Positions 1 to 64,000 of a stretch of DNA of 64,000 nt are shown piece after piece (the stretch's first letter is position 1; every line of letters starts with the position of its first letter). Source of the stretch: Bradyrhizobium sp. CCBAU 53421 (GTDB lineage Bacteria > Pseudomonadota > Alphaproteobacteria > Rhizobiales > Xanthobacteraceae); assembly GCF_015291625.1 (NCBI RefSeq), contig NZ_CP030047.1, forward strand, positions 2,542,001 through 2,606,000. Reading direction: 5' to 3'. The translations under genes and the position numbers were made by a program. The notes beneath the pieces are model-generated. The model worked only from the letters and a program-made list of their open reading frames with translations, had not been told where the DNA came from and made no database searches.

Positions 1-82
1 TCTTTTTGGCGGCGTCGGTGGTGTGGACGCGTTATTGTCGCACGCGGGAGGGTTCTCGAGACTCGACGCTCAATCCTAGTGA

Positions 83-102
83 TGCTATCTTTGCGACAAT
101 AG
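83..102 (+). promoter_or_regulatory. Putative GntR operator, copy 1
   Basis: TGCTAT, seven bases, then ACAATAG. This is a degenerate copy of the TACTAT-N7-ATGATAA element found upstream of most units in the first 25 kb. It lies just before the first molybdenum hydroxylase operon. It ends at an ATG at 104 that lacks a ribosome binding site. The assignment to the GntR protein encoded at 4645 is an inference. Confidence 0.45.
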
Positions 103-163
103 AATGAATTTGATGTTCGAGCAGTCGATCGAACCGGACACGGACAATAAGAGAGGACGCGGA

Positions 164-2539
164 GTGGCAAAGCAGGGCGTCGGAGCGTCAATTCCTCGGA
201 AGGAGGATGATCGCTTTCTTCGCGGACGAGGCGAATATGTCGGCGATATTCGCTTGCCCGGCATGCGCGACGTTGCGTTCGTCCGTAGTCCGCTTGCACA
301 TGCGCGGATCAAGGATATCCGTATCCCGCCTCATCTCCGCAGCAGCGTGTTCATTGCATCGGATATCGCGGCCGATACGCGTCCGATTCGCGCCGTGTCC
401 GGACTGCCCGGCTTCAAACCGTCCGACCAGCCGATCCTCGCCTTCGAGAAGGTCCGTCAGGTCGGCGAACTGATCGCGATGTGCGTCGCCGATACCCGCG
501 CGGAAGCCGAGGACATTGCGGCTGCCGTCGAGGTTGATTTCGAGGAATTGCCGGCCGTGCATGACATGCTGCTGGCGCGGCGTCCGGACTCCGCCCTGGT
601 GCACGAGGAGTGGGGCGACAATGTCTTTCTCGAGACCTTTGTCGACATCAATATGGAAGCGGCCTATGACGCGCCGATCAAGATCACACGCGAGATATCG
701 ACCGCGCGGCAGAGCATGGCGCCGATGGAAGGCCGCGGCACGGTCGCCGTCTGGCACAAGCGGATGGATCAACTCGTCCTGTACACCGGCAATCAGCAAC
801 CGCATATCGTGCGCAACGGTCTGTCGGAGTGCCTCAACCTCGAGCAGCTGAAGATCCGCATCGTCTCGCCCGATGTCGGCGGCGGCTTCGGCTATAAGGG
901 CATCGTGCTGACGGAGGATGTGTGTCTTGGCTGGCTCGCAATGCGCTGCGGCTATCCCGTGCGCTGGATCGAGGATCGTCGCGAGCATTTGACGGCGGGC
1001 GCGAATTGCCGCGAGCATCACTACAACATCACTGTCTACGCCGACCGCGACGGGACGTTGCGCGGTGTCGAGTGCGAGGCCTCGGTCGATTCCGGGGCCT
1101 ATTCGTCCTATCCGTTTTCGGCATGCCTGGAGGCTGCGCAGATCGCCAGCATCCTGCCGGGCCCGTACGATTTCCCATCCTATCGCTGCCGCACCTGGTC
1201 GGTGTCCACCAACAAGTGCCCGATCCTGCCTTATCGCGGCGTTGCGCGCACCGGGGTCTGCTACGCCATCGAGCTGATGATGGACGCCATCGCCCACGAG
1301 TGCGGTCTCGAGCCGTACGAGGTGAGGCTGAAGAACCTGGTGCGGCCGGAGCAGATGCCGTTCGACAACATCACCAGGAAGCATTTCGACAGTGGAGACT
1401 ATCCGGAATCGCTGCGGCAGGCGCTGGCAAAGATCGATCTGGCCGGTCTCCGCGCACGCCAGAAGAAGCGGGAGCCGGATGGCCGGTTGATCGGCGTCGG
1501 GCTGTCAGTCTATTGCGAGCAGGGTGCGCACGGCACGTCGGTCTACGCAGGCTGGGGCATCCCGATGGTTCCGGGACACGAACAGGCAACCGCCCGCATG
1601 ACCCCCGACGGCGGCCTCGAGCTTCGCATCGGCGCGCATTCGCATGGCCAGAGCATGGAGACCACGCTTCCGCAGGTCGCGCACGAGATCCTCGGCATCG
1701 ACGTCGCGCGCATCAAGCTGGTTCACGGCGACACCGAGTACACGCCTTACTCGACTGGCAGCTGGGGGTCGCGTTGCGCGGTGATGTCCGGCGGCGCGGT
1801 TGCAACCGCCTCGCGTGAACTCGCGAAGCTCATCAAGGGGATCGGTGCCCATCTGCTGCAGACCGAGATCGAGAACGTCAAACTCGAGAACGGCGCGGTC
1901 GTCGGTCCGTCCAACAGCGTGAAAATCGATGAGATTGCGCACACCTGGTATCGCAGGCCGCAGGATTTGCCGGCAACCGTCGATCCGAGGGGCCTTGAGG
2001 TCACCATCGGCTACAAGCCGGCGCGCGATTCCGGAACGTTCAGCTATGCGACCCATGTCGCGGTAGTCGCCGTCGATCCGGAGTTGGGCGATATCGAGCT
2101 GATCGACTACGTTGTGGTTGAAGACGGTGGCCAGCTGATCAACCCCATGGTCGTCGACGGGCAGATCTATGGCGGGCTGGCGCAAGGCATCGGCACCGCG
2201 ATGTATGAAGAGATGAATTTCGATACGTCGGCCCAGCCGCTGGCGTCGACCTTTGCCGACTATCTGTTGCCCGGCCCGACCGAAGTGCCGGCGCCCAAGC
2301 TTGGCCATATGGAGACGTTGGCGCCCTATACGGAGTTCGGTGTCAAAGGCATCGGCGAGGGCGGTGCGATCGCGCCTCCCGGCGCGATCGGCAATGCGGT
2401 CAATGACGCGTTGCGGCCTCTTGGCGCGCAGGTCTTGCACACGCCGATGACGCCGCGGCGTGTCCTCGAAGCCATTCAGGTCGCGGCCGAGCGCCGCAAG
2501 GCGAGGGCGCCCGAATTGGCGGAAGGGTTGCCGGCGTGA
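164..2539 (+). CDS. Molybdenum hydroxylase large (molybdopterin-binding) subunit, xanthine dehydrogenase family
   Basis: This is the catalytic subunit of a three-part xanthine dehydrogenase/CoxL-type hydroxylase, which typically adds water-derived oxygen to an N-heteroaromatic ring or aldehyde. The N-terminal ab-hammerhead region opens with RKEDDRFLRGRG. A glycine-rich GGGFGYKG motif follows, the active-site loop reads PYRGVAR near residue 356, and GIGEGG near residue 729 carries the expected catalytic Glu. The loop is not the AYRCSFR of true CO dehydrogenase, so CO oxidation is unlikely. I chose GTG 164 because AGAGGA lies six bases upstream; an in-frame ATG at 104 has no ribosome binding site and abuts the putative operator. 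The gene overlaps the FAD subunit by 4 bases. It is clearly paralogous to the large subunit at 33405. The substrate is unknown. Confidence 0.9.
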   Translation: MAKQGVGASIPRKEDDRFLRGRGEYVGDIRLPGMRDVAFVRSPLAHARIKDIRIPPHLRSSVFIASDIAADTRPIRAVSGLPGFKPSDQPILAFEKVRQVGELIAMCVADTRAEAEDIAAAVEVDFEELPAVHDMLLARRPDSALVHEEWGDNVFLETFVDINMEAAYDAPIKITREISTARQSMAPMEGRGTVAVWHKRMDQLVLYTGNQQPHIVRNGLSECLNLEQLKIRIVSPDVGGGFGYKGIVLTEDVCLGWLAMRCGYPVRWIEDRREHLTAGANCREHHYNITVYADRDGTLRGVECEASVDSGAYSSYPFSACLEAAQIASILPGPYDFPSYRCRTWSVSTNKCPILPYRGVARTGVCYAIELMMDAIAHECGLEPYEVRLKNLVRPEQMPFDNITRKHFDSGDYPESLRQALAKIDLAGLRARQKKREPDGRLIGVGLSVYCEQGAHGTSVYAGWGIPMVPGHEQATARMTPDGGLELRIGAHSHGQSMETTLPQVAHEILGIDVARIKLVHGDTEYTPYSTGSWGSRCAVMSGGAVATASRELAKLIKGIGAHLLQTEIENVKLENGAVVGPSNSVKIDEIAHTWYRRPQDLPATVDPRGLEVTIGYKPARDSGTFSYATHVAVVAVDPELGDIELIDYVVVEDGGQLINPMVVDGQIYGGLAQGIGTAMYEEMNFDTSAQPLASTFADYLLPGPTEVPAPKLGHMETLAPYTEFGVKGIGEGGAIAPPGAIGNAVNDALRPLGAQVLHTPMTPRRVLEAIQVAAERRKARAPELAEGLPA

Positions 2540-3375
2540 AACCTGTCAATTTCGACTACGCACGACCCGATGCGGTCGACGCGGTGATCCGGCTCATCGC
2601 GGACGACAGCAGAACCGTCAAGATGATGGCCGGGAGCCAGTCGCTCGGGCCGATGTTGAACCTCAGGCTGGTGCAGCCCGATCTGATCGTCGACCTGACC
2701 GGGATCGAAGAGCTGCGCTGTTTCAGCGACGGGGCGGAAGAAATCTCGATCGGGGCTTGCGTCACGCATGCCGATATCGAGGACCTTCGTGTCACCGACG
2801 TCACGCGCGGTGCGCTGCCGACGGTAGCCAGCGGCATCGCATATCGCGCGGTGCGCAATCGCGGCACCATCGGCGGCAGCTTGACGCACGCCGATCCGTC
2901 GGCCGACTGGCACTCGATCCTCGCCGCAGTTGGGGCGAAAGTCGTGCTGCGCGGCCCGGCCGGCGAGCGGACCGTGGCGGTTGAGGACTACATGGTGGGC
3001 GCGCTTGAAGCCGACCTGCGCCCTGGCGAAGTTCTCGTTCGCGTCATGGTGCCGCGATTAAGCAAATCGGCGCGCTGGGGCTACTACAAGAGCTGCCGCA
3101 AGACGGGCGAATTCGCTCACGCGATCGGCGCCTTCATGACCGACCCCGATCGCGGCATCAGCCGTGCGGTCATCGGCGCGACGGAGAGCCGTCCGATCGT
3201 CATCGCCGAGGCAGGCAATGTGATCGGCGATGGCCGAGCTCCGCGTCTGAGCGAGCGTTTCGACGGCGGGGCTGTCGACGAGATTCTGGAGAAGGCAGGG
3301 ATGGTCGATCCCCTGGACAAGCAAACCCATGTCGTCGCGCTGCGCCGCGCGATCGAGCAGGCACGGCCGCAATGA
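2536..3375 (+). CDS. Molybdenum hydroxylase FAD-binding (medium) subunit
   Basis: A 279-residue CoxM/FAD_binding_5-type subunit that accepts electrons from the Fe-S subunit and holds FAD. The FAD-contact motif AGSQSLGPML is near residue 33 and the second glycine-rich stretch NRGTIGGSLTHADP is near residues 111-124, both typical of this family. The start overlaps the large-subunit stop (ATGA-like junction) and the stop overlaps the next start, so the three subunits are translationally coupled. The length is normal for the family. Its paralog is at 35780. Confidence 0.92.
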   Translation: MKPVNFDYARPDAVDAVIRLIADDSRTVKMMAGSQSLGPMLNLRLVQPDLIVDLTGIEELRCFSDGAEEISIGACVTHADIEDLRVTDVTRGALPTVASGIAYRAVRNRGTIGGSLTHADPSADWHSILAAVGAKVVLRGPAGERTVAVEDYMVGALEADLRPGEVLVRVMVPRLSKSARWGYYKSCRKTGEFAHAIGAFMTDPDRGISRAVIGATESRPIVIAEAGNVIGDGRAPRLSERFDGGAVDEILEKAGMVDPLDKQTHVVALRRAIEQARPQ

Positions 3376-4592
3376 GCACCTGTAGCCTCAACGTCAACGG
3401 AAGCGCGGTCAGCGCGGAGATCCAGCCGCGGACTCACCTTGCGGATTTTCTCCGCGAGAAGCTCAATCTGACCGGCACCCATCTGGGCTGCGAGCACGGC
3501 GTCTGCGGCGCGTGCACGCTCCTCGTCGATGGTGTGCCGACGCGCTCCTGCATCACCTTCGCGTTGGCTTGCCAGCAGGCCGACGTCACGACGATCGAAG
3601 GCCTCGACGACGACGAGATCACGCGCGAACTGCGTGCGGCCTTCACGAGGGAGCACGGCCTTCAATGCGGCTATTGCACGCCGGGGATGGTCGTGTCGGC
3701 GCGCGATGTCGTGCTGCGCATGCAGGACCCGAGCGAGCGCGATATCCGCGTGGCCATGAGCGGAAACCTTTGTCGCTGCACCGGCTATGTCGGCATCGTC
3801 CGCGCAATCCAGGGTGTGATCGCAGATCGCAGGGCGCGAGGGATCGCCGCGATTCCAAACGGAAACCGGACGCGTCTTGGACCCTCTGGCTCCGGCAATG
3901 CGACCGCGGTTGCCGCCGTTTCGGCTCGGGCCAAGCCGAGGGCCGCGCCAATTGCGGAGAAGACGGAAGCGCCGGCAGCGGCCGCGGCCTCGCTCCGGGA
4001 TACGAACTGGAAGCCGCAAACGACCTTCACGCAGAGCTTCACCGTCGAACATCCGGTCGATGACGTCTGGAATTTCTTCGCCGACATCGCTGCGGTCGCC
4101 GCCTGCCTGCCTGGCGCATCGCTCGCCGGAGATCCGGTCGACGGTCACGTCGACGGCCAGATCAAGATTAAGGTCGGGCCGATCTCTGCCGAATTTCAAG
4201 GCATCGCCGATGTGACGCGCGACGATGCGACCCGTACCGGCACGATTATCGGCGCAGGCAAGGACAAGCGCAGCAACTCCTCGACCCGCGGCCTGATCGG
4301 CTATGCCGTCAAGCCGGGTGACGCGGAAGACCAAACCAGGGTCGATCTCAGCATCGGCTTCACCTTGACCGGGGCCCTGGCGCAGTTCAGCCGCTCCGGC
4401 CTGATCCAGGATGTGGCCGGACGAATCATTGCCGTTTTTGTCCAGAACCTCGAGACGAGGCTGGCCCATCGATCGGGAGGCGGCGAGGGCGAGCCGGCCA
4501 TGGTCAAGGAATTCGACGCCGGCGCGCTGATGCGATCGATGGCGCTGGACTACATGAAACGAGCGCTTCGATGGCTCTTGCGACGGCCTTAG
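3372..4592 (+). CDS. Fusion of [2Fe-2S] hydroxylase small subunit with a CoxG-type SRPBCC domain
   Basis: Residues 1 to about 155 are a CoxS-type iron-sulfur subunit. A plant-type cluster motif, CEHGVCGAC, lies near residues 40-48, and the second cluster motifs are CGYC and CRCTGY. After an Ala/Pro-rich linker (about 160-215), residues 220-375 form an SRPBCC domain of the CO dehydrogenase subunit G family, opening with FTVEHPVDDVWNFFADI. The C-terminal 30 residues are amphipathic and basic (ALRWLLRRP), which could touch the membrane. Separate CoxS and CoxG proteins are usual, and the same fusion recurs at 36616. A role of the SRPBCC part in handing electrons to quinone is inference. Confidence 0.9.
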   Translation: MSTCSLNVNGSAVSAEIQPRTHLADFLREKLNLTGTHLGCEHGVCGACTLLVDGVPTRSCITFALACQQADVTTIEGLDDDEITRELRAAFTREHGLQCGYCTPGMVVSARDVVLRMQDPSERDIRVAMSGNLCRCTGYVGIVRAIQGVIADRRARGIAAIPNGNRTRLGPSGSGNATAVAAVSARAKPRAAPIAEKTEAPAAAAASLRDTNWKPQTTFTQSFTVEHPVDDVWNFFADIAAVAACLPGASLAGDPVDGHVDGQIKIKVGPISAEFQGIADVTRDDATRTGTIIGAGKDKRSNSSTRGLIGYAVKPGDAEDQTRVDLSIGFTLTGALAQFSRSGLIQDVAGRIIAVFVQNLETRLAHRSGGGEGEPAMVKEFDAGALMRSMALDYMKRALRWLLRRP

Positions 4593-4629
4593 TTGTCCGG
4601 CGATAGAACTCGCCTTTTGCGATGAGATG

Positions 4630-4652
4630 GACTATCTTACTATCATGAATAA
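4630..4652 (+). promoter_or_regulatory. Weak GntR-type site overlapping the gntR start
   Basis: GACTATCTTACTATCATGAA carries two TACTAT-like half sites (ACTATCTT and TTACTATC) next to ATGAA, without the exact seven-base spacing of the other copies. It fits autoregulation of the GntR gene, but the match is partial. Confidence 0.35.
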
Positions 4653-5403
4653 GCTAGTCCCAAATTACGAGCGCAGCCGGGTCCCCCTCTATGTGCAGGT
4701 GGCATCGGTCATGCGTCAGCGGGTCGAGTCCGGGCGATGGCAAGAGGGCGACAAGATCTCGACCATCGAGGAGCTTGAAACCGAATTCGGCGTCGCGCGC
4801 GTTACGATCCGGCAGGCGATCGAGATGTTGCGGAGCGAGGGTCTGCTCGACGCGCAGCAGGGCCGTGGGACGTTCGTGTCCGGACGACCGAAGAATCGTC
4901 ACTGGCTGAACCTGGCCAATGATTTCGAGTCGATGGTCGATTCCGTCAGAAACAACGTCCTCAAGCGCGTCTATGTCGAGGAGAATGCGGAGCTGCCCCG
5001 GCTCGCCGCGCATGAAGGGCGGCCCGCCGCCGGCTACGCATTTCTCAGAAGCGTGCAGTATAACGAGGACGAGCCGTTTTCGGTCGTCAACCTCCATCTG
5101 GCGCGCAACCTCTATCTCAAAGACCGCAAGCGCTTCACCCATACGGCCGCGCTGACCAAGATCATGGAGATGGACGACATCACGCTCGCCCACGCTCATC
5201 AGGTTGTGACGATCGGCGTAGCCGATCCCGAAACGGCCGAACTGCTCAAGATCGGCCTCGGCGAACCAACGGCCGATTGCCGCCTGGTGCTGGTCGACAG
5301 CAACGACATCGCCGTCTATGTCGCCGACATCCATTATCATCGCAGTTGCTTCGCGCTCCGTTCCGATCTTCTCGAAAAATCGAAGAAGCGAACGAAGGCC
5401 TGA
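4645..5403 (+). CDS. GntR-family transcriptional regulator with UTRA ligand domain (HutC subfamily)
   Basis: The N-terminal winged helix-turn-helix (about residues 10-75) contains the family signature EFGVARVTIRQAIEMLRSEGLL followed by the wing QGRGTFV. The remainder is a UTRA-type effector domain as in HutC/FarR. I prefer ATG 4645 to the in-frame ATG 4627 because the latter sits in a probable operator; neither has a clear ribosome binding site. The gene lies between the hydroxylase operon and the convergent diaminopropionate ammonia-lyase. Seven copies of a shared site in this region make it the best candidate for the local regulator. The effector is unknown, presumably the pathway substrate or an intermediate. 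Confidence 0.9.
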   Translation: MNKLVPNYERSRVPLYVQVASVMRQRVESGRWQEGDKISTIEELETEFGVARVTIRQAIEMLRSEGLLDAQQGRGTFVSGRPKNRHWLNLANDFESMVDSVRNNVLKRVYVEENAELPRLAAHEGRPAAGYAFLRSVQYNEDEPFSVVNLHLARNLYLKDRKRFTHTAALTKIMEMDDITLAHAHQVVTIGVADPETAELLKIGLGEPTADCRLVLVDSNDIAVYVADIHYHRSCFALRSDLLEKSKKRTKA

Positions 5404-5407
5404 CGAA

Positions 5408-5431
5408 GGAGCGGGCGCAAGGCCCGCTCCT
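5408..5431. terminator. GC-rich hairpin after gntR
   Basis: AGGAGCGGGC and GCCCGCTCCT form a 10-bp stem with a four-base loop, starting five bases after the gntR stop. No long T run follows, so terminator strength is uncertain. Confidence 0.55.
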
Positions 5432-5439
5432 CATTGTCG

Positions 5440-5542
5440 CTAGAGCGTTTTCGAGCGAAGTGGCCACCGGTTCGCGTGAAGAAAACGCGTCAAAACAAGA
5501 ATCTAGAACTTCGGTTCTGATGTAATCAGAACCGAAGCTCTA
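5440..5542. repeat. Bradyrhizobium-type intergenic repeat ending in a 17-bp hairpin
   Basis: The stretch starts CTAGAGCGTTTTCGAGCGAA and ends in a near-perfect stem: AGAACTTCGGTTCTGAT (5505-5521) pairs with ATCAGAACCGAAGCTCT (5525-5541) around GTA. I recognise this as a dispersed intergenic repeat common in Bradyrhizobium-like genomes (recall, not a search). It lies between two convergent genes and its last bases include the stop codon of the ammonia-lyase, so it probably also acts as a terminator. Confidence 0.7.
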
Positions 5543-6727
5543 AGCGAGGATGCTCGCCGGCGAGGCTCCGACGATCTCCGTGTAGCGCTTTTGGTCGGTG
5601 GCACCTTCGGTGTTGATCAGCAGCACGCGCGATGTCTGGTTCAAGCCCAGCGCTTCACGCGCGACACTGCTCTTGGCGGCGCGCCAAAGGCCAGCTAGTC
5701 CAGCAGCGCCGCTTTCGCCGGCCACAATGGCCGGATCGTCGCCTGTCGGGTGTGCGAGCCGGCGCATCGCCACCGCGGCGCCTTCTTCGCCGACCATCAT
5801 GAACGCGTCCGCCTTCCGCGACAGGATGCGCCAGGCAACGAGGGAAGGCTCGTAGCATTCGAGCATCGCCATGATCGTCGGCTCGCCGTGGGCGATCTTG
5901 ATCGGCGCGCCCGCGATGGCGCTCTGATAGAGGCACGCAGCCCGCTCGGGCTCCACGACCACGAAGGTCGGGCGGCTCTTGCCAAAGACAACATCGAAGT
6001 AACCGGCGACTGCCGCTGCGAGGCCGCCGACCCCGGCCTGGACGAATACATGGGTGGGCGCCTCCGGCTGCTGCCGGAGGATCTCGTTCAGCATCGCCGT
6101 ATAGCCCTGCATGACCAGCCCGGGGATGCGCTCATAGCCGGGCCAGGACGTATCCGAGACGACGATCCAATGATTGTCCTGGCAAACCTTGTCGGCAACT
6201 GCGACGGAGTCGTCGTAGGTGCCGGGCACCCGCACGATTTCCGCACCGAAGCGGGCAATTGCCTGCACGCGCTCATCCGTGACTCCGGAATGCACGAAGA
6301 TGACCGCCTTGGCTCCGACCATCTGCGCGCCGGCCGCGACCGATCGTCCGTGATTTCCATCGGTGGCGCAGCCGACCGTCAGGCTGCGCGCGATCTCGCG
6401 TATGGCAGGAGTCTCGATCTCGCTGATATCCACCGCGCGGCCCAGCTTGCTGCTGGCATGCTCCAGCAGTAACCTCAATACGGCGTAGGATCCGCCCAGG
6501 GCCTTGAAGCTGCCAAGGCCGAGCCGATGCGATTCGTCCTTGATATGGATGGACTTCACCTTGAATTCGCGGGCGAGCGCCGGCAGCGATCGCAGCGGCG
6601 TTTCAGCGTGGTTCGGCCGGAAGCTGAGGAAACGCTCGACTTCGTTGGCTTCCTCGCGCGCGAGCGTAGCGGCATCCGCCGGGTCAAGCGGTTGGTCGTG
6701 AGATGAACTTGTATTCGACAGGAACAT
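5540..6727 (-). CDS. dpaL: Diaminopropionate ammonia-lyase
   Basis: A fold-type II PLP enzyme of the YgeX/DpaL family, which converts 2,3-diaminopropionate to pyruvate and two ammonia. The Schiff-base lysine is in GSFKALGGSYA (Lys75 from the chosen start). GCATDGNHGRSVA is the substrate/phosphate loop and QAGVGGLAAAVAG the glycine-rich PLP phosphate-binding loop. The length, 395 residues, is normal. The open frame extends to 6850, but the added residues look non-conserved and would cross the putative operator at 6826, so I start at ATG 6727. Transcribed divergently from the pxpA-F420 operon. Activity on a related beta-substituted amino acid made by this pathway is possible. Confidence 0.88.
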   Translation of the reverse strand: MFLSNTSSSHDQPLDPADAATLAREEANEVERFLSFRPNHAETPLRSLPALAREFKVKSIHIKDESHRLGLGSFKALGGSYAVLRLLLEHASSKLGRAVDISEIETPAIREIARSLTVGCATDGNHGRSVAAGAQMVGAKAVIFVHSGVTDERVQAIARFGAEIVRVPGTYDDSVAVADKVCQDNHWIVVSDTSWPGYERIPGLVMQGYTAMLNEILRQQPEAPTHVFVQAGVGGLAAAVAGYFDVVFGKSRPTFVVVEPERAACLYQSAIAGAPIKIAHGEPTIMAMLECYEPSLVAWRILSRKADAFMMVGEEGAAVAMRRLAHPTGDDPAIVAGESGAAGLAGLWRAAKSSVAREALGLNQTSRVLLINTEGATDQKRYTEIVGASPASILA

Positions 6728-6825
6728 TCGAACCGGCCTTCGCGATGAGTTGTTTGGTGGGAGCAGCTGCCGCTGATCGGACGTGTCGTCGTCGGGCAGC
6801 GCAGCTTGCCAGAGAGTTGAATACA

Positions 6826-6845
6826 TACTATCATTGGGATGATGG
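6826..6845 (+). promoter_or_regulatory. GntR-type operator upstream of diaminopropionate ammonia-lyase
   Basis: TACTAT, seven bases (CATTGGG), ATGATGG. It matches the exact architecture of the copies at 24786 and 24841. It lies about 100 bases upstream of the reverse-strand ammonia-lyase start and inside the divergent promoter region shared with pxpA. Confidence 0.6.
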
Positions 6846-6938
6846 TTCAATACGGTTTCGCGAACCCTTATGCTGTCGTCATCGTCTAAAACCGATCTTC
6901 GGAAAAGCGGGAAAAATTATTCGGTAAAAGGATTGTCT

Positions 6939-6958
6939 TACTAACAATAGAACGTTAT
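6939..6958 (+). promoter_or_regulatory. GntR-type operator upstream of the pxpA-F420 operon
   Basis: TACTAA, seven bases, ACGTTAT. The left half is conserved, the right half is degenerate. It sits 23 bases before the pxpA start, close to where a promoter would lie. Confidence 0.45.
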
Positions 6959-6981
6959 AGCTCAAGCGCACGAGGTGAAGG

Positions 6982-7758
6982 ATGACCGTAACGATCAACT
7001 TGAACGCCGACATGGCCGAAGGGTTCGGCGCGTACGACGTCGGTGACGATGCCGGAATCCTGAAGATCATCGGATCCGCCAATATCGCCTGCGGCTTTCA
7101 CGCCGGTGACCCGCGGGTGATGCGCAACGTCGTGCGCGAAGCCAAGCGCCTCGGTGTCACGATCGGTGCTCATCCCGGTTTCAATGATCTCTGGGGCTTC
7201 GGACGCCGCCGCATCGACATGCGCCCCGATGACCTCGAATACATGGTCGCCTATCAGATCGGCGCGCTGCAAGCGATGGCGGCCTACGAAGGCGAGCGGG
7301 TCACCCACCTCAAGCCGCACGGCGCGCTCAACAACATGGCCGCCGAAGACGCCGAATACGCGCTGGCCATCGGCCGCGCCATCAAGGCCGTCGATCCGCG
7401 CATCATCTATGTGGCGCTCGCGGGGTCCGAGATGGAAAAGGCCGGCCGCAAGCTCGGACTTCCCGTCGCGATCGAAGGCTTCTGCGATCGCCAGTACGAC
7501 GACGACGGCAATCTGACGTCGCGCAAGATCGCGGGCTCGGTCATCAAGGACGCTGCGCTCGCGACCCGGCAGGTGCTCGATATGGTGTTGAACAACACCA
7601 TCACCTCCCGCAACGGCAAGAAGATCAAATGCAAGGTCCACTCGCTGTGCGTCCATGGCGACGAGCCAACGGGTGTCGCCACGGCCCGCGCGGTGCGGGA
7701 GGGCCTCGAGAAGGCCGGCGTCAAGCTCGTGCCGCTCACCGAAATGCCCCTCGACTAA
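6982..7758 (+). CDS. pxpA: PxpA/YcsF (LamB family) lactamase-like protein without PxpB/PxpC partners
   Basis: A 258-residue LamB/YcsF protein. It has the family N-terminus NLNADMAEGFG, then NIACGFHAGD, GAHPGFND, HLKPHGALNN, EGFCDRQYDDDGNL and CVHGDEP. In other bacteria PxpA works with PxpB and PxpC as an ATP-dependent 5-oxoprolinase that opens pyroglutamate. No pxpB or pxpC is present anywhere in this window, so a different cyclic amide may be opened, or the partners are elsewhere. It is the first gene of the F420 operon, 21 bases before the F420 reductase. A ribosome binding site (GGTGAAGG) precedes the ATG. Confidence 0.88.
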   Translation: MTVTINLNADMAEGFGAYDVGDDAGILKIIGSANIACGFHAGDPRVMRNVVREAKRLGVTIGAHPGFNDLWGFGRRRIDMRPDDLEYMVAYQIGALQAMAAYEGERVTHLKPHGALNNMAAEDAEYALAIGRAIKAVDPRIIYVALAGSEMEKAGRKLGLPVAIEGFCDRQYDDDGNLTSRKIAGSVIKDAALATRQVLDMVLNNTITSRNGKKIKCKVHSLCVHGDEPTGVATARAVREGLEKAGVKLVPLTEMPLD

Positions 7759-7779
7759 TCCTGGAAAGGCCACCGAGAC

Positions 7780-8439
7780 ATGAACACGAAGCCGACGATT
7801 GCCATCCTTGGAGGAACCGGTGACTTGGGATCCGGCCTCGCGAAATGCTGGCTCGCGGCCGGTTACAAAGTCATTCTCGGTTCACGCTCCGCGGAGAAGG
7901 CCCGGAGCGCGGCGGAGACCATGACCGGCGACGTCGCGGGCGACGACAATGCCGCCGCCGCCCGGGCTGCCGACATCGTGGTCGTTGCCGTGCCGTTCGC
8001 GAGCCATGATGCGACGCTGAACGAAGTCAAGGACGTCGTTCAGGGCAAGATCGTCGTGGATGCCGCGGTCCCGCTGGTGCCGCCGAAAGTGTCCGTGGTC
8101 CAGCTTCCGTCGGCCGGCTCGGCCGCGCAGATCGCGCAGCAACTGCTCGGACTCGGCGTGCGGGTCGTCTCCGCGTTCCACAATGTGGGCGCGACCAAGC
8201 TGCACCAGGGCGGCAAGGCGGATTGCGACGTTCTGGTCTTTGGCGACGACAAGGCGGCGCGCGACATCGTTATCGGTCTTGCGAACGAAGTTGCATCCGC
8301 GGGCATCGACGGCGGCGTGCTGGCAAATTCGGCGGCGGCCGAGGCGCTCACCTCCGTGCTGATCGGGATCAATCGGCGCTACAAGGTGCCCGGCGCCGGC
8401 ATCCGCATCACCGGCCTGTCCGCAAGCCCGGGTGCCTGA
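7780..8439 (+). CDS. npdG: NADPH-dependent F420 reductase
   Basis: A 219-residue dinucleotide-binding protein of the Fno/NpdG family, which exchanges hydride between NADPH and coenzyme F420. The Rossmann motif GGTGDLGSGLA is near residues 10-20, followed by SRSAEKA, which fits recognition of the NADPH phosphate. The F420-side region includes VVSAFHNVGATKL and the C-terminal LIGINRRYKVPGAGIRITG, characteristic of this family. It is the only F420-using enzyme I can identify in the window. The ATG follows GGAAAGGCC; cofE starts 3 bases after its stop. In this context it probably runs in the F420-reducing direction. Confidence 0.9.
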   Translation: MNTKPTIAILGGTGDLGSGLAKCWLAAGYKVILGSRSAEKARSAAETMTGDVAGDDNAAAARAADIVVVAVPFASHDATLNEVKDVVQGKIVVDAAVPLVPPKVSVVQLPSAGSAAQIAQQLLGLGVRVVSAFHNVGATKLHQGGKADCDVLVFGDDKAARDIVIGLANEVASAGIDGGVLANSAAAEALTSVLIGINRRYKVPGAGIRITGLSASPGA

Positions 8440-8442
8440 ACC

Positions 8443-9216
8443 ATGCCTGTGGGGACGCGAGTCGAATACATCGCCCTGCAGGACATTCGGCGCGTCGAGC
8501 CGGGCGAGGATCTTGCCGTGCTGATCAGGCAGAGCCTGGCCGGGATGTCTCTCCAGCTTCAGCGCGGCGACATCCTCGTCATTGCGCAGAAGATCGTCTC
8601 GAAATCGGAAGGGCGTTACGTTCGGTTGAGCGACGTCGAGCCGTCCCCGGAGGCACTCGAACTCGCGGCGGCGGTCGGCAAGGACCCGCGCTTCCTCGAG
8701 GTCGTGCTCCGCGAGTCCGCAGAAGTCGTCAAGACGCGGCCGAATGTCGTCATTGCCGCGCACCGGCTCGGTTTCGTCATGGCCAACGCCGGCATCGATC
8801 AATCGAACATCGAGCACCGTGAAGGCGAAGAGCGCGTCCTGCTGCTGCCCCAGGATCCCGACGGGTCCGCGCAGAGGCTGAAAGTCGCGCTGGATGCAGC
8901 CGGCGACCTCAATCTTGGGATCGTCATCAACGACAGCTTCGGCAGACCCTGGCGCAATGGTGTCGTCGGCGTGGCGATCGGCGCTGCCGGCATTCCCTCG
9001 CTGCTGAGCCAAATCGGCGTCCCCGACATGTTCGGCCGGGCAATGCGCGTCACCGAGATCGCCATCGCCGATGAGATCGCCGGCGCCGCCTCACTGCTGA
9101 TGGGGCAGGCGGGCGAAGGCATGCCGATCATCCTCGTCCGTGGCCTGACGCTTGATGGGCCGGTCTCACCCGCGGCCGCGCTGGCGCGAGCCAAGAGCCA
9201 GGATATGTTCCGATGA
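8443..9216 (+). CDS. cofE: Coenzyme F420-0:L-glutamate ligase
   Basis: CofE/FbiB-N family enzyme, which adds gamma-linked glutamates to F420-0 using GTP. Motifs include the early IVSKSEGRYVRLSDVEPS, the conserved ESAEVVKTRPNVVIA, HRLGFVMANAGIDQSN and INDSFGRPWRNGVVGVAIG. The length of 257 residues matches stand-alone CofE; there is no fused nitroreductase-like domain as in actinobacterial FbiB. It overlaps cofD at ATGA. Confidence 0.93.
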   Translation: MPVGTRVEYIALQDIRRVEPGEDLAVLIRQSLAGMSLQLQRGDILVIAQKIVSKSEGRYVRLSDVEPSPEALELAAAVGKDPRFLEVVLRESAEVVKTRPNVVIAAHRLGFVMANAGIDQSNIEHREGEERVLLLPQDPDGSAQRLKVALDAAGDLNLGIVINDSFGRPWRNGVVGVAIGAAGIPSLLSQIGVPDMFGRAMRVTEIAIADEIAGAASLLMGQAGEGMPIILVRGLTLDGPVSPAAALARAKSQDMFR

Positions 9217-10151
9217 GCGGCGGCGACCGCAATGTTGTTGCGCTTTGTGGCGGGGTCGGCGGCGCCAAGCTCGCCTATGGCCTCAATCGTTTGCTGGGTG
9301 CCAAGCTCGCCATCATCGTCAACACAGGCGACGACTTCGAGCATCTTGGTCTCACGATCTCGCCCGACATCGACACGGTCGTCTATACGCTGGGCGAACT
9401 CGCCGACGAAGAGCGTGGCTGGGGACGAACCGGCGAAAGCTGGAACTTCATGGAGGCGCTCGGCGGCCTCAAGGGCGAGACATGGTTTCGTTTGGGAGAC
9501 CGTGATCTTGCCATGCATGTCTTGCGCTCGCGCGCGCTCGGCGCCGGCGTAACCTTGACCGATTTCACGGGCAGGATTGCATCGCATCTCGGCATTGAGG
9601 CGAGCATCCTGCCAATGACCGACGATCCGTTTGCAACGATCGTCGTGACCGCCGATCAGAAGCTGGCGTTTCAACGCTATTTCGTCGAGCTGCAGGCGCG
9701 GCCAGAGGTCAGGAAGATCGAATTCCAGAGCGCCAGTGGTGGAACGGCGACCAGCGCCGCATTAAGGGCCATCGGCGTAGCCGATGCCATCATTGTCTGT
9801 CCGTCGAACCCGTATCTCAGCATCGATCCGATCCTGGCTGTGCCTGGTATCCGCGCTGCCTTGGATACGACGAGGGCTCCCATCGTTGCCGTCTCGCCGC
9901 TGGTCGGCGGCCGCGCCATCAAGGGGCCGACCGCGAAGATCATGAACGAACTCGGCGTCGCGCCAAGCTGCGCCTCGATCGTCAGGCACTATGGCTTCCT
10001 CGATGGTCTGGTGATGGATCGCGAGGACCAGGCCGATGCCGATGCGGTCGGCATTCCCGTGCATGTGACGAACACGATCATGCGCTCGAAGGATGAGCGT
10101 GTTCAGTTGGCACGCGAATGTCTCCAATTTCTTGGTCGATTGAAGAGCTAA
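9213..10151 (+). CDS. cofD: 2-phospho-L-lactate (or related) transferase, F420-0 synthesis
   Basis: CofD/FbiA family enzyme joining a guanylylated three-carbon phospho-acid to FO. The N-terminal VALCGGVGGAKLAYGL, NTGDDFEHLGL, PDIDTVVYTL, WFRLGDRDLAMHV and ICPSNPYLSIDPI-like (IVCPSNPYLS) motifs are intact. The length, 312 residues, is typical. Whether it takes phosphoenolpyruvate-, phospholactate- or 3-phosphoglycerate-derived donors cannot be read from the sequence alone. Confidence 0.93.
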   Translation: MSGGDRNVVALCGGVGGAKLAYGLNRLLGAKLAIIVNTGDDFEHLGLTISPDIDTVVYTLGELADEERGWGRTGESWNFMEALGGLKGETWFRLGDRDLAMHVLRSRALGAGVTLTDFTGRIASHLGIEASILPMTDDPFATIVVTADQKLAFQRYFVELQARPEVRKIEFQSASGGTATSAALRAIGVADAIIVCPSNPYLSIDPILAVPGIRAALDTTRAPIVAVSPLVGGRAIKGPTAKIMNELGVAPSCASIVRHYGFLDGLVMDREDQADADAVGIPVHVTNTIMRSKDERVQLARECLQFLGRLKS

Positions 10152-10159
10152 GCGAAGCG

Positions 10160-10852
10160 ATGGACGATTTCGAAACCTGGGCGCTGGTGCCGGTCAAGCG
10201 GTTCAGTCAAGCAAAGAGCAGGCTGGGCGATATCCTGGTGGCGACCGAGCGCGCAAAACTCGCGCAAGCCATGCTGTGCGACGTTCTCGGAAACCTCCGG
10301 GATACGCGCTCGCTGGCCGGCATCGCCGTGGTGAGCGCCGATCCGGAAGCGTTTGCGATCGCCAAGCGCTTCGGCGCGGCGATGATCTTTGATGAGGTCG
10401 AGACCGGCGTCAATGCCGCGGTGCAGCGCGGCCTCGACGCATTCCAGCCGTGCGGGCGGCGGGTTCTCGTTGTGCCCGCCGACATTCCGTTTGCCCGTCC
10501 GGAGGACTTCGAACACGTCATCCGGTTGCTGGACCATACGCCGATCGTGCTCGTGCCTGCGCTTTACGACGGTGGGACAAATGCTCTGGCGATGCGCTTG
10601 CCCGACATGTTGGAGCCTCGGTTTGGCGAAGAGAGTTTCCGTGCGCACCGCGACCTGGCGCGGCAGCGGCAACTGAGCTGCAGCGTGTTCAAATCCCATG
10701 GCATCGGCAAGGATATCGACTGCCCAATTGATTTTGGTCCGTATCTGATCTCGTCGCAGAACCTCGGAACGACGGGTTCGCTTCTTGATGAGCTCAAAAT
10801 TGCCGATCGTTTCGGCAGCGACGACCATCCCGTTCCCGTGAGGCTGTTCTGA
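10160..10852 (+). CDS. cofC: 2-phospho-L-lactate (or related) guanylyltransferase
   Basis: CofC/FbiD family GTP-dependent nucleotidyltransferase that activates the three-carbon acid for CofD. The N-terminal WALVPVKRFSQAKSRLGDIL is the characteristic P-loop-like start of the family. VPADIPFARPEDFEHV supplies the metal-binding Asp, and the C-terminal DIDCPIDFG region is also seen. I start at ATG 10160, nine bases after the cofD stop, rather than at an in-frame codon inside cofD. The stop overlaps the cofGH start (TGATG). Confidence 0.9.
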   Translation: MDDFETWALVPVKRFSQAKSRLGDILVATERAKLAQAMLCDVLGNLRDTRSLAGIAVVSADPEAFAIAKRFGAAMIFDEVETGVNAAVQRGLDAFQPCGRRVLVVPADIPFARPEDFEHVIRLLDHTPIVLVPALYDGGTNALAMRLPDMLEPRFGEESFRAHRDLARQRQLSCSVFKSHGIGKDIDCPIDFGPYLISSQNLGTTGSLLDELKIADRFGSDDHPVPVRLF

Positions 10853-13257
10853 TGACGTCCGTCTTGAATCTTCCGTTCGACCGTCGCCTGTCCCGAAGCG
10901 AAGCCTACGAGCTTGTCGATCTTGTGGAGATCGACGAACTCCTGACGGCTGCCGCCAGGCGAAGGGATGCCGCGCACGGCGATGTCATCACCTATTCGCC
11001 CAAGGTATTCATCCCGCTCACCCAGCTTTGCCGCGATGTCTGTCACTATTGCACGTTCGCTCACGCGCCGCGTTCGAACGTCAAGCCGTATCTCTCGGTC
11101 GAGCAAGCGGTCGCGATCGCCAAGGCCGGCAAGGAGGCCGGCTGTCATGAGGCGCTATTTACGCTCGGCGACAAGCCGGAGCTTCGTTACCGCGTCGCGC
11201 GCGAGGAGCTGACAAGGCTCGGCCACGAATCCTCGCTCTCGTATCTAGCCGAAGTCGCAGGGGCGGTGTTCGAGCAGACCGGCCTGCTCCCTCACGTCAA
11301 TCCTGGAATCATGAGCGAGCTCGACCTTGCCATGCTGCGCAAGGTATCGGTCTCGCAGGGCATCATGCTGGAGTCCGCGTCGGACCGGCTTTGCGCGAAG
11401 GGCGGGCCGCATTTCGGATCGCCGGACAAGGTGCCCGCCGTCAGGCTTCAGACAATCAAGACCGCCGGCGAGCAGGCCATACCCTTCACGTCCGGGATCC
11501 TGATCGGCATCGGGGAGACCAGGGCCGAACGGATCGATGCATTGCTCGCGCTGCGCGACCTGAATGATGCGCATGGACATCTGCAGGAGATCATCGTCCA
11601 GAACTTCCGGCCAAAGGTCGGGACGCGCATGGCCAATGCGCCGGCGCCGTCCGTGGACGATCATCTCTGGACCGTCGCTGTCGCCCGCTTGATATTCGAG
11701 CCGGAGATGAACATTCAGGCGCCGCCGAACCTGAGCCCGGCAGCACTGGGGCGCGTCGTCGCGGCAGGAATCAATGATTGGGGCGGCGTGTCGCCTGTCA
11801 CGCCGGACCACGTCAATCCCGAAGCACCATGGCCGCATCTGCGGCTCCTGGAGGCTGCAACGCGGTCAACCGGCAAGCGGCTCGAGAAGCGGTTGCCGAT
11901 CTATCCGAGCTTCGCGCGCTATCCCTCGCGCTGGCTCGACACCAAGCTGCTGAAGTCGGTCCTCGATCGGATCGACGGGGACGGCTTTCCTCGCACCGAC
12001 GACTGGCATCCCGGTCATATCGGCGGACTTCCATCGCGCGAGCTCGGATGGCTGAAATTGCCACCGCGTACGGTGCACCGCAGCGAGGTGACGTCAGTCA
12101 TTGCCAAAGCCCAGCGCGGCGATGAGCTTTCGGAGGGCGAGATCGTCAGGCTGTTCCGCGCTCACGAGACCGACTTCACCAGCATCTGCCGCGCGGCGGA
12201 CGAATTGCGCAGCAGCGTCAACGGCGACGTGGTGTCCTACGTCGTATGCCGCAACATCAACTACACCAACATCTGCTCGTTCAAATGCCAGTTCTGCGCC
12301 TTCTCGAAGGGCAAGATGAGCGAGAATCTGCGTGGCCGGCCCTACGACCTCGAGATGTCCGAAGTCGCGCAGCGGGTCACCGAGGCCTGGGACCGCGGCG
12401 CCTCCGAGGTGTGCATGCAGGGCGGCATCCATCCTTCCTATACCGGGCAGAAGTATCTGGATATCTGTCGGGCCGTGAAGGGTGCCGTCCCTGCGATGCA
12501 TCTCCATGCGTTCTCGCCGCTCGAGATCCATCAAGGGGCGCACACGCTTGGCATTTCCGTCGCCGAGTTCCTGCAGGAGCTGAAAGCGGCAGGCCTCGGC
12601 ACATTGCCGGGAACGGCCGCTGAGATCCTCGACGACGAGGTGCGCGAGACGCTCTGCGCCGACAAGATCAGGACCCAGCAGTGGCTCGACGTCATGCGCA
12701 CGGCGCACTCGATCGGGCTCCGGTCGACGGCCACCATCATGTTCGGCCATATCGAGCGTTACGACCATTGGGCGCGGCATCTGCTCCGGCTGCGGCGCTT
12801 GCAGACGGAGACCGGCGGATTTACCGAGCTCGTACCGTTGCCGTTCGTTCACATGGAAGCGCCGGTCTATCTCAAGGGCCGGGCGCGTCCGGGTCCGACA
12901 TTCCGCGAGGCGGTCTTGATGCATGCGGTGTCGCGTCTCGTCCTCAATCCACACATCACCAATATCCAGGCATCCTGGGTCAAGATGGGACCCGAGGGGC
13001 TGCGGCACTGCCTCTCGGCCGGCGTCAACGACCTCGGCGGCACGCTGATGGATGAGAGCATCTCGCGGTCGGCCGGCGCCTCGCACGGCCAGGAAATGAC
13101 GCCGCAAGAGCTCGAGTCGATCATCATTTCGGCAGGCCGTGTGCCGCGTCAGCGCACGACGACGTATGGCGTCGCGGACGGGGTTCGGAGGCAGCGCTCA
13201 TTTGACGCGGTCCGCGAGCGGCAGACCGGTACGGGGATGCGATCCGCGGGGTGCTAA
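10852..13257 (+). CDS. cofGH: FO synthase, fused CofG-CofH
   Basis: Dual radical SAM enzyme making the deazaflavin FO from tyrosine and 5-amino-6-ribitylamino-uracil. The N-terminal CofG half carries the cluster motif CRDVCHYC near residues 60-67. The C-terminal CofH half carries CSFKCQFC near residues 474-481. The 801 residues match actinobacterial FbiC-type fusions; archaea use two separate proteins. With cofC, cofD and cofE this completes the known F420 pathway in one operon. The last 40 residues (after ISAGRVPRQR) are rich in Arg/Gly. Confidence 0.94.
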   Translation: MTSVLNLPFDRRLSRSEAYELVDLVEIDELLTAAARRRDAAHGDVITYSPKVFIPLTQLCRDVCHYCTFAHAPRSNVKPYLSVEQAVAIAKAGKEAGCHEALFTLGDKPELRYRVAREELTRLGHESSLSYLAEVAGAVFEQTGLLPHVNPGIMSELDLAMLRKVSVSQGIMLESASDRLCAKGGPHFGSPDKVPAVRLQTIKTAGEQAIPFTSGILIGIGETRAERIDALLALRDLNDAHGHLQEIIVQNFRPKVGTRMANAPAPSVDDHLWTVAVARLIFEPEMNIQAPPNLSPAALGRVVAAGINDWGGVSPVTPDHVNPEAPWPHLRLLEAATRSTGKRLEKRLPIYPSFARYPSRWLDTKLLKSVLDRIDGDGFPRTDDWHPGHIGGLPSRELGWLKLPPRTVHRSEVTSVIAKAQRGDELSEGEIVRLFRAHETDFTSICRAADELRSSVNGDVVSYVVCRNINYTNICSFKCQFCAFSKGKMSENLRGRPYDLEMSEVAQRVTEAWDRGASEVCMQGGIHPSYTGQKYLDICRAVKGAVPAMHLHAFSPLEIHQGAHTLGISVAEFLQELKAAGLGTLPGTAAEILDDEVRETLCADKIRTQQWLDVMRTAHSIGLRSTATIMFGHIERYDHWARHLLRLRRLQTETGGFTELVPLPFVHMEAPVYLKGRARPGPTFREAVLMHAVSRLVLNPHITNIQASWVKMGPEGLRHCLSAGVNDLGGTLMDESISRSAGASHGQEMTPQELESIIISAGRVPRQRTTTYGVADGVRRQRSFDAVRERQTGTGMRSAGC

Positions 13258-13310
13258 AGGACCGGAGCGAGGCCGAGAGAGCAGAGAACTCTCCAACAGG
13301 GATGTTTGAA

Positions 13311-14801
<1,491 letters not shown>

Positions 14802-14959
14802 TCGGCTCGCGCGGCATCGTGTCCGTCGAAGGAGTTTCGAAACTGGTCTAGGCGAAAGCAATCGCGCAAATGATGAGCGGCTGCGTCAATTGAGGGCACT
14901 GCGAAAACAAAAATAGAGCAGGGCGCCTGCTTGACGACGGATTAGAAGTGTCTTTAAGA

Positions 14960-14979
14960 TACTAAGAATAGGATGATAG
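14960..14979 (+). promoter_or_regulatory. GntR-type operator upstream of the branched-chain-type ABC operon
   Basis: TACTAA, seven bases (GAATAGG), ATGATAG. It keeps the seven-base spacer. It lies in the 280-base gap before the binding-protein gene at 15082, which otherwise holds nothing I can identify. Confidence 0.55.
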
Positions 14980-15081
14980 GATCATCATCCCAGCGGTGAC
15001 GAATGGCCGGCATCCATAAGCTGGCGCGCTGCACTGGTGTTTCGTTCCCTAGGCATGGCTCTTGCGAGCACAGGAGGAAAG

Positions 15082-16245
15082 ATGAAGCGAGCACACGGAT
15101 TGATTACGGGCGCGGCCCTCGCCGCGGCAATGTCGACCGCACTGGCGACGGGCGCAGCGGCGCAGACCATCAAGATCGGTGTCAATGAGCCGCTCACCGG
15201 TCCGTTCGCCGCTTCCGGTACTTATGTCGTGAACGGCGCAAAGATTGCCGCCGACGAAATCAACGCCAAGGGCGGCTTGCTCGGTCGCAAGATCGAGCTC
15301 GTCATCGAAGACAACAAGAGTAATCCGACCGAAGCCGCCGCCGTCGCCGAGAAGCTGATCACCGGTGACAAGGTGCCCGTGATCATGGGTGCCTGGGGCT
15401 CGAGCCTGACGCTCGCCGTGATGCCGAAGCTGATGGAATACAAGGTCCCGATGGTGGTGGAAACCTCGTCCTCCAGCAAGATCACGACATCGGGCAATTC
15501 CTACATCTTCCGCATCTCGCCGCCGTCCTCGGTCGAGGCGACCGAGTTCAAGTCCATCATGCCGTCACTCGGCATCAAGAAGGCCGACTTCCTCGTCATC
15601 AACAATGACTGGGGCCGCGGATCGGCCGAGGACTTCGGCAAGATCATGAAGGCGCAGAACATCCAGGTCGGCCTCGTGGAAATCATGGACCAGGCCGCCC
15701 AGGACATGAGCGCCCAGCTTGCCAAGATCAAGGCGACCGACTCGGACACGATCATGGTCACGACCGCGGTCGAGCAGCTCACCCTGGTGTTGAAGCAGGC
15801 CGCTGCGCTCGGCATCACCAAGCGCATCGTCACCACCGGCGGTTCGCAGAACCCGGATCAGCTGATCGAGCAGGCTGGCGCCGCAGCGAACGGCTCGATG
15901 CATTTGACGACCTTCGCACCCTGGTATCCGGACAAGACCCCGGACCCGGCAGCAACGAAGTACTTCCTTGGCGAGTGGAAGAAGCGTGGCTATGCGATCG
16001 CCGGCGCGACCGAGAGCTTTCGCGGCTACGACGGTATCCGCACGATCGCCAATGCGATTCAGCGGGCCGGCAAGGCAGAGCCCGCGGCGATCACCGACGC
16101 GCTTTGGACGACCGACTTTCCCGGCCTGAACGGCCAGATCAAGTTTCAGAAGCAGGGGCCGACCGGCAAGGAAAGCGGCCAGAGCATGCCCAACCTCTAT
16201 CTGATCAAAATCGAGAACGAGAAGATCGTCCTGTCGGGCTCCTGA
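15082..16245 (+). CDS. ABC transporter periplasmic substrate-binding protein, branched-chain amino acid type
   Basis: A Leu/Ile/Val-binding-protein-like receptor (Peripla_BP_6). A Sec signal peptide of about 26 residues ends at GAAAQ before TIKIGVNEPLTGPFAASG. The protein contains the type I binding-protein repeats AAAVAEKLIT and VVETSSSSKIT. The ATG follows GGAGGAAAG. It heads a five-gene importer (binding protein, two permeases, two ATPases). The ligand is unknown; such receptors often take aromatic acids or amides rather than amino acids. It is preceded by a putative GntR site. Confidence 0.92.
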   Translation: MKRAHGLITGAALAAAMSTALATGAAAQTIKIGVNEPLTGPFAASGTYVVNGAKIAADEINAKGGLLGRKIELVIEDNKSNPTEAAAVAEKLITGDKVPVIMGAWGSSLTLAVMPKLMEYKVPMVVETSSSSKITTSGNSYIFRISPPSSVEATEFKSIMPSLGIKKADFLVINNDWGRGSAEDFGKIMKAQNIQVGLVEIMDQAAQDMSAQLAKIKATDSDTIMVTTAVEQLTLVLKQAAALGITKRIVTTGGSQNPDQLIEQAGAAANGSMHLTTFAPWYPDKTPDPAATKYFLGEWKKRGYAIAGATESFRGYDGIRTIANAIQRAGKAEPAAITDALWTTDFPGLNGQIKFQKQGPTGKESGQSMPNLYLIKIENEKIVLSGS

Positions 16246-16262
16246 GCTCGACGACTTGCGGA

Positions 16263-16289
16263 AGGCGCCACCATAACGGGTGGCGCCTT
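16263..16289 (+). terminator. Intercistronic hairpin after the binding-protein gene
   Basis: AAGGCGCCACC pairs perfectly with GGTGGCGCCTT across a six-base loop. It lies between the binding protein and the first permease. Such hairpins commonly stabilise or partially terminate the message so that binding protein exceeds permease. Confidence 0.65.
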
Positions 16290-16357
16290 GGCATTGCCTC
16301 GCCCATAGAACATGCTCTGAAGAGAGGATCAGCGGTCTTTCGGCCGAAAAAATCAGC

Positions 16358-17230
16358 ATGACCGAGCTTCTGCAACACATCGTCAACACGCTCATTCTGG
16401 GCAGCACCTACGCGCTGCTGGGTATTGGGCTCACGCTCATCTTTGGCATCATGCGTGTCGTCAATTTCGCGCACGGTGAGCTGTACTCCTTCGGCGCCTA
16501 TGCGCTGTACTTCGTCGGCGTGATGCTCGGCCTGAACTTCTTCCTTGCACTGATCGTGGCGGTCGTGCTGGGCTGCTTTGCCGGTGCGCTGATCGAGGTC
16601 GTCTTGTTGCGTCCGATGCGTGGTGCCGACATCGATACGACCATGCTGGTCATGATCGGCGCCATGATTGTGATGCAGAATGGTGAGCAGTTCGTCTGGG
16701 GTGGCGTCGCGAAGTCGGTCTCGACACCGTTCCCGGAGCTTCCGCTCGTGATCGGTTCGATTTCGGTGTCCTGGTTGCGCCTGTTCGTCTTCTGCGCGGC
16801 CCTTGCCCTGATCGGCGTGTCCTATCTCCTGATCAACCGCACAAAGCTCGGAAAGGCGATGCGCGCGACCTTCCAGGATCGTGACGCTGCTTCGCTCATG
16901 GGCGTCAACATCCAGTTCATCTACATGGCGACGTTCGCGATCGGCTCGAGCCTCGCGGCGGCGGCGGGTGCCTTGCTCGGACCGGTCTACGTCATCTCCC
17001 CGCAAATGGGCAACCTCGCATCGCTGAAGGCTTTCGCCATCGTCATCCTGGGCGGTCTCGGCAGCATTGGCGGGGCCACCATCGGCGGCTTCCTGCTGGC
17101 GCTGGCCGAGGAGCTTGGTGCCGGATACGTTTCGTCGGGCTACCGCGATGCCATGGGCTTCCTGATCATCATCGCCGTTCTTCTCTTCAAGCCGACCGGC
17201 CTGTTTGCGCGCGCGGAGCGGATCGGATGA
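16358..17230 (+). CDS. Branched-chain-type ABC transporter permease (LivH-like)
   Basis: An inner-membrane permease of about 290 residues with eight or so hydrophobic segments. It starts MTELLQHIVNTLILGSTYALL, which is typical of LivH proteins, and has the family stretch GLTLIFGIMRVVNFAHGE. The C-terminal cytoplasmic loop with AFAIVILGGLGSIGGA contacts the ATPase. ATG 16358 is chosen because upstream residues in the open frame are hydrophilic and run through the intercistronic hairpin. It overlaps the next permease by 4 bases. Confidence 0.92.
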   Translation: MTELLQHIVNTLILGSTYALLGIGLTLIFGIMRVVNFAHGELYSFGAYALYFVGVMLGLNFFLALIVAVVLGCFAGALIEVVLLRPMRGADIDTTMLVMIGAMIVMQNGEQFVWGGVAKSVSTPFPELPLVIGSISVSWLRLFVFCAALALIGVSYLLINRTKLGKAMRATFQDRDAASLMGVNIQFIYMATFAIGSSLAAAAGALLGPVYVISPQMGNLASLKAFAIVILGGLGSIGGATIGGFLLALAEELGAGYVSSGYRDAMGFLIIIAVLLFKPTGLFARAERIG

Positions 17231-18261
17231 ATCGCTTGATCCCCTATATTGCGCTCGCAGCGTTCGCATCAGTCCCGCTCTGGCTGCACGATCCGTATCT
17301 GCTGAATGCCTTCATCACGACGGGTATCCTCATTATCGCGGCGATGAGCCTCAATCTCCTGCTCGGGTACACGGGGCAGCTGAGTCTGGGTCACGTCGCC
17401 TTCTTTGGAATCGGAGCCTACACCAGCGCGCTGGTGTCGCTCGGATTCGATGTCGAGTTGATCGGCGGTATCCGCGTGGTTCACGAACCCTGGCCGGTCT
17501 GGACCGGGTTCGTGATCGGCACCCTCGTTGCCGCGCTCTGCGGCTATGCCGTCGGGAAGCTGTCCTTCAAGGTGCGAGGTGCCTACTTCGTCATCGTGAC
17601 CATCAGCTTTGCGGAAGTGGTCCGGCTGATCGCGCTGAACTGGGTCGAGTTAACCCAGGGGCCGTTGGCCTTGACTTCGATCCCGCCGATGACGCTGGGG
17701 CTGCCCGGGGTCGGCTATCTCGACTTCTACAGCAAGCAATCCAACTACTACCTCGTGCTTGCCGTCCTTGTGGTGTCCTACATCGTCATCCGGCGTCTGG
17801 TTTACTCCCGCGTCGGGCGGGCCATGATCGCGCTCAAGGAGAACGAGTCGCTTGCGGTCTCGGTCGGGATCGACGTGACCCGCTATTTGGTGCTGGCCGC
17901 GGTCTTTTCGGCCGGCATTGCCGGGGCCGCCGGCAGCCTCTACGCCCATTACCTCAAGATCATCGACCCCGACGTGTTCGCGTTCCTCTACACGGTCACG
18001 ATGGTGATCATGGTGATCTCGGGTGGCAAGGGCACCCTTGCGGGCCCCATCGTTGGCGGCCTCATCTTCGGATTCATTCCGGTCGCGGCCCGTTCTTTCG
18101 CCACCCCCGAGATACAGTGGATACTCTATGGCTTGCTGATGATCATCATCGTCTTCGTGTTGCCGAAGGGGATTGTCCCCGCCGTTGAGAAGTGGTTCGC
18201 GGCGCCCAGCACCCGCGTAGATCCGGAGCCTCTCCAAGCCAAGATGCACGACACGCCATGA
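17227..18261 (+). CDS. Branched-chain-type ABC transporter permease (LivM-like)
   Basis: A 344-residue membrane protein with the LivM signatures SLNLLLGYTGQLSLGHVAFFGIGAY and YVRGAYF-like KVRGAYFVIVTISFAEV. The EAA-type coupling loop reads MVIMVISGGKGTLAGPIVGG. Its start overlaps the LivH-like gene and its stop overlaps the ATPase gene start. The C-terminal 30 residues after VPAVEKWF are hydrophilic. Confidence 0.92.
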   Translation: MNRLIPYIALAAFASVPLWLHDPYLLNAFITTGILIIAAMSLNLLLGYTGQLSLGHVAFFGIGAYTSALVSLGFDVELIGGIRVVHEPWPVWTGFVIGTLVAALCGYAVGKLSFKVRGAYFVIVTISFAEVVRLIALNWVELTQGPLALTSIPPMTLGLPGVGYLDFYSKQSNYYLVLAVLVVSYIVIRRLVYSRVGRAMIALKENESLAVSVGIDVTRYLVLAAVFSAGIAGAAGSLYAHYLKIIDPDVFAFLYTVTMVIMVISGGKGTLAGPIVGGLIFGFIPVAARSFATPEIQWILYGLLMIIIVFVLPKGIVPAVEKWFAAPSTRVDPEPLQAKMHDTP

Positions 18262-19064
18262 GCACCATGCCCTCCAACACCCCGCAGCCGGTTCTGTCCG
18301 TTGAACATATCGCCGTGCATTTCGGCGGACTGATTGCGATCACCGATATGAGCTTCGTCGTCAATCAGGGTGAGATCGTCAGCCTGATTGGACCGAACGG
18401 CGCCGGCAAGACGACGGCGTTCAACGTCATCACCGGCTTTCTGCGGCCGACCAAGGGCGAAGTGCGCTACAAGAATACGTCGCTGAGTAACCTCAAGCCG
18501 CATGAAGTCACGTCACTTGGCCTGGCGCGGACCTTTCAGCGTACCAGCGTGTTCCAGAGCGTGACTGTGTTCGAGAACGTGATGATCGGCCTGCACCGGC
18601 GCAGCCGATCGACGCTGCTGGATACACTTCTGGCGCTGCCGCGCGAGCGGCAGGCGGAGGCGGAGTTGCGGAACCTGGCGCACCAACTGCTCGAGATCGT
18701 CGGGATCGCGCGCCGTGCCCACGAGCTCGCCGGGTCGCTGTCCTACGGCGACCAGCGTTTGCTCGGCGTCGCCCTTGCACTTGCATCGGACCCGTCGATG
18801 CTTTTGCTGGATGAGCCGGTGTCGGGCATGAACGCGACGGAAACCGCCCGGTTCATGGAGCTGCTCCACAAGCTGCACGGCCGCGGCATGTCGATCCTGC
18901 TGGTGGAACACGACGTGCCGATGGTCATGGGCGTCTCCGATCGCATCGTCGTGCTCAACTATGGCCGCATCATCGCCGAAGGGCCGCCTGCGGCGATCCG
19001 CGGCAATCCCGAGGTCATTCGTGCCTATCTGGGTGAAGGAGCCAGCCGGCATGCTGCACATTAA
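18258..19064 (+). CDS. Branched-chain-type ABC transporter ATPase (LivG-like)
   Basis: An ABC ATPase with Walker A GPNGAGKTT, signature-like LSYGDQRLL, Walker B LLLDEPVSGM and H-loop VEHD. The signature starts LSYGD rather than LSGGQ, as is common in LivG proteins. ATG 18258 overlaps the LivM-like stop (ATGA). It energises uptake together with the LivF-like ATPase. Confidence 0.92.
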   Translation: MSTMPSNTPQPVLSVEHIAVHFGGLIAITDMSFVVNQGEIVSLIGPNGAGKTTAFNVITGFLRPTKGEVRYKNTSLSNLKPHEVTSLGLARTFQRTSVFQSVTVFENVMIGLHRRSRSTLLDTLLALPRERQAEAELRNLAHQLLEIVGIARRAHELAGSLSYGDQRLLGVALALASDPSMLLLDEPVSGMNATETARFMELLHKLHGRGMSILLVEHDVPMVMGVSDRIVVLNYGRIIAEGPPAAIRGNPEVIRAYLGEGASRHAAH

Positions 19065-19755
19065 CGGTCTGGTTTGCAGGTATGGCAAGGTCGAGGCTCT
19101 CAAGGGCGTCACCTTGTCGATCGGGCAGGGGCAGCTGGTCGCTCTGATCGGAGCTAACGGTGCAGGCAAAAGCACGACGTTGCGGGCGATCTCGGGAATC
19201 CTGCCTTCGGCCGCCGGACGGATTACGTTCGACGGGCACGACATCACGAAGTGCTCGGCGCGGGAAATCCTGAGCAAGGGAATCGCACATTGCCCCGAGG
19301 GGCGGCGTGTGTTCCCCGACATGACCGTCGACGAAAATCTCGATATGGGCGCCTATCTGCGGTCCGACCGGAGGGAGATCGCAGCGGATCGGGAGCGGAT
19401 CTTCGGGATGTTTCCGCGATTGGCCGAGCGTCGTCACCAGGTTGCCGGCACGTTGTCCGGAGGCGAGCAGCAAATGCTGGCGATCGGGCGCGCGATCATG
19501 TCCAAGCCCAGGCTCATGATGTTCGACGAGCCATCGCTTGGCCTGGCCCCCAACATCGTTGAACAGGTGTTCTCGATCATCGATGGCATCAGGAAGTCCG
19601 GGACGACGGTCTTGATGGTCGAGCAGAACGCCTACTCGGCGCTCGAGATGTGCGACTACGCCTATCTTCTGGAGACCGGTTCGATCGTTCTGTCCGGCAG
19701 CGGCAAGGATCTGATCGACGATGAGCACGTGCGGTCCGCTTACCTGGGTGGATGA
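19051..19755 (+). CDS. Branched-chain-type ABC transporter ATPase (LivF-like)
   Basis: The second ATPase of the importer, about 234 residues. Walker A is GANGAGKST, the LivF-type HCPEGRRVFPDMTVDENL follows, the signature is LSGGEQQML and Walker B is LMMFDEPSLGLAP. It overlaps the LivG-like gene by 14 bases. It is the last transporter gene of the operon. Confidence 0.92.
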   Translation: MLHINGLVCRYGKVEALKGVTLSIGQGQLVALIGANGAGKSTTLRAISGILPSAAGRITFDGHDITKCSAREILSKGIAHCPEGRRVFPDMTVDENLDMGAYLRSDRREIAADRERIFGMFPRLAERRHQVAGTLSGGEQQMLAIGRAIMSKPRLMMFDEPSLGLAPNIVEQVFSIIDGIRKSGTTVLMVEQNAYSALEMCDYAYLLETGSIVLSGSGKDLIDDEHVRSAYLGG

Positions 19756-19761
19756 CGGGAA

Positions 19762-19971
19762 GTGAGCAAGGATGATGCGGCCCTCACGGAGGATGCGGCA
19801 GCGCGAGCGACGAGCGACGTGCATTCGGACGAATGCCTGGCGCTCCTCGCGTCTTTCATGAGGGGGCGAGATCGCAAAGCACGCGCCGAGATCGTCAGGT
19901 TTGCGCAACGATGCGCTTATTTCGAACCCGGCGGAATTGTCTCTTTCGGGTTTGAGGCGACCCGCGACTGA
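19762..19971 (+). CDS. Small hypothetical protein
   Basis: An open frame of 69 residues starting GTG six bases after the LivF-like stop. The middle part (LALLASFMRGRDRKARAEIVRFAQRCA) looks like the C-terminal helical tail found on some rhizobial helix-turn-helix regulators, but no DNA-binding domain is present. It could be a small genuine gene or a leftover of a regulator. I do not recognise a function. The gap from 19972 to 20106 holds nothing clear. Confidence 0.35.
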   Translation: MSKDDAALTEDAAARATSDVHSDECLALLASFMRGRDRKARAEIVRFAQRCAYFEPGGIVSFGFEATRD

Positions 19972-20106
19972 CGCGTCGATGTTTGCAAGCCCGAAAGTCC
20001 AGCGACGCAATCGGCAAGCCTGGGGCAAAGACGGGTCCTCTGGCGTGATGTCGTGCTTGCGTCGGTCATTAGGGGAATAGCTTCGTTGGTTCTCAAAGGT
20101 GGTGCC

Positions 20107-21237
20107 GTGAGCGTGAAGATCGCCGTTGCCAAGGAAATCGATGCGTCGGAGCCGCGGGTTGCGGTTTCGCCCGATACCATCAAGAAGTTCAAGGCGCTGG
20201 GCGCCGAGGTCGCGGCCGAGCCGGGCGCGGGCGTCAAGTCGGGGCTGCCCGATTCGGAGCTCACCGCGGCGGGCGCGACCGTCAGCGCCGATGCGCTCAA
20301 GGACGCCGACATCATCATCAAGGTGAAGCGGCCCGAAGCCTCCGAGCTTTCGAAGTACAAGCGCGGCGCGCTGGTCATCGCGATCATGGACCCCTATGGC
20401 AACGAGGCCGCGCTGAAGGCGATGGCCGATGCCGGCGTGTCGGCGTTCGCGATGGAGCTGATGCCGCGCATCACCCGCGCCCAGGTGATGGACGTGCTGT
20501 CCTCGCAGGCCAATCTCGCCGGCTACCGTGCGGTGATCGAGGGCGCCGAAGCGTTCGGCCGCGCCTTCCCGATGATGATGACCGCCGCCGGCACCGTGCC
20601 GGCCGCAAAAGTGTTCGTGATGGGCGTCGGCGTTGCTGGCCTGCAGGCGATCGCGACCGCGCGGCGGCTGGGTGCCGTCGTCACCGCGACCGACGTGCGC
20701 CCCGCCACCAAGGAGCAGGTGGAGAGCCTCGGCGCCAAATTCCTCGCGGTCGAGGACGAGGAGTTCAAGAACGCGCAGACCGCCGGCGGCTACGCCAAGG
20801 AGATGTCGAAAGAGTATCAGGCCAAGCAGGCCCAGCTTACCGCCGAGCACATCAAGAAGCAGGACATCGTGATCACCACCGCGCTGATCCCGGGCCGTCC
20901 GGCGCCCAAGCTCGTCTCGGGCGAGATGGTCAAGTCGATGAAGCCCGGCTCGGTGCTGGTCGATCTCGCGGTCGAGCGCGGCGGCAATGTCGAGGGCGCG
21001 AGGCCCGGCGAGGTGGTCGAGACCGACGGCATCAAGATCGTCGGCTACACCAATGTCGCCGGCCGCGTCGCCGCCTCGGCCTCGAGCCTGTATGCGCGCA
21101 ACCTGTTCTCGTTCATCGAGACGATGGTCGACAAGGCCAATAAGGCGCTCGCGGTCAATTGGGACGACGAGCTGGTCAAGGCCACCGCGCTGACCAAAGA
21201 CGGCGCCGTCATCCATCCCAACTTCCAGCCGAAGTAA
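20107..21237 (+). CDS. pntA: NAD(P) transhydrogenase subunit alpha, part 1 (NAD-binding)
   Basis: The soluble NAD(H)-binding part of the proton-pumping transhydrogenase. It starts [22 protein letters not shown], with RVAVSPDT typical of the alanine dehydrogenase/PntA fold. It also has the NAD motif [18 protein letters not shown] and the conserved [16 protein letters not shown] take GTG 20107; the open frame reaches 20053 without a better signal. Splitting into PntAA/PntAB/PntB is usual in alphaproteobacteria. The three pnt genes show stronger GC-rich codon bias than the flanking accessory genes, like housekeeping DNA. Confidence 0.93.
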
Positions 21238-21248
21238 GGAGAGAAGCC

Positions 21249-21566
21249 ATGGAGCATCTCGCGCAGGCCGTCGATCCGTTCGTGTTCCGGCTGTCGATCT
21301 TCGTTCTTGCCGTGTTCGTCGGCTACTTCGTGGTGTGGTCGGTGACCCCCGCGCTGCACACGCCGCTGATGAGCGTGACCAACGCGATCTCCTCGGTGAT
21401 CGTGGTCGGCGCGCTGCTCGCGGTCGGCGTCGGCATGGTGTCGAGCGGATCGGGCTGGGCCCGCGGCTTCGGCTTCATCGCGCTGATCTTCGCCTGCGTG
21501 AACATCTTCGGCGGCTTCCTGGTCACCCAGCGCATGCTGGCGATGTACAAGAAGAAAGCCAAGTGA
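21249..21566 (+). CDS. pntAB: NAD(P) transhydrogenase subunit alpha, part 2 (membrane)
   Basis: A 105-residue membrane protein with three hydrophobic segments, starting [20 protein letters not shown] and ending in [11 protein letters not shown]. The ATG follows GGAGAGAAG just after pntA. It supplies the first transmembrane helices of the proton channel. Confidence 0.92.
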
Positions 21567-21611
21567 ACGGCTACCACCTCGGGGTGAGTCAAGAATTTGG
21601 GGGGACCTGAG

Positions 21612-23009
21612 ATGAGCGCCAATCTCTCTGCACTGTTGTACCTCGTGGCGGGGGTGCTGTTCATCCTGTCGCTGCGCGGCCTGTCGAGCCCGGCATCGTC
21701 GCGCCAGGGCAACATGTTCGGCATGATCGGCATGGCGATCGCGGTCGGCACCACGCTGGCGAGCCATCCGCCGGCCGACGGCGTCGCCTGGCTCTTGGTG
21801 ATCCTCGCGGTCGCGATCGGCGGCGGCATCGGCGCCGTGATCGCGCGCCGGGTGCCGATGACCTCGATGCCGGAACTGGTCGCCGCGTTCCATTCGCTGG
21901 TCGGCATGGCCGCGGTGCTGGTCGCCGCCGGCGCGTTCTACGCGCCGGAAGCCTTCGACATCGGCACGCCGGGCAACATCCATCCGCAGAGCCTGGTCGA
22001 GATGTCGCTCGGTGTCGCGATCGGCGCCTTGACCTTCACCGGCTCGGTGATCGCGTTCCTGAAGCTGTCGGCACGGATGAGCGGCGCGCCGATCATCCTG
22101 CCGTTCCGCCACGTCATCAACATCGTGCTGGCGCTGGCGCTGGTGTTCTTCATCGTCGGCCTCGTGCTGAGTGGCAGCGCGTTCGACTTCTGGATGATCA
22201 CGATCCTGGCGCTGGCGCTCGGCGTCCTGATGATCATCCCGATCGGCGGCGCCGACATGCCGGTCGTGATCTCGATGCTGAACTCGTACTCGGGCTGGGC
22301 CGCGGCCGGCATCGGCTTCACGCTCGGCAACTCGGCGCTGATCATCACCGGCGCGCTGGTCGGCTCGTCGGGTGCGATCCTGTCCTACATCATGTGCCAC
22401 GCGATGAACCGCTCGTTCATCTCGGTGATCCTCGGCGGCTTCGGCGGCGAGACCGCGGCGGCCGGCGGCGGCTCGGGCGAGCAGAAGCCGGCAAAACTCG
22501 GCTCGGCTGATGATGCCGCCTTCATCATGAAGAACGCCTCCAAGGTCATCATCGTGCCGGGCTACGGCATGGCGGTGGCGCAGGCCCAGCACGCGCTGCG
22601 CGAGATGGCCGACCTCCTCAAGAAGGAAGGCGTCGAGGTGAAATACGCCATTCACCCGGTGGCCGGGCGCATGCCCGGCCACATGAACGTGCTGCTCGCC
22701 GAAGCCAACGTGCCCTATGACGAGGTGTTCGAGCTCGAGGACATCAACTCGGAGTTCGCCCAGGCCGACATCGCCTTCGTGATCGGCGCCAACGACGTCA
22801 CCAACCCGGCGGCGGAAGAAGACAAGACCTCGCCGATCTACGGCATGCCGGTGCTGCAGGTCTGGAAGGCCGGCACCGTGATGTTCATCAAGCGTTCGCT
22901 GGCCTCGGGCTACGCCGGCATCGACAACCCGCTGTTCTACCGCGACAACACCATGATGCTGCTCGGCGACGCCAAGAAGGTCACCGAGAACATCGTCAAG
23001 GCGATGTAA
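21612..23009 (+). CDS. pntB: NAD(P) transhydrogenase subunit beta (NADP-binding)
   Basis: The large membrane plus NADP-binding subunit, 465 residues. The N-terminal half has about nine hydrophobic segments, with HSLVGMAAVLVA. The C-terminal domain has the characteristic VPGYGMAVAQAQHALREM, HPVAGRMPGHMNVLLAEA, IGANDVTNPAA and KRSLASGYAGIDNPLFY. It makes NADPH from NADH using the proton gradient. That could feed the NADPH-dependent F420 reductase of this region. Confidence 0.94.
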   Translation: MSANLSALLYLVAGVLFILSLRGLSSPASSRQGNMFGMIGMAIAVGTTLASHPPADGVAWLLVILAVAIGGGIGAVIARRVPMTSMPELVAAFHSLVGMAAVLVAAGAFYAPEAFDIGTPGNIHPQSLVEMSLGVAIGALTFTGSVIAFLKLSARMSGAPIILPFRHVINIVLALALVFFIVGLVLSGSAFDFWMITILALALGVLMIIPIGGADMPVVISMLNSYSGWAAAGIGFTLGNSALIITGALVGSSGAILSYIMCHAMNRSFISVILGGFGGETAAAGGGSGEQKPAKLGSADDAAFIMKNASKVIIVPGYGMAVAQAQHALREMADLLKKEGVEVKYAIHPVAGRMPGHMNVLLAEANVPYDEVFELEDINSEFAQADIAFVIGANDVTNPAAEEDKTSPIYGMPVLQVWKAGTVMFIKRSLASGYAGIDNPLFYRDNTMMLLGDAKKVTENIVKAM

Positions 23010-23582
23010 GGCGCGCGGAGAAACGCGCTAGCCTCGGTCAAAGCCTTTGCGAATGGCTCACCGGAAGCAGACGACCTATGAAGCGCGAGATCCGATCGGG
23101 TCTCGCGGCGACGAAGTGGGACCCAGGATCAGCTCGAGGGAAGGCCATGCCTCACCAGAGGACGAGCAAATCCACATCAGCAAGGCCTGGGGCACCGAAA
23201 GTCGACGCTCGACGTGTTGCGGATGATCCGCAACCGCCGCCTCGGCAAGCTCATTCGCTTGGACCGGGGAGCCGCTGCTACTGAAGTGAATAACGGGCAT
23301 GCCGACGGAAATCGACGCGGCCACATCGATCCGCAAGGCATCCTGGTTGCAGTGCATCGTTGTCGTCGTCCTCATCAAGAGCGCGACCGAACCAGCGAAT
23401 AGTCCATCTTCCCAAACATCGTACTAGGTGATGAACGACGGACAAGGACAAAGTTTCGACGTCCTCTGCCTAAGAAGGCAGCGTCTTCCAGCGGCGTGGC
23501 GGCATGGGAGCAAACGAAAAGCGGCCCGCTTCGGCAACAACGCAGGCCGCAATGGGAGTTGCGCAAGGGAAATGCCGGTCGA
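23010..23582. other. 573-base stretch without a convincing gene
   Basis: This stretch separates pntB from the convergent decarboxylase genes. Only short overlapping frames occur. One (from 23214) begins MLRMIRNRRLGKLIRLDRGAAATE, faintly like the start of a TadE-type pilus protein, and then loses any similarity. It may be decayed sequence. I see no hairpin with a T run after pntB. Confidence 0.4.
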
Positions 23583-24215
23583 CTAGGGCCGCTCGAGCAT
23601 CCCGCCGCCGAACAGCGTCGGGATGTAACGCGGTGCCTCAATCGCAGCCATGAAGCGGTGTTTTGTCGCGACCGGGTCGAGCGAGATCGGTGGCCGCACG
23701 ACGTCGACATCGGGCTCCGTCGCCAGAACCAGGACCCCGGCGCCATCGCGCCTCTCGGCCGAGGCGATGCTGGCTGCGAGTCCGCTCGGCGCATTCAGGT
23801 TCTCGGCGTGCTTGATTCCTGCGGCGCGCGCCAGCTGCGCCAGATCGAGCGTTGCGTTGGTCAAGGCCTGGCCGCCCGAAGCCGCGTGAACGCCGTTCTG
23901 GATCAGGAGGATGGTGAGATTTGACGGGTTCATCGCGCCAATCGTGACGAGCGTTCCCATATGCATGAGCAAGGCGCCGTCGCCTTCGACAGCAATGACG
24001 GGACGGTCCGGTTGAGCGATGGCCAGGCCCAGCGCCAAGGGGAGTGTCAGTCCCATGGCGTCTTCGAAGTAGAAGTTCTCCGGCGCGTGATGCAGCGATG
24101 CCCACAAATACGAAGCATTGCCGAGCGACGTCACGACGAGCGCGCGGGACGACGGCAGATTGCCGGCAAGCGCCCTATAGTAATCCGCTCGGATCGGTCG
24201 TGCATTGGTCACCAC
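23583..24215 (-). CDS. ThDP-dependent 2-oxoacid decarboxylase, beta (pyrophosphate-binding) subunit, sulfopyruvate/phosphonopyruvate decarboxylase type
   Basis: About 210 residues forming the ThDP pyrophosphate/magnesium-binding half. The motif starts EGDGALLMHMGTL and continues to MNPSNLTILLIQN. EDAMGLTLPLALGLA precedes it, as in ComE and phosphonopyruvate decarboxylase. The start GTG (24215 or 24212) overlaps the alpha-subunit stop within GTGGTGA and has GGGAGG upstream, so the two chains are translationally coupled. The longer open frame upstream is in the wrong frame of the alpha gene. The substrate is probably a 3-substituted pyruvate; which one is unknown. Confidence 0.82.
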   Translation of the reverse strand: MVTNARPIRADYYRALAGNLPSSRALVVTSLGNASYLWASLHHAPENFYFEDAMGLTLPLALGLAIAQPDRPVIAVEGDGALLMHMGTLVTIGAMNPSNLTILLIQNGVHAASGGQALTNATLDLAQLARAAGIKHAENLNAPSGLAASIASAERRDGAGVLVLATEPDVDVVRPPISLDPVATKHRFMAAIEAPRYIPTLFGGGMLERP

Positions 24216-24733
24216 TGGATATCCTCCCGACCCATGAGCAGGGCAAACGGACACGAAGCTTCTTCCGCGTAGGTTGCGGCATGTTCGATCTGCGGACCGA
24301 TCGGGCGGTATCGATCGGTGCAAGCATGGGCGAGGCCGATGCCGCGGAAGACCGGCTCCGTCGCCCGGCCCTTCGGCACATGATAGAAGACCGGATCCTC
24401 GGGCGTGCCGCGGTAGGACACCAGCATCAGAAGCGGAAATTGATAGCGCTGCGCGAGCGACACCATGCCCGCGCCCATGCTGAGTACGCCGGCATTTTGC
24501 ACAAGCAGGGCGGTGCGAACGCCACCGAGCCGGCTTCCACAAGCGATCGCAAGCGCCTCCTCCTCATGAGTTGCGCGCACCAGCGTCATGCCCGGCTCCT
24601 GGTCGATGCGAATGAGGATTTCGCCCAGCCAGCTGTCGGGGACGGAGACGACGGTGCCGAAACCAAGACGCTTGAGCGTATCCAGAACGGCAGACGGCCG
24701 ATGGGCCTCTAGTGCTTCCGTCGATGTCGTCAT
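24209..24733 (-). CDS. ThDP-dependent 2-oxoacid decarboxylase, alpha (pyrimidine-binding) subunit, sulfopyruvate/phosphonopyruvate decarboxylase type
   Basis: About 174 residues from ATG 24733. The segment RATHEEEALAIACGSRLGG contains the Glu expected to activate ThDP, followed by LLVQNAGVLSMGAGM. The split into two short chains matches archaeal sulfopyruvate decarboxylase (ComD/ComE). No other coenzyme M gene is present, so a catabolic decarboxylation of a pathway-derived 2-oxoacid is more likely. The gene is divergent from the spermidine-type ABC operon, with two putative GntR sites between them. Confidence 0.82.
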   Translation of the reverse strand: MTTSTEALEAHRPSAVLDTLKRLGFGTVVSVPDSWLGEILIRIDQEPGMTLVRATHEEEALAIACGSRLGGVRTALLVQNAGVLSMGAGMVSLAQRYQFPLLMLVSYRGTPEDPVFYHVPKGRATEPVFRGIGLAHACTDRYRPIGPQIEHAATYAEEASCPFALLMGREDIQW

Positions 24734-24785
24734 CGACTGCCTCCGTGATGTCAACCAACGTGGCGCGCAGGCTAAGCGCAAATGG

Positions 24786-24805
24786 TACTATTGTCGATAT
24801 GATAA
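24786..24805 (+). promoter_or_regulatory. GntR-type operator, strong copy A
   Basis: GG followed by TACTAT, seven bases (TGTCGAT) and ATGATAA. It lies 53 bases upstream of the reverse-strand decarboxylase start. It is nearly identical in its conserved positions to the copy at 24841. Confidence 0.65.
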
Positions 24806-24840
24806 ACCTATTGCAGGTCGATGGAGTGCCTGATAAAAGG

Positions 24841-24860
24841 TACTATAAAGCAGATGATAA
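24841..24860 (+). promoter_or_regulatory. GntR-type operator, strong copy B
   Basis: GG followed by TACTAT, seven bases (AAAGCAG) and ATGATAA. It lies 55 bases after copy A and about 73 bases upstream of the spermidine-type binding-protein gene. The paired copies in a divergent promoter make a regulatory role likely. Confidence 0.65.
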
Positions 24861-24932
24861 GTTTAATTTCACGATTGCGGATTGCAGCTGGAGCCGGGCG
24901 CTGCATTCCGTCGCTGGAGGGAGACTGCACCT

Positions 24933-25946
24933 ATGCTTCGCCTTTGGTCTGTATTGATCGCTCTTCTGATTGCGTTGCCCGCTCATGCACAAGACAAACT
25001 CGTTGTCAGTATCTGGGGCGGCAGCTGGCGTGATCTGGTGGCCGAGACGGTTGCCAGGAAATTCACCGCCGAAACGGGCGTTCCCGTCGAATTCATCACC
25101 GGCGGCACCATCGATCGACTCAACAAGGAAAAGCTCGCCAAGGGAAATCCCGTGAGTGATGTGACATTCACGACGTCGCATGTCGGGTGGCTCTATGCCA
25201 ATGACGGACTGTTCGAGACGATCGATACCTCGAAGATCCCCAATGCGAAGAACCTCGCGGACGAGGCGCGTATAAGTCCTTATCACCTCGGCGCCTGGGC
25301 CTACGTTTACACGATCGGCTACCGCCCCGATCTGATCAAGGACACCAAGTTCGAGAGCTGGAGCGATCTCTGGAAGCCGGAGCTGAAGGACAAGCTCGCC
25401 GCTCCGGATTTCGATCCCGGCCACATCATTGCGGTCTCCGCCATTCTTGCCGGCGCCGACCCGGCCCATTGGGAGAAAGGCGAGGAGAAGCTCAAGGCGC
25501 TGAAGCCAAACTTCAAGGCGTTCTACACCAACGACGCCAACAGCCAGCAATTGCTCGCGAGCGGCGAGACGCCGGTGCAGATCGTACTTTCGATGAACGC
25601 CTATTACATGATAGGGCAGGGTATTCCGATCGCGCTTGCGATGCCGAAAGAGGGGGCGGTGCTGGGAATCGACACCGTCGCGATCATGAAGGGGTCGAAG
25701 AAGGTCGATCTCGCATACAAGTTCATCAACACGCTCTACGACCCGGATATCCAGGCCGAGATCTCGAAGCAGAAAAAGGGCAGCCCGGCCGTCCTCAACG
25801 CGAAGATCGATCCTGAGATCGCCAAGCTGCCGGGCGTCTTCACATCGGCGGAGCAGTGGAAGCAGCAGATCAACATCGACGCCAAGCTGCGCGCCGGCAA
25901 GACGGCGGAATGGCGCAAATGGTTCGCCGAAAACATCATGAACTGA
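24933..25946 (+). CDS. ABC transporter substrate-binding protein, spermidine/putrescine (PotD-like) type
   Basis: A 337-residue periplasmic receptor (SBP_bac_8). It has a signal peptide of about 20 residues ending LPAHAQ, then DKLVVSIWGGSWRD, the family start. The ATG follows GGAGGGAG. The C-terminal AEWRKWFAENIMN is typical. Rhizobia carry many such systems for small organic cations and acids, so polyamine specificity should not be assumed. It is followed by two permeases and an ATPase. Confidence 0.92.
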   Translation: MLRLWSVLIALLIALPAHAQDKLVVSIWGGSWRDLVAETVARKFTAETGVPVEFITGGTIDRLNKEKLAKGNPVSDVTFTTSHVGWLYANDGLFETIDTSKIPNAKNLADEARISPYHLGAWAYVYTIGYRPDLIKDTKFESWSDLWKPELKDKLAAPDFDPGHIIAVSAILAGADPAHWEKGEEKLKALKPNFKAFYTNDANSQQLLASGETPVQIVLSMNAYYMIGQGIPIALAMPKEGAVLGIDTVAIMKGSKKVDLAYKFINTLYDPDIQAEISKQKKGSPAVLNAKIDPEIAKLPGVFTSAEQWKQQINIDAKLRAGKTAEWRKWFAENIMN

Positions 25947-25970
25947 TCCGTTGCCAGATCGGTCCGCATC

Positions 25971-26822
25971 ATGAACCAGCAGCCATTTCTGCGCATCTTC
26001 ACGGCGCCGGCAACGCTCTGCGCCATCGGATTCCTCGCGGCAATGGCTGCGGTCCTGCAATACAGCCTCCGGGCCTACGTGCCGGGATCGCTCGACCCCG
26101 GCGGATTCACGCTGGCGAATTTCGCCGATCTCCTGAAACCGCTCTATGCGCGTGTGTTTCTCGATACCGTCATCGTGTGCGCGATGACCGCGGTCGTGAC
26201 GTTGATCGTCGGATATCCGCTGGCCTATGCGCTTGTGCGTGTCGAACAGCCGATGCTGCGCTCCATTCTCCTCGTGATTGTCGTGACGCCGCTGTTTCTG
26301 GGCGAGGTCGTTCGTACCTATGCGTGGATCATCGTTCTGGGCAACAACGGCTTCATCAATTCCTTGCTGATGTCGCTCGGCCTCATCGGCAAGCCGCTGC
26401 AGTTGATGTTCACGCCCTTCGGCGTTGTGGTTGCTCTCGTGCACGTCACGCTGCCGGTCATGGTGATCATGCTGGCCGCCGGACTATCCCATATCGATCG
26501 CGACTATTCCCGGGCGGCTGAAAGCCTGGGAGCCGGTCCCGTTCGCGTGTTCCTGACCGTGACATTGCCGCTGTCCTTGCCAGGCGTGGTCGCCGGCACC
26601 ACGACGGCATTCGCCTGGACGTTCTCGGCATTCGCCACGCCGCAACTCATCGGCGGCGGCCGCGTCAACATGATCTCCAATCTGGTCTACCAGCTTGGAT
26701 TTTCGAGCTTCAACTTTCCCTTCGCCGCGACATTGTGCGTGGCCGGGCTGGCCTTGACGGCCCTGGTGCTCGGACTGCTTCAGCTTGCCTCCCGCCCGCT
26801 CCAGAAGATCGAGGTGCACTGA
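25971..26822 (+). CDS. ABC transporter permease, PotB-like
   Basis: A 283-residue inner-membrane permease with about six hydrophobic segments. The EAA loop is RAAESLGAGPVRVFLTVTLPLSLPG, which binds the ATPase. It overlaps the second permease by one base. Confidence 0.92.
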   Translation: MNQQPFLRIFTAPATLCAIGFLAAMAAVLQYSLRAYVPGSLDPGGFTLANFADLLKPLYARVFLDTVIVCAMTAVVTLIVGYPLAYALVRVEQPMLRSILLVIVVTPLFLGEVVRTYAWIIVLGNNGFINSLLMSLGLIGKPLQLMFTPFGVVVALVHVTLPVMVIMLAAGLSHIDRDYSRAAESLGAGPVRVFLTVTLPLSLPGVVAGTTTAFAWTFSAFATPQLIGGGRVNMISNLVYQLGFSSFNFPFAATLCVAGLALTALVLGLLQLASRPLQKIEVH

Positions 26823-27643
26823 TGACCCCGCGCTCGACCTATCAGAGGGTACTCGGCTGGATCGGGCTGCTGACGGTGCTCGTCATCGTCGCCTTTCTCG
26901 TATTGCCGGCGGCGGTCGTGACCATCGCGGCATTCAACGACAAGCCTATCCTGTCGTTTCCGCCGCAAAGCTGGTCGTGGCGATGGTTTGGTCGGGCCAT
27001 CGCCTATGAAGATTTCAGGCAAGGGTTCTTCAACGGCTTGATCGTGACGGCCTGGAGTTCGACGATCGCGCTGTGCATTGGCGGCATGTTCGCTTTTGTC
27101 ATCGACCGCTACAAGTTCCCGCTCAAGTCTGCCATCGAGGGAATCCTCATCTCGCCGTTGGTGATTCCGCACTTCACGGTAGGGCTCGGCTTTCTCATGC
27201 TGGCGGCGCAAGTGGGCCTGAGCCGCGGTTTCACGGTCGTGGTGATCTGCCACGTCATCCTGGTGCTGCCGTTCGTATTGCGCAGCGTGTACGTGTCGCT
27301 GAGGAATCTCGACCAGAGCTACGAACACGCCGCATCGAGCCTTGGCGCCGGACCGCTTCGCGTCCTGACTACCGTCACCTTGCCGCTGCTGCTGCCCGGG
27401 CTCGTCAGCGGCTGGCTGTTCGCGGCGATCCTCTCGTTCAACGAGTTCACGGCTTCGTTGTTCGTGACCTCGCAGCGTACCCAAACGCTTCCTGTCGCGA
27501 TGTACAATTACGTGCGCGAGTTCGCTGATCCGTCGATGGCGGCTCTGTCGGTCATGTACATCGTCGGCACCGCCGCCTTGATCGCCTTTGCCAATGCGTT
27601 CCTGGGTCTCGGCAAGGTCCTCAACATCGAGCAGTCTCACTAG
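26822..27643 (+). CDS. ABC transporter permease, PotC-like
   Basis: A 273-residue permease with the EAA loop EHAASSLGAGPLRVLTTVTLP and about six hydrophobic segments. ATG 26822 overlaps the preceding stop; the longer open frame inside the previous gene is rejected. It pairs with the PotB-like protein to form the channel. Confidence 0.92.
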   Translation: MTPRSTYQRVLGWIGLLTVLVIVAFLVLPAAVVTIAAFNDKPILSFPPQSWSWRWFGRAIAYEDFRQGFFNGLIVTAWSSTIALCIGGMFAFVIDRYKFPLKSAIEGILISPLVIPHFTVGLGFLMLAAQVGLSRGFTVVVICHVILVLPFVLRSVYVSLRNLDQSYEHAASSLGAGPLRVLTTVTLPLLLPGLVSGWLFAAILSFNEFTASLFVTSQRTQTLPVAMYNYVREFADPSMAALSVMYIVGTAALIAFANAFLGLGKVLNIEQSH

Positions 27644-27655
27644 GGAGCACGGATT

Positions 27656-28765
27656 TTGAAGCCGTCTGCGAATGCCGGAGGAGGACAAACGGCGGTCCAT
27701 TTCGACGCCGTGACCAAGCGATTTGACGATGTCATGGCCCTGAACGACGTTACGCTCGGCGTTGGCCGCAGCGAGTTCGTGACGCTGCTCGGTCCATCAG
27801 GATGCGGCAAGACCACGCTGCTCAAGCTGGCTGCGGGCTTCCTGGGGGCGGACGGCGGTTCGATTTCGATCGAAGGCAAGCGCGTGAATGACATTCCGAC
27901 CTATCAGCGCGGCATCGGCATGATGTTTCAGAACTACGCGCTGTTTCCGCACATGAGCGTGGCGGATAATGTTGCCTACGGCCTGAAGACGCGGCGTGTT
28001 CCCAGGGCAGAGCGGGACAAGCGCGTCGCCGAAGCGCTGGCGCTGGTCAAGCTGACGGGCATGGAGAACCGCAAGCCTCGGCAATTGTCCGGTGGCCAGC
28101 AGCAGCGCGTTGCGCTCGCGCGGGCCCTCGTCATCAATCCGACCGTCCTGCTGCTCGATGAGCCGTTCTCGGCGCTGGATAAGAGCCTGCGAACTTCGAT
28201 GCAGGTGGAGCTGCGGGAGATCCAGCGCAAGCTGGGCCTGACCACGATTTTCGTGACGCATGACCAAGGCGAGGCCTTGAGCATGTCCGATCGTGTGGCT
28301 GTCATGTCCGAGGGCCGTATCAGGCAACTCGGAAGCCCTGTCGACGTCTATCGCAGCCCGGCGGACCCGTTTGTGGCCAGCTTTGTCGGCGACAACAACA
28401 GGCTGCGCGGCCAGCTTGTGAGCATGCAGGCCAGCCAGGCGATCGTCGCGCTCGGCGATGCGTTGGTGAAGGTGCCGGGCGAAAGCCTTTCCGGGCTGGA
28501 GAAATCAGCCGCGGTTGACCTCTTCGTCCGCCCCGAGCAGTTCAGCGTCGTGGCGCCCGAGGAGCCGTGCGCCATCAAGGGCAGCGTTGTGGCCCAGATC
28601 TACCAGGGTGGCCACGTCGATCTTCAGATCGAGTGCTCAGGAGGCGCCGGGGACCGGTTGCTGGTGCGATCCCCAGGCGAGCAGGCTGTTCTGCGTTGGC
28701 CAATGGGGGCACCCGTCGGCATTGCCGTTCAAGCAGATCGGTGCTCTGCATTTCCCGCAGCCTGA
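27656..28765 (+). CDS. ABC transporter ATPase, PotA-like
   Basis: A 369-residue ATPase. It has Walker A GPSGCGKTT, Q-loop MFQNYALFPHM, signature LSGGQQQRVALARAL, Walker B LLLDEPFSALD and H-loop THDQGEALSM. A C-terminal TOBE domain follows (about 285-365). The best start is TTG 27656, with GGGAG eight bases upstream. A rare TTG start may keep ATPase production low. Confidence 0.9.
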   Translation: MKPSANAGGGQTAVHFDAVTKRFDDVMALNDVTLGVGRSEFVTLLGPSGCGKTTLLKLAAGFLGADGGSISIEGKRVNDIPTYQRGIGMMFQNYALFPHMSVADNVAYGLKTRRVPRAERDKRVAEALALVKLTGMENRKPRQLSGGQQQRVALARALVINPTVLLLDEPFSALDKSLRTSMQVELREIQRKLGLTTIFVTHDQGEALSMSDRVAVMSEGRIRQLGSPVDVYRSPADPFVASFVGDNNRLRGQLVSMQASQAIVALGDALVKVPGESLSGLEKSAAVDLFVRPEQFSVVAPEEPCAIKGSVVAQIYQGGHVDLQIECSGGAGDRLLVRSPGEQAVLRWPMGAPVGIAVQADRCSAFPAA

Positions 28766-28918
28766 TCGCAATCGTCTTTCGCGGCGGCGTGAGGGTGGAG
28801 GAATCAGCTTGCGGTATATTGTGAGGCTTGGTCTGGTGGCGCCTGCCTCGCTGCCTCCCGCGGCGTCGTTGGCACCGCTGTCACCTGGTATCTGGTCACG
28901 CAACTCCGGAGAGAATGC

Positions 28919-29479
28919 TTGAGCGAGCCCCAATCGATCACAGCAGCCGAGGCGATCAGCACGTACATCGAGGCGAAGGACCGAAACCGGCCCCAGCTGA
29001 TGGAGCAGGCATTCGTGCAGGACTGCGAGCTTCAGATGCAGCTCCTGACCGACGCAATCTCTTTTCCAAGCTCCGCTCACGGATTGGAGAGCGTCACCGA
29101 GGTTCTCGTACGGAGCTTCGGATTGCAGTATGAGAATGTGCGCACCTTCTGCCTCTCACGCCCTGACGCCGATCGCATTCCGCGGTTTCAATGCGACTGG
29201 CTGGTGGGGATGTCGAACAGGTCCGATGGCGACGTGCGCGTCGGTTGCGGTGAATACACCTGGGATTTTGACGCCACCGGAGACGGTCGCGTCAAGCGGT
29301 TGCTCATCAAGATCGAATTCATGTGCGTGCTGCCGGCTGTCCATCAGGCGCCTATCCTGCAGCGGCTTTCAGCCATCCCGTATCCCTGGACTTCATACGG
29401 TGAGGCGCGCACAGGTTTGCCTTCGATCGATGCCTTGACGCCGATTGCTCAATTCCTCCAGCGGAAGCTGCACAACTGA
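28919..29479 (+). CDS. NTF2/SnoaL-like protein of unknown function
   Basis: A 186-residue protein probably adopting the SnoaL/NTF2 cone fold. It begins ITAAEAISTYIEAKDRNRPQ, and the middle strands run CGEYTWDFDATGDGRVKRLLIKIEFM. The start is TTG 28919, directly after GAGAATGC. It follows the PotA-like gene by 153 bases and may end that operon. Such folds include small lyases, isomerases and dioxygenase beta subunits. No catalytic set can be assigned. Confidence 0.65.
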   Translation: MSEPQSITAAEAISTYIEAKDRNRPQLMEQAFVQDCELQMQLLTDAISFPSSAHGLESVTEVLVRSFGLQYENVRTFCLSRPDADRIPRFQCDWLVGMSNRSDGDVRVGCGEYTWDFDATGDGRVKRLLIKIEFMCVLPAVHQAPILQRLSAIPYPWTSYGEARTGLPSIDALTPIAQFLQRKLHN

Positions 29480-29896
29480 CGGGCCGTTGAACGCTGCAGG
29501 GCGGCCTATTGATTTCAGGCTTCGATGGCGAAAGCACGCCCGGTCTCGCGCGAGCTAGGGGCTCCGGTCGATTTGGCCCGACTCGGCTCATGTCAGAGCT
29601 GATGCGCCTCGCAGCGGGGCATCATCGCCTCCCGTGAATAGTGTGCTGCGCCTCTACGGCGACGATTTACTGCTGCACGCACCAGGGGGCCGATGCAGCG
29701 ACGCGACGCCGGAGAGTTCGGCGTCTTCCGGACATGCAGTCCCTTATATAATCAGTATATATCCTTATAAGCCTTCGCTGTTTGCCGGTGACCTACTAAA
29801 CAGGGCGGTTGAATGATGGAAATATCTCTGGATTCTTCGGGCTTTTTGATTTGCTTCCCCAGAAGGGAGGCTCTGTCTTGCGTTGTCTAAAAAAGG
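29480..29896. other. 417-base intergenic region before the pyridine cluster
   Basis: No gene is visible. It holds one copy of the putative MarR operator (29751-29762) embedded in an AT-rich inverted stretch (CTTATATAATC ... CCTTATAAG). At its end is the promoter of the Rieske operon. Confidence 0.6.
29751..29762 (-). promoter_or_regulatory. Putative MarR operator, copy 1
   Basis: ATCAGTATATAT, on the reverse strand ATATATACTGAT. This differs by one base from the copies at 29897 and 37813. It lies about 150 bases upstream of the Rieske operon -10 box, a distance suited to an auxiliary operator. Confidence 0.55.
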
Positions 29897-29908
29897 ATGT
29901 ATACTGAT
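29878..29908 (+). promoter_or_regulatory. Promoter and overlapping MarR operator of the Rieske operon
   Basis: A -35 box TTGCGT (29878-29883) and -10 box TATACT (29900-29905) are separated by 16 bases. The 12-base element ATGTATACTGAT (29897-29908) covers the -10 box, so a bound repressor would block the polymerase. Transcription would begin near 29912, downstream of an in-frame ATG at 29897, which therefore cannot be the true start. Confidence 0.65.
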
Positions 29909-29938
29909 GAAAATTCAAGGATGGTTCCGAGGCGCGGG

Positions 29939-32791
29939 ATGGCTTGGCGAAAAGCAATTGCTGTGGACGAGCTGAAGCCGAACGGCGTCAAGCGCGTCGA
30001 GATCGACGGCAAGCCTGTCGCGCTTTATCTGCTTGATGGCGAGGTCTTCGCCACGCATGGCATATGCACGCATGCGCTCGCGTTCCTTGCCGATGGATTC
30101 GTTGATGGCGGCACGATCGAATGTCCGCTGCACCAGGGCGTCTTCGATATCAGATCGGGAAAGGCGCTCTGCTCGCCGGTCACGCGGGATCTTGAGACCT
30201 ACACGGTCAAGGTCAGGGATGGCGAGGTATTTGTCGATCTCGATGGAGGTGAGAAGGCCGCGCTCAAGGATCAGGCGGGGGTCTGCACCGAGAAGGGATC
30301 GCCATCCCGTGGGGCAGTCGTCGTCGTGGGCGCCGGTCAGGCGGCTGCAGTGGCGATTCGCAGCATGCGGGCCAGTGGCTTCGCCGGCGCGATAGATCTC
30401 GTCGGAAGGGAGGGGCACCTGCCGTACGAGCGTCCACCGCTTTCAAAGGATATTCTGCTTGGAAAAGCCTCGATCGAGTCCTGCCGACGGCTGACCGACG
30501 GCGATGTGGCTTCCCTCGACGTCAAGACGCATCTCGGGTGCTCCGTTACCCGGATCGATCCAGCAGCAAGGATCGCGTTCCTGAGTAACGAGACTGAGCT
30601 TCGATATGATGCGCTTCTGCTGGCGACCGGTGGCGTTCCGCGGCGCCTTTCCATTGCCGGCGCCGATCTGCCGGGTGTGCACTATTTGCGTACGGTCGAG
30701 GATGCCAATGCCATCAGGCAATCGCTTGCAACAGCGAAGTGTCTCGTCGTCATCGGCGGCGGATTCATTGGTCTTGAACTTGCGTCGGTCGCGGCGACAC
30801 TCGGGGTCGTCACCGTTCTCCTCGAGCGCGAGACCGAACTGATGGCCCGCGTGCTGCCGCCATCGCTGGGGCGCAGCTTTCGCGCGCTTGCCGAGCGCCA
30901 TGGCGTCTCCGTTTCGCGGGGCGTGCAGGTCCGGGATATCCGCCGCGACGGAGAGGGTCTGGTGGTCAATACCTCCGCAGGCGCTTTCGCTGCAGACACC
31001 ATTTGCGTAGGTGTCGGGTTGGCTCCCGAGACGGAATTGGCGGCCGCGGCCGGCTGCGCGGTGGATGGCGGGATCGTTGTCGACGCAGAGCAAAGGACGA
31101 GCATCGCGGGAATCTGGGCGGCGGGCGACTGCGCGCTGCATGGCCGCCCTGTCAGGGGGCGCTCCCGCCGTTTTGAGAGTTGGCACAATGCGGAGCAGCA
31201 AGGTGCAGCCGCAGGGCAATCGATTGCAGGGGCGCCGCCGAGCGCGGATGCGCAGGCTCCCTGGTTCTGGACCGACCAGTTTGGTCTGAACATCCAGATA
31301 CTCGGGGTCTCGTCACCGGGTGACAAGGTCGCGCTCACCGGCCGCGACGGCGAACCTGGCGCCGTCTACCGCACGATTGATCCGAACACCGGACGGCTTA
31401 CCAGCGTGGTCGCGTTTTCCGATCCTGCCGCCATACGGCAGGCGCGCAAGGACCTCGAAAACCCTGACATGTTCGATATCGCCAAGGCTTCCGCTGTTCT
31501 GCTTACCAGTGACGGCAAAGAGGAGAATACCCAGGTGGTGAATGAAAGCTCGGTGACGACGACGTCGAAGCAGTACGTCTGGCCATCCGAGGGGCTCACC
31601 AGGGTGCCTGATTGGGTCTACACGGACGACTTCATCTACCGGCGCGAAGTCGAAAAGATATTTCACGGGCGAACCTGGAATTACGTCGCGCTGGAGAGCG
31701 AGATTCCCGAAATTGGAGACTTCATCCGTTCCAATGTGGGACCGACGCCCGTGGTGGTATCGCGCGCCGAGGACGGTTCGATCAACGTCTTCGAGAATCG
31801 CTGTGCGCATCGCGCGGCCGAGTTCTGTCGCGAACTGAGCGGCAATGCCAAGGAATTCGTCTGTCCCTATCATCAGTGGTCCTATGACCTGAAGGGCAAT
31901 TTGGCCGGAGTGCCGTTCCGCCGAGGGGTCGACGGCAAGGGCGGAATGCCGCGCGACTTCAAGAATGCCGACCACGGGCTCAGGCAGCTCAAAGTCACGA
32001 CCCATCGTGGTGTCGTGTTCGCCTCGTACTGCGACGACATGGAGCCGTTGGCCGAATATCTCGGACCGGAAATTCTCCGCGAGTTCGAGGCGACCTTCGA
32101 CGGGCGCAAACCCAAGGTGCTCGGTCATTATCGCCACAGCCTTCCGGGAAACTGGAAGCTCTATCACGAGAACCTCAAGGACCCGTATCACGCAACGCTG
32201 CTGCATACGTTCCTGGTGACGTTCGGCCTGCTGGTGGCCGGCAACAAGTCGTCCATGATCGCCGACCCATCCGGCCGGCATGGTGTGATGGCATCGGCAA
32301 AGTCGGACGTCAGCAAGCTCGACAACAACACCAAGAAGGAGATGCGCGCCTACAAGGAGGGCATGCAGCTCGAGGAGCCGCGCTTCATGGACTTCGTCAA
32401 TGAGTTCGACAGTCCCTGGTCCGTCACCATGACGACGATCTGGCCCAATCTCATCGTGCAACGGGAGATGAACACGCTGGGTGTCCGTCAGATCGTTCCG
32501 ACCGGGCCGAACGAGTTCATCATGAAGTGGACCATGTTCGGCTTCGAGGGTGACGACGAGGAAATGACCCGCCATCGGTTGCGGCAGGGCAATCTGATGG
32601 GGCCGGCAGGCTTCCTTGGCCTCGAAGACAACGAAGCCATCAAGTTTGTGCAGGACGGTATGCTCGCGGTTCCCGACGGCCAACATGTGGTCGAACTGGA
32701 TCCCGGGGTTATCGGCACCGCAGACACCTTGATTTCCGAGGCGTCGATACGCGCGATGTATCAGCATTGGCGCAGCGCGATGGACCTCTAA
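29939..32791 (+). CDS. Self-sufficient Rieske ring hydroxylase: ferredoxin - ferredoxin reductase - oxygenase alpha fusion
   Basis: A 950-residue chain carrying three normally separate proteins. Residues 1-105 are a Rieske ferredoxin (CTH and CPLHQG). Residues about 126-520 are a FAD/NAD ferredoxin reductase (GAGQAA, YERPPLSKD, GGGFIGLE, GIWAAGDC). Residues about 540-950 are a Rieske oxygenase alpha subunit (CAHRA ... CPYHQWSYD near 622, and the iron site NLKDPYHATLLH near 745-756). ATG 29939 is chosen because GAGG precedes it and upstream ATGs lie in or near the promoter. In-frame AGGAG at 31521 with GTG at 31535, between reductase and oxygenase, could also yield a free alpha subunit. From context it is the likely 6-hydroxypicolinate 3-monooxygenase. 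Confidence 0.88.
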   Translation: MAWRKAIAVDELKPNGVKRVEIDGKPVALYLLDGEVFATHGICTHALAFLADGFVDGGTIECPLHQGVFDIRSGKALCSPVTRDLETYTVKVRDGEVFVDLDGGEKAALKDQAGVCTEKGSPSRGAVVVVGAGQAAAVAIRSMRASGFAGAIDLVGREGHLPYERPPLSKDILLGKASIESCRRLTDGDVASLDVKTHLGCSVTRIDPAARIAFLSNETELRYDALLLATGGVPRRLSIAGADLPGVHYLRTVEDANAIRQSLATAKCLVVIGGGFIGLELASVAATLGVVTVLLERETELMARVLPPSLGRSFRALAERHGVSVSRGVQVRDIRRDGEGLVVNTSAGAFAADTICVGVGLAPETELAAAAGCAVDGGIVVDAEQRTSIAGIWAAGDCALHGRPVRGRSRRFESWHNAEQQGAAAGQSIAGAPPSADAQAPWFWTDQFGLNIQILGVSSPGDKVALTGRDGEPGAVYRTIDPNTGRLTSVVAFSDPAAIRQARKDLENPDMFDIAKASAVLLTSDGKEENTQVVNESSVTTTSKQYVWPSEGLTRVPDWVYTDDFIYRREVEKIFHGRTWNYVALESEIPEIGDFIRSNVGPTPVVVSRAEDGSINVFENRCAHRAAEFCRELSGNAKEFVCPYHQWSYDLKGNLAGVPFRRGVDGKGGMPRDFKNADHGLRQLKVTTHRGVVFASYCDDMEPLAEYLGPEILREFEATFDGRKPKVLGHYRHSLPGNWKLYHENLKDPYHATLLHTFLVTFGLLVAGNKSSMIADPSGRHGVMASAKSDVSKLDNNTKKEMRAYKEGMQLEEPRFMDFVNEFDSPWSVTMTTIWPNLIVQREMNTLGVRQIVPTGPNEFIMKWTMFGFEGDDEEMTRHRLRQGNLMGPAGFLGLEDNEAIKFVQDGMLAVPDGQHVVELDPGVIGTADTLISEASIRAMYQHWRSAMDL

Positions 32792-32811
32792 CGAGAGATA
32801 CGGGCATTCAG

Positions 32812-33324
32812 ATGTTGGCCACCGATCCGACCTACACGGCGCAAATTCATCAATTGCTGCTTCGGAATGCAATCGAGCAGTTCAACTGCCAGTACGCGGC
32901 CGCCCTCGACGAGCAGCGGCTCTCGGACTGGAGCGAGATGTTCACGCCGGACGCCAGCTACGTCGTTTTGTCGCGCGAGAATGAAGATCGCGGCCACCCG
33001 GTCGGTCTGATCTATTGCGAGAATAGGGGCATGATTCGCGATCGGGCGTTCGCACTGGAAAAGACCGCCATGTTCGCGCCGCGGTACCTTCGTCATTTGA
33101 TCAGCAATTTGCAGTTGCTCGGCGAAGATGAGCACGGAGACATCGAGGCCCGGGCGAACTATGTCGTCTTGCAGGTCTTGTTCGATCGTCCCGATGCGAC
33201 CATTCATCAGGTCGGCACCTATCACGACGTGTTTCGGCATTCCGACGGCGGCCTCAAGCTCAAGCAGCGCCGCTGCGTTTACGATAACCTGCTCGTCCCC
33301 AACGCGCTTTGCATTCCGGTGTAG
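32812..33324 (+). CDS. Aromatic-ring-hydroxylating oxygenase beta subunit
   Basis: A 170-residue NTF2-like small subunit that builds the alpha3beta3 oxygenase. It starts MLATDPTYTAQIHQLLL and has the usual RNAIEQFNCQYAAALDEQRLSDWSEMFTPDASYVV. The ATG 32812 lies 20 bases after the alpha stop; the open frame starting at 32767 overlaps alpha and is less likely. With the fusion protein it replaces four separate components by two genes. Confidence 0.9.
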   Translation: MLATDPTYTAQIHQLLLRNAIEQFNCQYAAALDEQRLSDWSEMFTPDASYVVLSRENEDRGHPVGLIYCENRGMIRDRAFALEKTAMFAPRYLRHLISNLQLLGEDEHGDIEARANYVVLQVLFDRPDATIHQVGTYHDVFRHSDGGLKLKQRRCVYDNLLVPNALCIPV

Positions 33325-33404
33325 AGCCGCTTGCGATCAGGGGACAATCGCTGTGAGCTTCGTGACGTTAGGAACGTTTTGGCAGAGCGCATGAGAGGAT
33401 CATC

Positions 33405-35783
33405 ATGAGCAGCGGCGTGGCGGTCGGCGAAGGTATCGGGGCGCGAACGCGGCGCAAGGAGGACGCCCGGCACTTGCGCGGCCGCGGCCGGTTCGTCGGT
33501 GACATCCAGATGCCTGGGCTGCGGGAAGTGGCTTTCCTGCGCAGTCCAGTGGCGCATGCGAATATCCTGTCGAAGACAAAATCGCCCGATCACGCCGTCG
33601 ATACCTTCTTCTCCGAAGATCTCGCCGGAGTCGCGCCGATCGTGACGCGATCCTCGATTCCCGGCTACAAGGTCTCGCAATATCCGATCCTGGCCACCGA
33701 CAAGGTGCGCTTCGTCGGCGAACCCGTTGCCATGTGCGTGGCAAAAAATCGCGCGATCGCGGAAGATTTGATCGAGCAGGTCGAGATCGGCTACGACGAA
33801 CTGCCGGCCATCGCCTCTTGCGCGGGCGGTCGCCGGGACAACGCCGAACTTCTGCACCCGGAGTGGGGCGACAACCTGTTCCTGGAGACTTTCTTCGACA
33901 GCGGCGTCGACGAGGTCATCGCCCGAGCGCCGATCTCGGTCGAGCTCGAGATGTCATGCGCGCGGCAGACGATGCATCCCATGGAAGGCAAGGGCGTGCT
34001 GGCCTGGTGGGATGATCGCGCCGATCAGCTCGTGGTGCACACCTCCACCCAGGTGCCGCATTTGATCCGCGCCGGGCTCGCCGAGTGTCTCGGGATCGCG
34101 CAGGCGCAAATCAGGGTCGCGCCGCCGGACGTCGGAGGCGGCTTCGGCTACAAGTGCCTGTTGCAGCCGGAGGAGGTTGCCGTCGCCTGGCTGGCTGCAA
34201 CCTTCAGGAAGCCATTCCGCTGGACCGAGGATCGCAGGGAGCACCTCGTCGCCGGCGCAAACGCGCGGCAGCACGAATACCATGTCAAAGCCTATGCCGA
34301 TGCGAAGGGGCGGCTTCTCGCGCTGGATGCGGAAGTGTCCGTCGACACCGGCGCGTACTCGGTATGGCCGTTCACGGCCTGCCTGGAAGCTGCGCAGGCC
34401 GGTGGAAACCTCCCCGGTCCATATCATCTGGCTGCCTATCGGTGCCGCACCTATTCGGTTGCGACCAACAAGCCGCCCTTCGCGCCCTATCGCGGTGTTG
34501 CGCGGCCGGGCGTCTGCTTCGCGATGGAGCAGGTCATTGACGCGATCGCGCAGAAGGTCGGCCGGGAAGCGTGGGAGGTCCGCCGGGACAATCTGGTGCC
34601 GGCTTCGGCGATGCCGTACACCAACATCACGAACAAGCATTACGACTCCGGTGACTACCCCGAGGCGCTCGTTGCCGCCAAGAACATGATCGGTCTCGAG
34701 GCATTCCGCGCAGGACCCAGGCGTGACGACAAGGGACGTTACCTCGGCATCGGGTTTGCCAGCTTCACCGAGCAGTCCGCGCACGGCACCAAGGTGTTTG
34801 CATCCTGGGGATTGCCGCTGGTGCCGGGGTTCGATCAGGCGCATGTGAAGCTGACGCCGGATGGCGCACTGGAGGTTGCCGCAGGCATCCATACGATTGG
34901 GCAGGGTTTGGAAACGACGCTGGCGCAGATTGCGCACGAGCAGACCGGCGTTCCGCTCAAGCATATCCGGGTCACGCTCGGCGACACGGCGATGACCCCG
35001 TTCTCAACCGGTGCCTACGCATCGCGCGGGATCGTGATGTCGGGCGGCGCGGTCTCGCGGGCCGCCGAGGTCGTTGCGGGCCGGATCAAGTCAATCGCTG
35101 CCCATCTGCTGCAAGTCGAGCCGGCCGCCGTCGGATTTGCCGAGGGACGGATCTTTGCGGCCAATGCCAGTGTCTCTTATGAAGATGTCGGACGCGCCTG
35201 GTATCTTCGGCCGGACCAGCTTCCCGAGACCGTGAACACGGCGGGCCTCGAGGCGACCGAAGGCTACAAGCCCGACGTCGATACGGGCGTGTTTTCCTAC
35301 GCCACGCACGCCGTTCGGCTCGCGGTCGACGCCGAGACCGGTCTTGTCGAGATCCTCGACTATGCGATCGTCGAGGACTGTGGACGCATGGTCAATCCGA
35401 TGATTGTCGAGGGGCAGACCTATGGAGGGGCCGCGCAGGGTATCGGCACCGCGCTGTTCGAAGAGAGCCCGTACGACGACAACGCTCAACCGCTCGCCTC
35501 GACGCTGCTCGATTATATCCTGCCTGGTCCGACCGAGCTGCCCAGCTTTCGCATCGATCATCGCGAGACGCTGTCGCCTTACTCGGCTCACGGGATCAAG
35601 GGCGTCGGCGAGGGCGGGGCGATCGCGCCGCCTGCTGCGGTCGTCAACGCGATCAACGATGCCTTGTCGCCTCTCGGCGCTGCGATACGGCAGGTACCTG
35701 CGAGCCCGCGGCGGATTCGCGAGGCGATTCGGCGCGCGCGTCCATCGCAGGCGACGGGTTCTGAAGCGGGCTTTGCGCGATGA
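33405..35783 (+). CDS. Molybdenum hydroxylase large subunit, probable picolinate (pyridine carboxylate) dehydrogenase
   Basis: A 792-residue catalytic subunit. It opens GARTRRKEDARHLRGRG, has GGGFGYKC, the active-site loop PYRGVAR near residue 361 and GVGEGG with the catalytic Glu near residue 732. It is highly similar in layout to the subunit at 164, including the PYRGVAR loop. In this cluster it most likely hydroxylates picolinate at C6. Assignment rests on the surrounding lower pathway, not on substrate-specific residues. It overlaps the FAD subunit by 4 bases. Confidence 0.88.
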   Translation: MSSGVAVGEGIGARTRRKEDARHLRGRGRFVGDIQMPGLREVAFLRSPVAHANILSKTKSPDHAVDTFFSEDLAGVAPIVTRSSIPGYKVSQYPILATDKVRFVGEPVAMCVAKNRAIAEDLIEQVEIGYDELPAIASCAGGRRDNAELLHPEWGDNLFLETFFDSGVDEVIARAPISVELEMSCARQTMHPMEGKGVLAWWDDRADQLVVHTSTQVPHLIRAGLAECLGIAQAQIRVAPPDVGGGFGYKCLLQPEEVAVAWLAATFRKPFRWTEDRREHLVAGANARQHEYHVKAYADAKGRLLALDAEVSVDTGAYSVWPFTACLEAAQAGGNLPGPYHLAAYRCRTYSVATNKPPFAPYRGVARPGVCFAMEQVIDAIAQKVGREAWEVRRDNLVPASAMPYTNITNKHYDSGDYPEALVAAKNMIGLEAFRAGPRRDDKGRYLGIGFASFTEQSAHGTKVFASWGLPLVPGFDQAHVKLTPDGALEVAAGIHTIGQGLETTLAQIAHEQTGVPLKHIRVTLGDTAMTPFSTGAYASRGIVMSGGAVSRAAEVVAGRIKSIAAHLLQVEPAAVGFAEGRIFAANASVSYEDVGRAWYLRPDQLPETVNTAGLEATEGYKPDVDTGVFSYATHAVRLAVDAETGLVEILDYAIVEDCGRMVNPMIVEGQTYGGAAQGIGTALFEESPYDDNAQPLASTLLDYILPGPTELPSFRIDHRETLSPYSAHGIKGVGEGGAIAPPAAVVNAINDALSPLGAAIRQVPASPRRIREAIRRARPSQATGSEAGFAR

Positions 35784-36619
35784 AATCGTCGCCTTTCGAG
35801 CTTAAGCATGCACGGACCCTTCGTGAGGCAACCGAGCTCCTCGCCGCGGCCGATGGCAACGCCAAGGTGTTGGCTGGCGGCCAGTCGCTGGTACCGATGT
35901 TGAACCTGCGACTGGCCCGGCCCAAGCTGTTGGTCGACATCAAGCGCGCGTCCGGGTTTCGGGAGCTTGCGGCCGACGACAGGGTGTTCTCGATCGGCGC
36001 CGGATGGACCCACGCCGAGATCGAGGACGGGGTCCTGGAGGATCCGACGCGCGGGCTGCTGCGATCGGTCGCACATGGAATTGCCTACAGGGCGGTGCGC
36101 AATCGCGGCACCATGGGCGGAAGCCTGGCGCATGCCGATCCGGCCGCGGACTGGGTCTCGACGCTGGCGGCACTCGGTGCCACCATCGTCGTCCAGGGCG
36201 GCGGCGAACGGCCGAAGCGCCATGCCGCCGAGAGCTTCGTCGACGGAGCGTTTGCGACCAGGCTCGGCGAGAACGAAGTGATTTCCGCGATCGAGGTGCC
36301 GCGGCTGTCGGCGGATGCATCCTGGGCCTATCACAAGATCTGCCGCAAGACCGGTGAGTTCGCCAATGCGATCGGCGTTGTCGTGCTCGACCTGAAGGCT
36401 GGCCTGCAGCGGGTGCTTGCCGGTGCGACCAGCGGTTCACCGGTGCTGCTGCCGAATACCGCCGCACGTCTAGCCGAAGCGGGGCCGCGTGCGGCATGCG
36501 AGATCGTCGCAGCGGAAATCCGCGACCTTCTGCCGAATCTTGATCTCGACACGCAGGAATTGCACGCGGTCGCCGTTCGCCGGGCTCTGGCGACCTTGGG
36601 GGAGGGGCAGCGCCGATGA
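35780..36619 (+). CDS. Molybdenum hydroxylase FAD-binding subunit (pyridine cluster)
   Basis: A 279-residue FAD subunit with AGGQSLVPMLNLRLARP near residue 32 and NRGTMGGSLAHADPAADW near residues 111-128. The length is identical to the paralog at 2536. It is translationally coupled on both sides by 4-base overlaps. Confidence 0.92.
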   Translation: MKSSPFELKHARTLREATELLAAADGNAKVLAGGQSLVPMLNLRLARPKLLVDIKRASGFRELAADDRVFSIGAGWTHAEIEDGVLEDPTRGLLRSVAHGIAYRAVRNRGTMGGSLAHADPAADWVSTLAALGATIVVQGGGERPKRHAAESFVDGAFATRLGENEVISAIEVPRLSADASWAYHKICRKTGEFANAIGVVVLDLKAGLQRVLAGATSGSPVLLPNTAARLAEAGPRAACEIVAAEIRDLLPNLDLDTQELHAVAVRRALATLGEGQRR

Positions 36620-37755
36620 CGCAGGTGTCGATGACGGTCAACGGAGATGCCGTCGTGGCGGATGTCGAGCCGCGCACGCTGTTGGCGGACTTCCTGCGCG
36701 GCGAGCTGCAACTCACCGGAACGCATCTCGGATGCGAGCAGGGTGTCTGCGGCGCCTGCACCGTTGTACTCGACGGCAAGATCCAGCGGGCGTGCATCAC
36801 ATTCGCTGCCGATTGCAATGGCGCCAACGTCACCACGATCGAAGGCTTTGACGATGATCCAACCATGCAGGAGCTGCGCGAGGCGTTCTCCGAACATCAC
36901 GCCCTGCAATGCGGATTCTGCACACCGGGAATGCTGACGACGGCACGAGATATCGTGCTTCGGCTCGGCGAGATCGATGAGCGGGCTCTGCGCGAGGAGC
37001 TCTCCGGCAATCTCTGCCGATGCACCGGCTATGTCGGGATCGTTGCCGCGGTCAAGAAAGTTGCCACAGGAAAGAAGCCCGACGTCGCGGCAGCCGTGGC
37101 TCCGGTCGTCGGCATATTCGAGGGCTCAAGGACGCCGCCTGCGCCGTCTCCAGCGACAAGTGGGCCCGTGACACGTACGTCGGTTCCCGCCATGGCGCCT
37201 TCGGTTGGCGGATCCGCGGGCAGCACGTCGATTGAGGAACGGGTGCGCGTGGCCGCGCCGGCCGAGCAGGTCTGGAGCCTGTTGTCGGACCTTCGACGGG
37301 TGGTCCCATGCGTGCCCGGAGCGGAGATCACGTCACTCGACGGAGAGGATCTTGTCGGAAAGGTCAGGATCGCGCTGGGCCCGATCAAGGTCACGTTCAA
37401 CGGCCAGGCGAAGGTGGGGATGGATCCGTCCAAGCGGGAAGGATGGCTGACCGGCCGCGGGCGTGATGCCGGGCAGGGCTCGTCCGCGGAGGGCAGCGCG
37501 CGCTGGACCGTCATCGCCGACGGGGCAAGCGTGTCCGTGATTGCGGTGGTCCTGACCTGGAAGCTGAGCGGACCTCTCGCTCAGTTCAACCGAGCCGGGC
37601 TGGTGCACGATGTTGTGCGCCGGTTGGCCGCGACATTCGCCGAGAATCTCGAAGCCGCCATTACCGGGGCGGCGCCGCCTCGCCGAAAGGCAACGCTCAG
37701 TGGCTTCGGATTGATCTGGTCCGTCATCAAGGCACGCTTGTTCTCACGGAAATAG
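36616..37755 (+). CDS. Fusion of [2Fe-2S] subunit with CoxG-type SRPBCC domain (pyridine cluster)
   Basis: A 379-residue protein. The iron-sulfur half carries CEQGVCGAC and CGFCTPGM ... CRCTGY. A Pro/Ala/Ser-rich linker covers roughly residues 160-205. The SRPBCC half begins ERVRVAAPAEQVWSLLSDLRR. The C-terminus (SGFGLIWSVIKARLFSRK) is short, hydrophobic and basic, and could be a membrane-facing tail. It is the same architecture as the protein at 3372, so the fusion predates the duplication of the hydroxylase operon. Confidence 0.9.
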   Translation: MTQVSMTVNGDAVVADVEPRTLLADFLRGELQLTGTHLGCEQGVCGACTVVLDGKIQRACITFAADCNGANVTTIEGFDDDPTMQELREAFSEHHALQCGFCTPGMLTTARDIVLRLGEIDERALREELSGNLCRCTGYVGIVAAVKKVATGKKPDVAAAVAPVVGIFEGSRTPPAPSPATSGPVTRTSVPAMAPSVGGSAGSTSIEERVRVAAPAEQVWSLLSDLRRVVPCVPGAEITSLDGEDLVGKVRIALGPIKVTFNGQAKVGMDPSKREGWLTGRGRDAGQGSSAEGSARWTVIADGASVSVIAVVLTWKLSGPLAQFNRAGLVHDVVRRLAATFAENLEAAITGAAPPRRKATLSGFGLIWSVIKARLFSRK

Positions 37756-37812
37756 GGTCGCCGAAGCGGCCCGATCTCCCGCGCAACCGCCAGGCTCATC
37801 CGTGTAATAACG

Positions 37813-37824
37813 ATGTATACTGAT
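37813..37824 (+). promoter_or_regulatory. Putative MarR operator, copy 3, between convergent gene ends
   Basis: ATGTATACTGAT, identical to the copy in the Rieske promoter. It lies 57 bases after the hydroxylase operon stop and 20 bases beyond the marR stop, so no annotated gene starts here. The adjoining CTGATT-AA-AATCAG is a small perfect palindrome. Confidence 0.55.
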
Positions 37825-37844
37825 TAAAATCAGATCGCTTCCGG

Positions 37845-38390
37845 CTATTCGTCCCGGCTGGCCGTCGACTTCCGCCGTCCGGATGCTGAGTTGCTGTCGG
37901 GCAGGCTGTATTTGCTGTTGCCTTCGATCAGTTCGGTCACCATCGCGAGAAACGCTGCCCTGAACTCGGGCCGCAGGGGGGCGAGGAAGCGATCCTGCGC
38001 ACGGCGCATGCTGTCGTGCATCTTGTCGGCGACCGCCTCGCCCTCCTTGGTCAGGAAAGCCACCATCGAACGCCGGTCGGTTTGGCTGCGTTCGCGTCGC
38101 ACCAGGCCGCGCTCCGACAAGCGGTTCAAAACATCTGCAACGTTCGTGCGATCGATGCCCACTTCGCCACCCAGCGTGACCTGATCGATTCCAGGGTTGT
38201 TGAGCAGGGTCGTGATCAGGCCGTACTGCACCGGCGTGATGCCGAATTCCTGGCATTCCTCGAGAAAGATCGCCGAGTGGATCTGGTGGAGGCGGCGGAC
38301 CAGGTAGCCGGGGCGCGAAGCCAGGGGCATGCGCGCCATCTCCACCTTGACCTCGGACCTCGTGGGATTGGTGGATGATTGCTTCTTCAA
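37845..38390 (-). CDS. MarR-family transcriptional regulator of the pyridine cluster
   Basis: A 181-residue winged-helix regulator. The recognition region reads LGGEVGIDRTNVADVLNRLSERGLV, followed by the wing RERSQTDRRSMVAFLTKEG, both typical of MarR. The start is TTG with AAGGA eight bases upstream. It is divergent from the binding-protein/decarboxylase operon and convergent with the hydroxylase operon. Pyridine clusters of this type are often governed by a MarR repressor (NicR, PicR). The operator ATGTATACTGAT in its own promoter suggests autoregulation. The effector is presumably an early intermediate. Confidence 0.88.
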   Translation of the reverse strand: MKKQSSTNPTRSEVKVEMARMPLASRPGYLVRRLHQIHSAIFLEECQEFGITPVQYGLITTLLNNPGIDQVTLGGEVGIDRTNVADVLNRLSERGLVRRERSQTDRRSMVAFLTKEGEAVADKMHDSMRRAQDRFLAPLRPEFRAAFLAMVTELIEGNSKYSLPDSNSASGRRKSTASRDE

Positions 38391-38447
38391 CGTGCATTCC
38401 TTCCATTCTTTAAGCGGCCAGCGGCCAGCAAATAAGCCGAAGGCCTC

Positions 38448-38478
38448 TTGACGAGCCGTCTAATTACTCAGTATACAT
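38448..38478 (+). promoter_or_regulatory. Divergent promoter with MarR operator, copy 4
   Basis: Reading forward, TTGACG (38448-38453) and TATACA (38472-38477) form a promoter with an 18-base spacer for the binding-protein/pic operon. CTCAGTATACAT (38467-38478) is the reverse of ATGTATACTGAG, one base off the consensus operator. On the reverse strand the same bases give TATACT, a possible -10 box for marR. Confidence 0.6.
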
Positions 38479-38570
38479 CTCTTTATCGCGGGCGGTACCG
38501 CCGAATCCAGGATTGACCTGAGAATAACAACAATAAGATGGCGGCGCGCGAGGCAAACGGAGGATGGCTC

Positions 38571-39770
38571 ATGAACAGGCTCGCATCATCAATTCTCGCG
38601 CTGACCCTCATGTCGGGTCTGGGGCCGGCCAAGGCTGGCCCGGATGCCGTGACGATCGGTGTCCTCAACGACCTTAGCGGCGTCTACTCGGATCTCGGCG
38701 GGCCCGGCTCCGTTGCGGCCGCGGAAATCGCGGTGGAGGAGTTCGGGCCAACCGTGATCGGCAAGCCGATCAAGGTCATGTCGGGAGATCACCAGAACAA
38801 GGCAGACGTCGGTTCGCAGCTGGCGCGTCGATGGTTCGACGTTGATCACGTCGACATGATGATCGACTTCCCGAACTCGGGCGTGGCACTGGCCGTGCAG
38901 GAGGTCGCAAGAGCGAAGAAGAAGATCGCGATCTATTCGACGGCCGCAACCATGGACCTCACCGGCAAGGCCTGTTCGCCGACCGGGTTTCAATGGACCT
39001 ACGACAATTATTCGAATGCTGCGGGCGTCGCCTCTGCTCTCGTGAAGAAGGGCTTCGACACCTGGTACTTCCTGACGGTCGACTATGCGTTCGGTCTTTC
39101 GCTCGAGGCGGAAGCCTCCAAAGCCGTCAAGGCTGCCGGCGGCAAGGTGGTGGGCGCTGCGCGCCATCCGCTGAACACACCGGATTTCTCCTCCTTCCTG
39201 CTTCAGGCTCAGTCCTCCAAGGCGAAAGTCATCGCGTTCGCCAATGCCGGCGGCGACACGGTCAATGCCGTGAAGCAGGCCAATGAATTCCAGATCGTGC
39301 AGGGCGGGCAGACGATCGTTACGCCGGTCACATTCATCACCGACGTGCACAGTCTCGGTCTTCAGGTCGCTCAGGGCCTCACCTTCGTGACGGGCTACTA
39401 CTGGGATTTGAACGACCAGACCCGTGCGTTCGCGGAGAAGTTCTACAAGAAGCGCAAAGCGATGCCGACCATGGCGCAGGCTGGCGTCTATTCCGGCGTG
39501 CTTCACTACCTGAAGGCGGTGAAGGAGGCCGGCACCGATGACGGGCTCGCCGTCGCCGAAAAGATGCGCGAGCTGCCGGTACGGGATGCCTTTACGCAGA
39601 CCGGTTCGGTGCGCGCCGACGGACGGATGATTCACGACATGTACCTCGTCGAGGTGAAGAAGCCATCGGAGTCGAAAGCGCCGTGGGACTACTACAAGGT
39701 TCTGGCGACTATCCCCGCGGCCGAGGCGTTCAAGCCCTTGGCTGAAAGCGAATGTCCCCTGGTGAAGTGA
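38571..39770 (+). CDS. Orphan periplasmic binding protein of the branched-chain ABC type (pyridine cluster)
   Basis: About 399 residues with a 22-residue signal peptide ending GPAKAG. VTIGVLNDLSGVYSDLGGPGS follows, the Peripla_BP_6 type used for aromatic ligands. The ATG follows GGAGGATGG. No permease or ATPase gene is linked to it, so it may work with a transporter elsewhere or act as a receptor. Its closest relative in the window is the protein at 45874. It heads the decarboxylase and lower-pathway operon. Confidence 0.9.
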   Translation: MNRLASSILALTLMSGLGPAKAGPDAVTIGVLNDLSGVYSDLGGPGSVAAAEIAVEEFGPTVIGKPIKVMSGDHQNKADVGSQLARRWFDVDHVDMMIDFPNSGVALAVQEVARAKKKIAIYSTAATMDLTGKACSPTGFQWTYDNYSNAAGVASALVKKGFDTWYFLTVDYAFGLSLEAEASKAVKAAGGKVVGAARHPLNTPDFSSFLLQAQSSKAKVIAFANAGGDTVNAVKQANEFQIVQGGQTIVTPVTFITDVHSLGLQVAQGLTFVTGYYWDLNDQTRAFAEKFYKKRKAMPTMAQAGVYSGVLHYLKAVKEAGTDDGLAVAEKMRELPVRDAFTQTGSVRADGRMIHDMYLVEVKKPSESKAPWDYYKVLATIPAAEAFKPLAESECPLVK

Positions 39771-39848
39771 TTGTCAGGGTGATCCCGGTCGCGTCCGTCG
39801 CAGTCGTGACCGGAATCCGCGCACGTCGATATCCGCAAGGAGCAGTTC

Positions 39849-40817
39849 ATGTCGACCAGAATTCGCAAGATCGCGCTTGAAGAGCACTTCACGGCGCCGG
39901 GCTTCGAGGAATATTCGAAGGTCTTCACGAAGCACATGGACTCCGCGGCGCAAGCCAGGCTGTCGTCCCAACTTAGGGATTTCGACGATCTGCGGCTGGG
40001 CGAGATGGACCGGGCCGGAATCGACAAGGTCGTGCTGTCGCAGACTGGACCAGGCGTCCAGGGCGAAACCAACATAGACGTCGCCATCCAGCGCGCCGCC
40101 GAAGGCAATGACTATCTGGCGCAGCAGATTCAGCGGCATCCGGCCCGCTATGCCGGCTTCGCGTCGCTGCCGATGCATTCCCCGAAGGCGGCTGCGAACG
40201 AACTGACCCGTGCCGTCGACGTTCTCGGCTTCAAGGGAGCGCTGGTCAATGGTCACACGGGCGGGATCTACTATGACGATCCGGCCTACGACGCGTTCTG
40301 GGAGCGGATGCAACATCTGGATGTGCCGCTCTATCTGCATCCGACGGACCCAAGTCCGGTGCCGCAAGCCTATGACGGCCATCCCGAACTCACCGGCGCG
40401 GTGTGGGGGTGGGGCGTCGAGACCGCGACCCATGCGCTCAGGCTGCTGTTCGGGGGAGTCTTCGATCGCTTTCCGCGGTTGAAGATCATCCTCGGCCACA
40501 TGGGCGAGGGACTGCCGATGCTGCTCTGGCGGTTCGACAGCCGCTTTGCGGTGTATCCGCATGGCGTTCGGCTTGCGCACAAGCCGTCCGAATATTTCGG
40601 ACGCAACATCTTCATCACGACGTCGGGCGTCTGCTCGTCTGCCGCGCTTGCCTGCGCGCTTGCCGAGATGGGCAACGACGCCGTGATGTTTTCGGTCGAC
40701 TACCCCTACGAGTCGACGGCGATCGCCGCTGACTTCATCGAGCGCGCGCCGATATCCGAGGTCGTCCGCGCGCAGGTGTCCTCGCGGAACGCCGAACGCA
40801 TTCTGAAGCTGGCCTGA
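39849..40817 (+). CDS. ACMSD-type amidohydrolase decarboxylase, probable 3,6-dihydroxypicolinate decarboxylase
   Basis: A 322-residue metal-dependent decarboxylase of the amidohydrolase_2 family (gamma-resorcylate and 2,3-dihydroxybenzoate decarboxylase relatives). Expected metal ligands are visible: EEH at residues 11-13, His in HPTDP near 163, HMGEG near 218, and Asp in SVDYPYE near 284. In the picolinate pathway the equivalent enzyme (PicC) converts 3,6-dihydroxypicolinate to 2,5-dihydroxypyridine. That fits its position just before the genes that consume this product. AAGGAG precedes the start. Confidence 0.85.
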   Translation: MSTRIRKIALEEHFTAPGFEEYSKVFTKHMDSAAQARLSSQLRDFDDLRLGEMDRAGIDKVVLSQTGPGVQGETNIDVAIQRAAEGNDYLAQQIQRHPARYAGFASLPMHSPKAAANELTRAVDVLGFKGALVNGHTGGIYYDDPAYDAFWERMQHLDVPLYLHPTDPSPVPQAYDGHPELTGAVWGWGVETATHALRLLFGGVFDRFPRLKIILGHMGEGLPMLLWRFDSRFAVYPHGVRLAHKPSEYFGRNIFITTSGVCSSAALACALAEMGNDAVMFSVDYPYESTAIAADFIERAPISEVVRAQVSSRNAERILKLA

Positions 40818-40836
40818 TCGGCCGAGGAGACGCCAC

Positions 40837-41637
40837 ATGCAGAAGGTCTATCGCATCGGTCAGATCGTTCCGAGCTCGAACACGACCATGGAGACTGAAA
40901 TTCCCGCGATGCTTGGTGCGCATTCGCTCGCACACGGCACGCGCTTCACGTTCCATTCGAGCCGGATGCGGATGAAGACGGTCAAGAAGGAGGAACTCGC
41001 GGCGATGGATAGCGAGTCCGATCGCTGCGCGCTCGAGCTCTCGGATGCGCGTGTCGACGTCCTCGGCTATGCCTGCCTGGTCGCGATCATGAGCATGGGG
41101 AAGTCGTATCACCGCGTCTCGCAGGAGCGGCTCCACGGTCGCACGGTCGAGAACGGTGCGCCAGCCCCCGTGGTGACCAGCGCCGGTGCCCTTGTCGACG
41201 CGCTGCATGTCATCGGCGCCAAGCGCATTGCCGTCGTCGCGCCGTACATGAAGCCGCTGACGCAGCTTGTCATCGACTACATCGAGCATGAGGGGATCAA
41301 GGTCTCCGATTCCCGGGCGCTCGAGATTCCGGACAACATCATGGTCGGTCGCCACGACCCGGCGAACCTGCCGAAGATCGTGGCGGGGATGGACCTCAAG
41401 GACGCCGACGCGGTCGTGTTGTCGGCGTGCGTCCAGATGCCGTCGCTGCCTTCGATCGCCGAGGTCGAGGCAAGAACCGGCAAGCCTGTGATCACCGCCG
41501 CGGTCGCGACCACTTACGCCATGCTGACGGCGCTCGATCTGAACACGCGGGTGCCGGGTGCCGGCGCATTGCTCTCGGGCGCCTTTGGTAACAAGGCCGC
41601 GGCCGGTCCCAATGCAAAACTGCAGGCCGCCGGATGA
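40837..41637 (+). CDS. Maleate cis-trans isomerase
   Basis: A 266-residue Asp/Glu racemase-superfamily enzyme converting maleate to fumarate, the last step of the pathway (NicE/PicG type). The substrate loop VPSSNTTMETE is near residue 11. The two catalytic cysteines are expected in GYACLVA (near 79) and LSACVQMPS (near 197). The stop overlaps the next start (ATGA). The gene lies in the lower-pathway block with the deformylase, dioxygenase and amidohydrolase. Confidence 0.9.
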   Translation: MQKVYRIGQIVPSSNTTMETEIPAMLGAHSLAHGTRFTFHSSRMRMKTVKKEELAAMDSESDRCALELSDARVDVLGYACLVAIMSMGKSYHRVSQERLHGRTVENGAPAPVVTSAGALVDALHVIGAKRIAVVAPYMKPLTQLVIDYIEHEGIKVSDSRALEIPDNIMVGRHDPANLPKIVAGMDLKDADAVVLSACVQMPSLPSIAEVEARTGKPVITAAVATTYAMLTALDLNTRVPGAGALLSGAFGNKAAAGPNAKLQAAG

Positions 41638-42485
41638 GTACATTCCGACACGGCGCAAACGTCCGGGCCAACGGAGTCCGGCTGCACTACCTGCTCTATG
41701 GGCAGGCGCGGGCAGGGCGTGATCCGGTCATCATCCTGCCGGGCATCACCAGTCCAGCCATCACCTGGGGGTTCGTCGGCGAACGGTTTGGATACGAGTT
41801 CGAGACCTACGTCCTCGATATCAGAGGCCGCGGACTGTCGCAGTCAGGCCCCGCTCTCGACTACAGCCTGGATGCGCAGGCTGCCGATCTGGCCGAGCTG
41901 GCTGCGGCGTTGAAACTGCCACGCTACACCGTGGTCGGCCACTCGATGGGGGCCCGGATTGCCGTTCGTGCGGCACGCAGCGGATTGCCCGGACTGGCGA
42001 GGCTAGTCCTGGTGGATCCGCCGGTCTCGGGACCGGGCCGGCGTGCCTATCCGGCGAAGCTCGATTGGTACGTCGATTCAATTCGGCTTGCGGTTGCCGG
42101 CTGCAGCGCTGAAAAGATGCGGGCGTTCTGCCCGACATGGACCGATGATCAGCTGAAGCTGCGTGCGGAGTGGCTGCACACCTGTGATGAGCGCGCGGTG
42201 CGCGAGAGCTTTGACGGATTCCACAAGGACGACATTCACGGCGATCTCGAACGGATCACCGTTCCCGTCCGGCTGATCGCTGCGGGACGCGGTGACGTCA
42301 TTCGCGATGAGGACATCGCCGAAATCCGGCGGCTGTTGCCGAGCGCCTCGATCACGCGCGTCGTCGACGCTGGGCACATGATTCCATGGGATGACGAGAT
42401 GGGGTTCTACGCCGCCTTTGAGGAGTTTCTTGGCGTTCCGCTGGACGCCGCAATCAGCAAGGAGAAGCAACATGTCGGTCAGTGA
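41634..42485 (+). CDS. N-formylmaleamate deformylase (alpha/beta hydrolase)
   Basis: A 283-residue alpha/beta hydrolase of the NicD/PicE type, releasing formate from N-formylmaleamate to give maleamate. The nucleophile elbow is GHSMG near residue 103. The oxyanion region is ILPGITSPA, the acid lies near RGDVIRDED and the terminal His in DAGHMIPWD. DIRGRGLSQSG is also typical. It overlaps the dioxygenase gene by 14 bases. Confidence 0.88.
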   Translation: MSTFRHGANVRANGVRLHYLLYGQARAGRDPVIILPGITSPAITWGFVGERFGYEFETYVLDIRGRGLSQSGPALDYSLDAQAADLAELAAALKLPRYTVVGHSMGARIAVRAARSGLPGLARLVLVDPPVSGPGRRAYPAKLDWYVDSIRLAVAGCSAEKMRAFCPTWTDDQLKLRAEWLHTCDERAVRESFDGFHKDDIHGDLERITVPVRLIAAGRGDVIRDEDIAEIRRLLPSASITRVVDAGHMIPWDDEMGFYAAFEEFLGVPLDAAISKEKQHVGQ

Positions 42486-43530
42486 TCACGATCTGATACA
42501 GGCCTGGAAGCAGGTTCTCTCGTTGTCCAAGCTGGAACGAGGCCAACTCGTCACTGTGCTCACCAGCTCGTCGACGCATCCGCAGACCCTGTCGACCGCG
42601 ATCCTCGCGGCTGCCTCGATGGGTGCAATCGTCAACCGGCTCGATCTGCTGCCGGTCAACGGCGAGAAGGCCTTGAGCCGCGACTCGCTGGCCTATCTCG
42701 GGACGACGCCGCTGACGGGGAACCGCGCGGCGATCGCGGCACTAAAGGAGAGCGACCTCGTCCTCGACCTGATGACCCTGCTGTTCTCTCCCGAACAGCA
42801 CGAGATCCTCAAGGCGGGAACGAAAATCCTGCTCGCCGTCGAGCCGCCGGAAGTCCTGGTTCGGATGGTGCCGACAATGGCCGACCGTGCGCGCGTCGCC
42901 GCCGCGAGTGCGAAGCTCGGCAAGGCGAAGGAGATGCATGTGACGTCGCCGGCCGGCACAGACGTCCGCTTCAAGCTCGGGCAGTTCCCGGCCATCAGCG
43001 AATATGGTTTCGTCGACGAGCCCGGGCGGTGGGATCATTGGCCGAGCGGCTTCGCCTTGACCTGGGCCAATGAGGGCGAGGCCGATGGAACGATCGTGAT
43101 GGAGCGGGGCGATATCCTGCTCCCGATGAAGTCCTACATCCAAGATCGTATCCATTTCAGAATCGAGAACGGCTTTGTGACCTCGATCGAGGGCGGCGTC
43201 GATGCCGAGATTCTGAGCGAGTACATGGCCTCGTACAACGATCGAGACGCATATGCGATGTCGCATATCGGCTGGGGGCTGCAGCCGCGAGCCAAGTGGT
43301 CGACGCTCGGTCTCTATGACCGGGAGGCCACGATCGGCATGGACGCCCGGGCGTTCGAAGGCAATTTCCTGTTCTCGTTCGGCCCGAACAACGAGGCCGG
43401 AGGCAGCCGGACCACGGCCTGCCACATCGATATTCCGATGCGAAACTGCACGATTGCGCTCGACGGGGAGGAGGTCGTCCGAAACGGAAAGGTGCTCGAT
43501 GGAGGACCGGTTCGGGAGGCCGCCGAATGA
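42472..43530 (+). CDS. nicX: 2,5-dihydroxypyridine 5,6-dioxygenase
   Basis: A 352-residue Fe(II) extradiol-type ring-cleaving enzyme of the NicX/PicD family, related to M29 aminopeptidases. From ATG 42472 (preceded by AGGAGAAG), the candidate iron ligands fall at His265 (SHIGWG) and His318/Asp320 (CHID). These are the same positions I recall for NicX of Pseudomonas putida, which strongly supports the call. It opens 2,5-dihydroxypyridine to N-formylmaleamate. The longer frame from 42391 runs through the upstream gene and is rejected. It overlaps the amidohydrolase by 4 bases. Confidence 0.92.
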   Translation: MSVSDHDLIQAWKQVLSLSKLERGQLVTVLTSSSTHPQTLSTAILAAASMGAIVNRLDLLPVNGEKALSRDSLAYLGTTPLTGNRAAIAALKESDLVLDLMTLLFSPEQHEILKAGTKILLAVEPPEVLVRMVPTMADRARVAAASAKLGKAKEMHVTSPAGTDVRFKLGQFPAISEYGFVDEPGRWDHWPSGFALTWANEGEADGTIVMERGDILLPMKSYIQDRIHFRIENGFVTSIEGGVDAEILSEYMASYNDRDAYAMSHIGWGLQPRAKWSTLGLYDREATIGMDARAFEGNFLFSFGPNNEAGGSRTTACHIDIPMRNCTIALDGEEVVRNGKVLDGGPVREAAE

Positions 43531-44192
43531 CCGACGACAGGGCGACATATCGCCGGCAGGGCTTCGGCCAGGAGCTGGATCTTGATGCGCCATTCGGGTT
43601 GCTGATCGTCGATTTCGTCAACGGATTTCTCGATCCCGCCGTTTTCGGCGGTGGCAACATCGCTGCCGCCATGGAGAGGACGATCGGACTGCTGGGCGAA
43701 GCGCGCCGGCGAAGGTGGCCGGTCGCGCATTCGAGGATCGTATTCGCCGACGACGATGCCGACCGCAACGTGTTCGCGATGAAGGTGCCGGGGCTGCTCA
43801 CGCTGAAGGAGGCGTCGTCCAACAGTGCGATCGTTCCGCAACTTGCGCCGAAGCCGGGTGAACTGGTCGTCAGAAAGACCGTGCCGTCGGCGTTCTTTGC
43901 GACAGGACTGGGACCATGGCTGACGCAGCGCGGCGTCCGCACCCTTGTGATCGCCGGTTGCGTGACCAGCGGTTGTGTGCGGTCAAGCGTCGTTGACGCG
44001 ATGTCGCTGGGCTTCCTTCCGCTGGTGGTCAGGGATTGCGTCGGCGACCGCGCGATCGGTCCGCACGAGGCGAACCTGTTCGACATGTCGGAGAAGTACG
44101 CCGTCGTCATGGACCTCTCCGAAACGTTGAAGCTCGTGGAGGCCAGGACTGCCAGTTCTGCTGCCGTGACTGGCGGCACAAATACCCGCTAG
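43527..44192 (+). CDS. Maleamate amidohydrolase (isochorismatase family)
   Basis: A 221-residue cysteine hydrolase of the NicF/PicF type, converting maleamate to maleate and ammonia. The catalytic Asp is in LLIVDFVNGF (Asp29), the Lys in VVRKTVPSAF (near 115) and the Cys in VIAGCVTSGCVRSSVVDA (near 150). It is coupled to the dioxygenase gene by ATGA and is the last enzyme gene before the transporter. Confidence 0.92.
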   Translation: MTDDRATYRRQGFGQELDLDAPFGLLIVDFVNGFLDPAVFGGGNIAAAMERTIGLLGEARRRRWPVAHSRIVFADDDADRNVFAMKVPGLLTLKEASSNSAIVPQLAPKPGELVVRKTVPSAFFATGLGPWLTQRGVRTLVIAGCVTSGCVRSSVVDAMSLGFLPLVVRDCVGDRAIGPHEANLFDMSEKYAVVMDLSETLKLVEARTASSAAVTGGTNTR

Positions 44193-44224
44193 CGGCAAGA
44201 CATAACAAGAGAGGTGAGGGGACG

Positions 44225-45826
44225 ATGACGGACACGCTGCATCCTGCGAGCGCCATTCGCGCGACTTCCGCAATGACCGCCGAAGAGAAAAAGGTCGTAT
44301 TGGCGTCGTCCTTCGGCGCGCTTCTCGAGTGGTACGACTTCTACATCTACGCGGCTCTTGCAGTTCAGCTCGGACACCTCTTCTTTCCGAAGGGCAATGA
44401 GACGGCGGCGTTCCTCGCAAGCCTCGCAACGTTTGGTGCCGGTTTCCTCATTCGCCCGATCGGCGCGCTGTTCTTCGGTCGCCTCGGAGACATGGTCGGA
44501 CGCAAGAAGACGTTTCTGGTGACCATTATCCTGATGGGCGTCGCCACGGTCGGCGTGGGGCTGCTTCCGACCTACGATCAGATCGGAATTGCTGCGACAT
44601 ACGGGCTCGTGCTTTGCCGCTTGCTGCAAGGCCTGGCGCTCGGCGGCGAAGTTGGCGGAGCCGTGACCTATGTCGCGGAGCACTCGCCGGTGAACCGGCG
44701 TGGAGCATACACCAGCTCACTTCAGACCACCGCGACGCTTGGGCTTCTGAGTTCCATCATTGTCGTGTTCGGGCTGAAGCTCATTCTTTCCGATACGCAG
44801 TTCCACGCTTGGGGCTGGCGCCTGCCATTCGTGCTGTCGCTGCTCTTGCTTGTCGTGTCGGTCTACTTTCGGGCGAAGCTGCACGAGTCACCTACGTTCC
44901 AGAGAATGAAGGCCGCGGGCGCAACGTCCAAGGCGCCGGTCACGGAGAGCTTTACGCGCGCGGCAAACCTCAAATACGTCGTTCTGTTGTTCGTCGTTGC
45001 TGCAGGTCTTGGCGCGATCTTCGGCACCGGGCATTTCTATTCGATGTTCTTCCTCAACAAGACCCTGAAAGTGCCGATGGACGACGTACAGCTGCTGATC
45101 GGGCCCGCCCTGGTGGTGGTCACGCCGCTCTATGTCTTCTTCGGTTGGTTGTCCGATCGCATCGGCCGCAAGCCCATCATGGCGTTGGCTTGCCTGCTGG
45201 CGGCTGTCACCATCCAGCCGATCTTCAAAGGCTTGACCCACTATGCAAATCCGGCCCTGGAGCGCTTCCTCGAGCGCACCGACATTGTCGTCACGGCGCG
45301 CGACTGCCATTTCCGTCTGTTTGTCGAGGCCACCACGGAATGCGACAAGGTCACCGGATTTCTGACAGATCTTGGCGTCCAGTATCGATCGGAGCAGGCA
45401 GCTCCGGGCGCACCGACCACGGTCAGAATCGCGGGACGGGTCGTCGAGGGGGTCAACCCCGACAGCCTCAAGCAGGCGTTGGTCTCAGCGGGGTGGCCGT
45501 CGTCCGCGGATCTTTCGAAGATCAATCGCCCCGCGGTATTCGGGCTCCTGTTCGTGCTCGTGCTCTATCTGGCGATGGTATACGGCCCGATGGCAGCCTT
45601 CATGGTCGAGCTGTTTCCGGCGCGCATTCGATATACCTCGCTCTCGTTTCCGTTCCATGTGGGCGCCGGCTGGGTCGGAGGTATGCTGTCCTTCGTCGTC
45701 TCGGCGATGAATGTGTATTCCGGCAATCCGTACTTCGGATTGTGGTATCCAGTGATCGTGTCCGGCTTCGCATTCGTCGTCGCGATCTGTTTCGTGCCGG
45801 AGACACGCGGTCGTCCGTTGGATTGA
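44225..45826 (+). CDS. MFS transporter of the metabolite:H+ symporter (MHS) type with a hydrophilic insert
   Basis: A 533-residue, twelve-segment transporter. It starts with EWYDFYIYAALAVQL and has the MHS motifs RPIGALFFGRLGDMVGRKKTF and RLLQGLALGGEVGGA. Residues about 338-433 form a hydrophilic insert with two cysteines (ARDCHF, TTECDK), bracketed by membrane segments. I recall similar inserts in a subset of MHS proteins. It lies 32 bases after the maleamate amidohydrolase and probably imports a pyridine carboxylate. The terminator-like hairpin at 45837 ends the operon. Confidence 0.88.
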   Translation: MTDTLHPASAIRATSAMTAEEKKVVLASSFGALLEWYDFYIYAALAVQLGHLFFPKGNETAAFLASLATFGAGFLIRPIGALFFGRLGDMVGRKKTFLVTIILMGVATVGVGLLPTYDQIGIAATYGLVLCRLLQGLALGGEVGGAVTYVAEHSPVNRRGAYTSSLQTTATLGLLSSIIVVFGLKLILSDTQFHAWGWRLPFVLSLLLLVVSVYFRAKLHESPTFQRMKAAGATSKAPVTESFTRAANLKYVVLLFVVAAGLGAIFGTGHFYSMFFLNKTLKVPMDDVQLLIGPALVVVTPLYVFFGWLSDRIGRKPIMALACLLAAVTIQPIFKGLTHYANPALERFLERTDIVVTARDCHFRLFVEATTECDKVTGFLTDLGVQYRSEQAAPGAPTTVRIAGRVVEGVNPDSLKQALVSAGWPSSADLSKINRPAVFGLLFVLVLYLAMVYGPMAAFMVELFPARIRYTSLSFPFHVGAGWVGGMLSFVVSAMNVYSGNPYFGLWYPVIVSGFAFVVAICFVPETRGRPLD

Positions 45827-45836
45827 ATCCACGATT

Positions 45837-45866
45837 GGCGGACGGTGGTGTCGGCCACCGTCCGCC
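45837..45866. terminator. Bidirectional hairpin between convergent genes
   Basis: GGCGGACGGTGG and CCACCGTCCGCC form a perfect 12-bp stem with a six-base loop between the MHS transporter stop and the reverse-strand binding-protein stop. There is no T run. Confidence 0.6.
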
Positions 45867-45873
45867 GGCGTCG

Positions 45874-47079
45874 CTATTGCGAGACCAACTCACAGCCACC
45901 CTCGCCGAGCGGGCGGAATGCCTGCTCGGCGGGAATCGTCGCGACGATATTGTAGTAGTCCCAACGTCGGCTCGAGGCCGCCGGTGTCTTGACGCGCGCC
46001 AGGTACATGTCGTGCACGAACTGGCCGTCCGCACGGACCGTGCCGCGCGCAAACGCGTCGGCAACCGGCAATTCGCGTATCTTGGCTGCGACGGCGAGGC
46101 CATCGTCGGAATTTGCGGCCTGCACCGCACGCAAATAGTGACGGACGGCGGAATAGACGCCGGCCTGGGTCATGGTCGGCATCCGCCCAACCTTCTCAAA
46201 GAACTTGTTGGCCCACGCCCGCGACTCGGCATCGCGGTCCCAGTAGTATGCGGTGACGAACTGCAGGTTCTGCGCGGAGGCAAGACCCATCGCGTCGACG
46301 TCGGTGAGGAATACGGTCGGTGCCACCAAGGCCTGCCCGCGGGTGATGCCGAACTCGGCCGCCTGCTTCACCGAGTTGGTCATGTCGGCGCCGGCGTTGG
46401 CCAGCGCGATCACCTTGGCGCCGGACGCCTGCGCCTGCAGCAGCACCGAACTGAAGTCGGCGGTGTTGAGCGGGTGGCGCACCTCGCCGATCACCTTGCC
46501 GCCGCCGTTCTCGACCGCGCGGCGCATGTCGGCGGCGAAGGCGTGGCCGAACGAATAGTCCACCGTGATCAGGAACCAGCTGTCGAGCTTCTGCGCCGTG
46601 AGCACCCGCGCGAGGCCGTAGCCGTTGGTATAGCTGGTGTAGACCCACTGGAACGAGGTCCGGGTGCAGGCCTTGCCGGTGAAGTCCGAGGAGGCCGACG
46701 CGTTGAGCACGATCTTGTTGCGCTCCTTGGCGAGAGCGGTCACCGCGAAGCCGACGCCTGAATTGGAAATGTCAGCGATGGCATCGACCTTCTCCGTGTC
46801 GAACCAGCGCCGCACGATGCCAAGCCCGATGTCCGGCTTGTTCTGATGATCGGCCGAGACGATCTCGACCGGCACGCCGCCGATGCTGTTGCCGAACTCC
46901 TCCGCCGCCATCTTCGCTGCGACCACCGAGCCTTCGCCGCCGAGGTCGGCATAGGCGCCGGAGCGGTCGTTGAGGACTCCGATGCGGATCACATCGTCGG
47001 ACATTCCCGCGTGCGCGACGTGAATGTGCAGCAACGTCGCGGTCATCGCCGCGCATAAGGTCCTGAGAGTCGTTGTCAT
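45874..47079 (-). CDS. Orphan periplasmic binding protein of the branched-chain ABC type
   Basis: About 401 residues from ATG 47079, which follows GGAGGAG. A signal peptide of about 25 residues ends HVAHAG. IRIGVLNDRSGAYADLGGEGS follows, and the whole layout matches the protein at 38571 (DHQNKPD, RRWFD, FTGKAC, MYLARVK). No permease is linked. It is divergent from an XRE-cupin regulator, with two palindromic operators between them. Confidence 0.9.
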   Translation of the reverse strand: MTTTLRTLCAAMTATLLHIHVAHAGMSDDVIRIGVLNDRSGAYADLGGEGSVVAAKMAAEEFGNSIGGVPVEIVSADHQNKPDIGLGIVRRWFDTEKVDAIADISNSGVGFAVTALAKERNKIVLNASASSDFTGKACTRTSFQWVYTSYTNGYGLARVLTAQKLDSWFLITVDYSFGHAFAADMRRAVENGGGKVIGEVRHPLNTADFSSVLLQAQASGAKVIALANAGADMTNSVKQAAEFGITRGQALVAPTVFLTDVDAMGLASAQNLQFVTAYYWDRDAESRAWANKFFEKVGRMPTMTQAGVYSAVRHYLRAVQAANSDDGLAVAAKIRELPVADAFARGTVRADGQFVHDMYLARVKTPAASSRRWDYYNIVATIPAEQAFRPLGEGGCELVSQ

Positions 47080-47125
47080 GGTCGGGTGCTCCTCCGGAGG
47101 TCGCGTTGTTTGCCGTTTGGTTTTG

Positions 47126-47140
47126 TTGCGTGATACGCAA
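47126..47140. promoter_or_regulatory. Palindromic operator 1 in the binding-protein/XRE-cupin divergent region
   Basis: TTGCGTGATACGCAA, a perfect inverted repeat with six-base arms. It lies 47 bases upstream of the reverse-strand binding-protein gene. Confidence 0.6.
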
Positions 47141-47207
47141 TTCGCTTGCGTGCCGATGTGGAGAACCCTTGGGATTCCCCCCCCCAGCCTCAACATCAGG
47201 TGCAGCG

Positions 47208-47230
47208 AAAATTGCGTGTATAGCAATTTT
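47208..47230. promoter_or_regulatory. Palindromic operator 2 in the binding-protein/XRE-cupin divergent region
   Basis: AAAATTGC, seven bases, GCAATTTT: eight-base perfect arms. Its core TTGCGTGTATAGCAA has the same 15-base form as operator 1 (TTGCGTGNNANGCAA). It lies 38 bases before the regulator start, so it probably serves autoregulation. Confidence 0.65.
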
Positions 47231-47268
47231 TATTGACAGGGAAGCAAATTCGAGAGAGGGTCGGAGCA

Positions 47269-47928
47269 ATGAAAACGCAGGACGAGACGCTGGCGAGGCT
47301 TGGAGCACGCATTCGCTCGCTGCGGGAGGAGCGTGGCATGAAGCTGAAGGAGCTGGCCGACACCACCGGGCTGTCCGCCGCCTTCGTGTCGCGCCTCGAG
47401 CGCGGTCAGGTGTCGAGCTCCGTTGCCAATCTGATTCAGATCGCGCAGGCGCTCGACATTGGCGTCAGCGAATTGTTCGCCGCGCCGCAGGACCAATCGC
47501 GCAGCCACGTCACGCTGCATCGCCACGGCGACGATGGTGAAGACCAGAGCATCCCGAGCACCGGCTATCGCTGGCGATTGTTCGCAGGCGGCATGCCGAA
47601 CGACGATCTGGAGGTGTTCCACCTCTCGTTCCCGCGCAAGAACCGGATGGATCTGATGGTGTCGCATCCAGGGCAGGAATACTGCTACGTGATCAGCGGT
47701 CGCATCCGCTTCCACGTCGGCGCCGAGGTGTTCGATCTTTCGCCCGGTGAAGGCATCTTCCTCAATTCCGAGCTGCCGCATCGCGCCGACAACATCGGCG
47801 AGGACGAAGCGCGCATCCTGATGGTGGTCGCGAAGTCGCCGCAGAAGGTCGAGCATTTCGACTGGTGGCGCGTGCCGAGCGCCGCCGTCCCGCCCCGATC
47901 ACCCAAGAGCAAGCCCCAAGGAGACTGA
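47269..47928 (+). CDS. XRE-family regulator with C-terminal cupin domain
   Basis: A 219-residue regulator. The helix-turn-helix (residues about 10-65) contains LKELADTTGLSAAFVSRLERGQVSSS. The C-terminal cupin_2 domain (about 120-200) contains GQEYCYVISGRIRFHVG and LNSELPHRADN, which may bind a small carboxylate. ATG 47269 follows GGTCGGAG. It is four bases upstream of the cupin gene, so the two are co-transcribed. Two matching palindromes upstream are its probable targets. Confidence 0.9.
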   Translation: MKTQDETLARLGARIRSLREERGMKLKELADTTGLSAAFVSRLERGQVSSSVANLIQIAQALDIGVSELFAAPQDQSRSHVTLHRHGDDGEDQSIPSTGYRWRLFAGGMPNDDLEVFHLSFPRKNRMDLMVSHPGQEYCYVISGRIRFHVGAEVFDLSPGEGIFLNSELPHRADNIGEDEARILMVVAKSPQKVEHFDWWRVPSAAVPPRSPKSKPQGD

Positions 47929-47931
47929 TCC

Positions 47932-48369
47932 ATGCAGACCGCAACCGCGACCGGCAGGCACCTGCCGTATGAGGCGAAGCACATCGACGATGTCGAGTGG
48001 GAGACCATCCGCTGGCCAGGCGAGACCGGCAAGATGCTGTTCCACCCGCGGCCGGAGCGGCCGACCGAGCCGAACGCGGGCATCCTGCGGCTGGAGCCGG
48101 GCGCGCATCATCCGATCCACAATCACGAGTTCGCGCAGGTCTGGTACATCCTGAGCGGCGAATTCCGGATCGACGACAATGTCTACTCGCCGGGCACGAT
48201 GATCTTTCATCCCGACCCGCATTTCGAAGGCAAGTTCGAGACCGTGACCGGCGGCGATATCCTGATCGTGCAGTATCCCGGTCCGACCACCGGCGGGCGG
48301 CCGATCTATGCGGGACGCTTCAACATGGAGCAGCGTCGCGACATTGCCGAAGAACGCACCGATCTCTGA
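47932..48369 (+). CDS. Cupin-domain protein
   Basis: A 145-residue single cupin. Metal-binding residues are in HHPIHNHEFAQVWYILSGEFRI and the second motif in GTMIFHPDPHFEG. It starts three bases after the XRE-cupin regulator. The family includes small dioxygenases and isomerases; the reaction is unknown. Its 3' end runs into the alcohol dehydrogenase remnant. Confidence 0.82.
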   Translation: MQTATATGRHLPYEAKHIDDVEWETIRWPGETGKMLFHPRPERPTEPNAGILRLEPGAHHPIHNHEFAQVWYILSGEFRIDDNVYSPGTMIFHPDPHFEGKFETVTGGDILIVQYPGPTTGGRPIYAGRFNMEQRRDIAEERTDL

Positions 48370-48516
48370 TCTCTACAATGGCGCGGCGATCGCGGACAAG
48401 CTGCCGCGGCTGAGGCAGGCGCTCGGTCTGACCGATAGCGCCGACATCGCCGCGTTCTTCGATGCTCTCAATGCCGAGCTCAATCTGCCGCGCGGCCTGC
48501 GCGCCATGGGCGATCG
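48362..48516 (+). pseudogene. C-terminal remnant of an iron-containing alcohol dehydrogenase/maleylacetate reductase-type protein
   Basis: In one frame this stretch reads ISDLYNGAAIADKLPRLRQ, then ALGLTDSADIAAFFDALNAE and LNLPRGLRAMG. That resembles the final helices of Fe-ADH enzymes. It then departs into unrelated sequence, with no start and no catalytic part. It overlaps the cupin stop in another frame. It is probably left from a deletion that brought the cupin operon next to the acyl-CoA ligase. Confidence 0.55.
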
Positions 48517-48558
48517 GGATTTCCGACCGGCGCCATCGGCCGTTCGGGCAGCTCTGCG

Positions 48559-50175
48559 TCAGTCCTTGAGCAGCCGCCGCAACAGCTTGCCGGCCGGTGA
48601 ACGCGGCAACTCGGTCACGAAGCTGACATCGCGCGGCACCTTGTAGGGCGCCATGTTCTGGCGCGCCCATGCCGCGAGCCGGGCGGTGTCCAGTTCGGCA
48701 CGCGGCGCCAGCACGATGAAGGCCTTGACCACTTCGCCCTTCGTTGCGTCGGGCACGCCGATCACGGCCGACGCCGCCACGTCGGGATGCTTGTTCAGAA
48801 TCGATTCGACCTCCTCCGGGAAGACGCTGTAGCCGGAGACCTTGATCATCTCCTTGAAGCGTCCCATGAAGGTCAGATAGCCGTCGGCATCGAGGCGGCC
48901 CATGTCGCCGGTGTGCAGCCAGCCATTGCGCAGCGCTTCCGCGGTCGCATCGGGACGATTGCGGTAGCCCTTGAACACCCCCGGGCCACGGATCACGATT
49001 TCGCCCGTGGCGCCGGCCGGCGTGTCCGCGCCGGAGTCAGGATCGACGATCCGGATCTCGTTGCCGGGCACCGGCCTGCCATGGGTGCCCCAGCGGATTG
49101 CGTTGCGCGGCATGAAGGTATCGACCGTGTGGGTCTCGGTCAGCCCGTACGCCGCCTCGAAACTTTCGCAGTTCGCCGCGACCGCCTGCCATTGCCTGGC
49201 AAGCGCTTCGGTCCAGTCGATGCCGAAGCTGGTCACGGGATTGACGCGGAGGCTCCCCAACCTGAAGTCGGAAATGTTCGGGAGCTGCGTGACCGCGACG
49301 TTCATCGGCGCGACGCTGTACCACCAGCTCACCTGATAGCGGTCGATCGCCTGTGCCGTCACGAGCGGGTCGAACCGGTACAGCAGCACGGACGTCGCGC
49401 CGGCGTAGACCGGTGCATTCACGCCCATCACCATGCCCGCAATGTGATAAAGCGGCGCGATCGAGAGCAGGACGTCGTCGGTGCCGATCCCGTTGCAGTT
49501 CACGGTCGCAGCCGTCTTGAAGATGACGTTGCGATAGGACAGCATCGCCCCCTTGGGCCGGCCCGTGCTGCCCGAGGTGTAGATCATCAGCGCCGTGTCG
49601 TTCATGTCGATCGCGACATCGCGGGGCGATGCACCGCTTGCAACGACGGAGAGGAAGTCCTCGACCTCGCCGGCCGTACTGGCCGGTCGGGAGCCGGATG
49701 CGAGCAGTTCGTCCGGAACGCCGATCGGCGGCTGCTCGGGCAGCAGGTCCGGGTAGCGGACCACGAAGACATGCTCGAGCTTGGTCTTGTCACGGACCTG
49801 ATCCACGATCGGCAATAGCGGTTCGGCCGCGACGATCACGCGCGCGCCGAGATCGTCGAGTTGGTAGGCGAGCTCGTGCTCCTTGTTCAGCGCCCCGCAG
49901 GGCGAGGCGATGGCGCCGATCTTCTGGATGCCGTATTGCGCCATCAGGTATTGCGGACAGTTGTTCATGAACAGTGCGACCGGCTCGCCCTTGGCAACGC
50001 CGAGCTGCTGCAGGCGCGCCGCAAATGCGTCCCTCGCACGATCGAGCTCGAGAAACGTGACGGCACGGCCATACCAGATGCAAGCCGGTTTTTCCGGCCG
50101 CTCGCGGGCATGGCTGCGAAGCATCTCGTGAAGCGGGCGTTCGTGGCCGTCCCTGGAAGCGTTTGTATTGGTCAT
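48559..50175 (-). CDS. AMP-forming acyl-CoA synthetase (class I adenylate-forming)
   Basis: A 538-residue ligase. The P-loop is YTSGSTGRPKGAM, the A5 motif is AAYGLTETH, A7 is GWLHTGDMGRLD, A8 is GRFKEMIKVSGYSVFPEEVE, and the final catalytic Lys is in SPAGKLLRR. It activates a carboxylic acid as its CoA ester via an acyl-adenylate. The start is ATG 50175 rather than TTG 50181. The substrate could be a medium-chain or aryl acid; neither the sequence nor the neighbours decide. Confidence 0.9.
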   Translation of the reverse strand: MTNTNASRDGHERPLHEMLRSHARERPEKPACIWYGRAVTFLELDRARDAFAARLQQLGVAKGEPVALFMNNCPQYLMAQYGIQKIGAIASPCGALNKEHELAYQLDDLGARVIVAAEPLLPIVDQVRDKTKLEHVFVVRYPDLLPEQPPIGVPDELLASGSRPASTAGEVEDFLSVVASGASPRDVAIDMNDTALMIYTSGSTGRPKGAMLSYRNVIFKTAATVNCNGIGTDDVLLSIAPLYHIAGMVMGVNAPVYAGATSVLLYRFDPLVTAQAIDRYQVSWWYSVAPMNVAVTQLPNISDFRLGSLRVNPVTSFGIDWTEALARQWQAVAANCESFEAAYGLTETHTVDTFMPRNAIRWGTHGRPVPGNEIRIVDPDSGADTPAGATGEIVIRGPGVFKGYRNRPDATAEALRNGWLHTGDMGRLDADGYLTFMGRFKEMIKVSGYSVFPEEVESILNKHPDVAASAVIGVPDATKGEVVKAFIVLAPRAELDTARLAAWARQNMAPYKVPRDVSFVTELPRSPAGKLLRRLLKD

Positions 50176-50359
50176 TGGCAACAGGCTCTTGTGCTCATCG
50201 TGGTTCGGAAAGGTGCAAACAGGCCGTCTCAGGGGTTATATTCGGACATCGGTGCGCTCGGCTTGCTTGATCTGGCTCCCGCGTGCAGGACTGCTGGAAG
50301 AAACGCTGCGGACCCCGATTGCGGCGAAGTCCGGATTTCTGATTGAGCGAGTGATCTGC

Positions 50360-50953
50360 ATGAGGAACATCAAGATGCGATTCTATCCGCGTCGCGTCAA
50401 CTTCGAGAGCGGGGACGTCGAGTTTCGGTTGATGGGGCCTGCCGACGAGGCCGCCGTCCTGAAATTTGCCAACGCGCTTGCCGTGCATGACATGCTTTTC
50501 CTGCCGCGGAATATCCGTGAACCGAAGGTGCTCTCGGCATGGATCAAGGAGATCGAGCGCGGCTCGATCGTCAGCCTGCTGGTGGTCAAGGACGACATCG
50601 TGGTGGGGTGCGGCACGATCGTGCGGGACCCGATGTCGTGGTCAGCCCATGTCGGCGAGATCAGGACCGTGATCTCCTCGCACGTGCGCGGCACCGGCAT
50701 CGGACGGGCACTTTCCAATGAGGCCTTTGACCTCGCGCTGTCGATGGGCCTGGAACGCCTGACCGTGCAGATGACATCGGACCAGACCCGCGCGATCGCG
50801 ATTTTCGAGGCACTCGGCTTCCGCGCCGAGGCGCTGTTGCGTGATCAGGTAAAGGACCTTCAGGGCAAGACGCACGACATCGTCGTGCTCGGCGTCAATG
50901 TGGCGGACGTGCAGAAGCTCGAACCGGGCGGGGCGCCCGGCGCGATCGAGTAG
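50360..50953 (+). CDS. GNAT-family N-acetyltransferase
   Basis: About 197 residues. The acetyl-CoA-binding motif A reads ISSHVRGTGIGRALSNEAFD, and the following strand-helix includes FEALGFRAEALLRDQVKD, typical of GNAT enzymes. It begins with a basic stretch, MRNIKMRFYPRR. The acceptor is unknown. It is divergent from the acyl-CoA ligase. Confidence 0.85.
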   Translation: MRNIKMRFYPRRVNFESGDVEFRLMGPADEAAVLKFANALAVHDMLFLPRNIREPKVLSAWIKEIERGSIVSLLVVKDDIVVGCGTIVRDPMSWSAHVGEIRTVISSHVRGTGIGRALSNEAFDLALSMGLERLTVQMTSDQTRAIAIFEALGFRAEALLRDQVKDLQGKTHDIVVLGVNVADVQKLEPGGAPGAIE

Positions 50954-51063
50954 CACGGGGCACTATCCGAGGAACGGCTTCGCCATCCTCGCGCCGCTCG
51001 CATCCATGACGGCAACGATCGCGGTCAAGCCGGCTTTCGCCGGCCGGATATTCGTTCGGCCAA

Positions 51064-51082
51064 TGTTGCAAAAAATGCAACA
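51064..51082. promoter_or_regulatory. Inverted repeat upstream of the DUF3100 operon
   Basis: TGTTGCA-AAAAA-TGCAACA, a perfect seven-base inverted repeat 117 bases before the DUF3100 gene and 111 bases after the acetyltransferase stop. It looks like a regulator binding site. As a terminator its stem would be weak, though an AAAA run follows. Confidence 0.5.
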
Positions 51083-51198
51083 AAAACGGGATACCACGAT
51101 CATTGATGCAAGGCGCCTTCTCCCCGATGCTGCACGGGCAAGTTGGTTCACCGTTCACCGCATTGCCTCGCAATCATTTTCTGGAGGTGTCCAGCACC

Positions 51199-52548
51199 AT
51201 GACGTCGACCTCTTCTCCTTCCGCAGACCTTCCCGCCAAGGCGGTCGATCCCGCGGCTACCGGCAAGCTCACGCTGTTGGTTGCCGTTCTGATTATCGTT
51301 GCCGTCGCCGAGACGGTCGGGATCGTCCAGTTCCAGATCGGGCCGGGCAAGGTGCTGCTTCAGCCGATGGTGTGGGCGCTGCTGATCGCGGCCGCCTGGG
51401 GCCTCTCGGCACGCTTTCTGCCTGCCGCCGCGCGGATCGGGCCAGGCTTGCAGACCTACGCGGGACAATTGCTCAACGCAGGTCTGCTGCTCTTTGTAAT
51501 CAAGATGGCCTTCACGGTCGGCGGCGCGCTGCCGGAGGTGCAGAAGGCCGGCTGGGCGCTGATCTTCCAGGAGCTCGGGCACACCTTCGGCACGCTGGTG
51601 CTTGGCCTGCCGATCGCGCTCCTGCTTGGGGTCAAGCGCGAAGCGGTCGGCGCGACCTTCTCGATCGGCCGTGAAGGCAACATGGTGATCATCGGCGAGA
51701 AATACGGCATGAACTCCGCCGAGGGGCGCGGTGTGCTGGCCGAGTACATCACGGGCACCGTGCTCGGCGCGCTCTTCATCGCGCTGCTGGCCGGCTTTGT
51801 CGCCAGCCTGCACATCTTCGATCCGCGGTCGCTTGCGATGGGCGCAGGCGTCGGCTCGGGCAGCATGATGGCGGCCGCGATAGGCACCATCAACGGCCAC
51901 AATCCGCCCGAGATGGCGAAGGAGCTTATTGCGATCGCCTCGGCGGCGAACCTGATGACCGCCGTCCTCGGCTTCTATTTCGCCCTGTTCTTCTCGCTGC
52001 CGGTGTGCTCCTGGCTGTATGACAGGCTGGAGCCGGTGCTCGGCCGGTTCTCGAACTTCGCGTCGGGCGACCTCGGGCCCTCGATCGCCAGCGCCGCCGA
52101 GACCAAGCACGGCACGTTCGGTTTCTCCGACTCGCTGCTCGCCTGGATCACCGTCGCGGGCGGCGTCCTGATCGGAAATTCGCTCACCTACAAGGTTCCG
52201 CTGCTGGAATCGGGGGCGGGTCTCCTGGTCGTGCTCGCGGTCGTGCTGCTGGTCGACGTCCTTGCCCGTCTGCTGTCGAAAGTGCCGCACATTCTCATCC
52301 TTGTCGTGGTCACCACTGTGCTCGGCATTCCCGGCCTGCTGCCGTTCTCGAGCGCGATGATCGGCTCGGTCGACAAGCTGAACTTCCTCGCTTTCACGAC
52401 GCCCGTGCTGACGCTCGCCGGCTTCTCGGTCGCCAAGGATCTTCCGATCTTCAGGAGGCTGAGCTGGCGTATCGTGGTGGTCTCGCTGACCGCCGCCGCG
52501 GGCACGTTCCTCGGCGCGACATTGATCGCAGAATTTTTCCATCGCTAG
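51199..52548 (+). CDS. DUF3100-type membrane protein, probable transporter
   Basis: About 449 residues with ten or so hydrophobic segments and conserved polar stretches, GREGNMVIIGEKYGMNS and GAGVGSGSMMAAAIGTINGHNPPEM, inside the membrane region. I recognise the DUF3100 family, which has no firmly assigned function that I know of. The ATG 51199 follows TCTGGAGGTGTCC. It lies 23 bases upstream of an M20 amidohydrolase and then L-serine dehydratase. That suggests uptake of an N-acylated serine-like compound or peptide. Confidence 0.8.
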   Translation: MTSTSSPSADLPAKAVDPAATGKLTLLVAVLIIVAVAETVGIVQFQIGPGKVLLQPMVWALLIAAAWGLSARFLPAAARIGPGLQTYAGQLLNAGLLLFVIKMAFTVGGALPEVQKAGWALIFQELGHTFGTLVLGLPIALLLGVKREAVGATFSIGREGNMVIIGEKYGMNSAEGRGVLAEYITGTVLGALFIALLAGFVASLHIFDPRSLAMGAGVGSGSMMAAAIGTINGHNPPEMAKELIAIASAANLMTAVLGFYFALFFSLPVCSWLYDRLEPVLGRFSNFASGDLGPSIASAAETKHGTFGFSDSLLAWITVAGGVLIGNSLTYKVPLLESGAGLLVVLAVVLLVDVLARLLSKVPHILILVVVTTVLGIPGLLPFSSAMIGSVDKLNFLAFTTPVLTLAGFSVAKDLPIFRRLSWRIVVVSLTAAAGTFLGATLIAEFFHR

Positions 52549-52571
52549 CCAACGGACAGGTGAGCCTACGC

Positions 52572-53741
52572 ATGTCAAAGGAATATGGAATCGCCGACGA
52601 TATCTGTGCCCGGATGCTGGATTGGCGTCACGACATCCATGCCAACCCGGAAACCGCGTTCCAAGAGCACCGCACCGCCCAGCTCGTCGCCGATGCGCTG
52701 ATGGAGATGCAGATTCCGGTCCACCGCGGCCTCGGCGGCACCGGCGTGGTCGGAACGCTAACGAACGGCGAAGGCCCGACGATCGCGCTGCGCGCCGACA
52801 TGGACGCGCTCGATCTCCAGGAACTCGGGGACCGCACCCACAAGTCGACCCGTGCCGGCAAGATGCACGGCTGTGGCCATGATGGCCACACCACAATGCT
52901 GCTTGGCGCTGCCGTGCAGCTCGCCCGTCACCGGCCGTTCCGCGGCACCGTCCATTTCGTTTTCCAGCCTGCGGAGGAGAATGAAGGCGGCGGCAAGAAG
53001 ATGGTCGAGGAGGGGCTATTCAAGTTGTTTCCCGCCGATGCGGTCTACGGGATGCACAACATCCCGAATATCCCGCGCGGGAAATTCGCGATCCGGACCG
53101 GCATTGCGACGGCCTTTCTCGATACTTTCGAGATCGTGGTGACCGGAAGCGGTTGCCATGCCGCGACGCCGGAAAAGGGCATCGACTCGGTCCTGGTGTC
53201 GGCCGATCTCGTCTCCGCGCTGCAGGGCATCGTGAGCCGCCGCATCGGTGCAATGGACGCCGCTGTCGTGAGCGTCACCCAGATCCATGGCGGCGACACC
53301 TGGAACGTGGTGCCCGAAACCGTTACACTGCGCGGCACAGTCAGAACGCTGGACGCCGAGATACAGAATCAGGTCGAGGCCGCCATGAAGCAGGTCTGCG
53401 CCGGCGTGGCGCAAAGTCATGGTGCGAAGATCGATCTGAGCTACATGCGAGGTTATCCGGGAGTGATCAACACACCCGCCGAAACGAATGCCGCGGCGTC
53501 GGCCGCCGCAAATCTCGTCGGCGTTGAACAGGTGCAAACCGACATCAAGCCGGCGATGGGATCGGAGGACTTTGCGTTCATGCTGCAGGAGTGCCCGGGT
53601 GCCTATATCTGCATCGGCGCGGGCGAGACCGCCAATGATCCGCCGCTGCACAACCCGTACTATGATTTCAATGACGCCATCCTGCCGCTGGGCGCCGCGT
53701 ATTGGGTCGAGCTCGTCAAGCAACAATTGCCTGCTGCCTGA
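52572..53741 (+). CDS. M20-family amidohydrolase (hippurate hydrolase/aminoacylase type)
   Basis: A 389-residue binuclear metal hydrolase. It begins with [17 protein letters not shown]. The metal-site motifs are [23 protein letters not shown] and [14 protein letters not shown], and the late ligand is in NPYYDFND. It releases an amino acid from an N-acyl or amide conjugate. The stop overlaps the L-serine dehydratase start (TGATG), so the released amino acid may be serine. Confidence 0.9.
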
Positions 53742-55138
53742 TGCTTTCGGTCTTCGACATATTCAAGATCGGCATCGGCCCCTCGAGTTCGCACACGGTG
53801 GGGCCGATGCGTGCGGCCGGGCAATTCGTCCGCGCGCTCGAGCGCGACGGCCTGCTTTCCAGGACGGTGCAGATACGCGCCGATCTCTATGGCTCGCTGG
53901 GCGCGACCGGGCGAGGGCATGCGACCGATCTCGGCGTGATCCTCGGCCTGCTCGGCGAAAAGCCCGATACGGTCGATCCGGCCCAGGTGGCGCCGCAGCT
54001 TGCGGACATCCGGCGCTCCGGCGAGCTGCGGCTGCTCAATGTTCATCCGGTCCCGTTCCGGCGCGGGCGCGATATCGTGTTCAAGCCCGACAGCGCACTA
54101 CCGGAACATCCCAATGGAATCTGCCTCGTGGCGTTCGCGGCCGACGGCGGTCTGCTGGCGGAACGCTATTACTTCTCGGTCGGCGGCGGATTCGTGATCG
54201 AGCGTGGCCTTGGCGACGTGGCTGGCGGCGCAAGCGCCGAGCTCCCGGTCTGGCCGTATCCGTTCGGCACCGGCGCCGAGCTGGTTGCACGCGCGCAGTC
54301 GAGCGGCCGCTCGATCGCCGAGATGGTGCTGGCCAATGAGTGCGTTCATCGCACCGACGCAGACGTCCGTGCCGGCCTCCTGAAGATCTGGGAGACGATG
54401 AAGCAATGCGTCGACCGCGGCTTCGGCATCGACAATACCGGCGCGGCCGAACCGTTGCCCGGGCCGCTGAGCATTCGCCGTCGCGCACCGGCGCTCTACC
54501 GCGAACTGTCGGCCCGCAACAGCGACACCGAGAGCGTCGATCCGCTGGCGGCGATGGACTGGGTCAACGCCTTCGCGATGGCGGTGAATGAGGAGAATGC
54601 GGCGCGTGGACGGATCGTGACCGCTCCGACCAACGGCGCGGCCGGCGTGATCCCGGCGGTGCTGCACTACTACGTCAAGTTCTGTCCGGGCGCGACCGAC
54701 GACGGCGTCGTGACGTTCCTGCTCACCGCGGCTGCGATCGGCATGCTCTACAAGGCGAATGCATCGATCTCCGGCGCTGAAGTTGGCTGTCAGGGCGAGG
54801 TCGGCGTGGCCTGTTCGATGGCCGCAGGCGGCCTGACGGCCGTGCTCGGCGGTGCCCCTGCCCAGGTCGAGAACGCTGCCGAGATCGGGATGGAGCACAA
54901 TCTCGGTCTCACTTGCGATCCCGTTGGGGGCCTGGTGCAGATCCCTTGCATCGAGCGCAACGCGATGGGCGCCGTCAAGGCCATCAACGCCGCCCGAATG
55001 GCGCTGCGTGGTGATGGCAAGCACTATGTATCGCTTGATGCCGTCATCAAGACGATGCTGCAGACCGGCGAGGACATGAAGTCCAAATACAAGGAGACCT
55101 CGCAGGGCGGGCTCGCGGTGAACGTCGTGGAGTGCTGA
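53741..55138 (+). CDS. sdaA: L-serine dehydratase (iron-sulfur, fused alpha-beta)
   Basis: A 465-residue one-chain L-serine deaminase giving pyruvate and ammonia. The N-terminal beta domain starts [22 protein letters not shown]. The alpha domain has [18 protein letters not shown]. Cysteines for the [4Fe-4S] cluster are in [16 protein letters not shown] and [16 protein letters not shown]. It is coupled to the M20 amidohydrolase, pointing to catabolism of a serine-containing conjugate. Confidence 0.94.
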
Positions 55139-55319
55139 CCAGAAGCACGGCTGCCGGCGAAACACCGCGTTAACGAATTCGGCATGCTTGGATCCGATCC
55201 GCGCGCTGTCCCAAGACTGGAGATCCAAGGCTGGGGATAGGGGAAGCCGGCCGGCTGCTGCCGGCATTGCGAATGATTTCGATTTGAGCAAGACTTTGGG
55301 TCCAAGGAGGAAGACGACC

Positions 55320-56393
55320 ATGAGCGCTGGAAGGCGCCTGCGCGACGCCGTGCCGGAATGTCAATTGCCGCCGGACTTCGACCAGCATGTATATTCGGCG
55401 CAGTTGATTGCTGCCATCATCGCCGAGCTCGGCAGGCAACAGGTTCGATCGTCCGTGGCGCTGGCGGGCACCGGCTTGACCGAGGATCAACTCGAAGCTC
55501 ACACCACGCGTATCTCGTACCGGCAGATCGACATCGTGGTTCGCAATGCATTGCGGCTGTCGAACGAACCGACGGTTGCACTCCGCGCCGGACAGCGCAT
55601 GCGCGTGACCGCGCACGGAATGTACGGATACGCCTTGCTGAGCAGCGCGACCTATGACGATGCGCGCGCCTTCGCCAATCGATACCTTCGGGTCGTCGGT
55701 CCGCTGTGCGATGCGAAATACTCGTATGACGGCGCGGCGGTCGTCTGCGCATTCGAGCCGTTGCATTGGCCGAATCCGACGCAGGACGTGCATCGCTTCG
55801 CGGCCGAGTTCGCCCTGTCGTCGCATTTGACGACGATGAAGGACCTGGCGGGCGAGTCGTTCCGGTTCTCGCAGATTTCCCTAGCCTATGGCGAACCGGC
55901 GCATGCCGGCGCCTACCAGATGATCTTCGACTGCCCGGTCCTGTTTCGCCAGCGCGGCAACGAGTACAGGTACCACCTGTCTCAGGCCGACGGTCCGGTG
56001 GCGCTGGCGGATTCCCGCACCCACGGAATGGCGCGCGAGATGTGCGAGCAGGTGCTGTCCGAGGTCAATCATGCGGGCGGGATCGCTGCCGATGTCCGGC
56101 GGGTCCTGATTGAGCAGCCCGGCAGATATCCGAACATCGAGGCGATCGCCGAGCGGCTGTCGATGCATCCGCGTGCCCTGCGGCGGAGGCTCGAAGCCGA
56201 AGATACATCGTATCGTGAACTGCTCGCCGAGGTGCGGACGCGGCTTGCGATCGAATATCTGCGCAAGACCGCGATGACCAACGAGGAGATCGCGAACCGG
56301 CTCGGCTATAGCGACGCCGCCAACTTCCGGCATGCCTTCATCCGCTGGACCGGCAAGAGCCCATCCGATTTCCGGGTCTCTTCGCCGATGTGA
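55320..56393 (+). CDS. AraC-family regulator 1 (arabinose-binding-like N-terminus)
   Basis: About 357 residues from ATG 55320, which follows AAGGAGGAAG. Residues about 30-210 form the Arabinose_bd (PF12625-like) sensor, including SYRQIDIVVRNALRLS and YGYALLSSA. The C-terminal AraC domain contains IEAIAERLSMHPRALRRRLEAE and IANRLGYSDAANFRHAFIRWTGKSPSDFR. It is one of three close paralogs here. Regulators of this type often control PHB, lipid or aromatic genes. A copy of the conserved promoter element follows its stop. Confidence 0.92.
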   Translation: MSAGRRLRDAVPECQLPPDFDQHVYSAQLIAAIIAELGRQQVRSSVALAGTGLTEDQLEAHTTRISYRQIDIVVRNALRLSNEPTVALRAGQRMRVTAHGMYGYALLSSATYDDARAFANRYLRVVGPLCDAKYSYDGAAVVCAFEPLHWPNPTQDVHRFAAEFALSSHLTTMKDLAGESFRFSQISLAYGEPAHAGAYQMIFDCPVLFRQRGNEYRYHLSQADGPVALADSRTHGMAREMCEQVLSEVNHAGGIAADVRRVLIEQPGRYPNIEAIAERLSMHPRALRRRLEAEDTSYRELLAEVRTRLAIEYLRKTAMTNEEIANRLGYSDAANFRHAFIRWTGKSPSDFRVSSPM

Positions 56394-56443
56394 AGACCGT
56401 GCGGGCGGCGCAGCGCTGCACTTGACCGCTCGTTACTCGACGC

Positions 56444-56509
56444 TGTCCATAAGTCACCTCCGAACCGGCCTCGTCGAACCTCCTCGCGGTCGAACTCCAT
56501 GCATAGATT
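56444..56509 (+). promoter_or_regulatory. AraC-type promoter element PA
   Basis: GTCCATAAGTCACC, then TCGAACCT (56474-56481), 22 bases, TAGATT (56504-56509). It shares the GTCC...CACC...CGAACCT core and the spacing to the -10-like hexamer with three other copies. No coding region follows before a terminator. Confidence 0.55.
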
Positions 56510-56515
56510 GGCCAT

Positions 56516-56684
56516 CGACGGCAAATGCGATGGCTCGTCAGGGAGTTGGAAGCGTGTCGGGCGCTGATCGCTTCTGCTCGGGGGCGTCCTCCGAACCTCA
56601 GCTGCGCCGCACCGCCGCTGTGGTGCCCCCCGGTTCGGGCGCCTCGAGACTGGCCGCGCCTCTCATCCGAGGGCGCGGCCTTTT
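56516..56684 (+). ncRNA. Candidate small transcript from PA ending in a terminator
   Basis: A transcript starting about seven bases after TAGATT would run roughly 170 bases to a hairpin, GGCCGCGCC (56652-56660) with GGGCGCGGCC (56671-56680) followed by TTTT. No good open frame lies in it. It may be a small RNA or the remnant of a lost target gene. Boundaries are approximate. Confidence 0.35.
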
Positions 56685-56731
56685 CTCGTGCGCGCGGTGA
56701 AGGCGGCCGGCGTCGCCTAGCGGTCAGCGTA

Positions 56732-57931
56732 TCATGCCAGGATCTTGCTTTCGCGCATCCCGGCGATGGCCGCGTCATCGTAACCGGCCTCGCGCAGGAT
56801 CTGCGTGCTGTGCTCGCCGACCGCGGGCGCCTTGCGCGGCTTTACCTTGGTCGCACCGTCGACAAAGAACGGGCTGTCGATCGTCAGCATCTCGTCGTTC
56901 TCGAACGGCACCAGCACGCCGGCCGACAGCATTTGCCGGTCGGCGGACAGGTCGCTCATCTCGGCAACGCATTCAAAGACGATGCCTGCTTCATCGAGGC
57001 ACGTACGCCATTCGTCCCGATCACGCGTCGCGAATGCCGCGTCGAACAGGGCGATCAGTTCCGCGGAACGGGCGAACCGATCGGCCTGCTTGGCAAAGCG
57101 CGGATCGGTGAGCAGGTCGTCGAGGCCGAGGCATTTCGCCACGGTCGGAAAGTCGCGCTGCTCGTTGACGATCGCGAGCAGCAGCCAGCGGCCGTCGCGG
57201 CAGCGATAGTAGCAGCCGAGCGCATTGAACAGATTTTCGCGCGGCGGCCGCGGCGTGAACGTCGCCCCGCACAACGCCGCTTGCGCCATGATGCCGTTCG
57301 ACCAGACGCCGTTGGCGAGCAGCGAGGAGCCGACCTGGGTGCCGCGTCCCGTGCGCTCCCGCTGATATAGCGCCACCGCGACGGCCGCGAACAGCGAAAC
57401 GCCCGACGGGTGATCGCCCATGCCGGCCAGCGCCCGCGCCGGCGGCGTGCTGGCGTCGCTCCGCACCATGTCCATCAGGCCTGAGCGCGCCCAGTAAGCC
57501 GTGACATCGAAACCCGGCTTTCCCGCCTCGTCGCCGGTCTCGCCATAGCCGGTGAACGAGGCGTAGATCAGCCGATCATTCGCCACGGCAAGCCGATCGT
57601 AGCTGATCGCGAGCTTCCTGCGTACTGCGAGCGGATAGTTGGTGATGAAGACATCGGCGGAGGAAGCGAGGCGATGCAGCACCGCCTGGCCCTCGGGCTT
57701 TGAGAGATCGAGCGCAAGGCCGCGCTTGTTGCGGTTATCGAGCAGCCAGCCATAGGGCTGATCGGATCTCGGCATGCCGGGCAGCTTCGGCACCTGACGG
57801 AACGCGTCGCCTGCGCCGGGCGGCTCGATCTTGATCACGTCGGCACCGAAGTCGCCGAGCAGCGTCGCGGCGGTTGGCGCGGCGATGAAGCTGCCGCAGT
57901 CGATGACCTTCAAACCTTCGAAGATGCTCAT
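56732..57931 (-). CDS. CaiB/BaiF-type (class III) CoA-transferase
   Basis: A 399-residue family III CoA-transferase. It begins LKVIDCGSFIAAPTAATLLGDFGADVIKIEPP, typical of the family. The catalytic Asp is expected in the FDVTAYWARSG region (near residue 160), and CLDEAGIVFECVAE is seen late. It moves CoA between carboxylic acids. It is the last gene of a reverse-strand operon after a 3-hydroxyacyl-CoA dehydrogenase and acetoacetate decarboxylase. That suggests use of a branched or 3-hydroxy acid or carnitine-like compound. Confidence 0.9.
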   Translation of the reverse strand: MSIFEGLKVIDCGSFIAAPTAATLLGDFGADVIKIEPPGAGDAFRQVPKLPGMPRSDQPYGWLLDNRNKRGLALDLSKPEGQAVLHRLASSADVFITNYPLAVRRKLAISYDRLAVANDRLIYASFTGYGETGDEAGKPGFDVTAYWARSGLMDMVRSDASTPPARALAGMGDHPSGVSLFAAVAVALYQRERTGRGTQVGSSLLANGVWSNGIMAQAALCGATFTPRPPRENLFNALGCYYRCRDGRWLLLAIVNEQRDFPTVAKCLGLDDLLTDPRFAKQADRFARSAELIALFDAAFATRDRDEWRTCLDEAGIVFECVAEMSDLSADRQMLSAGVLVPFENDEMLTIDSPFFVDGATKVKPRKAPAVGEHSTQILREAGYDDAAIAGMRESKILA

Positions 57932-58048
57932 GTGAGTCCGTCTCCGCTTGATACCCCGGGGATCAGCTGTTGTTCGGCCAGATTGGCCTATTCCGGAACG
58001 TGGCGGCCGCCTGTGTCTGCGAGTGCGCGCAGCCCGGGGGCGAGCCGG

Positions 58049-59023
58049 TCATGTCCCGTTCCTGCCGTTGCGTGCCGCCAGCACGTGCAGCAGCGCCACC
58101 TGCGTGTCGTCGCGCTCGCGCTCCATCCGCGGGATCGGCGTCTTGCCGAACGATGCCGCGGCCTGGTCGATGATCCTGCGCTGCAGCGCCTCGTCGAGAT
58201 CGACCTGCGGAATCACCTTGAATGACGCGGCCATGTTCTTGCCGAGATGCTGGAAGAACGACTCGAGCCCGTTCGGCCCGCCGCCCATGTGGAACGAGCT
58301 GAACGGTCCGTTCACGGCCCAGCGCAACCCGATCGAGCTGGTGACGATGTCGTCCAGCTCATCGACCGTGACGACGCCTTCCTGCACGAGATAGCAGGCC
58401 TCGCGCATGATCGCGCGCTGCAGCCGGTTGGCGACAAAGCCCTGGATTTCCTTCTTGAGCACGCGCGGCACCTTGCCGAGCGCCTCGTAGAACGCCACGG
58501 CGTCGGCGGTGGCCTCTGGATCGGTGCGTTCGCCGGGAACGACCTCGACCAGCGGGATCAGATGCGGCGGGTTGAACGGATGGCCGACCAGCAGCCGGCT
58601 TGCATCCTTCATCTCTTTCGCCTGCTCGGTGGCCGGCCGCGCCGAGCTCGACGACAGCAGCAATGCATGTTTCGGCACCGCTGCCTCGATCCGCGCCCAG
58701 AGCTGCTGCTTCCACTCGGGCTTCTCCGGGCCGTTCTCCTGCACGAGGTCGGCGCCGGCGACGGCGCGCGCAAGATCCGGCTCGAAGCGCAGGTTGCGCT
58801 CCAATCCCTCATGCGGCAGGCCGAGCTTCAGCAATGTCGGCGCGATCTTGATCAGGGCGTCCTTGACCGTGGCCTCGATGCCGGGCTGCGGATCGTTGAT
58901 CACGACATTGAGGTCGTGCGCGAGGAACAGCGCCGCCCAGGAGGAGCCGATGACACCGGCCCCGATGACGCACACATTGCGATAGCGGTTGAGCGCCGCG
59001 GCGCGATCTGCGGATGATGGCAT
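58049..59023 (-). CDS. 3-hydroxyacyl-CoA dehydrogenase family protein (lambda-crystallin/carnitine dehydrogenase-like)
   Basis: A 324-residue NAD-dependent dehydrogenase. It has the Rossmann motif VIGAGVIGSSWAALFLAHD near residue 19 and NDPQPG for NAD preference. LLVGHPFNPPHLIPLVEVVPG carries the catalytic His, and EIQGFVANRLQRAIMREA follows. The short, single-domain form resembles L-carnitine or L-gulonate dehydrogenase more than FadB. With acetoacetate decarboxylase next door, oxidation of a 3-hydroxy acid to a 3-keto acid followed by decarboxylation is plausible. Confidence 0.88.
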   Translation of the reverse strand: MPSSADRAAALNRYRNVCVIGAGVIGSSWAALFLAHDLNVVINDPQPGIEATVKDALIKIAPTLLKLGLPHEGLERNLRFEPDLARAVAGADLVQENGPEKPEWKQQLWARIEAAVPKHALLLSSSSARPATEQAKEMKDASRLLVGHPFNPPHLIPLVEVVPGERTDPEATADAVAFYEALGKVPRVLKKEIQGFVANRLQRAIMREACYLVQEGVVTVDELDDIVTSSIGLRWAVNGPFSSFHMGGGPNGLESFFQHLGKNMAASFKVIPQVDLDEALQRRIIDQAAASFGKTPIPRMERERDDTQVALLHVLAARNGRNGT

Positions 59024-59044
59024 GGCTTCCTCCGACGTGCCCGC

Positions 59045-59803
59045 TTACCGCGGCTGATCGAGATAGTTGTGGCAGCGCTTGGCGCGGGACAGCGTCAAGT
59101 CGGTCATGATGTGGCTGCACGCGACGATCTCGCGCACCGGAAAGTCGGCCATCGGGGCCAATGCATGGGCGAACAGCTCCAGCCGGGCCGGGCCGGTCCA
59201 GGCACCCTTGACCGTGATGTCGGTGATCTCGGAGCGCAGCAGTTCGCAGATGCGCGGCTCGCCCGCCGGCTTCGGGCTGTCATAGGTCCAAAGGATCTTC
59301 AGCATGAACGTCGGTACGCAGATCTCGGCCTTTGCCTTTTCGAGATCCAGCGCGCGGTGCTTGTAACCCATCGTCGCGGTGGCTACACGCAGGCTGCCGT
59401 AATCCATGGTGCCGACCAGGGTGTCGGAATCGATATAGAGCTTCGGCTTGCCGATCACCTTGGGATAGCCGCTGATTTCGCGGCCCGACGCCAGCGCCGG
59501 CAGGTTATCGAGGTACATCGCGTGAAGGTACTCGCCCTTCTCGTCGCCGTAGCGCACCTGGACCGCCTGGCCGCATTCGGTGTAGTCGCCGAGACCGGAG
59601 GTGTCGGGCATCCGCATGATCTCCCAGCGGACCAGCGGATCATCGATCTCCAGCGGCTCGGGAACGACCGCGCGCAGCGCCTCGATGTCGGTGCGATACA
59701 GGATGTTGAGGTATTCGCGGTTGTTGAAGCGGAACGGCCCGCGGGGAAATGCCGGGGCACCGATTGGCGTCGTCAGCTGCTTGAGAACGTCTTCCCGTCG
59801 CAT
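59045..59803 (-). CDS. Acetoacetate decarboxylase family protein
   Basis: A 252-residue enzyme. The Schiff-base lysine is expected in SGREISGYPKVIGKPKL (second-half Lys after GYP), the classical Adc signature. The length is normal. GGGAGGAGCGG precedes the ATG. It is the first gene of the reverse-strand operon ending with the CoA-transferase. It decarboxylates acetoacetate or a related 3-keto acid. Confidence 0.9.
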   Translation of the reverse strand: MRREDVLKQLTTPIGAPAFPRGPFRFNNREYLNILYRTDIEALRAVVPEPLEIDDPLVRWEIMRMPDTSGLGDYTECGQAVQVRYGDEKGEYLHAMYLDNLPALASGREISGYPKVIGKPKLYIDSDTLVGTMDYGSLRVATATMGYKHRALDLEKAKAEICVPTFMLKILWTYDSPKPAGEPRICELLRSEITDITVKGAWTGPARLELFAHALAPMADFPVREIVACSHIMTDLTLSRAKRCHNYLDQPR

Positions 59804-60070
59804 CCGCTCCTCCCTTGATAGCTTGTCGTGGCCCGTATGGGGCCTCCGGCTGCGTGCCGGTTGTCGAGCAAGGCATCGCGAGCCTAGCGATCTCGGGAAA
59901 CGGAGAAAGGTGCGATTGGACCGCCGACCGGGTGACTTCCGGACGCGGATTGCGGGGCGCGCCGCGCGCGGATACGCGATTATTGCGTCGCGTGCGGGAT
60001 CGGGCTTACGTTGGAGCGATCATCAATCGTGGAGCAGGAATGCGCGGAATGCCAGGGACATGCGGTTGCA

Positions 60071-61135
60071 ATGACTAGGCAAGAGTCGCACCTACGCCAA
60101 TCGCCGAGTCGAATGCTCCCCGGCTTCGCGCAGCGAATATTTCCGCCGCATTCGATCGCGGCCATCGCGGCCGAGCTTCGCGAGCAGGGCATTGATCCAT
60201 CTGAGGTTCTGGAGGGTACCGGGCTCGTCATCGGCCAGCTCGAATCCCATACGACGCGTATATCGTATCGGCAGCTCGACACGGTGATCCGCAACGCGCT
60301 GCGGCTGGCAGGGGACCCGGCCATCGCGCTGCGCTCTGGAGCGCGAATGCATGTCACAGCCTATGGCATGTACGGATACGCGCTGCTGAGCAGTGCAACG
60401 CACGCGGAGGCGCGCGACTTCGCTGCGCGATACATCCGGGTGGTGGGTCCGTTCTGCGATTTCGGCCTGTCCTATGATCGTGAGACGGTGGTGGCGACGT
60501 TCCAGCCCATGCACTGGCCGAATCCGACCGAGAGTGTGCATCGCTTCGCGGTCGAGTTCGCGCTGGCCGCCCATCTGACGACGATTCGCGACCGCTCGGG
60601 TCAGGGCTTCGGCTTCTCGCGCGTGCTGCTCGACTATACGCCGCCGCCGTCCGCCGCGGCGTATCGTGATCTCTTCGGGTGCCCGATTCTGTTCAATCAG
60701 CATCATTGCGGATACGAATACGCGCGCAATGACGGCCCGCGGGCGCTGGCGAATCCGCGAACCCACGCCATGGCGCGGGAGATGTGCGAGGAGATCCTCG
60801 GCGAGGTGAACCGCGCCGGCGGTGTTGCCGCCGATATCCGCCGGATACTGATCGAGCGGCCGGGGCGTTATCCAAGCATCGAGGCGATCGCCGAGCAGCT
60901 CGATATCTATCCCCGCGCGCTGCGGCGCAGGCTCGAGGCAGAGGGAACCTCGTATCGCAGCTTGCTTTCCGAGGTGCGCATGCGGCTCGCGATCGAGTAT
61001 CTGCGCAAGACGCGCATGACCAATGAGGAGATCGCAAGCCGCCTCGGCTACAGCGACGCAGCCAACTTCCGCCACGCCTTCTCGCGCTGGACCGGCAGAA
61101 ATCCATCCGAATTCCGCGGCGAGGAGGGTCTTTGA
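60071..61135 (+). CDS. AraC-family regulator 2
   Basis: About 354 residues from ATG 60071; the start is uncertain (ATG 60113 or upstream codons are possible). It shares the sensor stretches TTRISYRQLDTVIRNALRL and YGYALLSSATH and the DNA-binding region IEAIAEQLDIYPRALRRRLEAE ... RLGYSDAANFRHAFSRWTG with AraC 1. It is divergent from the acetoacetate decarboxylase operon, which it may control. Promoter element PB begins 35 bases after its stop. Confidence 0.9.
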   Translation: MTRQESHLRQSPSRMLPGFAQRIFPPHSIAAIAAELREQGIDPSEVLEGTGLVIGQLESHTTRISYRQLDTVIRNALRLAGDPAIALRSGARMHVTAYGMYGYALLSSATHAEARDFAARYIRVVGPFCDFGLSYDRETVVATFQPMHWPNPTESVHRFAVEFALAAHLTTIRDRSGQGFGFSRVLLDYTPPPSAAAYRDLFGCPILFNQHHCGYEYARNDGPRALANPRTHAMAREMCEEILGEVNRAGGVAADIRRILIERPGRYPSIEAIAEQLDIYPRALRRRLEAEGTSYRSLLSEVRMRLAIEYLRKTRMTNEEIASRLGYSDAANFRHAFSRWTGRNPSEFRGEEGL

Positions 61136-61169
61136 CCCCGAGATATCCAAGGGGAGCTTCGCCGGCTGT

Positions 61170-61233
61170 GTCCGTAGTTCACCGCCAAACTGGTTCAATC
61201 GAACCTTTTGTGCGGCCGAAGCGCGCGTAAGCT
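61170..61233 (+). promoter_or_regulatory. AraC-type promoter element PB
   Basis: GTCCGTAGTTCACC, then TCGAACCT (61199-61206), 21 bases, TAAGCT (61228-61233). Same architecture as PA, PC and PD. Confidence 0.6.
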
Positions 61234-61239
61234 CAGCGC

Positions 61240-61303
61240 CGTGGTTGCGCTCGCGATCGCGTTCTCCCAACCTGGACCGCCCTCCCTCGGCGGTCTTTCT
61301 TTT
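61240..61303 (+). ncRNA. Candidate small transcript from PB ending in a terminator
   Basis: A transcript starting about seven bases after TAAGCT would end at the hairpin GACCGCC (61275-61281) with GGCGGTC (61289-61295) followed by TTTCTTTT. The length of about 65 bases excludes a normal protein. It could be a small RNA or an abortive leader. Boundaries are approximate. Confidence 0.4.
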
Positions 61304-61313
61304 GGCCGGTCTT

Positions 61314-61378
61314 GTCCGGAACTCACCTGCAAACGTGACCAATCGAACCTTCCGCTGCCCGGTCCGGCTGACTAGCCT
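61314..61378 (+). promoter_or_regulatory. AraC-type promoter element PC, upstream of AraC 3
   Basis: GTCCGGAACTCACC, then TCGAACCT (61343-61350), 22 bases, TAGCCT (61373-61378). It lies 66 bases before the AraC 3 start and is the likely promoter of that gene. Confidence 0.6.
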
Positions 61379-61444
61379 CCCGGTAGCTTGCGGGGACCGG
61401 ATTGCGGGACCTGAAGCAGGCGCGGAAGGCGGACGAGGACGCTC

Positions 61445-62527
61445 GTGTATCACCCGTCACCAAATCTCCTGCAGTGTCTCTATTCGCCGCAACGGATCGC
61501 TGCGGTTGTGGACGTCCTGGCCGAGGAGGGGATCTCGGCTTCGCGCGCGCTCGGCGCGACTAACTTGAGGCGTGCTGACCTCAGGGATTCGTCGGTGCGC
61601 GTCTCCTATCGGCAGGTCGAAACGGTCTTTCGCAATGCGATGCGGCTGTCGCGGGATCCGGCGGTTGCGTTTCGCGCTGGAGAACGAATGCATGTCATGG
61701 CTTACGGCATGTACGGCTATGCCATGCTGAGCAGCCCGACGCGGGCCGGAGTCATCGACTTTGCGGCCAAGTATGGTCGGATCCTCGGAACGGTCGCCGA
61801 CATCGACTTCACCCGCAAGGGCGATACGGTGAGCTGTCTGCTCGAGCCCCTGCTTTCGCGCGATCCGGCCGATGATGTCTATCGGTTCGCGCTCGAGTTC
61901 GCCTTTGCGACCTATCAGACGCTGAGCCGCGATGTCTATGGCAGCTCGTTCCGCTTCTCGAAGCTGAGCGCCGCCTATGCGCCGCCGCCGCATGCCGGGA
62001 CCTACGATCGCATTTTCCAGTGTCCGGTCGAATTCGGACAGCGCAGGAACGCGCTGGAATTCGACACAGCCTGGATCGACCGTCCGGCGGTCTGCCCCGA
62101 CGAGATGACCAGGACGATGGCAGGTCGGATCTTTGATCAGCTTCTCGATCCTGTCACGCAAGACGACGGTCTTGCCGCCGACATCCGGCGACGGCTCGTC
62201 GAGCATCCCGGCCGCTTCCCGAGTATCGAGGCGATGGCGGCGGAGCTTGCAATCCATCCGCGGACGTTCCGCCGCAGGCTGCAGCTGCAGCGGAAAACCT
62301 ACCGGCAGATCGTCTCCGAGGTCCGCATGCAGCTCGCGGTCGGTTATCTGCGCAACACGCAAATGACCAATGACGAGATCGCCGCGCGGCTTGACTACAG
62401 CGATGCGGCGAACTTCCGCCACGCCTTTGTCCGTTGGACCGGCAAGAGCCCGTCGGACTTCCGCGATGGCCGGGCGCCAGGCATCGCAGCAGGCGCGCAA
62501 GATTCATTGGCGGATGTCCCAAACTAA
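61445..62527 (+). CDS. AraC-family regulator 3
   Basis: A 360-residue regulator starting GTG 61445. It shares the sensor domain (VSYRQVETVFRNAMRLS, YGYAMLSSP) and the C-terminal domain IEAMAAELAIHPRTFRRRLQLQ ... RLDYSDAANFRHAFVRWTGKSPSDFR. It is more diverged from AraC 1 and 2 than they are from each other. It lies between promoter elements PC and PD, with PD overlapping its stop codon. Confidence 0.92.
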   Translation: MYHPSPNLLQCLYSPQRIAAVVDVLAEEGISASRALGATNLRRADLRDSSVRVSYRQVETVFRNAMRLSRDPAVAFRAGERMHVMAYGMYGYAMLSSPTRAGVIDFAAKYGRILGTVADIDFTRKGDTVSCLLEPLLSRDPADDVYRFALEFAFATYQTLSRDVYGSSFRFSKLSAAYAPPPHAGTYDRIFQCPVEFGQRRNALEFDTAWIDRPAVCPDEMTRTMAGRIFDQLLDPVTQDDGLAADIRRRLVEHPGRFPSIEAMAAELAIHPRTFRRRLQLQRKTYRQIVSEVRMQLAVGYLRNTQMTNDEIAARLDYSDAANFRHAFVRWTGKSPSDFRDGRAPGIAAGAQDSLADVPN

Positions 62528-62580
62528 CCGGTCAAGCGGGCCAATTGCACCTTTTACGGGTCTGACCTGCTCGATAGCGT
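62516..62580 (+). promoter_or_regulatory. AraC-type promoter element PD, upstream of the alpha/beta hydrolase
   Basis: GTCCCAAACTAACC, then TTGCACCT (62545-62552), 22 bases, TAGCGT (62575-62580). It is the most diverged copy. It overlaps the AraC 3 stop and lies about 130 bases before the hydrolase start. Confidence 0.55.
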
Positions 62581-62709
62581 TTTGAGACCAAGAAGATGCG
62601 CGGTTGCGTGATCGGGGTCTGCATGGCGCCGCTCGCGGAGCCGGGCAGCAATCATAAAATGTCGGGTTGTGCGGGACGCACCGTGCGATCCGGGAGGGGA
62701 CATTCTGAC

Positions 62710-63519
62710 ATGAATACGGTCGTCGACCGCTCTGCGCCGCCGTCGCAATTGCTGCTCGCGCTCGAGGTGCGCGGGATCTGGGAGCTGCAGGCGTTCTTCG
62801 CAAGCTATCCGCTGCTTCGCCGCGCGCCGCGCGGCGACGGACATCCGGTCCTCGTCTTGCCAGGGCTCTCCGCCAGCGATATCTCGACGCGACCGTTGCG
62901 CGCCTACCTGAAGGCGCAAGGCTACGCGGTCCACGGCTGGAAGCTCGGACCCAATCGCGGACCTCGTCCCGGCGTCGAGGCCGCCATGGACGCGAGGCTG
63001 GCCGAGCTCGCCGAGCGATACGATCGCAAGGTCAGCCTGATCGGCTGGAGCCTCGGCGGTGTGTTTGCGCGCGAGATCGCGCGGCGCGCACCCGATCTGG
63101 TCCGCCAGGTGATCACGCTCGGCAGCCCGTTCGCCAACGAGCCGAAGGCGAGCAATGCCTGGCGTCTCTACGAGATCCTGAGCGAGCGCCAGGTCGACGA
63201 CTGGCCCGACAGGGACATCATGAAGTCACCGCCGCCGGTACCGAGCACGGCGATCTATTCACGCACCGACGGCATCGTCTCGTGGTGGGGGTGTCGCGAG
63301 CAGCACGCCGACCGGACGCAGAACATCGAGGTCGAAGGCAGTCATTGCGGGCTCGGACACAATCCGGCGGTGCTCTATGCGATCGCGGATCGCCTCGCGC
63401 TCGGGGAGGATGAATGGTCGCCATTCGACCGCAGCGGCCTTCGCGGCATGGTGTACCCGGATCCGGATCGCGCCGATGACAGCGCCGCCCTGTTCCGGCC
63501 GCGCTGGCCGGCCGCCTGA
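62710..63519 (+). CDS. Alpha/beta hydrolase, lipase/PHB-depolymerase-like
   Basis: A 269-residue hydrolase. The nucleophile elbow is IGWSLGGVFA near residue 117, the oxyanion loop is VLPGLSASD, an acid lies near YSRTDGIVSW and the His in SHCGLGHN. The longer frame from 62596 is rejected because GGGAGGGG precedes ATG 62710. The phasin gene 60 bases downstream suggests a link to polyhydroxyalkanoate granules. The substrate is not proven. Confidence 0.87.
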   Translation: MNTVVDRSAPPSQLLLALEVRGIWELQAFFASYPLLRRAPRGDGHPVLVLPGLSASDISTRPLRAYLKAQGYAVHGWKLGPNRGPRPGVEAAMDARLAELAERYDRKVSLIGWSLGGVFAREIARRAPDLVRQVITLGSPFANEPKASNAWRLYEILSERQVDDWPDRDIMKSPPPVPSTAIYSRTDGIVSWWGCREQHADRTQNIEVEGSHCGLGHNPAVLYAIADRLALGEDEWSPFDRSGLRGMVYPDPDRADDSAALFRPRWPAA

Positions 63520-63579
63520 CGCGCAGTCCACGGGACGGCGGTTCGCCGCCGCAAGCCAAGTACCGCAAGGAGGACGTCA

Positions 63580-64000
63580 ATGGGGACCGATGACAGGCAA
63601 TCCGACACAGCCGGCACGGGTGCGATGCCGTGGCTCGGGGACCTGAAGAAAATGACCGAGAAGTTCGCGCTGCCCGGGTTCGATATCGCCGCGCTGGTCG
63701 AGTGGCAGCGCAAGGATATGGAGGCGTTGGTCGAGGCCAACAGGCAGGCCTACGAAGGTGTCCAGGCGCTGGTCAGCCGGCGCAACGAGATCCTGCAGGA
63801 GACGCTCGCGCAGTGGCAGGCGGCGATGAATCGCTTCGCAAGCGGTGAAGCCATGACGAAGCAGACGGAGACTGCGAGGCAGCAGGTCGAGAAGGCGGTC
63901 GCGGATTTCCGCGAGCTGTCGCAGCTCGAATCGCAGGCGCGCAACAACGCCTGGAAGGTCATGCAGGACCGCATGCAGGAGAACCTCGCGAACCTTCAGA
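63580..64000 (+). CDS. Phasin family protein, truncated by the window end
   Basis: The open frame from ATG 63580 (after GCAAGGAGG) continues past the window; 140 codons are visible. It reads as a Gln/Ala/Glu-rich amphipathic helical protein: FDIAALVEWQRKDMEALVEA near residues 36-55, QALVSRRNEILQETLAQW further on. This is typical of granule-associated phasins (PhaP/phasin_2), which coat PHB granules. Confidence 0.8.
   Translation, partial: MGTDDRQSDTAGTGAMPWLGDLKKMTEKFALPGFDIAALVEWQRKDMEALVEANRQAYEGVQALVSRRNEILQETLAQWQAAMNRFASGEAMTKQTETARQQVEKAVADFRELSQLESQARNNAWKVMQDRMQENLANLQ

Follow-up and report, generated by a model that had tools for sequence, protein, structure and literature searches.

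The 64,000-nucleotide stretch of Bradyrhizobium sp. CCBAU 53421 DNA analysed here (the window; contig NZ_CP030047.1, beginning at position 2,542,001) contains an operon with the gene order ycsF-npdG-cofE-cofD-cofC-cofGH, surrounded by genes for a Mo-hydroxylase, a 2,3-diaminopropionate ammonia-lyase (DAL), an ABC transporter and a transhydrogenase (Table 1). The operon occupies exactly 6982-13257, from the start of the ycsF ORF to the cofGH stop, as the first-pass annotation had it, and its F420 genes were correctly recognized; however, cofE had been placed first among them although npdG precedes it, and the leading gene, described as lactamase-like, in fact encodes a LamB/YcsF protein.

Table 1. 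Genes and operator-like sites of the island within the window.
Feature	Coordinates	Strand	Evidence
Operator-like palindrome before Mo-hydroxylase operon	85..102	.	PWM scan; leave-one-group-out pass
Mo-hydroxylase large subunit	104..2539	+	Pfam; closest-sequence comparison; motif check
Mo-hydroxylase FAD subunit	2536..3375	+	Pfam
Mo-hydroxylase 2Fe-2S subunit fused to CoxG domain	3372..4592	+	Pfam
GntR-UTRA (HutC/PhnF-like) regulator, presumed island regulator	4627..5403	+	Pfam and NCBIfam; in 22/25 clusters
Operator-like palindrome at gntR start	4640..4657	.	PWM scan and leave-one-group-out test
DAL family, YgeX-like	5540..6850	-	NF006058 520.5 vs 276
Operator-like palindrome, DAL side of divergent DAL/ycsF intergenic region	6828..6845	.	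Best-scoring site of the region
Operator-like palindromes nearer ycsF-npdG-cof	6933..6958	.	W18 hits 6933, 6941; W20 hit 6936
LamB/YcsF protein (5-oxoprolinase subunit PxpA family), candidate ring-opening hydrolase	6982..7758	+	Pfam and NCBIfam
NpdG, NADPH:F420 oxidoreductase	7780..8439	+	TIGR01915 183 vs cut-off 149.8
CofE, F420-0:glutamate ligase, without FbiB C-terminal domain	8443..9216	+	TIGR01916 258 vs 180.65
CofD	9213..10151	+	TIGR01819 291 vs 257.45
CofC	10118..10852	+	TIGR03552 151 vs 105
CofGH (FbiC), FO synthase	10852..13257	+	NF006687 1140 vs 1018
PLP fold-type II enzyme (PALP), candidate C-N lyase, start codon uncertain	13251..14801	+	Pfam; in 20/25 clusters
Operator-like palindromes before transporter operon	14954..14979	.	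PWM scan and leave-one-group-out test
Branched-chain-type ABC solute-binding protein (SBP); start near 15085 likely	15037..16245	+	Pfam
LivH, LivM, LivG, LivF (ABC permeases and ATPases)	16280..19755	+	Pfam
PntAA-PntAB-PntB proton-translocating transhydrogenase, NADPH supply	20053..23009	+	Pfam; no operator passed
Two-subunit TPP enzyme, sulfopyruvate decarboxylase-like, below cut-offs	23583..24781	-	Behind two operator-like sites
Two exact TACTAT-N7-ATGATAA sites between TPP genes and divergent ABC operon	24786..24860	.	PWM and site search

The F420 genes were called by NCBIfam scores against curated cut-offs, all of which are exceeded by CofC, CofD, CofE and CofGH, as expected for members of bacterial F420 biosynthesis; CofD is the only PF01933 match in the whole genome. 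From the listed ORF starts, cofE and cofD overlap by 4 bp, cofD and cofC by 34 bp, and cofC and cofGH by 1 bp. CofC has a glycine aligned at the position of Mycetohabitans S162, rather than the Ser/Thr of 3PG-F420 producers, and is therefore of the PEP/2-PL type, this residue being diagnostic for 3PG-type enzymes according to the available portion of a published study (PMC8764529). A DF420-0 reductase is an expected pathway member if PEP is the precursor, and none of the FbiB C-terminal type reaches the cut-off genome-wide; the best match (58.2 bits versus 249.55) is 27% identical to the Neopusillimonas nitroreductase. The description of the pathway as complete therefore needs qualifying. Five other clusters (see below) encode a related stand-alone protein; two of these were scanned and, at 132 and 147 bits, also stay below the cut-off.

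No F420H2-dependent oxidoreductase of a known family had been seen in the window, and indeed neither luciferase-like (PF00296) nor PNPOx-type (PF01243) proteins match there, with 29 and 7 places, respectively, genome-wide. The apparent lack of an acceptor comes from where the window begins: a luciferase-like (LLM) gene at contig positions 2539687-2540640 ends 1.36 kb upstream of the window start at 2542001, in an operon with CoA-transferase A and B genes and an M20 hydrolase gene. Its product passes the cut-off of the F420-dependent family TIGR03619 (192.6 versus 166.9), and models of FMN families score lower. It is also the only one of the 28 scanned luciferase-like proteins of the genome to match an F420 family at E≤1e-50. 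Scores of its predicted fold tie between FMN and F420 enzymes. The island LLM is most likely the enzyme that uses F420, and from its sequence we infer that it takes F420H2; of the two options that had been offered, a new acceptor enzyme or a gene beyond the window, it is the second that holds.

A palindromic operator links these operons. A PWM scan covered the window plus 18 kb upstream. In a leave-one-group-out test, 38 of 57 upstream regions reach the 99% threshold set by shuffling, among them those of cof (7/7 genomes), the first gene of the LLM operon (7/7 genomes), the Mo-hydroxylase (8/8 genomes), SBP (8/8 genomes) and pnt (4/5). Because the palindrome is common to the cof, LLM, Mo-hydroxylase and SBP operons, F420 synthesis appears to lie inside one catabolic regulon, presumably controlled by the GntR regulator, and the shared operator suggests substrate inducibility. 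The first-pass annotation's substrate-inducible F420 for a single degradative route is thus partly supported: the single regulon and the dedicated role look likely, and inducibility is suggested by the operator. Its proposed TACTAT-N7-ATGATAA site fared less well. There are 11 matches with up to three mismatches in the window versus 1.47 expected, which therefore reflect a real repeated site, but mismatch-free copies occur in the window only at 24786 and 24841, with none before cof. Nor does it mark LLM genes: at one mismatch or fewer there is one further place genome-wide, at 6.59 Mb, and it is the broader palindrome that precedes the LLM operon.

Among 397 genomes of the order, an LLM ortholog is present in 15 and CofGH in 45 (E≤1e-100). 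All 15 LLM-containing genomes have CofGH, at a distance of 1.1-14.0 kb (Fisher p 6e-16, not corrected for phylogeny), and among plasmids both occur in the same 12 Sinorhizobium records. We consider it quite unlikely that the LLM is instead an FMN-dependent monooxygenase, such as a RutA-like ring opener, with F420 serving another enzyme of the genome: this constant company of cofGH, the operator shared with cof, the TIGR03619 score over the FMN models and the lack of an F420-family match at E≤1e-50 in the other 27 scanned LLMs all argue against it.

Including the present one, we found 25 islands with a common logic in Alpha- and Betaproteobacteria: a Mo-hydroxylase, F420 genes, a CoA-transferase with an LLM, an amide hydrolase (M20 or PxpA) and a PLP lyase. 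CofGH and CofD are present in all 25, CoaTA in 24, and CoaTB and LLM in 23 each, the gaps falling in two contigs shorter than 9 kb; at least one Mo-hydroxylase subunit occurs in 20, and PALP or DAL in every one. M20 and YcsF look like alternatives, since among 23 clusters 12 have M20 only, eight YcsF only, two both and one neither (p 7e-4). Because the island is conserved in 25 clusters, a dedicated degradative role is likely. Some clusters carry further genes: related DUF1989 proteins adjoin PALP in three (two scanned by Pfam), a carbonic anhydrase is encoded in two Cupriavidus clusters, and an Lrp/AsnC protein in six (beside DAL in four of these). Three betaproteobacterial clusters contain an acyl-CoA carboxylase pair, one of which was scanned.

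The closest solved sequences to the Mo-hydroxylase large subunit are quinoline 2-oxidoreductase (450.6 bits) and then CoxL (432.2). Form I aerobic CO dehydrogenases have the active-site loop AYRCSFR; this assignment was rejected, as the motif is lacking and the NCBIfam CO dehydrogenase models score far under their cut-offs (519.8/950 and 458.4/991). DAL also passes TIGR01747 (323.1/274) but not TIGR03528 (350.2/532.25), and keeps a Lys and two Asp aligned with those of the E. coli enzyme 4d9g, which we take to be the PLP lysine and the catalytic aspartates. PALP is a distant relative of cysteine synthase. The CoA-transferase most resembles glutaconate CoA-transferase, with the A subunit nearest 1poi_A; a Glu in CoaTB aligns with one in 1poi_B, presumably the catalytic Glu of glutaconate-type B subunits, at a position that is not Glu in AibB (5n02, 5n01). 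YcsF passes the PxpA subfamily models NF003814 (347.8/226) and NF003816 (239.7/213) and none of the three PxpA equivalog models. PxpB and PxpC are not beside it, the CT_C_D domain occurring in this genome only at 5.07 Mb and inside an 1181-aa frame at 1.37 Mb; they are found in six of the 25 clusters. The pnt genes share 99.55% identity over 2905 bp with another copy, located at ~8.2 Mb.

From the gene content, conservation, linkage and common operator established at the sequence level we infer an order of steps, a 2,3-diaminopropionate-type intermediate and a class of substrate. We think it fairly probable that this is an acquired, co-regulated catabolic island that makes F420 on demand so that an N-heterocyclic acid can be broken down reductively, with 2,3-diaminopropionate perhaps an intermediate. 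The branched-chain-type transporter would import the acid, the GctAB-type CoA-transferase probably forms its CoA thioester, and the three-subunit Mo-hydroxylase would introduce an oxo group next to a ring nitrogen, which would yield a cyclic amide or a cyclic urea. The LLM, encoded with the CoA-transferase, would then transfer hydride from F420H2 onto the ring, saturating and dearomatising it, with CofC, CofD, CofE and CofGH supplying F420 when needed, NpdG reducing it with NADPH, and the adjacent transhydrogenase possibly replenishing NADPH. One amide hydrolase (M20, or PxpA/PxpABC) may open the ring, after which ammonia and a C3 acid would be released by a PLP lyase (PALP or DAL), all presumably governed by the GntR regulator through the palindrome.

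A close precedent is the reductive uric acid pathway known from E. coli and C. difficile (XdhD-YgfK-SsnA-HyuA-YgeW-YgeY-YgeX), of which an F420/LLM variant has been mentioned for Chloroflexota (PMC12507026). The island resembles it in its Mo-hydroxylase family enzyme, reductive dearomatisation, M20 hydrolase and DAL, and could be an F420-dependent purine version, with the Mo enzyme acting on the purine, the LLM replacing YgfK, and M20 and DAL finishing like YgeY and YgeX. This is very unlikely: SsnA is under cut-off in the genome (best 120.2 versus 455.5 bits), and the M20 protein falls short of the YgeY threshold (NF009555, 134 versus 321). That route needs four hydrolases or ureido-cleaving enzymes (SsnA, HyuA, YgeW or UacY, YgeY), whereas in most clusters the genes sought include one hydrolase or two. 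The island genes scanned include no YgfK or UacX, no HyuA, and no YgeW or UacY. The island also differs in its own F420 synthesis, CoA-transferase, PxpA or PALP, and occurrence in Proteobacteria, many of which are aerobes.

In Azorhizobium, nicotinate is degraded by 6-hydroxylation, reduction to a tetrahydro-oxo acid and lactam opening to a C5 dicarboxylate. A pyridine carboxylate such as nicotinate could be handled similarly, with F420H2 effecting the reduction and the GctAB-like transferase activating the C5 dicarboxylate; one amide hydrolase would be enough, and both the glutaconate-type transferase and the Mo-hydroxylase nearest an N-heterocycle hydroxylase would fit. We regard this as improbable, since a PLP C-N lyase would have nothing to do in such a route although every cluster has PALP or DAL. 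A specific form of our preferred N-heterocyclic acid route, unlikely as named, has an imidazole- or pyrazine-type carboxylate reduced to a lactam or a cyclic urea such as 2-oxoimidazolidine-4-carboxylate, which is an aza-analogue of 5-oxoproline; a single hydrolysis would yield 2,3-diaminopropionate or an N-carboxymethyl derivative, and DAL/PALP pyruvate. A single hydrolase suits the number of steps, 5-oxoproline is a compound that the PxpA family handles, PxpC is a member of the urea-amidolyase-related family, and the DUF1989, carbonic anhydrase and Lrp/AsnC genes would be in keeping. The compounds named are candidates, and the CoA-transferase and acyl-CoA carboxylase pair are left unexplained.

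S. meliloti GR4 has a 26,436-bp island with the same genes, 43-87% identical to those of CCBAU 53421 (LLM 78%, CoaTB 87%), plus a dihydroorotase; the CCBAU 53421 genome carries a different transhydrogenase copy along with PALP and YcsF, and no dihydroorotase appears in its island. By gene list and length, not by coordinates, the GR4 island matches a 26-kb pSymA region of strains GR4, KH35c and KH46 associated with nodule competitiveness, in which k-mer hits fall in CofD, FbiC, LivF, PyrC, ArgE-like, DAL, PntA/B, Mo-hydroxylase, GctA/B, LLM and GntR genes; in the available part of that report the authors discuss the fbi operon, call its role worth attention, and list the genes as separate functions rather than one pathway (PMC8407117). 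The available part of a 2021 review counts the reason for F420 production in Proteobacteria among the open questions, with no F420H2-dependent reductase studied experimentally in bacteria outside Actinobacteria up to then (PMC8498797). With a single enzyme, a single regulon and a set of partner enzymes now named by the island, the question becomes a few direct tests in culturable strains such as S. meliloti GR4 or Kaistia granuli. The nodule-competitiveness region gains a mechanistic reading as well, and the idea of F420-linked reductive N-heterocycle breakdown is extended beyond the Chloroflexota for which it was raised. We suggest, tentatively, that in Proteobacteria a horizontally spread island may restrict F420 synthesis to times of need and use the cofactor to drive one ring reduction in an undescribed reductive N-heterocycle pathway to 2,3-diaminopropionate-type amino acids, which would be the first physiological role assigned to F420 in this phylum, and that in Sinorhizobium it may aid nodule competitiveness, perhaps through a plant or rhizosphere compound.

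Other systems share parts of this arrangement. Actinobacterial catabolism of picrate and 2,4-dinitrophenol likewise pairs an NpdG-type F420 reductase with an F420H2 enzyme placing hydride onto an electron-poor ring; to our knowledge that cluster has no dedicated cof operon, whereas the island has F420 synthesis in its regulon and an adjacent Mo-hydroxylase and amide hydrolase. The 2-furoyl-CoA pathway (HmfABCDE) also combines the CoA thioester of a heteroaryl carboxylate with a Mo-hydroxylase, but with an oxygen ring, a CoA synthetase and no F420, where the island has a CoA transferase, F420 and, as proposed, a nitrogen ring. An Agrobacterium rubi plasmid cluster (NZ_CP049208), with no Mo-hydroxylase or DAL match, resembles the island in bringing together PxpABC-like genes, an LLM and cofD-cofC-cofGH-cofE-npdG; it differs in that its YcsF is only 41% identical and that aminotransferases and a biotin carboxylase are annotated there.

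The cof operon belongs to a real and well-conserved island. From its sequence, this island is predicted to degrade ring compounds reductively with the help of F420, a cofactor that it also supplies itself under what appears to be common regulation. The first-pass annotation had described a complete F420 operon, and the limits it gave proved exact: ycsF, npdG (NADPH:F420 oxidoreductase), cofE, cofD, cofC and cofGH (FO synthase, FbiC) follow one another with overlaps or short gaps on a single contig of 9.26 Mb, of which the window covers 2,542,001-2,606,000, and all five F420 genes, npdG counted, pass curated NCBIfam cut-offs. The opening gene, which had been called lactamase-like, instead encodes a LamB/YcsF protein of the 5-oxoprolinase PxpA family.

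Coordinates of the island and of the other features discussed
Feature	Sequence	Coordinates	Remarks
CoA-transferase A, CoA-transferase B, LLM, M20 deacylase	Upstream of window (L002)		In this order, then the Mo-hydroxylase that opens the window
LLM (luciferase-like oxidoreductase)	Contig	2,539,687-2,540,640	Just upstream of window
Mo-hydroxylase with CoxG fusion, GntR-UTRA regulator, divergent DAL	Window		Upstream of cof operon
cof operon	Window	6982-13257	
PALP, branched-chain-type ABC transporter	Window		Downstream of cof operon
PntAA-AB-B transhydrogenase	Window	20100-23018	Downstream of cof operon
Two-subunit TPP enzyme (sulfopyruvate-decarboxylase-like) and divergent ABC operon	Window	23583-28765	TPP enzyme on opposite strand, after transhydrogenase; pair flanks two exact operator sites
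964-aa ORF	Window	29897-32791	Unusual fusion of Rieske domains, pyridine-nucleotide-disulphide reductase and ring-hydroxylating oxygenase alpha domain
Second Mo-hydroxylase set	Window	33405-39770	Own CoxG fusion, then another branched-chain-type solute-binding protein
Weak operator-like site	Window	38524	In second Mo-hydroxylase region
29th luciferase-like protein	This genome	922477-923226	
Split island cofE and DAL	S. meliloti R28 (L083)	17525-18296, 35971-37164	cofE over two frames; DAL as two ORFs of one frame
Different F420 cluster	Agrobacterium rubi plasmid (L086)	12289-25095	PxpABC-like genes, biotin carboxylase, LLM, cof genes, GABA aminotransferase

No acceptor for F420 had been visible and a new acceptor enzyme had been entertained, a need that is removed by the LLM just beyond the window edge. 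Luciferase-like proteins occupy 29 places in the genome, none of them inside the window, and this LLM scores 192.6 against the cut-off of 166.9 of TIGR03619, a family named as F420-dependent. Among the 28 that were scanned (the stretch taken for the 29th yielded only 173 aa) it alone matches an F420 family at E≤1e-50; for the others, that threshold gives matches to monooxygenase families, whether FMN-dependent or not, or no match at all. The predicted structure of its Nitratireductor ortholog is of good quality (pLDDT 91) and has both FMN and F420 enzymes among its best structural matches, at tied Z, and thus favours neither cofactor. Further F420 users may exist, since the rest of the genome encodes seven PNPOx_N proteins; PF04075, the family of Ddn-type F420 enzymes, has no match in the genome, and likewise gave none in control genomes.

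To place the island in context we took the 80 top-ranking loci from a CofGH scan that had 583 confirmed places, and six of the 74 records of a plasmid search, giving 86 loci. An LLM match is present in 41 of these, at no more than 37% identity to ours in 33 and at 71-86% in eight, and it is at these eight that the whole island recurs; additional stretches brought island members with LLM identity as low as 58%. The resulting 25 clusters, this one counted, include Kaistia granuli (one contig place represented by both G321 and G398 and entered once), Nitratireductor pacificus, two Cupriavidus species, Neopusillimonas maritima, and Sinorhizobium meliloti and S. fredii plasmids. CofGH and CofD are found in all 25, CofC and NpdG in 24 each and CofE in 23, together with CoA-transferase A (24), CoA-transferase B (23), LLM (23), GntR (22), PALP, a PLP fold-type II enzyme (20), at least one Mo-hydroxylase subunit (20), M20 (14), PntAA (11) and YcsF (10); several stretches stop inside the island, and absences there are not proof. 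Every cluster has PALP or DAL (diaminopropionate ammonia-lyase family, of two kinds).

As for the amide hydrolases, in the 23 clusters with enough context (two on contigs under 9 kb, L011 and L021, are omitted), 12 have only M20, eight only YcsF, two both and one neither (p 7e-4 by a Fisher test that ignores relatedness), suggesting that a single amide-hydrolysis step is served by two alternative enzymes. PxpB and PxpC accompany YcsF in six clusters; the YcsF match in G198, at 55%, may be a paralog. Dihydroorotase was considered as a general ring opener and rejected, as only three of the 25 clusters have a match: the two from Sinorhizobium and that of Cupriavidus numazuensis. A Lrp/AsnC family protein is present in six clusters (two by Pfam, the rest by similarity), in four of them beside DAL, and an acyl-CoA carboxylase pair follows the LLM in three betaproteobacterial clusters, with one pair scanned. 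The split cofE and DAL of S. meliloti R28 reflect decay or sequencing error; cofE of strain GR4 is one match.

Expectation maximization yielded a palindromic motif, CTATCAT-N4-ATGATAG; its overlapping repeats can also be read as TCATnCTA-N4-TAGnATGA. Leaving out each of seven species groups in turn, with the 99th percentile of dinucleotide shuffles as threshold, the operator passes in 38 of 57 upstream regions versus approximately 0.6 expected; these regions span ~130-320 bases around chosen gene starts in eight genomes representing the seven groups; for G198, neither the cof nor the LLM operon was included. It precedes the cof operon (7/7), the first gene of the LLM operon, whether PALP or CoA-transferase A (7/7), the Mo-hydroxylase (8/8), the solute-binding protein (8/8), pnt (4/5), the TPP region (1/1) and, less regularly, gntR (3/8), and it fails at separately tested DAL regions (0/5), at LivH (0/5) and at an internal CoA-transferase A, a dihydroorotase and G198 YcsF (0/3). 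In the shared DAL/ycsF region of this genome the best site lies toward DAL, and other sites are nearer ycsF. Because the same operator precedes their operons, the genes for F420 synthesis and for the presumed F420 user seem to belong to one common regulon, and we infer that the island is inducible.

An 82-kb scan of this genome, which used the full motif model trained on regions including its own (the leave-one-group-out analysis being the held-out test), placed all ten best 18-base sites before island operons or the TPP/ABC pair, and the eleventh-best in the second Mo-hydroxylase region. The sites at the TPP/ABC pair suggest that the regulon here may reach past the conserved island. The sequence TACTAT-N7-ATGATAA had been put forward as a way to find F420 enzymes across the genome; this use was rejected, as it occurs at three places with at most one mismatch, none at an LLM.

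Of 397 genomes sampled from the order, 15 have an LLM ortholog and 45 CofGH at E≤1e-100, a threshold that leaves out weaker relatives (Fisher p values here also ignore relatedness), and all 15 with the LLM have CofGH 1.1 to 14.0 kb from it. Twelve plasmid records, all Sinorhizobium, encode an LLM more than 77% identical, and the same 12 carry CofGH at 71-74%. Within 15 sampled members of the genus, this genome counted, the LLM is found here only, and CofGH here and in one other; given this patchy presence the island was probably acquired. In a tree of 97 CofGH sequences this genome falls within a clade (support 0.997) whose 11 tips all come from islands, and 24 island tips form a 35-tip group together with 11 non-island tips, the 25th island CofGH (G108), split by a stop, being below the length limit. 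The transhydrogenase is 99.55% identical over 2905 bp to a copy at ~8.2 Mb of the same contig and 95.9% identical over 2916 bp to a third at ~1.72 Mb, and since such similar copies lie elsewhere in the genome the island pnt seems to be a recruited duplicate of the genome's own; pnt genes of other clusters are more distant, and are operator-bearing in four tested. In a Bradyrhizobiaceae MAG (L006) and Bradyrhizobium jicamae (L012) the cof genes are accompanied by a Mo-hydroxylase and by an LLM that is only distantly related (25-27% identity to ours), a recurrence of the association outside this island type. A contig labelled as a Klebsiella pneumoniae MAG (L025) carries CofGH, cof genes and an LLM, which suggests that the record was mislabelled or misbinned.

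The diagnostic residue of CofC, interpreted as in PMC8764529, assigns it to the PEP/2-PL kind, and production of 3PG-F420 was rejected. No protein of this genome reaches the cut-off for a DF420-0 reductase. Stand-alone FbiB-C-like nitroreductases, candidates for this role, are present at five loci (L007, L008, L037, L021 and L159), with no match at the remaining cluster loci examined; for the two scanned, the DF420-0 reductase model is the best or near-best match, yet they score below its cut-off. Cluster G233 has neither a CofC nor a CofE match in the stretch examined, and there is a second CofGH elsewhere in that genome.

Whereas gene content, family membership, linkage and the operator are read directly from the sequence, the catalytic steps are our prediction. 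The substrate would be imported and converted to a CoA thioester by the CoA-transferase, whose B subunit retains in alignment the Glu of glutaconate CoA-transferase. The Mo-hydroxylase would then insert an oxo group; among solved relatives, quinoline 2-oxidoreductase is the closest at 451 bits and CoxL comes next at 432, and identity as a form I CO dehydrogenase was rejected because the CODH active-site loop motif is absent. The LLM would reduce the ring using F420H2, M20 or PxpA would open it, and a C-N lyase would act last. Aligned with the E. coli enzyme 4d9g, DAL retains one Lys and both Asp residues; the aligned residues in 4d9g and in the glutaconate CoA-transferase 1poi are presumably catalytic. 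These retained residues, with the Lrp/AsnC protein beside DAL, make 2,3-diaminopropionate a plausible intermediate. The best-fitting candidate substrates would be rings that, once reduced and opened, bear a carboxylate and, next to it, amino groups on neighbouring carbons, such as those of imidazole- or pyrazine-carboxylate type, or purines. The CoA-transferase, the acyl-CoA carboxylase pair and PALP are unexplained. A requirement for two hydrolyses of a cyclic urea was dropped, as hydrolysis yields a carbamate that sheds CO2 spontaneously. 5-Oxoprolinase is inhibited by 2-imidazolidone-4-carboxylate; a search of open-access PubMed Central found no literature linking the two.

The nearest described pathway is the reductive uric acid route (PMC12507026). 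The island may work like it, but this genome has no SsnA above cut-off and its M20 falls short of the YgeY cut-off, and we therefore do not class it as a member. Among the papers listed by searches of open-access PubMed Central, none describes the island as one pathway. The 2021 review PMC8498797 counts the role of F420 in Proteobacteria among open questions, and PMC5794936 reports the pathway in three Rhizobiales genomes with no role tested there. A 26-kb pSymA region linked to S. meliloti nodule competitiveness is described in the available sections of PMC8407117, found among the strains studied only in GR4, KH35c and KH46; the genes listed there match the GR4 island, which is 26,436 bp, by gene list rather than by the paper's coordinates. 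Those sections discuss the fbi operon without describing the region as a single pathway. The association involves few strains, and shared ancestry could be its cause. The F420 cluster of the Agrobacterium rubi plasmid, different from the island, represents a second theme in which F420 is combined with lactam opening.
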